From: an uncultured Bacteroidota bacterium
GTDB lineage: Bacteria; Bacteroidota; Bacteroidia; Flavobacteriales; Flavobacteriaceae
Length of the DNA stretch: 33,511 nt
NCBI GenBank assembly: GCA_902586905.1
Contig: CACIJH010000014.1
Coordinates: 1-33,511, forward strand
Direction of reading: 5' to 3'
In this document: piece after piece, positions 1 through 33,511 of the stretch
Layout of the letters: every line of letters starts with the position of its first letter
Numbering within the stretch: the stretch's first letter is position 1
Position numbers and translations under genes: made by a program
The notes under the pieces: model-generated
The model's input: the letters and a program-made list of their open reading frames with translations, nothing else
What the model was told of the DNA's origin: nothing
Databases searched by the model: none

Positions 1-1
1 T

Positions 2-2077
2 CTTAAAAGAGGCAAGGTTGGTCAATTTTTTAATAACAAATACAAACCTCCAGTTTCGAATAGTAATGCGCCAGATGAAGCCTATGTAGATGGTGCAATT
101 GCTGAAGAAGCAATTCGTTTGATAGATCGCTTGTCTTCAGAAAAAAATCCTTTTTTTCTTGCTGTTGGCTTCAAAAGACCTCACTTGCCATTTTCAGCTC
201 CCAAAAAATATTTTGACTTATACAACCCAAATAAAATTCCAATAGAACAATTTAGACAGCGTGCAGAAAATGTTGGAGAGCTTTCTTATCATAATTCTGG
301 TGAACTACAAAGCTATGTAGAGGATGGTAGAGAATACATTTTGGACTCAAATCAACAACTCAATCTCGATGAAGATTTTGAAAGAGAATTGATACATGGT
401 TATTATGCTTGTGTGACATTTATTGATTTTCAAATTGGAAAAATTATAAATAAACTAAACCAAAGTGGATTAATGAACAACACAATTATCGTAGTCTGGG
501 GAGATCATGGCTATCACTTTGGAGACCACCGGCTTTGGAATAAACATTCCAATTTTGAGCAGGCAACTCGCTCACCTCTTATCATCTATAACCCTAAAAC
601 AAAAACTGCTCAGAAAATTGTAACCCCAACAGAGTTTGTTGACGTTTTTCCAACATTAATCGACCTAGCGCAACTAAATCCTCAGCAACACTTGGATGGC
701 AATTCTCTTGCACCCTTGATGCTTGGACAACAACAAAAGGTAAAGGATTTTGCAGTAAGTCAATATCCTAGACGTAACAAAATGGGATATAGTTTTAGGA
801 CTGCAAATCATCGATATACGCTTTGGATTGACAAAAATAAAATAGGTTCTAAAATTGATGATGATGACATAAGACAAGAGGAGCTATTTGATTACAGTAA
901 AGACCCTTTAGAAACACAAAATCATATAGGTAAAAATGGATATAAAAGCATCTACAATGAACTGAAGCAACAGGCACTTAGATTTTTATCGCCAGCCCCA
1001 AAAAAAGAGACCAATTCTAATAACACAAACCCATCGGTTGGTATTAAGGACTTGATGTTGGAAGCTGGCTATGACAGCAATAAAGTATATGTAGGTGCCA
1101 CTTTAAATCACTCGCAACTCAATACAAAAGTATCTAATCTATTCCTCAAAGAATTTAATTATTCAACACCAGAGAACTGCGCAAAACAAGCAAGAATACA
1201 CCCAAAACCTGGCGTTTGGGACTGGAACCTCATTGATGATTACTTAGATTTTTCAGATAAGAACAATATAACTCTTCGCATTCATGGACCTATTAGTCCA
1301 CAAGCCTCTAGGTGGGCAAAGGCAGATAATCGCACAAAAGAAGAATTAGAAAATAATATGATAGAGTACTTTACTGCACTTTGTAGACGCATGAATAAAG
1401 AACCATCTGTCAAGTGGATGGATGTCGTCAACGAGACCATTACTCGTCAAGGAAATTGGTTTGAAGAAAAACCAGGTGTCACACAATGGGAAAATCCTTG
1501 GGAACAAATCGGCAGAGATGAAAATGACGTTCCACTATATATTACCAAGGCATTCGAAATATCCAACAAGTATGCACCAAATGTTAGTCAGGTGTTTAAT
1601 CAACATGGCGGTATGGAACCAAAAATGTGGGAAAAGGTTAAAGAAACCATATTGTATCTCAAATCTGAGGGATATCGTGTAGATGGTCTTGGGTGGCAAG
1701 CACATTTGAGAAGTGATGTTCCTTTGGCTTTAGACAAAAAACAGCTCGATTACTTTGCTTCTCTGATCGATTGGGCGCATCAAAATGATTTAGATTTTCA
1801 TGTTACCGAAATTGACTATAAAATTTGGGATAGCAATAATGACTTTAAAGCTCTTAATGATCAAGCAGATGCATATGCAAACATTCTTAATGTTTTGTTG
1901 TCAAAACGAGACAATGGTGTAGTTACTTTTAACACTTGGGGAATGGTGGATGGAAAAAAGGGGAAACATCACGATAAACATCGTTTTATTTTTGATAAAA
2001 ACAACAATCCTAAGCCAGCATATTTTTCGTTGAGAAACACAATTTTGAACCCTGACGCTGAACTAAAAATCAAATAA
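2..2077 (+). CDS. Sulfatase-GH10 xylanase fusion, 5' partial
   Basis: This is a two-domain secreted enzyme whose start lies left of the window. The frame is open from base 2, so the TTG at 119 is not the true start. Visible residues 1-325 are the C-terminal part of an S1-family sulfatase resembling iduronate-2-sulfatase (S1_7-like), with an RPHLPF segment and a DHG metal/substrate motif at 168-170; the formylglycine cysteine is outside the window. An Asn/Thr-rich linker (about 328-346) leads to a GH10 domain (about 346-692). That domain shows the acid/base Glu in DVVNE (E478) and the nucleophile in HVTEID (E603). The usual WHSQTP subsite segment is replaced by HGPISP. The GH3 gene starts three bases after the stop, so the two are probably co-transcribed. 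Desulfation and endo-cleavage on one chain suggest a sulfated xylan-like substrate (inference). The domain calls are firm; the substrate is not. Confidence 0.9.
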   Translation, partial: LKRGKVGQFFNNKYKPPVSNSNAPDEAYVDGAIAEEAIRLIDRLSSEKNPFFLAVGFKRPHLPFSAPKKYFDLYNPNKIPIEQFRQRAENVGELSYHNSGELQSYVEDGREYILDSNQQLNLDEDFERELIHGYYACVTFIDFQIGKIINKLNQSGLMNNTIIVVWGDHGYHFGDHRLWNKHSNFEQATRSPLIIYNPKTKTAQKIVTPTEFVDVFPTLIDLAQLNPQQHLDGNSLAPLMLGQQQKVKDFAVSQYPRRNKMGYSFRTANHRYTLWIDKNKIGSKIDDDDIRQEELFDYSKDPLETQNHIGKNGYKSIYNELKQQALRFLSPAPKKETNSNNTNPSVGIKDLMLEAGYDSNKVYVGATLNHSQLNTKVSNLFLKEFNYSTPENCAKQARIHPKPGVWDWNLIDDYLDFSDKNNITLRIHGPISPQASRWAKADNRTKEELENNMIEYFTALCRRMNKEPSVKWMDVVNETITRQGNWFEEKPGVTQWENPWEQIGRDENDVPLYITKAFEISNKYAPNVSQVFNQHGGMEPKMWEKVKETILYLKSEGYRVDGLGWQAHLRSDVPLALDKKQLDYFASLIDWAHQNDLDFHVTEIDYKIWDSNNDFKALNDQADAYANILNVLLSKRDNGVVTFNTWGMVDGKKGKHHDKHRFIFDKNNNPKPAYFSLRNTILNPDAELKIK

Positions 2078-2080
2078 GAT

Positions 2081-4423
2081 ATGAGATACCTGTTATTTGT
2101 TTTCTTTGCATCCTTTTCATTAATTGCTCAGAATAATCCCTTGTATTTGGATTCAAATGCAGATATAGAGGATCGCCTAAGCGATTTGATGGCACGAATG
2201 ACCCTAGAGGAAAAAGTAGGTCAAATGTGTCAATATGTTGGATTAGAGTATTTAAAAAAACAAAATAGAAACAAAAAAGCCGCTGGCGATGTATCTAAGC
2301 TTAATAAAGATGCTTTTGCGATGTATGGCTTGTCTGAAAGTGAAATAATACAAGAAATTATCGATGGAAAAATCGGCTCATTTCTTCATGTTCTTGATCC
2401 TGAGGAGGTAAACTATTTACAAGATTTTACATTACAGTCTAGGTTAAAGATTCCACTTATTATTGGAATTGATGCGATACACGGAAATGCCATGGTTCGT
2501 GGAACAACTGTTTATCCATCGCCAATATCCATTGCGGCAACGTTTAATAATGATTTTGCTTATGACGTGGCCAAACAAAGTGCAAGGGAGATGAGAGCTA
2601 CAGGATCACAATGGACATTTATGCCAAATGTTGATGTTGCACGTGATCCTAGATGGGGTCGTGTTGGTGAAACTTTTGGAGAAGATCCATTTATGGTAGG
2701 TGAAATGGGTAAAGCCATGATCATGGGATTTCAGGGAGAGGACTTTGGCAAACCAAATAATGTAATTGCTTGTGCAAAACATATGATTGCTGGGTCTGAA
2801 CCACTCAATGGGCTCAATATCTCTCCAATGGATGTCTCTGAACGTTCATTATATGAAATTCATTTACCACCTTATAAAAAGGCAATAGATGCAGGGGTAT
2901 ATTCAATAATGGCAGCTCACAATGAGCTCAACGGAATACCAAGCCATATGCACAAAGGCCTTATGACAGACTTACTCAGAAATGAATGGGGTTTTGATGG
3001 ATTTTATGTAAGTGACTGGTATGATATCAAACGAATATGGTCGTATCATAAAGTTGCAAGAAACTACAAAGAAGCATCACTGTTTTCTGTAGAAGCAGGG
3101 ATGGATATGAATATGCATGGCCCTGAATTTTATGATTTTATTGTTGCTTTAGTAAAAGAAAATAAGTTGTCAATCGATAGAGTTAATGAGGCGTGCTCAA
3201 AGATATTACATGCAAAATTTCAACTTGGCTTATTTGAAAATCGCCTTGTTGATCACTCCAAAATAGATAAAAATGTTTTTATAAAAAGTCATTTAGATAA
3301 AGCTGAGGAAATAGCTGACAATTCGATTACACTCCTAAAAAACAATAACTCACTCCCTATCAATAATTCAAATGCAAAACAGATATTGGTTACTGGGCCT
3401 AATGCACATAATCATACCACTTTGGGAGATTGGCATTTTGAGCAGCCAGAGGAAAACGTTGTGACTATTTTTGAGGGCATACAGCAAGTAGGAGAAAATT
3501 ATAACCATAAAGTAGATTATTACGATTCTGGTATCAAGATTAGAAACATTCAAGATTCGAAAATCAAAGCTACTGCTGAAATGTCAACAAATTATGACCA
3601 CGTATTTGTAGTTGTTGGCGACAATTCTTTAAGATATACATGGGAGGGTGGTAAAAGCTTTCAAAAGACAGCAGGAGAAAACAAAGCGAGAAGTTTTTTA
3701 GGTCTTCCTGGAAAACAGCTCGATTTAGTTAAATCCATTTATGAAAAAAACAAAAACCTCACTGTCGTTTATGTAAGTGGAAAACCGATCAGTGAGCCAT
3801 GGATAGAAGATAATATTAAGTCTATCATTCATGCTTGGGAGCCAGGAAGCATGGGAGGAAAATCTATGGGTAAAATCGTTTTTGGAGAGATAAATCCAAG
3901 CGGGAAAATGCCCATGACTACTGCAAGATCTGTAGGTCAACTTACGATGGTGTATAATCACAAACCCACGAATTATATTCACAAATATGCTTTTGAGAAA
4001 ACAAAACCACTCTATCGGTTTGGTTTTGGATTGAGTTATACCACTTTCTCTATTTCAAAACCAACCTTGTCAACATCCAAATGGGATGGCAAAGGGAAGG
4101 TGCTTGTTGAGGTAGATGTTAAAAACACTGGCGAAAGAGAGGGCATGGAAACTGTTCAGCTTTACATCCGAGACTTATTTAGCAGTGTTACTCGACCAGT
4201 ACTGGAACTCAAAGGATACAAAAAAGTAAATGTTGCTCCAGGCGAAACCAAACGCGTATCCTTTAGCCTATCACTAGATGATTTTGCGTTTTACGATAGA
4301 GAAATGAAGTATAAAGCTGAAGAAGGTGACTTCAATATTTTGGTAGGTAACGCTGCAAATTTGGCTAAACTCAAAAAAACTACAATCCAATTAACTAAAA
4401 ATATTTATATAATTGAAAACTAA
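2081..4423 (+). CDS. GH3 beta-glycosidase (BglX-like), secreted
   Basis: A 780-residue family 3 glycoside hydrolase, a full-length three-domain form. It has a signal peptide (residues 1-17, ending SLIAQ) and the N-terminal TIM barrel with GIDAIHG and KHM segments. The nucleophile Asp is D312 in VSDW. The C-terminal alpha/beta domain carries AWEPGSMGGKSMG and NPSGKMPMT, and a fibronectin-III-like tail follows (about 660-770). Such enzymes release terminal beta-linked glucose or xylose in the periplasm. Beside two GH10 domains and an acetyl esterase, beta-xylosidase activity is the likelier role (inference). It follows the sulfatase-GH10 gene by 3 bp and overlaps the next sulfatase by 11 bp. 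Family assignment is very secure; the sugar specificity cannot be read from the sequence. Confidence 0.93.
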   Translation: MRYLLFVFFASFSLIAQNNPLYLDSNADIEDRLSDLMARMTLEEKVGQMCQYVGLEYLKKQNRNKKAAGDVSKLNKDAFAMYGLSESEIIQEIIDGKIGSFLHVLDPEEVNYLQDFTLQSRLKIPLIIGIDAIHGNAMVRGTTVYPSPISIAATFNNDFAYDVAKQSAREMRATGSQWTFMPNVDVARDPRWGRVGETFGEDPFMVGEMGKAMIMGFQGEDFGKPNNVIACAKHMIAGSEPLNGLNISPMDVSERSLYEIHLPPYKKAIDAGVYSIMAAHNELNGIPSHMHKGLMTDLLRNEWGFDGFYVSDWYDIKRIWSYHKVARNYKEASLFSVEAGMDMNMHGPEFYDFIVALVKENKLSIDRVNEACSKILHAKFQLGLFENRLVDHSKIDKNVFIKSHLDKAEEIADNSITLLKNNNSLPINNSNAKQILVTGPNAHNHTTLGDWHFEQPEENVVTIFEGIQQVGENYNHKVDYYDSGIKIRNIQDSKIKATAEMSTNYDHVFVVVGDNSLRYTWEGGKSFQKTAGENKARSFLGLPGKQLDLVKSIYEKNKNLTVVYVSGKPISEPWIEDNIKSIIHAWEPGSMGGKSMGKIVFGEINPSGKMPMTTARSVGQLTMVYNHKPTNYIHKYAFEKTKPLYRFGFGLSYTTFSISKPTLSTSKWDGKGKVLVEVDVKNTGEREGMETVQLYIRDLFSSVTRPVLELKGYKKVNVAPGETKRVSFSLSLDDFAFYDREMKYKAEEGDFNILVGNAANLAKLKKTTIQLTKNIYIIEN

Positions 4424-5837
4424 TATCTATTTATCGATAATCATTAGCTTCTTTTGCTTTTCAACAATAGGGCAAGAATCAAATCAAAAAAACGTTCTGC
4501 TGATCATTGTAGATGACCTACGACCTGCTCTGCCAACATATGGGTCTACTCAGGTTGTAGCACCCAATATTACTTCGTTTGCAAAAGATGCAGTACAATT
4601 TAATAATGCTTTTGTGAACATTCCCACTTGTGGTGCCTCAAGGGCAAGTATCCTTACAGGCATTAGACCTACAAGAGAATATTATAAGAAGTATTACACT
4701 TCTATTGATGAGGATATGCCACAAGCCATAACCATTTCGGAATTGTTACAAGCCAAGGGCTACACTACGATTAGTAATGGAAAGGTTTCGCATAATAAAT
4801 CAGATAAAGCTTCGACTTGGGATGATTTATGGCGACCTAGATCAACAACCCCAAAAGATTATCTTTTGGAGGAAAATATCGAATCTAGCAAGCTTCCACA
4901 TAAAAATAATCATATGCCTTATGAAAAGGCCGATGTTGAAGACCTAGCATACAAGGACGGGAAAATCGCTGCAAAGACAATCAGAGATTTAAAGAAATTG
5001 AAAGCGAATAAAGAATCATTTTTTCTAGTCGCAGGCTTTTTAAAGCCCCATCTCCCATTTAATGCTCCTGCAAAATATTGGGAAATGTATGACAGAAACA
5101 AGATTACTCCCCCAAAAAACAACAAATTTCCAACAACTGCATATGAGGGCGCAGGGAATTGGTACGAGCTCGTCAAATACAAAGGAGTCCAAGAAGGTTA
5201 TTCAGATAATCCAGGATTGAATGCAAAGACATTTACCATGGATGCAGAAATGACTACCAATTTAATTCATGGATATTATGCATGTGTGAGTTTCATCGAT
5301 CAACAAATCGGAAATGTATTGCAGGCTCTAGACGATCTTGATCTTTCCGACAATACTGTCGTAATCATCACTAGTGATCATGGTTTTAGTTTGTCTGACC
5401 ACAATCGATGGTCCAAGCATAATTTGTTCAAGGTAGAAAATCATGTGCCTTTATTTGTAAGAGTTCCAGGAGTTTCAAATTCAGGAAAGTCTGATAGTTT
5501 TGTTGAACTCATCGATTTGTACCCTACTATTTGTGATTTGTTGGGATTAGAAAAACCAGATCAGTTGGAAGGAAGGTCATTGGTAGAAAACATAAAAAAC
5601 CCAAATTTAATATCTAGAACCAATGCATTTTCGCGCTACACAAATGGCGATATGTATATCTCAGATAATTATGCCTATTCTGAATGGAAGTATTCTGAAG
5701 ATGGCAACATTGTTGGTAGAATGCTATATGACATGAAAAACGACCCCTTTCAGATGGAGAACTTGTCGCATCTTGCAAAATATGAGACACTTATGGACAG
5801 CCTAAGTAATAACCTTAAATCAAAGAAAATTTACTAA
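4413..5837 (+). CDS. S1 sulfatase, iduronate-2-sulfatase-like (CGASR)
   Basis: A 474-residue secreted sulfatase. The signal peptide spans residues 1-20 (ending STIGQ). The IIVDDLRP metal-binding segment follows. The formylglycine motif is CGASR with Cys73, which a formylglycine-generating enzyme must oxidise before the protein is active. SDHGFSLSDH supplies later metal/substrate ligands, and KPHLPF is typical of the S1_7 group. The start is taken as the TTG at 4413, inside the end of the GH3 gene: no in-frame ATG precedes the signal peptide, and translation from TTG gives a clean one. It probably removes a sulfate ester from the glycan attacked by the neighbouring GH10 enzymes. It resembles the sulfatase half of the fusion at 2-2077, so these may be paralogues with different positional specificity (inference). 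Confidence 0.93.
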   Translation: MKTNIYLSIIISFFCFSTIGQESNQKNVLLIIVDDLRPALPTYGSTQVVAPNITSFAKDAVQFNNAFVNIPTCGASRASILTGIRPTREYYKKYYTSIDEDMPQAITISELLQAKGYTTISNGKVSHNKSDKASTWDDLWRPRSTTPKDYLLEENIESSKLPHKNNHMPYEKADVEDLAYKDGKIAAKTIRDLKKLKANKESFFLVAGFLKPHLPFNAPAKYWEMYDRNKITPPKNNKFPTTAYEGAGNWYELVKYKGVQEGYSDNPGLNAKTFTMDAEMTTNLIHGYYACVSFIDQQIGNVLQALDDLDLSDNTVVIITSDHGFSLSDHNRWSKHNLFKVENHVPLFVRVPGVSNSGKSDSFVELIDLYPTICDLLGLEKPDQLEGRSLVENIKNPNLISRTNAFSRYTNGDMYISDNYAYSEWKYSEDGNIVGRMLYDMKNDPFQMENLSHLAKYETLMDSLSNNLKSKKIY

Positions 5838-5838
5838 A

Positions 5839-7440
5839 ATGAAAAATTATGTAGCTATCTTATTATTGGTTTGGAGTTCGTTTGTTTTAGCCCAGGACAA
5901 AAGGCCAAATATTTTATTTATCATGTCTGATGATCATGCCTATCAAGCGATCAGTGCATACAATGACAAGCTTGTTCAGACCCCCAATATCGATAAGATT
6001 GCTCAGGAGGGGATTTTATTTTCAAACGCAAGTGTGACCAACTCCATTTGTGCTCCCTCTAGAGCAACGATTTTAACTGGAAAGTTTAGTCATATCAATG
6101 GAAAAGTTGATAATATTTTCCCATTTGATACGACCCAGATGACTTTCCCCCAATTGTTTCAGAAAGCAGGATACCAAACGGCAATGTTTGGTAAACTTCA
6201 CTTTGGAAATAACCCAAAGGGGTTTGACGACTTCTTAATTTTGCCTGGACAAGGTCACTATATCAATCCCAAATTTATAGGGAAGGAAAAAGACACAATC
6301 ATTACTGGCTATGTAACAGATGTTATCACAGACCTGACTATCAATTGGTTTGAAGAAAAGAGAGATGCATCCAAGCCATTTTTGATGATGTATCTTCACA
6401 AAGCACCCCACAGGGCTTGGTGGCCAAGTCCTGAAAAATTTGAGGAATTTTACCAAAAAGAATTCCCATTGCCTGAAACGCTTTTTGATGACTATTCAAA
6501 CAGATCTTCAGCTGCTTCAAGTGCCGAAATGAATATTTTTGAACACATGCATTTGATGCAAGACAATAAGGTCTATCCAAAGACAATACAGCAGATGGGG
6601 GATTTGGTCAAAGACATCACTTATACTGGAGAGAGTAGAAAGATAAAAAAAGCAGGAGCAGGCGAATTTTTAAGACCTTTTAGACGAGCAAACAAACAAC
6701 AAGAAGAGCAATACAGAAAAACGTTAGATAAAATCAGTGCTGATTTTAAAAACAAATGGCCAAATATGTCTGATAAAGAAAAAACCATTTGGAAATATCA
6801 GCGATACATGCAAGATTATCTCGCAACGATTTCGTCGGTAGATGATAATGTTGGTAGGGTATTAGATTATCTGAAAGAAAATGACTTGGAAGATAATACC
6901 ATTGTTGTTTACACTTCAGATCAAGGGTTTTATTTGGGTGAACATGGTTGGTTTGATAAAAGGTTTATATATGACGAATCCTTTAAAACCCCATTGCTTA
7001 TTCGCTGGCCCAATAAAATAAGACCAGGTATAACAAATGATGAAATGGTGCAAAACCTCGACTTTGCACAAACATTTTTGGATGCAGCAAGTATAAAGGC
7101 ACCCAACGATATGCAGGGTAAGAGTTTACTTCCTTTACTTTTTGAGGATCAAAAAAAATGGACACGAGATGCTGTGTACTACCACTACTATGAATTCCCA
7201 TCTGTTCACATGGTAAAGCGTCATTATGGGATCGTTTCAAAAGAATATAAACTAGTTCATTATTATTATGATATTGATGAGTGGGAGTTTTTGGATAGAA
7301 AAGCAGATCCGAATGAAATGACAAACCTTTACGATAATCCAAAATATCAAAGCATCATTCAAACGATGAAAAAGAAGCTGAAAAAACTTCGTAAAAAATA
7401 TAAAGACTCGGATGAATTATCTCAAAAATATTTATACTAA
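5839..7440 (+). CDS. S1 sulfatase, GlcNAc-6-sulfatase-like (CAPSR)
   Basis: A 533-residue secreted sulfatase with a signal peptide (residues 1-19, ending FVLAQ). It has IMSDDHAYQ metal ligands and the formylglycine motif CAPSR with Cys71, followed by the TGK continuation of the signature. An MYLHKAPHR segment and a later SDQGFYLGEHGWFDKR segment recall the S1_11 group, which includes N-acetylglucosamine-6-O-sulfatases; this subfamily placement is by eye. The later signature has DQG where most sulfatases have DHG, a normal variant of this group. A charged insertion at about residues 225-300 lies between the core blocks. It starts one base after the previous stop. In this locus it more likely targets a sulfated algal sugar than a glycosaminoglycan (inference). 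Confidence 0.92.
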   Translation: MKNYVAILLLVWSSFVLAQDKRPNILFIMSDDHAYQAISAYNDKLVQTPNIDKIAQEGILFSNASVTNSICAPSRATILTGKFSHINGKVDNIFPFDTTQMTFPQLFQKAGYQTAMFGKLHFGNNPKGFDDFLILPGQGHYINPKFIGKEKDTIITGYVTDVITDLTINWFEEKRDASKPFLMMYLHKAPHRAWWPSPEKFEEFYQKEFPLPETLFDDYSNRSSAASSAEMNIFEHMHLMQDNKVYPKTIQQMGDLVKDITYTGESRKIKKAGAGEFLRPFRRANKQQEEQYRKTLDKISADFKNKWPNMSDKEKTIWKYQRYMQDYLATISSVDDNVGRVLDYLKENDLEDNTIVVYTSDQGFYLGEHGWFDKRFIYDESFKTPLLIRWPNKIRPGITNDEMVQNLDFAQTFLDAASIKAPNDMQGKSLLPLLFEDQKKWTRDAVYYHYYEFPSVHMVKRHYGIVSKEYKLVHYYYDIDEWEFLDRKADPNEMTNLYDNPKYQSIIQTMKKKLKKLRKKYKDSDELSQKYLY

Positions 7441-8344
7441 AAAGCACTCTCTTTTTATACTTTTATTTTTGTCATTTGCTGGCATTTCGTTGGGTCAGAA
7501 TACACAAAAAATAAAAGTTTTTTTACTAGCAGGACAATCAAATATGGATGGTCGAGGCGATGCTTCAAAGCTGTCCGAAGCGGAAATGAAATTGTTAACC
7601 AATGCAAGTCAAAAAATACATTTTGTTTATAAGGGGACTGTGGGAGAAGGAAATGCCATTCGATATGATGGTGCGTTAGACTTCACAAATCCATGGAATT
7701 TTGTGAAACAAAAATTCAGAATTGAAAAATGCTTTGGTCCTGAGCTTTTTTTTGGGGTTGAGCTTGTGAAAAATTACCCCAAACAGGATTATCTTTTTAT
7801 CAAAAGATCTCAAGGCGGAACATCTTTATATGGCGCTTGGAATCCTAACTGGTCTTTTGAAAAGGCAAGTTTTTTTAACGAACAAGACAAACCAAAACTT
7901 TATCAAGATTTTATAGATCTTGTAGATGCTGAGCTTGCTGAATTACATCCCGACGGTCATGAAATTGTCGGTATGCTATGGGTGCAAGGTGAGACTGATA
8001 GTAATACAAGTAATGGATCAGTGGCTGCAGATACTTACCATCTTAATTTAGAAAGTTTAATCAATTCAGTGAGAGATCATTATGATATTCCAGATCTTCC
8101 TTTTTTGATAGTAGGCGTGGGTAGTAAAAAAGTTCAAAAAGCAATGGTTCAAGTGAGTAATAAATTAACTAATGTTAGCTTTATTGAGAGAAGTCAAGAC
8201 GTAAATAGGAGCAATTATACCCCGATCTATACACACAAATGGAATGGAAAACCTGTAGGGCATTACAATTATGAAGGGATAAAAAAAATTGGGCAGCTCT
8301 TTTTTGAAAGTTATCAAACATCTTACGCAAATTATTTACAATGA
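7412..8344 (+). CDS. CE6/SASA-type carbohydrate acetyl esterase
   Basis: A 310-residue secreted esterase of the SGNH-like SASA domain group, which includes CE6 acetylxylan esterases and sialate O-acetylesterases. The signal peptide covers residues 1-29 (ending GISLGQ). The nucleophile Ser43 lies in GQSNM, the conserved WVQGETD block follows, and the probable catalytic His is H284 in GHYNYEG. It would remove O-acetyl groups from the backbone so that endo-enzymes can bind. Next to GH10 and GH3 genes, acetylxylan is the natural substrate guess. The ATG at 7412 overlaps the upstream sulfatase by 29 bp but is the only start giving a complete signal peptide. The stop overlaps the next start as ATGA. 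The esterase class is secure; CE6 is a probable placement. Confidence 0.87.
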   Translation: MNYLKNIYTKKHSLFILLFLSFAGISLGQNTQKIKVFLLAGQSNMDGRGDASKLSEAEMKLLTNASQKIHFVYKGTVGEGNAIRYDGALDFTNPWNFVKQKFRIEKCFGPELFFGVELVKNYPKQDYLFIKRSQGGTSLYGAWNPNWSFEKASFFNEQDKPKLYQDFIDLVDAELAELHPDGHEIVGMLWVQGETDSNTSNGSVAADTYHLNLESLINSVRDHYDIPDLPFLIVGVGSKKVQKAMVQVSNKLTNVSFIERSQDVNRSNYTPIYTHKWNGKPVGHYNYEGIKKIGQLFFESYQTSYANYLQ

Positions 8345-9744
8345 TGAAGTTTCTAAATTCTGTATTTTTTCTTTTGAGTGTTTTATTTGTTTCAGCTCAA
8401 GAAAACAAGCCCAACATTATATGGCTAGTATGTGAAGACCAATCAGTACAATTTTTTCCGATGTATGGTGACAAAACAGTTTCATTGCCACACCTTGAAA
8501 AACTAGCAGAAGACAGTGTTCTTTTTGAAAATATGCATGCCACAACCCCAGTGTGTTCTCCCGCCCGAAGTGCTATTATTACAGGGATGTATCCTACGAC
8601 CTTGGGGACTCACAATATGCGTACTTACAATGAAGGAAGAAAAACCAATCAACCTCAACTTGGAATACCCAGCTACTCACCTAAATTCCCAGACTACATC
8701 AAACCCTTCACTGTGTACTTGAGAGAAGAGGGATATTATTGCACCAATAGCAACAAGCAAGATTACAATTTTGAAATTGCGAGCAATGCTTGGGACCAAA
8801 GTTGTCGTTATTGTCATGGAGATGAGAAAGAAAATATTCATTGGAGAAAAAGAGATGGAGACCAGCCTTTTTTCGCTGTTTTCAACTTCCAAATCACACA
8901 TGAATCACAGATTTGGAAGCAACAACGACAAGAAGTATTTCTAGACCCAAATGATATTGAATTTATTCCACCTTATTTCCCCGATGACCCTGTAATTCGG
9001 CAAGACATGGCAACTAATTATTCAAACCTTGTTCGTATGGATAAGGAAGTAGGTAAAATTATTTCAGAGCTAAAAGAGCAAGGATTATACGATGACGCCT
9101 ATATATTTTTTTACTCTGATCATGGCGGACCTTTTCCAAGACATAAAAGAGCTATTTATCAAACAGGCACAAAGGTTCCTTTCTTTATAAAATTCCCAAA
9201 ATCACTTCATGCAGGAGAAAAAGATGATAGGCTACTGAGCTTTGTTGATTTGGCACCCTCTGTTTTGCAAATGGCTGGAATCGAAATCCCTGAGCACATG
9301 CAGGGAAAACCAATCAACGAATTTTATCATAAAAGCTTGAGAGATTACTTAATCACAGCATCGGATAGATTTGATGGGCAGTATGATAGAATTCGAGCAA
9401 TACAAGATAAGAGGTTTAAGCTAATTAGAAGTTTTTATCCAGATATGTCACATCATCTTGATGTTCAGTACAGAAAAAATATGCCAATGATGCAAAAACT
9501 ACTGAAGCTTCATGTAGATGGACAATTAAATCAAGACCAACAAAAGTGGTTTGGTCTGAAAGAGGAATATGAATTTTATGACTTGCAAAAGGACCCCTAT
9601 GAGATGAAAAATCAAATTCAGAATCCCGCTTACCAAGATCATATTCAATTACTCAAAGATGAATTGGAAAAATGGATGCTAAACACAAATGATTTGGGAG
9701 CAGTGCCTGAACAAGTGTTGATAAAACAAGCAACTTCTCAGTAA
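8341..9744 (+). CDS. S1 sulfatase, arylsulfatase/sulfamidase-like (CSPAR)
   Basis: A 467-residue secreted sulfatase. The signal peptide spans residues 1-20 (ending FVSAQ), and WLVCEDQS is the first metal-binding block. The formylglycine motif is CSPAR (Cys72), followed by TGMYPTTLGTHNMR. SDHGGPFPRHKRA forms the later active-site block. The CSPAR plus THNMR layout resembles the S1_8 group, related to heparan sulfamidase-type enzymes (inference by eye). Two close cysteines in a CRYCHGD segment (about residues 155-160) may form a disulfide or bind metal. The ATG at 8341 overlaps the esterase stop as ATGA, implying translational coupling; the ATG at 8344 is an equally plausible start one codon later. 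It is one of five different sulfatases in the same plus-strand run. Confidence 0.92.
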   Translation: MMKFLNSVFFLLSVLFVSAQENKPNIIWLVCEDQSVQFFPMYGDKTVSLPHLEKLAEDSVLFENMHATTPVCSPARSAIITGMYPTTLGTHNMRTYNEGRKTNQPQLGIPSYSPKFPDYIKPFTVYLREEGYYCTNSNKQDYNFEIASNAWDQSCRYCHGDEKENIHWRKRDGDQPFFAVFNFQITHESQIWKQQRQEVFLDPNDIEFIPPYFPDDPVIRQDMATNYSNLVRMDKEVGKIISELKEQGLYDDAYIFFYSDHGGPFPRHKRAIYQTGTKVPFFIKFPKSLHAGEKDDRLLSFVDLAPSVLQMAGIEIPEHMQGKPINEFYHKSLRDYLITASDRFDGQYDRIRAIQDKRFKLIRSFYPDMSHHLDVQYRKNMPMMQKLLKLHVDGQLNQDQQKWFGLKEEYEFYDLQKDPYEMKNQIQNPAYQDHIQLLKDELEKWMLNTNDLGAVPEQVLIKQATSQ

Positions 9745-9780
9745 TTCTTTGTACATGAAATCTAAAATATATTTTTTGTT

Positions 9781-11271
9781 ATGACAATTAGCTTTGAACT
9801 TTTCGGGATTCCAATACATTTGACCAGAAAAATTAGGGCTGTTTGGACGATACTACTGATGCTTGGTTCTACTTTAGTGTTTTCACAAAAAGAGATGAAC
9901 AACTCTTCTCCAAATTTCATTGTTATTTTAGTTGATGATCAAGGTTGGAGTGGGACTTCAGTTCAAATGAAAAAAGGTGATGCATCTTCAATGAGTGATT
10001 ATCATTACACGCCAAACTTAGAAAAACTAGCATCAAAAGGTATGCGTTTTTCCCAAGCCTATTCAACCTCTCCTGTGTGTGCACCTTCTCGATATAGTTT
10101 ACAATTTGGAAAAAGTGCAGCTAGACTCAATATGATAAGAGTCCAAATGAGCACTGATCACATTGATCACACAACTGAAATGACCATCCCTAAGATTTTA
10201 AAAAAAGTAAACCCAAAATACGTCACTGCTCATTTTGGTAAATGGGGGATGGGTATCAGCAATTCAAAAATGGGGATTAATTTCGGGGTTCATCCGTCAG
10301 TACTTGGATATGATTACTCTGATGGTAAAACAGCAAATAGGGACGGAGGTTTTCAACCACCCGAGTGGAAATTCTCTACATCGGAAGATCCAAAAAAAAT
10401 CTACTCTCTAACACAGCGATCTCTTGCTTTTATTGAGCAGCAAGCAAAATCAAAAAATCCTTTTTACTTGCAACTGTCTCATTATGCTGTCCACTCAAAT
10501 ATTCAGTCCACAAAACGATCTTTGGAGAAATATGAGAAAAAAGATCAAGGGAAAATTCATAAGAATGCATATTTTGCTGCACTTACAGAAGACCTGGATG
10601 ATTCTGTTGGAATTCTACTCAACAAACTGCATGAGCTTGGTATCACAAATAATACCTATGTTATATACTGTTCGGATAATGGTGCAGTCCCAACACTACC
10701 ACCAAGAAGAAAATACAAACAAAGTTACAACTACCCTCTTAGCAGAGGCAAATGGGACGCAACAGAGGGTGGGATAAGAATCCCTTTTATTGTTTCAGGA
10801 CCAAATATCAAACCCAATACATTTTCTGATATTCCTGTTTCATTAACTGATATTCTACCCACAATTGCAGATTTATCTGGATACAGTCTTCGAGGACAAA
10901 TGAAAACAATTGATGGTGGTAGCATGAAAAAAGTATTATTTAACTCTGGCAATGGGAAAGTTAAAAGACAGGATAATGGATTTTATTTTCATGTTCCATA
11001 CAGAAATTACATCGCATTTGGGAGGCCTCACTCATCCATTATAATAGGCCCTTATAAGCTCATTAAGTTTTATGATAATGGTGAGCTAAACTTATTTGAC
11101 CTTTCTAGTGATATTGGAGAGCAAAATAATCTTGCTGAAGAGTTTCCAAAAAAAGCAAAAAAACTAGAATCCAAAATGGAGGACTACTTTAAGAAGCACA
11201 AAACGGTGAAGTGGGGAAAAGGAATAGATTGGAAATTTAAATCTATCCAAGAAATCAATTCGTTTTACTAA
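9781..11271 (+). CDS. S1 sulfatase, arylsulfatase A-like (CAPSR)
   Basis: A 496-residue secreted sulfatase. It starts after a 36-bp gap and has a long N-region before the hydrophobic signal core (about residues 20-35, ending VFSQ), so a start further in at Met27 is possible. VDDQGWSG is the first metal block. The formylglycine motif is CAPSR with Cys100, and HFGKWGMG provides the conserved Lys region. SDNGA replaces the usual DHG, as in arylsulfatase A-like subfamilies. It is the last gene of the plus-strand run, and its 3' end overlaps the convergent sulfatase by 17 bp. The sulfatase assignment is firm; I could not place the subfamily. The substrate is presumably another sulfated position on the same glycan (inference). 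Confidence 0.92.
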   Translation: MTISFELFGIPIHLTRKIRAVWTILLMLGSTLVFSQKEMNNSSPNFIVILVDDQGWSGTSVQMKKGDASSMSDYHYTPNLEKLASKGMRFSQAYSTSPVCAPSRYSLQFGKSAARLNMIRVQMSTDHIDHTTEMTIPKILKKVNPKYVTAHFGKWGMGISNSKMGINFGVHPSVLGYDYSDGKTANRDGGFQPPEWKFSTSEDPKKIYSLTQRSLAFIEQQAKSKNPFYLQLSHYAVHSNIQSTKRSLEKYEKKDQGKIHKNAYFAALTEDLDDSVGILLNKLHELGITNNTYVIYCSDNGAVPTLPPRRKYKQSYNYPLSRGKWDATEGGIRIPFIVSGPNIKPNTFSDIPVSLTDILPTIADLSGYSLRGQMKTIDGGSMKKVLFNSGNGKVKRQDNGFYFHVPYRNYIAFGRPHSSIIIGPYKLIKFYDNGELNLFDLSSDIGEQNNLAEEFPKKAKKLESKMEDYFKKHKTVKWGKGIDWKFKSIQEINSFY

Positions 11272-12808
11272 ATTTTCTTTTCATAAGATTAAATCTAGGT
11301 TCAAACCAAGGTTGAACATTATCGAGTTGCCTTCCAAGGCCTTCTGGATATTCTTGTGCATCACTAACTCTTTTTTCAAGAACTTTTTTTAGCGAATCGA
11401 GAACCTTAGTGTATTGCTGATCATTTACCAAATTTATTAGTTCGTCACGATCGTATTCGTGATCATATAGTTCGTACTTAAAAAGGTTATTATGACTCCA
11501 GCGATTTAATCGGTATCTTTTTGTTTTTATAGAATATCCTTGTGCCATTCCTTCAGGAGTTCTGACTAAAAGCTCTGTCAGAGCGCTATTTCTGATCGGA
11601 GTTTTAGACCCTTTGAAATAGGGATGTAAACTTTTGCCACGTACAAAATCTGGTGTTTCCATTTGAAGCAATTCCATAATTGTCGGATACAAATCAACAA
11701 GTTCAACAGGTTCATTTATGGGACCTAAACCACTGGATATTCCAGGGCCTGAAAAAATTAAGGGAACTCTTGTTGCATGTTCGAATAGTGTTTGCTTTTG
11801 CCAATGTCCATGCTCTCCAAGATGATAGCCATGATCAGATGTAAAGACAACTATTGTTTTTTTATCCAAACCTGTTTTTTTGAGTTTATCCAACACCCGA
11901 CCGATTTGAGCATCCACAAAGCTAACAGTTGCATAATATGCTTGCTTGATTTCCTGTGCCAATTCAGGATCTAGGCCAACTTGTTCTTTTTTTCTACGTA
12001 CTGAAATTGCAGCTGGCTCTGGGATGGTTTTTAAATATTGACTTGAACTTTGTGGAACAGAAAAATCTTTATTTTTCTGTAATTCATAATATTTTTCAGG
12101 GGCAACAAAAGGTACGTGGGGTCGGTAAAAACCGAATGCCAAAAAGAAATTCTCACCACTCTTGGCAAATTCGTCTAGAAAGGCAATAGTGTTGGTTGCT
12201 CCAATTCCATCTGTTTGTTCTTCATCTTTACCAGAAGCCTTATGCCAGCTTAAAACACCTCCATTAAATCTTGGTTTGAGAAATGTTACTTTATGCTCTT
12301 CAATCTTATCTCTCCCATAAGGGTTTACTGTTCTATCCCAAGTATAATGATCATCATAACTGGCCGTCCCTATATCTCTTGGGTTATGGTAGTGATAAAC
12401 TTTACCAACTCTTATTGAATGATAATTCTCCATCCTGAATTTTTGACCCAAAGTAATCACATCAGGAATCGTTTGGCGCACATGAAGTCTGAGTTCTTTT
12501 GACTTTGTTTGATCTGGATATAGCCCTGTCATAAAAGAAACTCTAGAAGGGCCGCAAAGTGGATATTGAACGTGAGCATTTGTAAATAGCACGCCTTCAT
12601 TAGCAAGTTTGTCAATGTTGGGGGTATAAGCGAGGGAATCGCCATAGGCACCAATAGCACAATTTAAATCATCGGCTATGATGAGTAAAACATTAAATTT
12701 TTCAGAATTTTGAGCTAGATTAAATGTAGAGATTAAGAAAAATAATAATCCCAATAAAATAAACTTAAATCTATTTAAATAATTCCAAAAATTTTTAAAA
12801 TAGATCAC
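11255..12808 (-). CDS. S1 sulfatase, iduronate-2-sulfatase-like (CGPSR)
   Basis: A 517-residue secreted sulfatase on the opposite strand. The signal/anchor segment covers residues 14-33 (ending NLAQ). IIADDLNC is the first metal block, and CGPSR with Cys85 is the formylglycine motif. RPHVPF and SDHGYHLGEHGHWQK are typical of the S1_7 (iduronate-2-sulfatase-like) group. The start is GTG at 12808, overlapping the stop of the upstream GH128-like gene as GTGA, so the two are translationally coupled. Its 3' end overlaps the plus-strand sulfatase by 17 bp. It resembles the sulfatase half of the fusion and the 4413 sulfatase, giving three S1_7-like copies in one locus. Enzyme class is secure; substrate position is unknown. 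Confidence 0.92.
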   Translation of the reverse strand: MIYFKNFWNYLNRFKFILLGLLFFLISTFNLAQNSEKFNVLLIIADDLNCAIGAYGDSLAYTPNIDKLANEGVLFTNAHVQYPLCGPSRVSFMTGLYPDQTKSKELRLHVRQTIPDVITLGQKFRMENYHSIRVGKVYHYHNPRDIGTASYDDHYTWDRTVNPYGRDKIEEHKVTFLKPRFNGGVLSWHKASGKDEEQTDGIGATNTIAFLDEFAKSGENFFLAFGFYRPHVPFVAPEKYYELQKNKDFSVPQSSSQYLKTIPEPAAISVRRKKEQVGLDPELAQEIKQAYYATVSFVDAQIGRVLDKLKKTGLDKKTIVVFTSDHGYHLGEHGHWQKQTLFEHATRVPLIFSGPGISSGLGPINEPVELVDLYPTIMELLQMETPDFVRGKSLHPYFKGSKTPIRNSALTELLVRTPEGMAQGYSIKTKRYRLNRWSHNNLFKYELYDHEYDRDELINLVNDQQYTKVLDSLKKVLEKRVSDAQEYPEGLGRQLDNVQPWFEPRFNLMKRKFSKTN

Positions 12809-13872
12809 TTCTTAACAATTAATTTGTAAAATGATTTGTTTGATTCATTGATTAATTCGGTATAATAGACACCTCTGTTTAAATCAGATATATCTAATTG
12901 AGTTTTAATATTTTTTCTTACTAGAACTTCCCCATTTAAATTAAAAATACTTACTGTAAAGCTAGAATTTTCTGAATCAATATAAATTAAATTTTTTGAG
13001 GGGTTAGGATATATTGTTATCACGTCATTTTTCTTATTCTTACTTGAAAGTGCATTATTTAGATTGTGACTCGCATAATACTCACCCAAAGTTGTTAGCT
13101 GATTATTTTCATCAATGATATCAGCAGTTTGTAGCATTGGGTATTTATCATTGTTGGCATTTGGATCGAACCAAGAATAACGTTTAACATAATCCAATTC
13201 ATGTAATTCATTTAATACATTTTCCATAAATGTTAGTACATAACTTTCTGAGTATATGTTTGGGTTATTTATTGTCGCATTAGTGTCTCTTACTGCAAAT
13301 TCAGTTATCCAAATAGGCTTTCCATAGGTTTGATAAACCTCTTCTACAAGTTCAATGAATTTGGTTGGATTATTTTTATGATAAACATGAATAGCAACGA
13401 AATCCACTCTCAGGTTTTGACTACTTGCTGCTTGCATAAAATCTCTCATCCACTCATTAAGTGGAGCTGAGGTTACAGGGCTAGATATGGGAACATTTAA
13501 TGTTTCAATTAACGGCCAAAGATCTACAACCTCATTTACTGACATATTCGATTGACTTTCTAGGTCAGGTTCATTAAACATCAGCACATTTTGGATCTTT
13601 CCTAAGCTCGCCAAGTTATTTAAATAATCTATTTTGTCTTGAGTAGCATTGTTTCTTCCCCAAATCATAGGTACAAACTCAATTTCATCTGGGTAGTTGT
13701 TTCTATACTCCCAATGCCATGAATAATGCCAATGAGGTTTTAGCTTTTCAAAACGCTCTTGCCAACTATTCTCATATCCAAGGTTAAAGGCTACCCCTTT
13801 TTTTAAATCTAAATTTTCTTGAGCAAAGAGATTAAAACAAACCAATATAAACGAAACCCTTATTTTTTTCAT
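12805..13872 (-). CDS. GH128-like glycosidase with T9SS sorting domain
   Basis: A 355-residue secreted protein with a signal peptide (residues 1-18, ending LFAQ). Its catalytic domain (about 22-265) resembles the PF11790/GH128 clan A fold. The likely acid/base is E101 in FNEPD and the likely nucleophile E191 in WITEFA; both tips are intact. Residues about 285-355 form a type A T9SS C-terminal sorting domain (YPNPS, FNLNGE, LNRGVYY, KLIVKK), so the enzyme should be exported to the cell surface. Known GH128 members cut beta-1,3-glucan, so it may attack laminarin-like or mixed-linkage material, or have drifted to the locus substrate (inference). It is the first gene of a two-gene minus-strand unit with the sulfatase. 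Clan assignment is good; activity is uncertain. Confidence 0.8.
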   Translation of the reverse strand: MKKIRVSFILVCFNLFAQENLDLKKGVAFNLGYENSWQERFEKLKPHWHYSWHWEYRNNYPDEIEFVPMIWGRNNATQDKIDYLNNLASLGKIQNVLMFNEPDLESQSNMSVNEVVDLWPLIETLNVPISSPVTSAPLNEWMRDFMQAASSQNLRVDFVAIHVYHKNNPTKFIELVEEVYQTYGKPIWITEFAVRDTNATINNPNIYSESYVLTFMENVLNELHELDYVKRYSWFDPNANNDKYPMLQTADIIDENNQLTTLGEYYASHNLNNALSSKNKKNDVITIYPNPSKNLIYIDSENSSFTVSIFNLNGEVLVRKNIKTQLDISDLNRGVYYTELINESNKSFYKLIVKK

Positions 13873-14077
13873 ATTTTAAATCTAAAAAATAAATACTTCT
13901 TAACAGCAAATAATTAACCAATTATTGTTACGCATGTTGTTTAGTTATATTTTAGGAATTATTAAACCATTTCAGTCATGAATTAATAATTATACAGAAA
14001 AATCTAATAATAATAGTTATATTAAACATAGTTACTAGTTTAGTATATTAATAAATGTAAATTCTAACATCTATCTG
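13873..14077. promoter_or_regulatory. Divergent intergenic region
   Basis: These 205 very AT-rich bases separate the divergent GH128-like and DUF1800 genes and must carry promoters for both. I see only imperfect TAnnTTTG-like matches, for example a TATATTTT near 13945, and no clear operator. No RNA gene or small ORF is supported here. Confidence 0.4.
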
Positions 14078-15886
14078 ATGGCAATATTAGCTGAACATTT
14101 AGGGGCACTTGATAAAAGATTGGCAAAACATTTGTTACGTCGTGCTTGCTTCCAATACTCCAAATCACAGTTGGATCAAATGATTGGAAAAACACCATCG
14201 GAGATTATAGACGCGATATCAATTTCGAAATCCTACTCTTGGATGTGGCCAAATGACCCAATTACCAATAATGCGAACACTAATTGTGCCGACATTCAAG
14301 ATGGTTATTGGCTCAACAATTCTAATTGGAACTATTTTTCATATAAATGTAGGCAAGTACCCAAACGAGGCATGGTAGCAGGTTGGTGGTGGTACAATGC
14401 CATCAAACAAAACACCCTTATTGACAAACTCACTTGGTTTTTGTTTACCACATTTACGGTGTCCAAAGATGATGGTGCAGGCAAATCAGCTCATTTCTTT
14501 GATTACCTCAATCTGCTTCAATTTTACGCTGACAAAAGCGTAAAAGACCTCGCCAGAAAAATCACCTTTGACAATAGCATGCTCTATTATCTCGACAATG
14601 GTGATAACAACAATAACAACCCCAATGAAAATTATGCTCGTGAGTTTTTGGAGCTTTTCACCATCGGCAAAGGTCCTCAAGTGGCTGAAGGAGACTATAC
14701 CAACTACACCGAACACGATGTGATTCAGGCGGCTAGGGTGTTCTCGGGAATAAAATTTAAACGAGATAGAGACAATCCTGATTTAGATACAATCAAACAG
14801 CCTCATTATCCCAACGGGATACCTATGGGCTACATTAATGTGAACAAGCATGATTCGGGTAATAAAACCTTTAGCTATGCTTTTAACAATCAAGTAATAA
14901 CTGGAGGAAATTCGGAGTCAGCTATAGAAACAGAGCTTGATGACTTTGTTGATATGGTTTTTGACAAATTGGAAACTGCCAAAAACTACGTTCGCAAAAT
15001 GTATCGCACGTTTGTGCGAAGTGAATGGGATCAAGAAGTCGAGGACGATATCATCACCCCACTTGCACAACAGCTACAAAGCAATGGTTATAACCTGTTG
15101 GAAGTTCTGAGAACCTTATTGAAATCAAAACATTTTTTTGATTTGGATGATACTGATTCCACCAACGAAAATATAGGGGGAATTGTTAAAAATCCATTGC
15201 AGTTTTTCAATGAGTTAATCACATTGCTTGAGGTTGATATCCCCAATCCCGATACACCACAAGTCGCGCAAGGGAGCTCTTGGGACACTTCAAATGAAAA
15301 CTTTAGGTTTTACCTATTTTGGTGGAATTTTTGTCACAATACATTTTTTGGTTTCACTGGAATGAGTCTGTTTGCCCCATCTACAGTTGCGGGCTATCCG
15401 GGCGATTATCAACCTCCCACATATGATAGGGCATGGTTTAATTCGAATAACATCGTTGCTAGATATAACACTATCATGTCACTGATCGGTAGTACGTATA
15501 ATGACAATAAGGGGAACGGAAACAATCGTATTCAAGGCCTTCAAACAGCCAATAATGGCGGCACCTATTATGCCCGAATTTGGACTAGTTTTGACAGCAC
15601 CACATTCATCACCAACAACATCTCTAGTCCTGTAAGTGCTGATACTATTGTTCAAGAGCTATCAGATTTATTTTATTGTGAATCTGTAGACGCCAGCAGA
15701 CTTGCTTATTTCAAAAAATCATTGATACATGATGGAGAGGTTAACTACATTTGGTATGATGCATGGACAGCCTATACCAATACCAATGATCCCGTGGCTG
15801 CTGAAGATGCAGCGGTTTTTATAAAAAACAGACTTGATAGTTTGCTTACAAGAATGATCAATGCTGCAGAATTTCAACTCATGTAA
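14078..15886 (+). CDS. DUF1800 family protein
   Basis: A 602-residue protein of the DUF1800 family, recognised by the N-terminal HLLRRACF block (about residues 18-26), the central NYAREFLELFTIG segment and its position directly before a DUF1501 gene. The function of the family is unknown. No signal peptide is visible: in-frame sequence upstream of the ATG reaches a stop at 14036 without adding one. Its DUF1501 partner carries a twin-arginine signal, so export as a complex is conceivable (inference). The next gene starts 9 bp after the stop, so the two are almost certainly co-transcribed. Their place between GH128/sulfatase and GH10/FGE genes suggests a part in handling the same glycan, but no catalytic motif supports a specific reaction. 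Confidence 0.85.
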   Translation: MAILAEHLGALDKRLAKHLLRRACFQYSKSQLDQMIGKTPSEIIDAISISKSYSWMWPNDPITNNANTNCADIQDGYWLNNSNWNYFSYKCRQVPKRGMVAGWWWYNAIKQNTLIDKLTWFLFTTFTVSKDDGAGKSAHFFDYLNLLQFYADKSVKDLARKITFDNSMLYYLDNGDNNNNNPNENYAREFLELFTIGKGPQVAEGDYTNYTEHDVIQAARVFSGIKFKRDRDNPDLDTIKQPHYPNGIPMGYINVNKHDSGNKTFSYAFNNQVITGGNSESAIETELDDFVDMVFDKLETAKNYVRKMYRTFVRSEWDQEVEDDIITPLAQQLQSNGYNLLEVLRTLLKSKHFFDLDDTDSTNENIGGIVKNPLQFFNELITLLEVDIPNPDTPQVAQGSSWDTSNENFRFYLFWWNFCHNTFFGFTGMSLFAPSTVAGYPGDYQPPTYDRAWFNSNNIVARYNTIMSLIGSTYNDNKGNGNNRIQGLQTANNGGTYYARIWTSFDSTTFITNNISSPVSADTIVQELSDLFYCESVDASRLAYFKKSLIHDGEVNYIWYDAWTAYTNTNDPVAAEDAAVFIKNRLDSLLTRMINAAEFQLM

Positions 15887-15895
15887 TTTTTGATT

Positions 15896-17548
15896 ATGAA
15901 AAGAAGATCATTTGTCAAATTATCTGCCTCTGCCTCAGCTTTGGGATTGTTTCCATCTGAGCTTGGTGCTGCTTTAAAACTGGCAAACACCACACTCGAA
16001 TGTGATGTTTCGAATCGAAAAATTGTTCTCATCGAACTCAAAGGAGGAAACGATGGTCTCAATACCCTCATTCCTTATAATAACTACGACTATTACGCTG
16101 GGACTTTACGTCCAGACATCCACATACCAGTGCCTGACTACAACAATTTGGTAGTAGACGCACTAAATACTGGTTCGAACAAAGACTTGGTATTCAATCC
16201 AGCACTTCTCACAGGCGCTAATGCAGGTTTTAAAGGGCTTTATCAGTCTGGTATGTTGCGTGTATTGCAATCAGTCGGATATCCATCTGCAAACAAAAGT
16301 CACTTTGCTTCGATAGACCTTTGGGCTACGGGCAACGATGGCAACAGTTGGGATAATGGCAAAGAAAGTGGTTGGCTGGGACGTTTTATGGAGGAGGCAT
16401 ACAGCAGTTTGTTACCTACCAATTTTCCTCTTGGAATTCAGTTGGGTTCAAGCAACACTTGGTTAGGTTTTCATGCTGAGCATGAGCATGGTATGGCACT
16501 CAATATAGAGGGACAAAATTCTCAAAATTTTTATACTGTTCTCAGTGGATTGGCAGGACAGGCACCTGACAACATTCCGCAAGGAACACACTATGGAAGT
16601 GAGCTCCAATACATCATAAATACAGATTCGGCTGCCAATACCTATGCAGCAGCCATCGAAGACGCATTCAATGCCAATGGTGCTGAAAACCTGGTTTCCT
16701 ACCCAGACACCGATCTCGCTGACCAACTCAAGACGGTTGCAAGACTGATACGAGGGGGAATTGAAACAAAAGTTTATATGGTTACCATTGGTGGGTTTGA
16801 CACCCATAATGTCCAAAATCAAGCCTCGGGTGATATCGATGGTAAACACACTGAACTTTTGACCGAACTCTCTGGAGCAGTTGATGCTTTTATGGCAGAT
16901 ATCAATGCTGATTCAATCGGAGATGATGTGGTTGGGCTTACTTTTTCTGAGTTTGGTCGCAAAGCCAAGCAAAATGGCAACTTAGGTACAGATCATGGAG
17001 AGATCGCTCCGATGTTTGTGTTTGGAAAACCAGTGCAGGGAGGAGTTTCAGGTGTAAACGTAGATTTGACAGAAGCTACCAATAATAACAACTGGCAGAT
17101 TAAAACAGTTCAGCACGATTATAGGCAAGTTTTTGCTACGCTGATGCAAGACTTTTTAGGTGCTGAAAATGCTGTCGTTGACAATGCTTTCTTCGACCTT
17201 ACGAATAATGAAAGTTTTTCTGCCAAAAAAATACAAGATGTTATAAAGCCAAGTCATTATGTAGATTCAACATGTTATGCTCTAAGTAATAATACTCCTA
17301 AGAGTGAAACTTTTTGGGCTGCATACCCAAATCCAGTTTATGACAAGCTTTTTGTTAACCCAATCACAAATAACACTCAAGTAAAATACGCCATACACAA
17401 CACGAATGGCAGGCATATTAAATCTGGAAATTTGGATATGCAACTTGGATATGCAGTGATCGATATGACTGCTTTACCTAAAGGGTTTTATTCAATAACA
17501 TTTAAAAGTGGTGAAATTCGTGAAACCAAAAAAATCATCAAGGCTTAA
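15896..17548 (+). CDS. DUF1501 family protein, Tat signal and T9SS tail
   Basis: A 550-residue DUF1501 protein. The ATG at 15896 is preferred over the TTG at 15890 because it puts a twin-arginine motif (KRRSFVK, residues 2-8) at the N-terminus, followed by a hydrophobic stretch. Family blocks are LKGGNDGLNTLIPY, the GGFDTH segment, and FSEFGRKAKQN followed by GTDHGE. Residues about 472-550 are a T9SS type A sorting domain (YPNPV, LPKGFYSI, KKIIKA). DUF1501 is, to my knowledge, placed in the alkaline phosphatase superfamily that also holds sulfatases, but no formylglycine CxPxR motif is present. A hydrolase or lyase role on a charged glycan is therefore only a hypothesis. It pairs with the DUF1800 gene upstream. 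Confidence 0.87.
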   Translation: MKRRSFVKLSASASALGLFPSELGAALKLANTTLECDVSNRKIVLIELKGGNDGLNTLIPYNNYDYYAGTLRPDIHIPVPDYNNLVVDALNTGSNKDLVFNPALLTGANAGFKGLYQSGMLRVLQSVGYPSANKSHFASIDLWATGNDGNSWDNGKESGWLGRFMEEAYSSLLPTNFPLGIQLGSSNTWLGFHAEHEHGMALNIEGQNSQNFYTVLSGLAGQAPDNIPQGTHYGSELQYIINTDSAANTYAAAIEDAFNANGAENLVSYPDTDLADQLKTVARLIRGGIETKVYMVTIGGFDTHNVQNQASGDIDGKHTELLTELSGAVDAFMADINADSIGDDVVGLTFSEFGRKAKQNGNLGTDHGEIAPMFVFGKPVQGGVSGVNVDLTEATNNNNWQIKTVQHDYRQVFATLMQDFLGAENAVVDNAFFDLTNNESFSAKKIQDVIKPSHYVDSTCYALSNNTPKSETFWAAYPNPVYDKLFVNPITNNTQVKYAIHNTNGRHIKSGNLDMQLGYAVIDMTALPKGFYSITFKSGEIRETKKIIKA

Positions 17549-17611
17549 TTGATTATAATATTTTTTAGGATGTATATCTGTTGTATGAAGTGGGTTATGA
17601 CCAAAAAAACC

Positions 17612-17619
17612 TACGTTTG
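17612..17619 (+). promoter_or_regulatory. -7 promoter element for GH10-FGE unit
   Basis: TACGTTTG matches the Bacteroidetes -7 consensus TAnnTTTG, about 50 bases before the GH10 start. The -33 TTG match is poor. It implies that the GH10 and FGE genes have their own promoter. Confidence 0.5.
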
Positions 17620-17668
17620 AGCTGTATGATTTAAAGAATGAATCACATTTCAATGTTTAAATAAGTTG

Positions 17669-18760
17669 ATGAATATTATTTTTTCCCTACACCTGTACAT
17701 GAGAAGTTTTTTTCTTTTTATAATTTTTATAGGTTTTGAAGCTGTAGCACAACAAACTGATGTACCTTCTCTACATCATAATGCTAATTTTCATATTGGC
17801 ACCTCAGTTCGTTTTGTCCCTTTTTCTAAAGACACTTTGGCTCAAAAAATACAGCAGCACCATTTTAATAGCTATACTGCAGGAAGCGACATGAAAATGT
17901 ATCAAATAACTCCTAAACCTGGCGTTTATCATTGGTCTCGTGTTGATAGCATCGTGGATTATGCAGTTAAAAACAATCAGCGTTTGTTTGGTCATAATTT
18001 AATCTGGCATAGTTCCACTCCCAAATGGGTCGAAAAAAAGGCTAAAAAAAATCCTGAGTGGTTGGATGGATTCATGAAAGAATACATCTCAACATATGTT
18101 GGGAGATATAAAGGAATTGTTGATGGATGGGATGTAGTTAACGAAGGTCTAAACACAAAAGGTCAGGGCTTAAGAACCGAAAGTATTTGGTTCAAATCAT
18201 TAGGAAAAAAGTATATAGAAAAGGCCTTTATATATGCCCATGCAGCAGACCCTGATGCTATTTTATTTTACAATGATTTCAATATTGAGAGAGACTCTCT
18301 CAAATTAGATTCCATGCTTGAAATGGTTTATGATTTTTTGGATAGAGGGGTGCCAATTTCTGGCATCGGTTTCCAAATGCATATCAGAATGGATATTCCA
18401 AATGAAATCATTGCAAGGTCTTTAAAAAAAGCTGCTGATACAGGTCTTCAAATTCATTTGTCTGAGGTTGATATTATTTTCAATACTCATGATGATTCTA
18501 AAGGAGGTGGAATTCAACTTTATGATCATTTGACTAAAGAAATGAAATTTGCTCAAGCACAGAAATATGCCGACTTGGTAAATATGTATCAAGATATTGT
18601 GCCAAAAGAACAGCAATATGGAATAACATTTTGGGGGTTTAATGATCGTGATACTTGGATTCGAAGGTTTTTTAAAATGAATGATTGGCCGACGATTTAC
18701 GACGATAATCTTTTACCAAAACCTGCTTTCTTTGGGTTTTTAAATGCCCTTAAAATATGA
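17669..18760 (+). CDS. GH10 endo-beta-1,4-xylanase, secreted
   Basis: A single-domain GH10 enzyme of 363 residues. The acid/base Glu is E159 in DVVNEG and the nucleophile E266 in HLSEVD, spaced 107 residues apart as expected for GH10. The substrate-binding segment GHNLIWHSSTPKW is near canonical, with Ser for the usual Gln. FQMH and the late WGFNDRDTW segment complete the barrel signatures. It should cut the backbone of xylan-like chains. The start is set at the ATG at 17669, which has an A-rich upstream sequence; the ATG at 17699 would give a shorter, equally good signal peptide ending AVAQQ. No T9SS tail or lipobox is visible, so it is probably periplasmic. Its stop overlaps an upstream ATG of the FGE frame. 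Confidence 0.94.
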   Translation: MNIIFSLHLYMRSFFLFIIFIGFEAVAQQTDVPSLHHNANFHIGTSVRFVPFSKDTLAQKIQQHHFNSYTAGSDMKMYQITPKPGVYHWSRVDSIVDYAVKNNQRLFGHNLIWHSSTPKWVEKKAKKNPEWLDGFMKEYISTYVGRYKGIVDGWDVVNEGLNTKGQGLRTESIWFKSLGKKYIEKAFIYAHAADPDAILFYNDFNIERDSLKLDSMLEMVYDFLDRGVPISGIGFQMHIRMDIPNEIIARSLKKAADTGLQIHLSEVDIIFNTHDDSKGGGIQLYDHLTKEMKFAQAQKYADLVNMYQDIVPKEQQYGITFWGFNDRDTWIRRFFKMNDWPTIYDDNLLPKPAFFGFLNALKI

Positions 18761-18807
18761 TAATTAATTTTACAACCATCACTCAAATTTTTATAATTTT
18801 GAATCTT

Positions 18808-19896
18808 ATGAAAAGTCATCACCTTCTTTTATTTTTTATAATAATGGGCTGCCAACAAACCCCCAAACAGCCCCAAACTGCCGGTCATAGTTGTACGCCT
18901 ACGCAAAGTCGGTTTTCTTCTTCAGTGAGTACAACCTCACAAGCGAAATCAAACGCCAACAAAGCGGGTATGGTTTTAATCCCAGGCGGGACTTTTTCTA
19001 TGGGTGGAGATGATGACCAGGCATGGCGAGATGAGTATCCAAAACATGAGGTAATGGTTGACTCCTTTTGGATGGATGTCCATGAGGTGACCAATGCGCA
19101 ATTTGCTGCTTTTGTTGAAGCAACGGGTTATGTTACCACTGCTGAAAATGCTGTGGATTGGGAAGAAATCAAAAAAGAATTACCCCCTGGAACCCCAAAA
19201 CCTGATGACAGCCAGTTGGCACCAGCATCACTGGTTTTTGTACCTACAGATCGTCCAGTTTCGTTGCGGGATGTAAGCCAGTGGTGGCAATGGCGACAAG
19301 GCGCCAACTGGAGACAACCTGAGGGCCCAGGCAGTAGTATCGTAGGCAAAGAAAATCATCCTGTGGTGCATGTGAGTTGGTTTGATGCAGTTGCCTATTG
19401 CGATTGGGCAGGCAAACGATTGCCAACAGAGGCTGAATGGGAGTATGCCAGTAGAGGAGGACTCAAAGACGCAGTCTATGCTTGGGGCAATGAAGACTTA
19501 CGCTCTGGAAAATCCAAAGCCAATACGTGGGAAGGAGCTTTTCCTTACAAAAACGATAAGAGTGATGGCTTTTATTTTACAGCACCTGTGCAAAGCTATC
19601 AGGCAAACAACTATGGTTTATATGATATTGCAGGTAATGTATGGGAATGGTGCGCTGACTTATACCACGAAGACTACTACAAAACTTTAGCTGGCAAAAT
19701 ATCCCACAACCCACAAGGACCTGAGACAAGCTATGACTCCAATGAGCCTTATGCATTAAAGCGTGTTAGTAGAGGGGGAAGTTTTTTATGTCACGACAGC
19801 TATTGCAGCGGATACCGAAACAGTATGCGTATGAAAACCACGCCAGACACAGGAAGTATGCATACTGGGTTTAGAGCAGTGGTTTCAGTACAATAA
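18808..19896 (+). CDS. Formylglycine-generating enzyme, lipoprotein
   Basis: A 362-residue FGE-sulfatase domain protein (sulfatase-modifying factor type). Aerobic FGE oxidises the CxPxR cysteine of sulfatases to formylglycine, using oxygen and a copper-binding cysteine pair. Both cysteines are present: C328 and C333 in the GGSFLC/SYC block. IPGGTFSMGG, HPVVHVSWFDAVAYC, RLPTEAEWEYA and GNVWEWC mark the family fold. The start at 18808 gives a short lipoprotein signal (FIIMGC, Cys15); the in-frame ATG at 18757 overlaps the GH10 stop but would add a second hydrophobic stretch. Membrane anchoring in the periplasm would let it act on sulfatases after export. It is the only maturase in a window with six sulfatases. 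Many family members lack activity; the cysteine pair argues this one is active. Confidence 0.9.
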   Translation: MKSHHLLLFFIIMGCQQTPKQPQTAGHSCTPTQSRFSSSVSTTSQAKSNANKAGMVLIPGGTFSMGGDDDQAWRDEYPKHEVMVDSFWMDVHEVTNAQFAAFVEATGYVTTAENAVDWEEIKKELPPGTPKPDDSQLAPASLVFVPTDRPVSLRDVSQWWQWRQGANWRQPEGPGSSIVGKENHPVVHVSWFDAVAYCDWAGKRLPTEAEWEYASRGGLKDAVYAWGNEDLRSGKSKANTWEGAFPYKNDKSDGFYFTAPVQSYQANNYGLYDIAGNVWEWCADLYHEDYYKTLAGKISHNPQGPETSYDSNEPYALKRVSRGGSFLCHDSYCSGYRNSMRMKTTPDTGSMHTGFRAVVSVQ

Positions 19897-19962
19897 GTGC
19901 ATTTAAAACATAAAGGAAACACTACGATCCTCCAAAGCTCCGCTTTGAAAATCCCACAAACG

Positions 19963-19996
19963 AAAAAAAACGCTCAAGCAAATTGGCGTTTTTTTT
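19963..19996. terminator. Bidirectional intrinsic terminator
   Basis: An inverted repeat has eight A plus CGC (19963-19973) matched exactly by GCG plus eight T (19986-19996), with a 12-base loop. It can end both the plus-strand FGE transcript and the minus-strand tRNA transcript. Confidence 0.8.
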
Positions 19997-20015
19997 CATT
20001 TGTGTTATTTATTCG

Positions 20016-20089
20016 TGACCTCGGCAGGATTCAAACCTGCAACCTTCTGAGCCGTAATCAGATGCGCTATTCAGTTGCGCCACGAGGCC
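20016..20089 (-). tRNA. tRNA-Arg (ACG)
   Basis: The reverse strand folds as a full cloverleaf of 74 nt including the discriminator A. The acceptor stem GGCCTCG pairs with CGAGGTC (one G-U pair). The anticodon stem TCTGA/TCAGA encloses the loop TTACGGC, giving anticodon ACG. The T stem GCAGG/CCTGC closes the TTTGAAT loop. CCA is not encoded. With A34 edited to inosine, it reads CGU, CGC and CGA codons. Its 3' end points at the glycan locus. Confidence 0.95.
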
Positions 20090-20245
20090 GGTATATTCTT
20101 AAAAAATGCCCTCGTTGCGCCCTTATTTTTTTGTATGTGTACAACGTCGTGTAAAACATGTTATACAATCACTCATTTTATATGAGTACAACGAGGTGGC
20201 AAACTTATTGATTTTTTTTAAATTAGAGCCACTAAAAACAATACG

Positions 20246-20706
20246 ATGAAGAAACTTCTTTTTCTGTTTATGTTACCTGCTTTAGGGTTTTCTCAAAATC
20301 TTGTCTTTATAGGCGAAAATAGTTATCCATCGTCTAAAGTTTTAGTATTTGAAAACAAATACGATGATGTTGAAATAAGCTTTAAAAGGGATGAAGATAA
20401 TATTAAGGTATACCTTTCACGAATTATATTTATGATTGGCAAAAGCCGCCTGTGAGTGATAAACTAATTTTATATTTAAATGATGGCAACGTTATAACTT
20501 CCAATAAACCCGACATAACTGATTATGTAGACAAAAATTGCGTTTCCATTTATCCACTTACAAATGATGATATTTCTAAATTAACAAAGAGTGATATAAA
20601 TACAATTAGATATACAATAGTAACGAGTTCTACTTACGAAAACGAAGCTCGTACTGCCAAAAACACCAAATTAGGTACTTATGAAATAATTAAGGATATC
20701 CTTTAA
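20246..20706 (+). pseudogene. Small secreted protein gene, apparently frameshifted
   Basis: I do not recognise the family. Frame one (20246-20455) begins with a good signal peptide (MKKLLFLFMLPALGFSQ) and runs about 69 residues. A second frame (open from 20407 to 20706) continues with a protein-like sequence, NYIYDWQKPPVSDK onward, that starts well before any start codon. Joining them near 20415-20425 gives one secreted protein of about 150 residues; the shift equals loss of one base. The GTG at 20452 would otherwise be an odd start overlapping the first stop. I see no strong slippery heptamer, so a mutation or a sequencing error is likelier than programmed frameshifting. No role can be inferred. 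Confidence 0.6.
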
Positions 20707-20906
20707 TCCTTATTTCTCATATTTAATTTAATCCACCCACTTATATTTTTTCTTCCACGTAGTTAATTAACACTAATTAAATTAAATTTGAAATTACACA
20801 ATCTAATTCACATTTGATACTGGAATTAAATTAATCGAAAAATAACTTATATTTTAAGGATATAATAAATTTTTTACTATTTTTTTCTGATATTAATAAA
20901 ATTATG

Positions 20907-20914
20907 TATATTTG
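20907..20914 (+). promoter_or_regulatory. -7 promoter element for the YRGV-repeat gene
   Basis: TATATTTG is an exact TAnnTTTG -7 element. Transcription should start near 20920, leaving a leader of about 95 nt before the ATG at 21016, unusually long for this genome segment. The rest of the 20707-20906 gap is AT-rich, and I see no gene in it. Confidence 0.65.
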
Positions 20915-20920
20915 TAATAT

Positions 20921-20974
20921 ATCCCGTGTAGACTGGGATTAATAATATAGTCGCGGGTGGAGTGAACGCATCCG
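20921..20974 (+). promoter_or_regulatory. Structured 5' leader, candidate cis-acting RNA
   Basis: The leader is G/C-richer than its surroundings and folds into two hairpins. ATCCC (20921-20925) pairs with GGGAT (20935-20939). CGGGTG (20954-20959) pairs with CATCCG (20969-20974), with one G-U pair. A competing pairing, CCCGTG (20923-20928) with CGCGGG (20952-20957), would disrupt both. I do not recognise a named RNA family. The folding was done by eye. Confidence 0.4.
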
Positions 20975-21015
20975 AAAAAATCGTTACATATGTTTGACTT
21001 TAATAAATTAGATAT

Positions 21016-21210
21016 ATGAGTGATCATAAAAACAAAACACAAAACACTTACAGAGGTGTTTCTTATAACATCTCGAACACTACATTCAAAAATTCATCAT
21101 CACAAACTGAGGGTGTATATAGAGGAGTAAAGTACAATTTGAGCAAATTGAAAAGAAATATTGCTTCAACTTCAAAAGGGATTTACCGCGGGGTTAAATT
21201 TTCAATTTAA
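21016..21210 (+). CDS. 64-aa protein with three YRGV repeats (DUF4278-like)
   Basis: A small hydrophilic protein built from three copies of a short motif: TYRGVSYNIS (11-20), VYRGVKYNLS (34-43) and IYRGVKFSI (56-64). The copies are separated by Ser/Thr/Lys-rich spacers. The YRG-containing motif matches what I know of DUF4278, a short family of unknown function. There is no signal peptide or membrane segment, so it should be cytoplasmic; the basic and aromatic repeats could bind nucleic acid or a partner surface (inference). It stands alone, with its own promoter, a structured leader and a strong terminator, which supports a real and probably well-expressed gene. The function is unknown. Confidence 0.8.
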   Translation: MSDHKNKTQNTYRGVSYNISNTTFKNSSSQTEGVYRGVKYNLSKLKRNIASTSKGIYRGVKFSI

Positions 21211-21230
21211 ATTTTTTCAGTCATAATAAT

Positions 21231-21267
21231 AAGGGTTTCATACAAACGTTTGAAGCCCTTTTTTTTA
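21231..21267 (+). terminator. Intrinsic terminator of the YRGV-repeat gene
   Basis: AAGGGTTTCA (21231-21240) pairs with TGAAGCCCTT (21251-21260) through ten pairs including one G-U, followed by a run of T. It lies 20 bases after the stop codon. The following AT-rich gap to 21462 holds only weak hairpins (for example 21353-21377), and I see no gene in it. Confidence 0.85.
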
Positions 21268-21462
21268 TTATTAATTTACAAGGCACGTTTTGTGATGTAA
21301 GCTCTCCAGCTTAAAATAATTAATTGAAATTGAGAGGCGCTTGATAATTCAATTCCCATTTTTGAAAAACTTGGGAAAATTAATTTATTAAATTTTGCAA
21401 TTATTTTAAAAAAAAATTTCATAAAATAAAAATACAAAATTATCTTACTCTATCTTAGTGAG

Positions 21463-22401
21463 ATGTTAATTGAGATTTTAAAAATTGTTGGTGGCCTTAT
21501 TACTTTAATATCTGGAGGAGATTTAATATTGCGTTCAGCAGTTTCAGCATCTAATAAGCTTAAAATTTCAAAAATTGTTATAGGGATGACTGTCGTGTCT
21601 TTTGCAACATCTCTTCCTGAGCTAATTGTTAGCATTCGATCTGCTTTTATGGGCTACCCAGACTTGGCATTAGGTAATGTTGTAGGTTCTAACATTGCGA
21701 ACCTTGGATTGGTTCTCGGATTTGTGTTGCTTTTTACCAGAATTAAGGTTAGTAAGAGTTTTTACCAATCCGATTGGCCAATGATGTTTATTGCATCTAT
21801 ACTTCTTTGGGTTTTCATTCAAAATGGATCAATTACCGCCATAGAGGGATTTGCACTTGTCATACTGCTTGTTCTTATGCTAGTGTATTTTTTACGCTTA
21901 AAGGACAAGTCAGACTTTGTTGCTACCGATAATTTAAATACTTTGGTATCGTGGCCAAAAATTGGACTGCTAATAGTTTTTGGATCTATTTTTTTAACTT
22001 TTGGTTCCGAATTGCTAGTCAATGGTGCAGTTGAGGTTGCCAGTCAGCTTGGTGTAAGTGAAAGAATTATCGCCATTACTGTCGTTTCTGTTGGTACGAG
22101 TATTCCTGAGCTTGCAGCCTCATTGGTAGCTATTTCAAAGAAAGAAAATGCCATTTCCATTGGCAACCTTCTGGGCTCTAACTTATTCAATATTCTTGCT
22201 GTTATTGGTATTACATCTCTCATTCATCCACTAACTGTGGCCGACAATACTCTGCTGAGTTTTGATATCTATGTGATGATTGGAATTGCTGCTTTGTTAA
22301 TTACTTTGGTGTTTATGCCAAAAAAAATGGAAATCTATTGGCGTGATGGTCTTATATTACTAGCGGTTTACACCTTATTTATCGGAATAACCCTAAATTA
22401 A
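21463..22401 (+). CDS. Calcium/sodium antiporter (CaCA family, YrbG-like)
   Basis: A 312-residue inner-membrane cation exchanger with about ten hydrophobic segments in two inverted halves. Each half carries the alpha-repeat: FATSLPEL plus GNVVGSNIAN (47-80) and GTSIPEL plus GNLLGSNLFN (211-243). The acidic residues in these repeats bind Ca2+ and Na+. A short hydrophilic loop at about 145-160 separates the halves. It would use the ion gradient to extrude Ca2+. Length and layout match the YrbG-like bacterial group. It is a single gene, convergent with glnII, with a shared terminator. A near-consensus -7 element (TATCTTAG, 21451-21458) lies just before the ATG, so the leader may be very short. 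Confidence 0.93.
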   Translation: MLIEILKIVGGLITLISGGDLILRSAVSASNKLKISKIVIGMTVVSFATSLPELIVSIRSAFMGYPDLALGNVVGSNIANLGLVLGFVLLFTRIKVSKSFYQSDWPMMFIASILLWVFIQNGSITAIEGFALVILLVLMLVYFLRLKDKSDFVATDNLNTLVSWPKIGLLIVFGSIFLTFGSELLVNGAVEVASQLGVSERIIAITVVSVGTSIPELAASLVAISKKENAISIGNLLGSNLFNILAVIGITSLIHPLTVADNTLLSFDIYVMIGIAALLITLVFMPKKMEIYWRDGLILLAVYTLFIGITLN

Positions 22402-22428
22402 TAAAGCACCTAGATTTAGGTGCTTTAT
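22401..22428. terminator. Shared terminator, antiporter/glnII
   Basis: A perfect 12-bp inverted repeat, ATAAAGCACCTA (22401-22412) and TAGGTGCTTTAT (22417-22428), with a four-base loop. It begins at the last base of the antiporter stop and lies between two convergent genes, so it probably works in both directions. T-runs are short. Confidence 0.7.
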
Positions 22429-22450
22429 CGTCTTGGCTTGTCAATAAAAA

Positions 22451-23458
22451 CTAAACTTTTGCAGACTTAACTGTTTTTATAATTCTTGCTGCAATTTTAT
22501 AAGGATCTCCATTTGAAGCTGGTCTTCTGTCTTCCAGCCATCCTTTCCAACCTTTTTCAACTGTCATAATAGGGATACGAATAGATGCTCCACGGTCAGA
22601 AACACCATAGCTAAACTCATTGATTGACTGTGTTTCGTGATCACCTGTCAACCTTTGGTCGTTGTATGCTCCATAAACTTCAATGTGTTCCTTTACAACA
22701 GGACGGAAAGCTTCACAAATCTTCTCATATGTTTCTTTCGAACCACATGTTCTTAGGGTCGTGTTTGAGAAATTTGCATGCATTCCAGACCCATTCCAGT
22801 CTGTTGCACCCAATGGCTTTGGATGGTAGTCGATTGATAAGCCGTACTCTTCAGCCAAACGCTCCAGGATGTAACGTGCAACCCACATTTCATCTCCTGC
22901 TTTTGCAGCACCTTTTGCAAAGGTTTGATATTCCCATTGTCCTGGTGCAACCTCAGCATTTGTTCCTTCTACATTGATTCCTGCATCCAGACACAGATCC
23001 AAATGACGTTCCATAATTTCTCTACCAAAAGCATTGCTACCACCCACAGAACAATAGAATTGACCTTGAGGTGTTTGATCTTTTGGAAAGCCAAGAGGAA
23101 GATTTGTTTCGGGATCCCAAAGAAAATATTCCTGTTCAAACCCAAACCAGAAATCGTCATCATCATCATCAATCGTCGCACGCGCATTTGACTCGTGTGC
23201 TGACCCATCAGGACTTAATACTTCTGTCATAACTAAAAACCCCTCTCTACGGGCTGGATCGGGAAAAATGGCTACTGGTTTAAGTAAACAATCCGATGAA
23301 CCTGTAATCGCTTGCTGGGTAGAACTCCCGTCAAACCCCCACATCGGAACGTCTTCTAATTTACCACTGAAATTTTCAATAATTTTTGTTTTACCTCTTA
23401 AGTTGGCAGTGGGTTTATACCCATCTAACCATAAATATTCAACTTTAGATTTACTCAT
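22451..23458 (-). CDS. glnII: Glutamine synthetase, GSII type
   Basis: A 335-residue type II (eukaryote-like) glutamine synthetase, which makes glutamine from glutamate, ammonia and ATP in the cytoplasm. The N-terminal beta-grasp domain carries WGFDGSST (about 40-47). The catalytic domain shows FGFEQEYF, NAEVAPGQWE, the ATP-site segment NGSGMHANFS and the DRGASIRIP glutamate-binding block. Length is close to other bacterial GSII enzymes and far below GSI or GSIII. An acidic DDDDDD run sits just before the catalytic block. GSII lacks the adenylylation loop, so control is likely transcriptional. Its proximity to amt (28.8 kb) points to a nitrogen-assimilation neighbourhood, though the genes are not in one operon. 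Confidence 0.96.
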   Translation of the reverse strand: MSKSKVEYLWLDGYKPTANLRGKTKIIENFSGKLEDVPMWGFDGSSTQQAITGSSDCLLKPVAIFPDPARREGFLVMTEVLSPDGSAHESNARATIDDDDDDFWFGFEQEYFLWDPETNLPLGFPKDQTPQGQFYCSVGGSNAFGREIMERHLDLCLDAGINVEGTNAEVAPGQWEYQTFAKGAAKAGDEMWVARYILERLAEEYGLSIDYHPKPLGATDWNGSGMHANFSNTTLRTCGSKETYEKICEAFRPVVKEHIEVYGAYNDQRLTGDHETQSINEFSYGVSDRGASIRIPIMTVEKGWKGWLEDRRPASNGDPYKIAARIIKTVKSAKV

Positions 23459-23540
23459 ATATAGTATATTTTTTGCTCAATAAATATAAATTTTTTAACC
23501 AACTCTATTTCAGATAACGGAACAAACTGTAAGTATTAAT

Positions 23541-23584
23541 ATTAAATTTATCAAGACCCCATTTTTATTGGGGTTAAATTTAAT
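23541..23584. repeat. Nested inverted repeat upstream of glnII
   Basis: An inner hairpin ACCCCA (23556-23561)/TGGGGT (23569-23574) is flanked by the outer inverted repeat ATTAAATTTA (23541-23550)/TAAATTTAAT (23575-23584). The spacing is asymmetric by five bases. It sits about 85 bp upstream of glnII and could be an operator, but no regulator is identified. Confidence 0.45.
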
Positions 23585-23742
23585 TTTTATTAATTTTTAA
23601 AAATCATTTTGCGAATATTGCAGAATTATGCAAATCCAAATTGTGACATTAAGTACTTTTAGTAGAATTACTTTGTTATTTTACTTGTAAAAAACTATTG
23701 TTCAATGCTAAGTTATGCCACACTGTAAATTATAGTGAGCTT

Positions 23743-23777
23743 TTGTTTTTACGCTAATGTACAAACGGATATATTTG
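23743..23777 (+). promoter_or_regulatory. purM promoter
   Basis: A TTG (23743-23745) and an exact -7 element TATATTTG (23770-23777) are separated by 24 bases, just over the usual spacing. The ATG follows 15 bases later, so the mRNA leader should be under ten bases. Confidence 0.6.
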
Positions 23778-23792
23778 TTTTAAATATCATAC

Positions 23793-24959
23793 ATGAACGA
23801 CAAAAGGTATAGTGAACGGGGGGTTTCCGCAACAAAAGATGATGTCCACAGGGCTATTGCTTCTATGGACAGGGGGTTATTTCCAAAGGCCTTTTGTAAA
23901 ATCGTACCTGATTATCTAACAAATGACCCTAAAACTTGTTTGGTCATGCACGCTGATGGAGCAGGTTCAAAGTCATCTTTAGCTTATTTATACTGGAAAG
24001 AAACAGGAGATTTATCGGTTTGGAAAGGCATTGCGCAAGATGCTCTTGTAATGAATCTTGATGATTTATTATGTGTTGGTGTTACTGGTAATATTTTGCT
24101 TTCTTCAACTATTGGAAGAAACAAAAACAAAATTCCCGGGGAGGTTATTGCAGCTATTATCCATGGAACGGAAGCACTGATTAGTGATTTATCAAAGCAT
24201 GGTATAGAGATACACAATACAGGTGGAGAAACAGCAGATGTTGGTGATTTGGTTCGTACAATTATTGTTGATTCCACTGTAACTGCTCGTATCAAACGAA
24301 GTGATGTCATTGACAATGCTCGTATTCAGCCAGGTGACGTAATTGTTGGCCTGGCCTCTTCTGGTCAAGCGACTTATGAAGTTGCTTACAATGGAGGTAT
24401 GGGAAGTAATGGTCTTACATCTGCAAGACATGATATTTTTTCCAAAATTCTCGCACAAAAATACCCTGAAAGTTATGATTCCAATTTACCAGAGGCATTG
24501 GTGTATACTGGACAAAAATCATTGACTGAGGTTACAAATACCCCGCTCGATGTAGGAAAGTTGGTACTTTCTCCAACCCGGACGTATGCACCCATTATCA
24601 AAGCGATTTTTAACCATGTTGATCGACAACAGATTCATGGGATGGTGCATTGTAGCGGAGGTGCTCAAACCAAAATTTTGAATTTTATTGACAAGCATCA
24701 TGTCATTAAGGATAACTTATTTGATTTACCACCTTTATTTCAATTGATACAAGAACAGTCAGGAACAGACTGGAAAGAAATGTATCAGGTTTTTAACATG
24801 GGTCATAGGATGGAAATGTTTGTTTCTGAAGCTGTAGCCAGCACAATTATTTCAATTTCGGAATCTTTTGGGGTGGCTGCACAAATCGTTGGTAGGGTTG
24901 AGGCCTCAACCAAAAAAAAATTGACGATTTCCTCTCCTTATGGAAAGTTTAAGTATTAA
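23793..24959 (+). CDS. purM: Phosphoribosylformylglycinamidine cyclo-ligase (AIR synthase)
   Basis: A 388-residue PurM-type enzyme that closes FGAM to aminoimidazole ribonucleotide in purine synthesis, using ATP, in the cytoplasm. The N-terminal AIRS domain shows MHADGAGSKSSLAY and NLDDLLCVG (ATP/phosphate binding). GGETADVGD follows, and the C-terminal AIRS domain has GLASSGQATYE and HCSGGAQTK. It is longer than the roughly 345-residue E. coli enzyme and diverges in the glycine-rich segments, as Bacteroidetes PurM proteins do. It starts at the ATG just after its promoter and stands alone, divergent from glnII. Identification is secure. Confidence 0.93.
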   Translation: MNDKRYSERGVSATKDDVHRAIASMDRGLFPKAFCKIVPDYLTNDPKTCLVMHADGAGSKSSLAYLYWKETGDLSVWKGIAQDALVMNLDDLLCVGVTGNILLSSTIGRNKNKIPGEVIAAIIHGTEALISDLSKHGIEIHNTGGETADVGDLVRTIIVDSTVTARIKRSDVIDNARIQPGDVIVGLASSGQATYEVAYNGGMGSNGLTSARHDIFSKILAQKYPESYDSNLPEALVYTGQKSLTEVTNTPLDVGKLVLSPTRTYAPIIKAIFNHVDRQQIHGMVHCSGGAQTKILNFIDKHHVIKDNLFDLPPLFQLIQEQSGTDWKEMYQVFNMGHRMEMFVSEAVASTIISISESFGVAAQIVGRVEASTKKKLTISSPYGKFKY

Positions 24960-25177
24960 ATATTTGTGTAGAACCCTGTTTCTTAGAAATTTATTTAAGC
25001 TGCTTTCTTTTAATTTTCAGGATTACAAACGAATGGAACTCCATGCTTTACTGAGTCAAATGCAATTTTATTATAAAAAGTGTTAAAACTATTTACTACA
25101 CGAGAACAGCTAAAAAACTGTAAAATCAAAACCGCTTTTATCTTGTTATCCAAGTAAATGCATTGCCTGATTTGTCG

Positions 25178-25185
25178 TAACTTTG
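25178..25185 (+). promoter_or_regulatory. prfA -7 element, leaderless-type
   Basis: TAACTTTG is an exact TAnnTTTG element only five bases before the ATG at 25191. Transcription should begin at or next to the start codon. This also argues against the upstream in-frame ATG at 25158. Confidence 0.6.
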
Positions 25186-25190
25186 CCCTT

Positions 25191-26267
25191 ATGATAGAGC
25201 GATTATCCACAGTGAAACAACGATTTGAAGAAGTCTCGGACCTTATTATCCAGCCTGATGTCATTGTTGATCAAAAGCGATACATTGCGCTCAATCGTGA
25301 ATACAAGGATCTAAGTGCCCTGATGGAAAAGCGAAAGCAGTACCTTAATTTGAGCCAACGACAAAAAGAAGCTGAAGAAATCATTTCTGACGGCTCAGAC
25401 CCAGAAATGTCTGATATGGCAAAAGAAGAGTTGGAAGAAGTCAAGTCCAAACTTACTTCCCTAGAAGAAACAATTCGTTTTATGCTAATTCCAAAAGACC
25501 CTGAAGATGCCAAAAACGTCGTAATGGAACTTCGTGCGGGAACCGGTGGTGATGAAGCTTCGATTTTTGCTGGCGACCTCTATCGTATGTACACCAAATA
25601 TTGTGAGAATAGGGGGTGGAAAGTCAATGTTGTTGATTTCAGTGAAGGCACAGCAGGTGGATTCAAAGAAATCATCATCGAAGTGTCGGGGACAGATGTC
25701 TATGGCACCTTGAAATTTGAGTCTGGTGTGCATCGTGTGCAACGGGTCCCCCAAACCGAAACCCAAGGTCGTGTTCATACTTCTGCTGCCACAGTTATGG
25801 TTTTGCCAGAAGCAGAGGAGTTTGACATTGAAATTGATATGAATGAAGTACGACTTGACTTGTTTTGTTCCTCTGGACCGGGGGGGCAGTCGGTAAATAC
25901 AACCTATTCGGCAGTTCGCCTTACCCACACACCAACAGGGATAGTTGCCCAATGTCAAGACCAAAAGTCCCAACACAAAAACAAAGAAAAAGCCTTGAAA
26001 GTACTTCGATCACGTTTGTATGAACTCGAGTGGAGTAAAAAGTTAGAAGAAGATTCAGCCAAGAGAAGCGCTATGGTTTCCTCTGGTGATCGCTCTGCAA
26101 AAATACGCACCTATAACTATCCGCAAGGTCGTGTGACCGATCATCGAATTGGCATCACACTCTATGATCTACAAAACATCGTCAATGGAGATCTCGATAA
26201 GCTCGTGGACGAAATACAATTGCATTACAATACCGAAAAACTTAAAGTTTCTGGAGAGTTGATATGA
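25191..26267 (+). CDS. prfA: Peptide chain release factor 1
   Basis: A 358-residue class I release factor recognising UAA and UAG stop codons on the ribosome. An N-terminal helical domain is followed by the PxT-type codon-recognition motif PQT (187-189) and the catalytic GGQ (231-233) in [17 protein letters not shown]; the Gln is normally methylated by PrmC. The C-terminal RF domain ends normally. The ATG at 25191 ([12 protein letters not shown]) is chosen because it matches the usual RF1 N-terminus and lies just after the -7 element; an ATG 33 bases upstream precedes the promoter. The stop overlaps pyrF as ATGA. Identification is secure. Confidence 0.97.
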
Positions 26268-27073
26268 CAATCCAATCATTGACAGAACAAATCCGAAAAA
26301 AATCATCCTTCTTATGCGTTGGGTTGGATTCAGATACATCTAAATTACCATCGAGCGTCAGTCAACATCCAGAAGCACAGTTTACGTTTAACAAACAAAT
26401 CATCGATGCAACGCATGATTTGGCAGTTGCATACAAAATCAACACTGCTTTTTATGAGTCTGATGGTTCTAAAGGCTATCAAGCACTCGAAAAAACAGTG
26501 CAGTATCTTGACGAAAACTATCCGAATCATTTTACAATTGCAGATGCCAAGCGTGGCGATATCGGAAATACTTCCACGCAGTACGCAAAAGCATTCTTTG
26601 AAAAGCTACCATTTGATTCAATTACTGTTGCTCCTTATATGGGTCGTGACTCCATAGAGCCTTTTTTACAGTTTGAGGGTAAGTACGCCATTTTATTGGC
26701 ACTGACTTCAAATATGGGTGCCTATGATTTTCAGACCTTGAACACCGTCGATCGATCAATTTATGAAACAGTTATCGCTACGAGTCGTACATGGAAGGGT
26801 GCCGATCGATTGATGTATGTCCTTGGTGCAACCAAAACAGATCATTTGGCAAGCATTCGTGCCTTGGCGCCAAATTCCTTCTTTTTGATTCCAGGAGTCG
26901 GAGCGCAGGGGGGAGATTTAGCATCTGTATTTCATGCAGCAGCAAATGAGGATGTTGGGTTGTTGGTCAATTCCTCAAGAAGTATCATTTTTGCATCGAA
27001 TGGTGATGACTATACCGATGCAGCTCGAATGGCTTCAATGGATTTGCAACAACAAATGAAAAAACTACTATAA
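26264..27073 (+). CDS. pyrF: Orotidine 5'-phosphate decarboxylase
   Basis: A 269-residue OMP decarboxylase of the longer (type 2) group, which converts OMP to UMP in pyrimidine synthesis. The catalytic block is [10 protein letters not shown] with the key Lys at position 96. FLCVGLDSD at 16-24 binds the substrate, and PGVGAQGGD with VNSSRSI forms the phosphate-binding loops near the C-terminus. It overlaps prfA by 4 bp at its start, and its last base is the first base of the following hydrolase gene, so the three genes form one operon. Identification is secure. Confidence 0.96.
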
Positions 27074-27858
27074 TGCTTCATTATTCTACACATTTGCATC
27101 CGACGTCCAAAGCTTGGGTCACTTTTGTGCATGGGGCAGGGGGGAGCTCGTCGATTTGGTTTAAGCAGTTGCGAGAGTTTTCAAAACATTTCAATTTATT
27201 ATTGCTCGATCTAAGAGGGCATGGAAAATCTAGAATGCAGTTTTCAAATGTTTTTAAAAAGAAATACACTTTTGATGTACTGGCAGAAGATATAATTGCT
27301 GTTTTGGATAAAGAAAAAATCAAGACTTCTCATTTTGTGGGGATTTCTTTAGGTACAATATTAATACGTCAAATAGGTGAAATGTACCCCGAGCGTGTGC
27401 AAAGTATGGTGATGGCTGGTGCTATTATGAAACTCAATGTGCGCTCCCAAATATTGATGCGTTTTGGAAATAATTGCAAGTCGATCATCCCATATCTATG
27501 GCTTTATCGCCTGTTTGCCTACATCATCATGCCAAAGAACAACCACAAAGAGTCTCGATTGTTGTTTGTTCGAGAGGCCAAAAAACTTTATCAAAAAGAA
27601 TTTTTACGCTGGTATAAGCTCACTGCAGAACTCAAACCCTTATTGCGATTGTTTCGCCAAGTGGATATCAATATCCCCACCTTATATGTGATGGGAAGTG
27701 AGGACTATATGTTTTTGCCTAGTATTGAAAAATTGGCAGCAGTACACAAATCTGCACAGCTCAACGTTGTTCCACACTCTGGACATGTGGTCAATGTTGA
27801 TCAACCAGATGAATTTAACAAGCATTCAATTTCGTTTATTCAGAATCTCAAACATTAG
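27073..27858 (+). CDS. Alpha/beta-fold hydrolase
   Basis: A 261-residue cytoplasmic alpha/beta hydrolase with an intact catalytic triad: Ser92 in the GISLG elbow, Asp211 in GSEDYMF and His238 in SGHVV. The oxyanion region HGAGGSSS lies at 20-27, and DLRGHGKS matches the family. A basic, hydrophobic cap (about 120-185) with Trp/Tyr residues could cover a lipid-like or aromatic substrate. The substrate is unknown. It is translationally coupled to pyrF (1-bp overlap), but nothing suggests a pyrimidine role. Its 3' end overlaps convergent purU by 4 bp. Confidence 0.85.
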   Translation: MLHYSTHLHPTSKAWVTFVHGAGGSSSIWFKQLREFSKHFNLLLLDLRGHGKSRMQFSNVFKKKYTFDVLAEDIIAVLDKEKIKTSHFVGISLGTILIRQIGEMYPERVQSMVMAGAIMKLNVRSQILMRFGNNCKSIIPYLWLYRLFAYIIMPKNNHKESRLLFVREAKKLYQKEFLRWYKLTAELKPLLRLFRQVDINIPTLYVMGSEDYMFLPSIEKLAAVHKSAQLNVVPHSGHVVNVDQPDEFNKHSISFIQNLKH

Positions 27859-28709
27859 GAGAACACGATTGTTTTATTGCCATAAACCATCACCTTATGG
27901 GCAATATGATTTTTGACTGCTCTAGCAAGAACAATTTTTTCTAAATCCCTTCCCTTGGCTACGAGCTGACTCACATTGTGTGTGTGTGACACATGAACTA
28001 TGTCTTGCTCAATAATTGGACCAGCGTCTAGCTCTTCAGTGACGTAATGACTTGTAACACCAATAATTTTCACCCCACGTGCAAAGGCAGAGTGATAGGG
28101 TTTAGCTCCTGGAAAAGCAGGTAAAAAGGAATGATGGATATTGATAATGTTGTTTGGATATTCATCGATGAGCTTGGGCGATACAATTTGCATATATCGC
28201 GCAAGGACGATAAAAGAGACATGGTGTTGTTTTAGCAGTTCCAGTTGTTTCTGTTCGGCTTGTGCTTTGGTGTCTATGGTCACTGGTATGTGATAGTAGG
28301 GGATACCAAATGACACTGCAATTGGTTGTAGATCAGGGTGATTACTTAAAATAAATGGGATATCCACTTCGAGTTCACCAGATTTAAATCGGCCCAAAAG
28401 GTCGTAAAGGCAGTGGTCGTATTTAGATACAAACAATGCCATACGTGGTTTTTTCTCTTGGGGGTAGATAGACCATGCCATGTCATACTTGGTAACAGGC
28501 CCATTGGCAAAGGCCTTTTGAAATTGTTCAATGGCTTTTAAATCCCCTTTAAACTCACTTTCAAGACGCATAAAAAATGCCTTATTCTCACGGTCGACGT
28601 ATTGATCAATATAAATTATATTCCCTTTATAACTATAGATAAACTGTGTAACTTCAGCAATGATTCCCTTTTGATCCGGACACTGTATAATAAGGGTTAT
28701 TGAAATCAT
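27855..28709 (-). CDS. purU: Formyltetrahydrofolate deformylase
   Basis: A 284-residue enzyme that hydrolyses 10-formyl-THF to formate and THF, feeding formate to purine synthesis and balancing one-carbon pools. An N-terminal ACT domain (about 1-80) is the likely regulatory part. The formyltransferase-like domain (about 88-284) has the catalytic N190, H192 and D228 in NIHHSFLPAFPGA and TEELDAGPI. The ATG at 28709 is chosen over the TTG at 28730 because it gives the usual MISITLIIQCPDQKG N-terminus and because an exact -7 element overlaps the codons upstream. It shares its terminal bases with the convergent hydrolase; no terminator separates them. Confidence 0.94.
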   Translation of the reverse strand: MISITLIIQCPDQKGIIAEVTQFIYSYKGNIIYIDQYVDRENKAFFMRLESEFKGDLKAIEQFQKAFANGPVTKYDMAWSIYPQEKKPRMALFVSKYDHCLYDLLGRFKSGELEVDIPFILSNHPDLQPIAVSFGIPYYHIPVTIDTKAQAEQKQLELLKQHHVSFIVLARYMQIVSPKLIDEYPNNIINIHHSFLPAFPGAKPYHSAFARGVKIIGVTSHYVTEELDAGPIIEQDIVHVSHTHNVSQLVAKGRDLEKIVLARAVKNHIAHKVMVYGNKTIVFS

Positions 28710-28717
28710 AATTTTTA

Positions 28718-28725
28718 CAAATTTA
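28718..28725 (-). promoter_or_regulatory. purU -7 element, very short leader
   Basis: On the minus strand TAAATTTG is an exact TAnnTTTG element that ends eight bases before the purU ATG at 28709. It supports that start and a nearly leaderless mRNA. Confidence 0.6.
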
Positions 28726-28743
28726 AACAATAGTGTGGGTATA

Positions 28744-28773
28744 AAAAAATCCCGCCTAGTGGCGGGATTTTTT
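28744..28773 (-). terminator. Intrinsic terminator of the TorF-amt operon
   Basis: A perfect stem AAAAAATCCCGCC/GGCGGGATTTTTT with a four-base loop, about 40 bases beyond the amt stop codon. It ends in a T run on the minus strand and could also act on the plus strand. It lies immediately before the purU promoter. Confidence 0.9.
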
Positions 28774-28813
28774 ACAAAACTAAACTATAACCTAATTAAA
28801 GTTGGTTTAGATA

Positions 28814-30043
28814 TTAATCAGCGTAAGCAGCCATGCCATGCTCAACACCATCTAGACCAGCAATTTCATCCTCTTTGGTGACACGCATACCTCCAAAAAT
28901 AGCTGATGTTATAAAACCTATTATTGTACAAGAGACAACACAGAACACACCAGCAATACCAACACATGCTAATTGAACCATAAATTGGTCAAATCCGGCT
29001 AAATCACCAAAAACACCAACGGCAAGTGTACCCCAAATACCTGCAAATAAGTGAACCGCGATGGCACCAACTGGGTCATCAAGCTTTTGCTTGTCCATAA
29101 AGGCGATTGCTCCAACTACTACTGCTCCACCAATGCCACCTACAAGTATCGAATCCCAAATGGACATTAGGTCAGCACCAGCTGTTATACCAACAAGACC
29201 TCCTAATATACCATTCATAAACATTGTTACATCATAATTTTTATATGCAGATGCGGCAACAACGAACGCAACAATCCCACCAGTAGCAGCAGCTATTGAA
29301 GTTGTAACTAAAACATATGAAGTAAGAGCTGGGTCTGCTGATAGAACAGAACCACCGTTAAAACCGAACCATCCAAGCCAAAGAATAAGAACGCCTGCAG
29401 CAGATAATGGTAAGTTGTGACCTGGTATGGCATTAGGCTTACCATCCGAACCAAATCTTCCAACTCTTGCGCCTAGGAAAATTATTGCTACTAGGGCTGC
29501 CCATCCACCAACCGAGTGAACCAATGTAGAACCTGCAAAATCATAAAAACCTACATCTTCAGTGAAAGTGCTAAATTTTCCACCGCCCCATTGCCATGAA
29601 CCAACAATCGGATAAACGAAAACCAAAAGTAAAAATGCATATAGCATGAAAGCACCCAATTTGATTCTTTCAGCTACAGCTCCTGAGACTATTGTAGCGG
29701 CAGTAGCAGCAAACATTCCTTGAAATAAGAAATCGGTCCAGTAAGTATATCCACCGTCTGCGTAGGTTAGTTGATCGTAATCAACCCCAGGGTCTAAACC
29801 TGCCCCAGCAAATCCTAACCAGCCATCAATTATTCCAAAATCTCCAGGATACATTAGGTTAAAACCTCCTGCAGCGTACACAAGGAGACCCATTGTAATG
29901 ACAAAGAAATTTTTAAATAAGATGTTTACTGTGTTCTTTTTTTGAGTCATACCACTTTCTAGGAAAGTGAAGCCTAAGTGCATAAAAAATACTAGGCCTG
30001 TACAGATCATCATCCATACATTATTAGCTGTTAATAATTCCAT
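28814..30043 (-). CDS. amt: Ammonium transporter
   Basis: A 409-residue Amt-family inner-membrane channel with about eleven hydrophobic segments and an N-terminus that starts directly in the first helix. Family blocks include FTFLESGM, the VSGAVAERIK segment, GSTLVHSVGG (first pore His), WLGWFGFNGGS and VHLFAGIWGTLA (second pore His). The short C-terminal tail (MRVTKEDEIAGLDGVEHGMAAY) is the cytoplasmic control segment that PII-type proteins sense in other bacteria. No glnK gene is visible here. It lies 21 bp downstream of the TorF-like outer-membrane gene and shares its promoter and terminator. glnII is 5 kb away. Confidence 0.96.
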   Translation of the reverse strand: MELLTANNVWMMICTGLVFFMHLGFTFLESGMTQKKNTVNILFKNFFVITMGLLVYAAGGFNLMYPGDFGIIDGWLGFAGAGLDPGVDYDQLTYADGGYTYWTDFLFQGMFAATAATIVSGAVAERIKLGAFMLYAFLLLVFVYPIVGSWQWGGGKFSTFTEDVGFYDFAGSTLVHSVGGWAALVAIIFLGARVGRFGSDGKPNAIPGHNLPLSAAGVLILWLGWFGFNGGSVLSADPALTSYVLVTTSIAAATGGIVAFVVAASAYKNYDVTMFMNGILGGLVGITAGADLMSIWDSILVGGIGGAVVVGAIAFMDKQKLDDPVGAIAVHLFAGIWGTLAVGVFGDLAGFDQFMVQLACVGIAGVFCVVSCTIIGFITSAIFGGMRVTKEDEIAGLDGVEHGMAAYAD

Positions 30044-30064
30044 AATATTATAATTAGTGATTTA

Positions 30065-30751
30065 TTAAAAGCTCATACCAACAACCATGAATGCTGCTTC
30101 AGCGTCTGGGTTGTATATAAATGAGCCAAATAATGGGAGCGAATAGTCGTCAGTTATCTTGATATCCTTGGATCCACCAAGTGAAACGTTAACTAAACCA
30201 GAATCTCCACCTGCATAAAATGCACCGTCCCCATCAGATCCGTAACCAATAGCTAGATCCATTCCTCCGACGGTTGTTCCAGCCTCCACATACAATGCTT
30301 CTAAATCAGTGAAATACCCAACTGTTAGTCCGATTGCACCGAGAGATGCAGATGCAGTTACTTCCATGTCGCCATCAAAAAGTTCATAACCAGAATCTTC
30401 ATAGGTATCAACAGTGGCACCATAAACTCCATTAGGATTGTTAAAAGTATAATTTGTAATTGTCAATGCAAATGGACCAAAATCATAAGAAGCATACATG
30501 TCTAGTTCGTACGTTTGGCCTGAAGCAGCATCAGAAAGAGGAAAGCTTCCCCAGACACCAAGTTCTAAGCCACTTGTAAGTTCTGGAAGTGTAAACCATG
30601 GTTGTACTGCTGGTCCAGTTCCAAATTGAGTACCTCTCCATACGTAGGAACTCACAACATCAGCACCAAAGTCTTGCGCTTTTATATCTGTAGTAGTAAA
30701 AGATAAGATTACTGCGAAAGATAGGATGATTGAATTTTTAATTAGTTTCAT
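30065..30751 (-). CDS. TorF-like putative porin, outer membrane
   Basis: A 228-residue protein with a signal peptide (residues 1-25, ending DIKAQ). Its mature part is rich in alternating hydrophobic beta-strands and Asp/Gly turns and ends in Phe (VVGMSF), typical of outer-membrane beta-barrels. The DVVSSYVWRG opening matches the TorF/TIGR02001 putative porin family. It precedes amt by 21 bp in the same operon, which suggests it passes ammonium or another small nitrogen compound through the outer membrane when nitrogen is scarce (inference from context). Transport has not been shown for this protein, and the family label rests on the N-terminal motif. Confidence 0.8.
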   Translation of the reverse strand: MKLIKNSIILSFAVILSFTTTDIKAQDFGADVVSSYVWRGTQFGTGPAVQPWFTLPELTSGLELGVWGSFPLSDAASGQTYELDMYASYDFGPFALTITNYTFNNPNGVYGATVDTYEDSGYELFDGDMEVTASASLGAIGLTVGYFTDLEALYVEAGTTVGGMDLAIGYGSDGDGAFYAGGDSGLVNVSLGGSKDIKITDDYSLPLFGSFIYNPDAEAAFMVVGMSF

Positions 30752-30780
30752 AATTTTAATAATTTTAGATTAGTATGTAC

Positions 30781-30788
30781 CAAATGTA
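30781..30788 (-). promoter_or_regulatory. -7 element for the TorF-amt operon
   Basis: On the minus strand TACATTTG is an exact TAnnTTTG element, about 30 bases before the TorF-like start. No well-spaced -33 TTG is visible, so an activator may be needed (inference). The rest of the gap to 30991 is AT-rich and shows no gene. Confidence 0.55.
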
Positions 30789-30991
30789 AAGTTTAACATT
30801 ACTAACTAGCATAAAAACAACTGTTAAAATTGAATTTTTATCAAATTATAAATAATAGCTCAACTTTTTTTTGAGTTTAAAAAAAACATGACCAAAAAAT
30901 TATCAAGCACATACAAATCAACAGGGTCATGTTAATAAATTCTCAAGTATTCCTTTAAAAGGTACAGGAGTTCACAGTAAAATTATCAACT

Positions 30992-31369
30992 TTAAGTTAG
31001 AAACTCTTTAGAAAAGTACATTCCAACAAAAACTGAACATAGGCAAATTGAGTAACTTAACGAAGCATAAATAATCATCTTTAGCAACCCATAGTCTTTA
31101 AATAATGAAATATTCTCAAAAACAAATGAAGAAAAAGTCGTTAACCCACCACAAAATCCAACAATCCAAAATAATATACTTGTGCTATGCATAGCGTTGT
31201 TTCGCATTAATTGATGAACCAAAACCCCGATCAACAATGAGCCAATAGCATTTGCCAACAAGGTCGACCAGGGGTAAATCGAATCGGTTTCCTTTAAAAT
31301 TACTGCAATCATATATCTGCAAATGCTTCCCAATCCACCGCCTATAAAAACCCACAACACTTCTTTCAT
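30992..31369 (-). CDS. crcB: Fluoride ion channel FluC/CrcB
   Basis: A 125-residue four-helix membrane protein of the Fluc family, which exports F- as a dual-topology dimer. Signature residues include GGGLGSICRY (10-19), the pore Asn (N40 in LLANAIGS) and GGLTTFSSF (74-82), which holds the fluoride-contacting Phe pair F79 and F82. The ATG at 31369 is used because it starts the canonical N-terminus and overlaps the stop of the upstream 62-residue gene as ATGA; a longer frame reading only adds antisense-like residues. Only one fluC is seen, as expected for a homodimer. No fluoride riboswitch is recognisable upstream. Confidence 0.93.
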   Translation of the reverse strand: MKEVLWVFIGGGLGSICRYMIAVILKETDSIYPWSTLLANAIGSLLIGVLVHQLMRNNAMHSTSILFWIVGFCGGLTTFSSFVFENISLFKDYGLLKMIIYASLSYSICLCSVFVGMYFSKEFLT

Positions 31370-31554
31370 AATGAAACTCCCCTTTTTAGGAATAATAGCA
31401 ATCCAATAAACGCAAGAAATCCTACAAGCACCCAAACACTCCCTTTAAAGTATGTAGGGTTTTTGGCTTGATCTTTTCGATAACTCCAGACTGTTAGTAT
31501 GGTAAATCCAATAATGAAAAATAGTGCAAAAAGAAGTTGTCCCGTGCTAAACAT
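31366..31554 (-). CDS. Small two-helix membrane protein coupled to fluC
   Basis: A 62-residue protein with two predicted membrane helices (about 7-24 and 37-55). They are separated by a short basic loop (YRKDQAKNPTYFKG) and followed by a KRG end. I do not recognise a named family. Its stop overlaps the crcB start as ATGA, and an exact -7 element lies upstream, so the two genes are co-transcribed and coupled. The arrangement suggests a link to the fluoride channel or to membrane ion stress, but it may simply be an operon mate. It lacks Fluc motifs, so it is not a second channel subunit. Confidence 0.7.
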   Translation of the reverse strand: MFSTGQLLFALFFIIGFTILTVWSYRKDQAKNPTYFKGSVWVLVGFLAFIGLLLFLKRGVSL

Positions 31555-31573
31555 TGTTTAATTTTAAGCAAAA

Positions 31574-31581
31574 CAAAAATA
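31574..31581 (-). promoter_or_regulatory. -7 element for the small membrane protein-fluC unit
   Basis: On the minus strand TATTTTTG matches TAnnTTTG, 19 bases before the ATG at 31554. It overlaps the first base of the divergent MazG-like gene's ATG, so the two transcription units share almost no intergenic space. Confidence 0.5.
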
Positions 31582-31967
31582 TGAAGAATAAACTTTCTGC
31601 AGTCAGTGCATTTCATATAGCATTTGGATTAGGGGTTAACAACACACCTACAACAGAGATAGATGAGGCAACCATGAATTTACGTTTTTCGTTAATGGAT
31701 GAGGAAAACAAAGAATACCTTGACGCTATGAAAAACAAGGATCTAATCGAGGTGGCAGACGCTTTGGGAGATATGCTGTACATTCTTTGTGGAACCATTA
31801 TTACCCATGGTATGCAGGATGTGATTGATAAGGTTTTTGAAGAAATTCAACGCAGCAATATGAGTAAGCTTGGTAGTGATGGAAAACCAATCTACAGAGA
31901 AGATGGAAAAGTTTTAAAAGGCCCAAATTACTTTAAGCCAGATATTTCAAAAGTTCTAAAGCAATAG
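31581..31967 (+). CDS. MazG-like nucleotide pyrophosphohydrolase
   Basis: A 128-residue protein with the metal-binding helices of all-alpha NTP pyrophosphohydrolases: EExxE at 41-45 (EENKE) and ExxD at 57-60 (EVAD), followed by ALGDMLYILCG. Such enzymes hydrolyse a nucleoside triphosphate or phosphoribosyl-ATP-like substrate to the monophosphate plus pyrophosphate; the substrate here is unknown. The C-terminal part (GKPIYREDGKVLKGPNYFKPD) is typical of the phage- and bacterium-shared subgroup. The ATG at 31581, behind an A-rich stretch, is preferred over the TTG at 31554. It is divergent from the fluC unit and ends one base before convergent ilvE. Confidence 0.85.
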   Translation: MKNKLSAVSAFHIAFGLGVNNTPTTEIDEATMNLRFSLMDEENKEYLDAMKNKDLIEVADALGDMLYILCGTIITHGMQDVIDKVFEEIQRSNMSKLGSDGKPIYREDGKVLKGPNYFKPDISKVLKQ

Positions 31968-31968
31968 A

Positions 31969-33015
31969 TTAAACCTTCACGCGCCACCCATGTGGATCGT
32001 CAGTGAGATTATACTGTATTGAAGTCAAATCTGTTTTCAAGGTCAATGCCAATGCGTCGGTAGGTGTTCCGATGTCATAGTCTTTTCCTTTATAACCAAA
32101 GCCATGGATTGGCAAAACAACAACTGCTGTTCCACTTCCAAAAATTTCTCGTAAGGTCTTGTTTTCAGCAGCTTCGATCAATTCGGCAACAGTCAATTGG
32201 CGCGTTTCAACCTCTATCCCTCGATCTTTTGCCAATTGAATCACACTTTTTCGTGTAACCCCATCCAAAATACTATCCGAAGTAGGTGCAGTAATCAGCT
32301 TATCTCCAATATAAAAAAACAGGTTCATCGTTCCAGCTTCCTCTATATATTGATGTGTCGCTGCATCAGTCCAAATGATTTGTTGATACCCCTCATCCAT
32401 CGCTAGCTTGGTTGGATAAAACTGACCAGCATAATTTCCAGCTGCTTTGGCATAACCAGTACCTCCCTGTGCTGCACGACTAAACTGATCAGCAATTTTG
32501 ACACGCACTTCACTGTGATTGTAATAGCTTGAAACAGGTGTGCAGATAATCAATAATTGATACTGTTTGGCAGGGGATGCCTGTACGCATGGCTCACTCG
32601 CAAATACAAAAGGTCTAACATATAGTGAATTACCAGTACCAGGCTGAACCCAATCTCTTTCCAAGTCGATGAGTTTGTGTAAACCCTCCAAAAATAATTT
32701 TTCTGGAAATTGTGGAATCGCCAAACGTTCAGCAGATTTGTTTAGACGTTTGATGTTTTGATCAGGGCGAAACAAAAACACATCTCCCTTGTCATCTTTG
32801 TAGGCTTTCATACCTTCAAAGATTGCTTGTCCATAGTGCAATGCACTCGCAGAAGGGTCGAGCTGTAGTGGCGCATAGGGAACAATTTCTGGTTCTCCCC
32901 AACTGTCATTTGCATAATCGCAAACAAACATATGATCAGAAAAAGTTGAACCAAAGTCCAAGTTCTCGAAATCAACAGTGCCGAGTTTTGATTTTTCGAT
33001 AGGGCGTAACTTCAT
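31969..33015 (-). CDS. ilvE: Branched-chain amino acid aminotransferase
   Basis: A 348-residue fold-type IV PLP enzyme that transaminates the 2-oxo acids of leucine, isoleucine and valine with glutamate. The PLP lysine is K190 in GYAKAAGNYAG. EEAGTMNLFF contributes phosphate and cofactor contacts, and GVTRKSVI with GSGTAVVV completes the site. Length matches the BCAT group of about 350 residues shared with eukaryotes. The ATG at 33015 (MKLRPIEKS) is chosen over the codon at 33066 because an exact -7 element lies between them. It is convergent with the MazG-like gene (1-bp gap) and divergent from the epimerase gene. Confidence 0.95.
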   Translation of the reverse strand: MKLRPIEKSKLGTVDFENLDFGSTFSDHMFVCDYANDSWGEPEIVPYAPLQLDPSASALHYGQAIFEGMKAYKDDKGDVFLFRPDQNIKRLNKSAERLAIPQFPEKLFLEGLHKLIDLERDWVQPGTGNSLYVRPFVFASEPCVQASPAKQYQLLIICTPVSSYYNHSEVRVKIADQFSRAAQGGTGYAKAAGNYAGQFYPTKLAMDEGYQQIIWTDAATHQYIEEAGTMNLFFYIGDKLITAPTSDSILDGVTRKSVIQLAKDRGIEVETRQLTVAELIEAAENKTLREIFGSGTAVVVLPIHGFGYKGKDYDIGTPTDALALTLKTDLTSIQYNLTDDPHGWRVKV

Positions 33016-33033
33016 TGTTTGATGATTTGATAA

Positions 33034-33041
33034 CAAAATTA
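33034..33041 (-). promoter_or_regulatory. ilvE -7 element
   Basis: On the minus strand TAATTTTG matches TAnnTTTG and ends 18 bases before the ilvE ATG. It rules out a start at 33066 for this transcript. Confidence 0.5.
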
Positions 33042-33048
33042 CGAAAAG

Positions 33049-33081
33049 TTGTACATTGAAAATCATTGCATCTTAATTTTG
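33049..33081 (+). promoter_or_regulatory. Promoter of the epimerase gene
   Basis: A TTG (33049-33051), 22 bases of spacing and TAATTTTG (33074-33081) match the Bacteroidetes -33/-7 pattern well. The ATG follows 11 bases later. It lies back-to-back with the ilvE -7 element. Confidence 0.6.
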
Positions 33082-33092
33082 TAAAAAAAAAT

Positions 33093-33511
33093 ATGAGGAT
33101 TCTTGTCACTGGTGCTTCTGGGTTAATTGGTACAAAGCTATGCAACCATTTATTGTCAAAAGGGCACTCCTTTCACATTTTAACGACAAGATCCCCATGG
33201 CAAGTCGAGAATGAACAAACACAAATTTTCAGATGGGCTCCCCAAAATAATGAAATCGATAGTCGGGCTTTGGATGGGGTTGACGCTGTTATTAACCTTA
33301 CAGGTGCTAAAATCAATCAACGTTGGACAACAAAAAGCAAGGCAGCAATATTGAAGAGTCGTACAGAATCTACGAGACTGTTGTTTGATACCATTCAAAA
33401 AACCCAACAAAAAGTGCATTTTATCAATGCCTCAGCTATTGGTATATACAGAAGTGACTTCAATAAACAATACACTGAATCAGATAAAGAATTTTCTGAT
33501 GCTTTTGATGG
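33093..33511 (+). CDS. TIGR01777-family NAD(P)-dependent epimerase, 3' partial
   Basis: The first 139 residues of a Rossmann-fold sugar-nucleotide-epimerase-like protein (YfcH/SulA-like, TIGR01777 group); the frame is open to the end of the window. The N-terminal dinucleotide-binding loop is ITGAxGxIG-like (VTGASGLIGTKL, 5-16). INLTGAKINQRWTTKSKAAILKSR is the hallmark of the group, and the NASAIGIY segment carries the Ser/Tyr catalytic region. The substrate of these enzymes is unsettled. The ATG at 33093 follows a good promoter. The rest of the gene, normally about 300 residues, lies beyond the window. Confidence 0.88.
   Translation, partial: MRILVTGASGLIGTKLCNHLLSKGHSFHILTTRSPWQVENEQTQIFRWAPQNNEIDSRALDGVDAVINLTGAKINQRWTTKSKAAILKSRTESTRLLFDTIQKTQQKVHFINASAIGIYRSDFNKQYTESDKEFSDAFD

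Follow-up and report, generated by a model that had tools for sequence, protein, structure and literature searches.

Proteins annotated as a "sulfatase domain-containing GH10" were described in 2019 in predicted sulfated-xylan PULs of North Sea Formosa, Aurantivirga and Polaribacter MAGs (PMC6794258), and a sulfated beta-xylan locus was predicted in Formosa sp. Hel3_A1_48, in which related SusC/D-like proteins were expressed (PMC6298971); here and below, statements on published papers refer to the passages of each that were available. In those passages of PMC6794258, the PUL pattern (sulfatase-GH10, GH3 and two further sulfatases) was drawn from annotation, without a residue-level or biochemical description. 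No characterised sulfatase-GH10 protein was found in openly licensed PMC papers, and the fusion was absent from the passages of PMC4807772, which concerns a double sulfatase, and from those of PMC9122927, PMC9549685 and PMC5066984.

Three characterised enzymes provide the nearest points of comparison. The ulvan sulfatase-rhamnosidase P36 (S1_25-GH78, 6HR5) is a precedent for a sulfatase and a glycoside hydrolase joined in one marine Bacteroidota enzyme, although both its sulfatase subfamily and its glycoside hydrolase family are others; the sulfatase-GH78 fusion characterised for ulvan in PMC8360166 was equated with 6HR5/P36 by combining the structure match with a second review. Among solved structures, P18_S1_7 (6HHM), an ulvan sulfatase of Formosa agariphila, comes nearest to the sulfatase domain studied here, but is a 475-residue chain without a GH10 domain and acts on ulvan fragments. 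Human iduronate-2-sulfatase (IDS), the enzyme of PMC5472762 and an S1_7 member according to PMC5066984, likewise has no glycoside hydrolase domain.

We analysed a stretch of 33,511 nucleotides (the window) that begins at base 1 of a contig, C14, from an uncultured member of the Flavobacteriaceae, a different genome from those of PMC6794258. The fusion at its 5' end matches the 2019 pattern in both its domain pair and its neighbours, the order being fusion, GH3 and two sulfatases, S_a and S_b; related loci found here include records named Formosa, Polaribacter and SCGC AAA160-P02. The architecture is therefore not new, although a preliminary description of this DNA knew of no characterised enzyme that joins the two domains; in-frame relatives and the 2019 description likewise led us to reject a fusion unique to the window.

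A fused sulfatase-GH10 gene and its neighbourhood

Open reading frame and Pfam domain order agreed on a single unbroken polypeptide in which an S1 sulfatase core is followed by a GH10 domain that retains the two catalytic glutamates, and on this point the preliminary description was correct in coordinates as well as content (Table 1). The frame is open at its 5' end because the window starts with the contig; the source assembly comprises 1.35 Mb and is 69.8% complete. PF00884 (Sulfatase) was matched at residues 10-224, which correspond to profile positions 129-300 of 301, so that the N-terminus is missing; the truncated window copy scored 101.7 bits and the full-length relative L048 159.2 bits, against a cut-off of 25. 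SGSH_C (PF16347) occupied residues 174-325. PF00331 (GH10; cut-off 22.1 bits) was matched over profile positions 6-309 of 311 with a score of 139 bits, with the acid/base glutamate at residue 478 (DVVNE, 1433-1435) and the nucleophile at residue 603 (HVTE, 1808-1810). The profile match and the two glutamates assign the domain to family GH10, as judged from sequence, whereas "endoxylanase" is a predicted role. The linker, reported as Asn/Thr-rich, was indeed so in the window copy, but its composition differed among 27 aligned relatives. In the longer members L072, L074, L076 and L078, CBM_4_9 modules separate the sulfatase from the GH10, and these four cluster with Reichenbachiellaceae and Flammeovirgaceae rows in a domain tree.

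Table 1. Features of the window around the fused gene.
Feature	Position	Strand	Remarks
Fused sulfatase-GH10 gene	2..2077	+	691 aa + stop; 5' end cut by contig start
S1 (formylglycine) sulfatase domain, C-terminal part	29..976	+	Pfam; includes SGSH_C, lacks CxPxR segment; closest PDB entry 6HHM
Linker	992..1069	+	Asn/Thr-rich in window copy; about residues 331-356
GH10 catalytic domain	1070..2035	+	PF00331, residues 357-678
GH3 glycosidase	2081..4423	+	Predicted beta-xylosidase/glucosidase type; below NCBIfam cut-offs
S1 sulfatase S_a	4413..5837	+	Motif CGASR
S1 sulfatase S_b	5839..7440	+	Motif CAPSR
SASA-type carbohydrate esterase	7412..8344	+	
S1 sulfatase S_c	8341..9744	+	Motif CSPAR
S1 sulfatase S_d	9781..11271	+	Motif CAPSR
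S1 sulfatase S_e	11255..12808	-	Motif CGPSR
Glyco_hydro_cc glycosidase	12805..13872	-	PF11790; type IX secretion tail
DUF1800 and DUF1501 genes, side by side	14078-17548		Type IX tail on DUF1501
Second GH10, canonical	17666..18760	+	292 bits; HNLIWHS
FGE-like formylglycine-generating enzyme	18757..19896	+	CHDSYC cysteine pair

The segment with the CxPxR motif lies beyond the contig start, and of the upstream motif and signal peptide, which the preliminary description had left to be confirmed, the motif and a putative signal peptide were instead seen in relatives. CxPxR with its cysteine was intact in all 47 fused rows that reach it (identical sequences L019 and L059 both counted), and the N-terminus of full-length relatives appeared hydrophobic by eye. 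In the same-genus genomes represented by L048, L033 and L040, the upstream extension of the frame takes in CSPSR and a hydrophobic stretch, and the absence of a methionine before the motif makes GTG the probable start codon. Of the 9 sulfatase matches in the source assembly, none supplied the missing N-terminal piece of the window copy: 8 begin at profile position 1 or 2, and only the window frame begins inside the profile. Same-genus genomes encoded the protein at 90-92% identity in three cases and at 74% in a fourth; a full-length match was absent from 8 of 13 such genomes, a count in which the window's own genome is included and most of the 8 are incomplete.

Downstream of the fusion lie five more sulfatases, a GH3, a second GH10, a SASA-type esterase and an FGE, a gene set that fits a sulfated xylan-type chain, as had been proposed. 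The predicted FGE aligned along its length to solved FGEs, with its CHDSYC opposite their CHESYC, and by eye has a lipoprotein-like N-terminus (IIMGC), which suggests that sulfatase maturation may occur outside the cytoplasm. Neither SusC nor SusD was detected among the 26 window proteins scanned; the contig begins inside the fusion. The close relative L040 encodes, upstream of the fusion, SusD and a type IX-tailed GH5, and L072 has a TonB-dependent (SusC-like) barrel together with a SusD. A survey of neighbours comprised 54 fused rows, of which three were repeats (L014 = L048, L017 = L041, L019 = L059), giving 51 distinct loci. A GH3 directly followed the fusion in at least 31 of these and an FGE lay near it in at least 11, both counts being lower bounds since many surveyed loci are incomplete.

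Two further features of the neighbourhood were observed. The motif of S_a has alanine where CxPxR has proline. Relatives of the DUF1800 and DUF1501 genes also occur near the fusion, or near a split pair, in L037, L082, L084 and L087.

Active sites of the two domains

By sequence and by fold, 6HHM (P18_S1_7) was the nearest solved structure to the sulfatase domain, followed by IDS. A Foldseek search with the predicted model of L048 (m4e79aa02b1e7; mean pLDDT 83.9, pTM 0.60) matched 6HHM with an E value of 3.2e-40 and a TM-score of 0.89 on the target; all 50 fold matches listed were sulfatases or related phosphonate hydrolases, so the GH10 fold is assigned from sequence. Placement in S1_7 is indirect, through the membership of these two nearest structures. 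As a yardstick of our own for S1_7, rather than an official criterion, we used the ten active-site residues of IDS given in PMC5472762 (D45, D46, C84, R88, K135, H138, H229, D334, H335 and K347), of which His138 is considered likely to be important in catalysis. The fused family keeps nine of the ten and differs at His138, which aligns without gaps with Asp129 of L048; P18_S1_7 also has histidine where the fused family has this aspartate. Aspartate was present in all 47 fused rows in which the position could be read (5 of 52 do not cover it), and the other nine positions were kept in 45 of the 47, the remaining two showing an X or an uncovered end. We therefore refer to the domain as S1_7-like.

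The same substitution was found outside the fusion. Among 156 rows of standalone homologues, the His138 position held histidine in 42, aspartate in 36, a gap in 49 and another residue in 29, and 27 standalone sulfatases combined the aspartate with an otherwise full pattern. The exchange thus marks a wider set of sulfatases and not the fusion itself. By our inference, the aspartate could take over the work of His138.

The GH10 domain also departs from the canonical GH10 of the same window. In canonical GH10s, a Trp-His after the active-site histidine is usually kept and is regarded as functional. At this segment the window copy reads HGPISPQ (1283-1303) in place of H-x-x-x-WHS, and HGP-SPQ or a close variant followed the active-site histidine in 61 of 61 rows of the GH10 subclade, representing 59 different sequences; the H-x-x-x-W-H pattern of canonical GH10 endo-beta-1,4-xylanases is thus absent from the subclade, whereas the second GH10 of the window retains HNLIWHS. 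The PDB xylanases 8hkg and 5ay7 place Trp or Trp-His opposite the gap in the fused GH10, and the lost tryptophan presumably lines a subsite. DVVNE and the second glutamate were each present in 62 of 62 aligned rows (the 61 subclade rows plus the second GH10 of the window), Gln-His was kept across the subclade, and a later tryptophan was kept in all but one gapped row. Of the pairing of an S1 sulfatase with a GH10 endoxylanase on a sulfated chain, as originally proposed, both domains and most catalytic residues hold; "endoxylanase" stands as a prediction, with the Trp-His missing. Neither the Asp-for-His change nor the altered GH10 segment is described in the passages of the papers cited here.

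Distribution and history of the fusion

A scan of genome contigs, with patterns that were derived from the window protein and hence favour close relatives, yielded 78 related loci. Both domains lay in one frame in 50 of these, on 49 contigs, with six frames cut by a contig end; the same architecture thus occurs elsewhere, including in the isolates Lutibacter agarilyticus (L054), Lutibacter sp. HS1-25 (L108), Reichenbachiella faecimaris (L073) and Marinoscillum sp. MHG1-6 (L072). Sulfatase and GH10 were neighbouring separate genes in 6 loci (L081, L083, L085, L087, L088 and L090), and in the remaining 22 no GH10 of the fused kind was matched within the stretch examined. Two different fusion copies (L060 and L066) were observed about 14 kb apart on CAJIYW010000004.1, within one MAG. 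In Lutibacter agarilyticus (L054:9401-14290), two standalone GH10s that belong to the same subclade follow the fusion in tandem.

In a search of relatives, 7 of 99 genomes, including that of the window, gave a full-length match. Surveys of the family and of the class, each an even draw from a larger group, detected the GH10 subclade in 23 of 397 genomes (25 matches) and in 2 of 395 (one being the window's own), respectively. Nine of the 25 family-survey matches lay in frames of 691-887 aa, with G601 and G774 judged to be fused by length alone, and 16 lay in frames of 359-473 aa; the fusion as an obligatory state was therefore rejected. These 16 standalone-length GH10s were viewed with about 6 kb on each side (13-14 kb), giving 15 loci (L135-L149), since L137 holds two. 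At least three sulfatase frames, usually with a GH3, were present in 10 of the 15 (L139-L141 and L143-L149); L142 has two sulfatases, L135, L136 and L138 each show a single match that is partial or weak, and L137 has no sulfatase match in the 13-14 kb examined. One standalone GH10 (L148) is broken by a stop. As standalone GH10s mostly reside in sulfatase clusters, the fusion is optional; the predicted pairing of the two activities is wider than the fusion, but is not universal.

Sulfatase and GH10 identities were correlated across 351 pairs of 27 fused proteins (r = 0.84, without a control). Trees of the two domains were constructed as quick trees without bootstraps, rooted at the midpoint, leaving out L013-L017 (repeat copies), GH10s with fewer than 250 aligned residues and sulfatases below 240 residues or 265 bits. 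In both trees the adjacent-gene forms L081, L083, L085, L087 and L088 clustered with fused rows; in L090 the GH10 is paired with a sulfatase from another branch. L063 and L066 grouped with Polaribacter-type rows in the GH10 tree and apart from them in the sulfatase tree, which indicates that the domains were not always inherited together. This discordance hints at domain exchange.

In a GH10 tree that included more standalone GH10s and was rooted with very distant GH10 outgroups, likewise quick and without bootstraps (L067, L138, which is the same gene as L020, and L148 left out), fused rows occupied several early branches with standalone rows nested inside. At the fewest, six changes between the fused and standalone states were required, four of them forced by starred branches; the outgroup branch was 3.2 changes per column long, making the root weak. 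The simplest reading, with this weak root, suggests an old fusion, repeated later splits and some exchange.

Proposed function and alternatives

The fusion is real and conserved, with intact catalytic glutamates and operon-like neighbours, and its architecture had already been described. We consider it likely that the protein is exported, most probably to the periplasm, and acts as a two-domain enzyme in a sulfated-xylan(-like) utilisation locus, where it would desulfate and cut the same chain. The location is suggested by the signal peptides recognised by eye in relatives and by the lack of a match to a type IX tail on the window copy and on six fused relatives scanned. In the proposed mechanism, the S1_7-like domain would be matured by formylglycine formation, through the FGE encoded in the same cluster, and would remove sulfate, probably O-2, from xylose; the same imported oligosaccharide would have its beta-xylosidic chain cut by the GH10 domain and would be finished to monosaccharides by the neighbouring sulfatases, esterase and GH3. 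Fusion would keep two steps together on one substrate and fix their ratio, but relatives encode the two parts separately. Substrate and sulfate position are inferred, and desulfation before backbone cleavage, as the preliminary description suggested, is one possible order of the steps, since homology does not show which comes first: P18_S1_7 is listed as an endo-acting xylose 2-sulfatase in PMC9096561, and the S1_7 enzyme is described as exo-acting in PMC8360166.

The alternative that survives best, although we regard it as unlikely, is that the locus targets another xylose-containing sulfated heteropolysaccharide, such as a glucurono-xylo-rhamnan or a sulfated chain of mixed linkage, with the GH10 domain acting on a bond that differs from that of a plain xylan backbone. 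With the WHS segment missing from all 61 subclade rows and kept in the canonical GH10 of the window, the glycan of the fused GH10 may not be plain beta-1,4-xylan; the nearest solved sulfatase acts on ulvan, and the GH5 with a type IX tail upstream in L040 and the PF11790 glycosidase in the window are also consistent with another target. However, nearly all of the 60 listed PDB matches to the GH10 domain carry the name xylanase, the catalytic glutamates, Gln-His and (one gapped row excepted) the later tryptophan are kept, a canonical GH10 is encoded in the same window, and the 26 window proteins scanned gave no match to an ulvan lyase or rhamnosidase family.

A considerably less probable explanation is that the sulfatase domain, with its catalysis altered or lost, acts chiefly as a module that binds sulfated chains for the GH10. 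The loss of His138 in every fused row read is what this explanation draws on; yet the remaining nine active-site positions are nearly always kept, CxPxR is intact wherever it is reached, the same aspartate occurs in the 27 standalone sulfatases with an otherwise full pattern, and 11 of the 51 distinct fused loci have an FGE gene close to the fusion. A sequencing or assembly artefact joining two neighbouring genes, which the preliminary description had itself raised, might be suspected from the position of the window copy at a contig end of an incomplete assembly and from the 6 loci with separate neighbouring genes, but is refuted for the family by the recurrence of the in-frame join on 49 contigs (50 of the 78 loci, isolates included), and has a negligible probability for the window copy, whose join is shared by same-genus genomes, three of them with 90-92% identity and one with 74%.

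Returning to the two-domain enzyme of a sulfated-xylan(-like) locus, a bolder form of it can be put forward tentatively, as a possibility to which we give well below even weight: the protein may represent a distinct enzyme type, both of whose active sites have been re-tuned together, and so be a true sulfated-xylan hydrolase and not a xylanase awaiting desulfation. A sulfatase with aspartate for the proton-transferring histidine would then be joined to a GH10 that has shed the subsite Trp-His and might thereby admit a sulfated xylose beside the cut bond; this conjunction, too, is doubtful.

Marine Bacteroidota are predicted to use sulfated xylan as a substrate during blooms (PMC6794258, PMC6298971), and no characterised enzyme tying desulfation to backbone cleavage was found in openly licensed PMC papers. 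A widely conserved polypeptide with both domains offers a direct handle, as its products would reveal the sulfate position and the bond cut. The Asp-for-His change provides a natural test of sulfatase chemistry and, together with the altered GH10 segment, makes the true substrate of the family a testable question.
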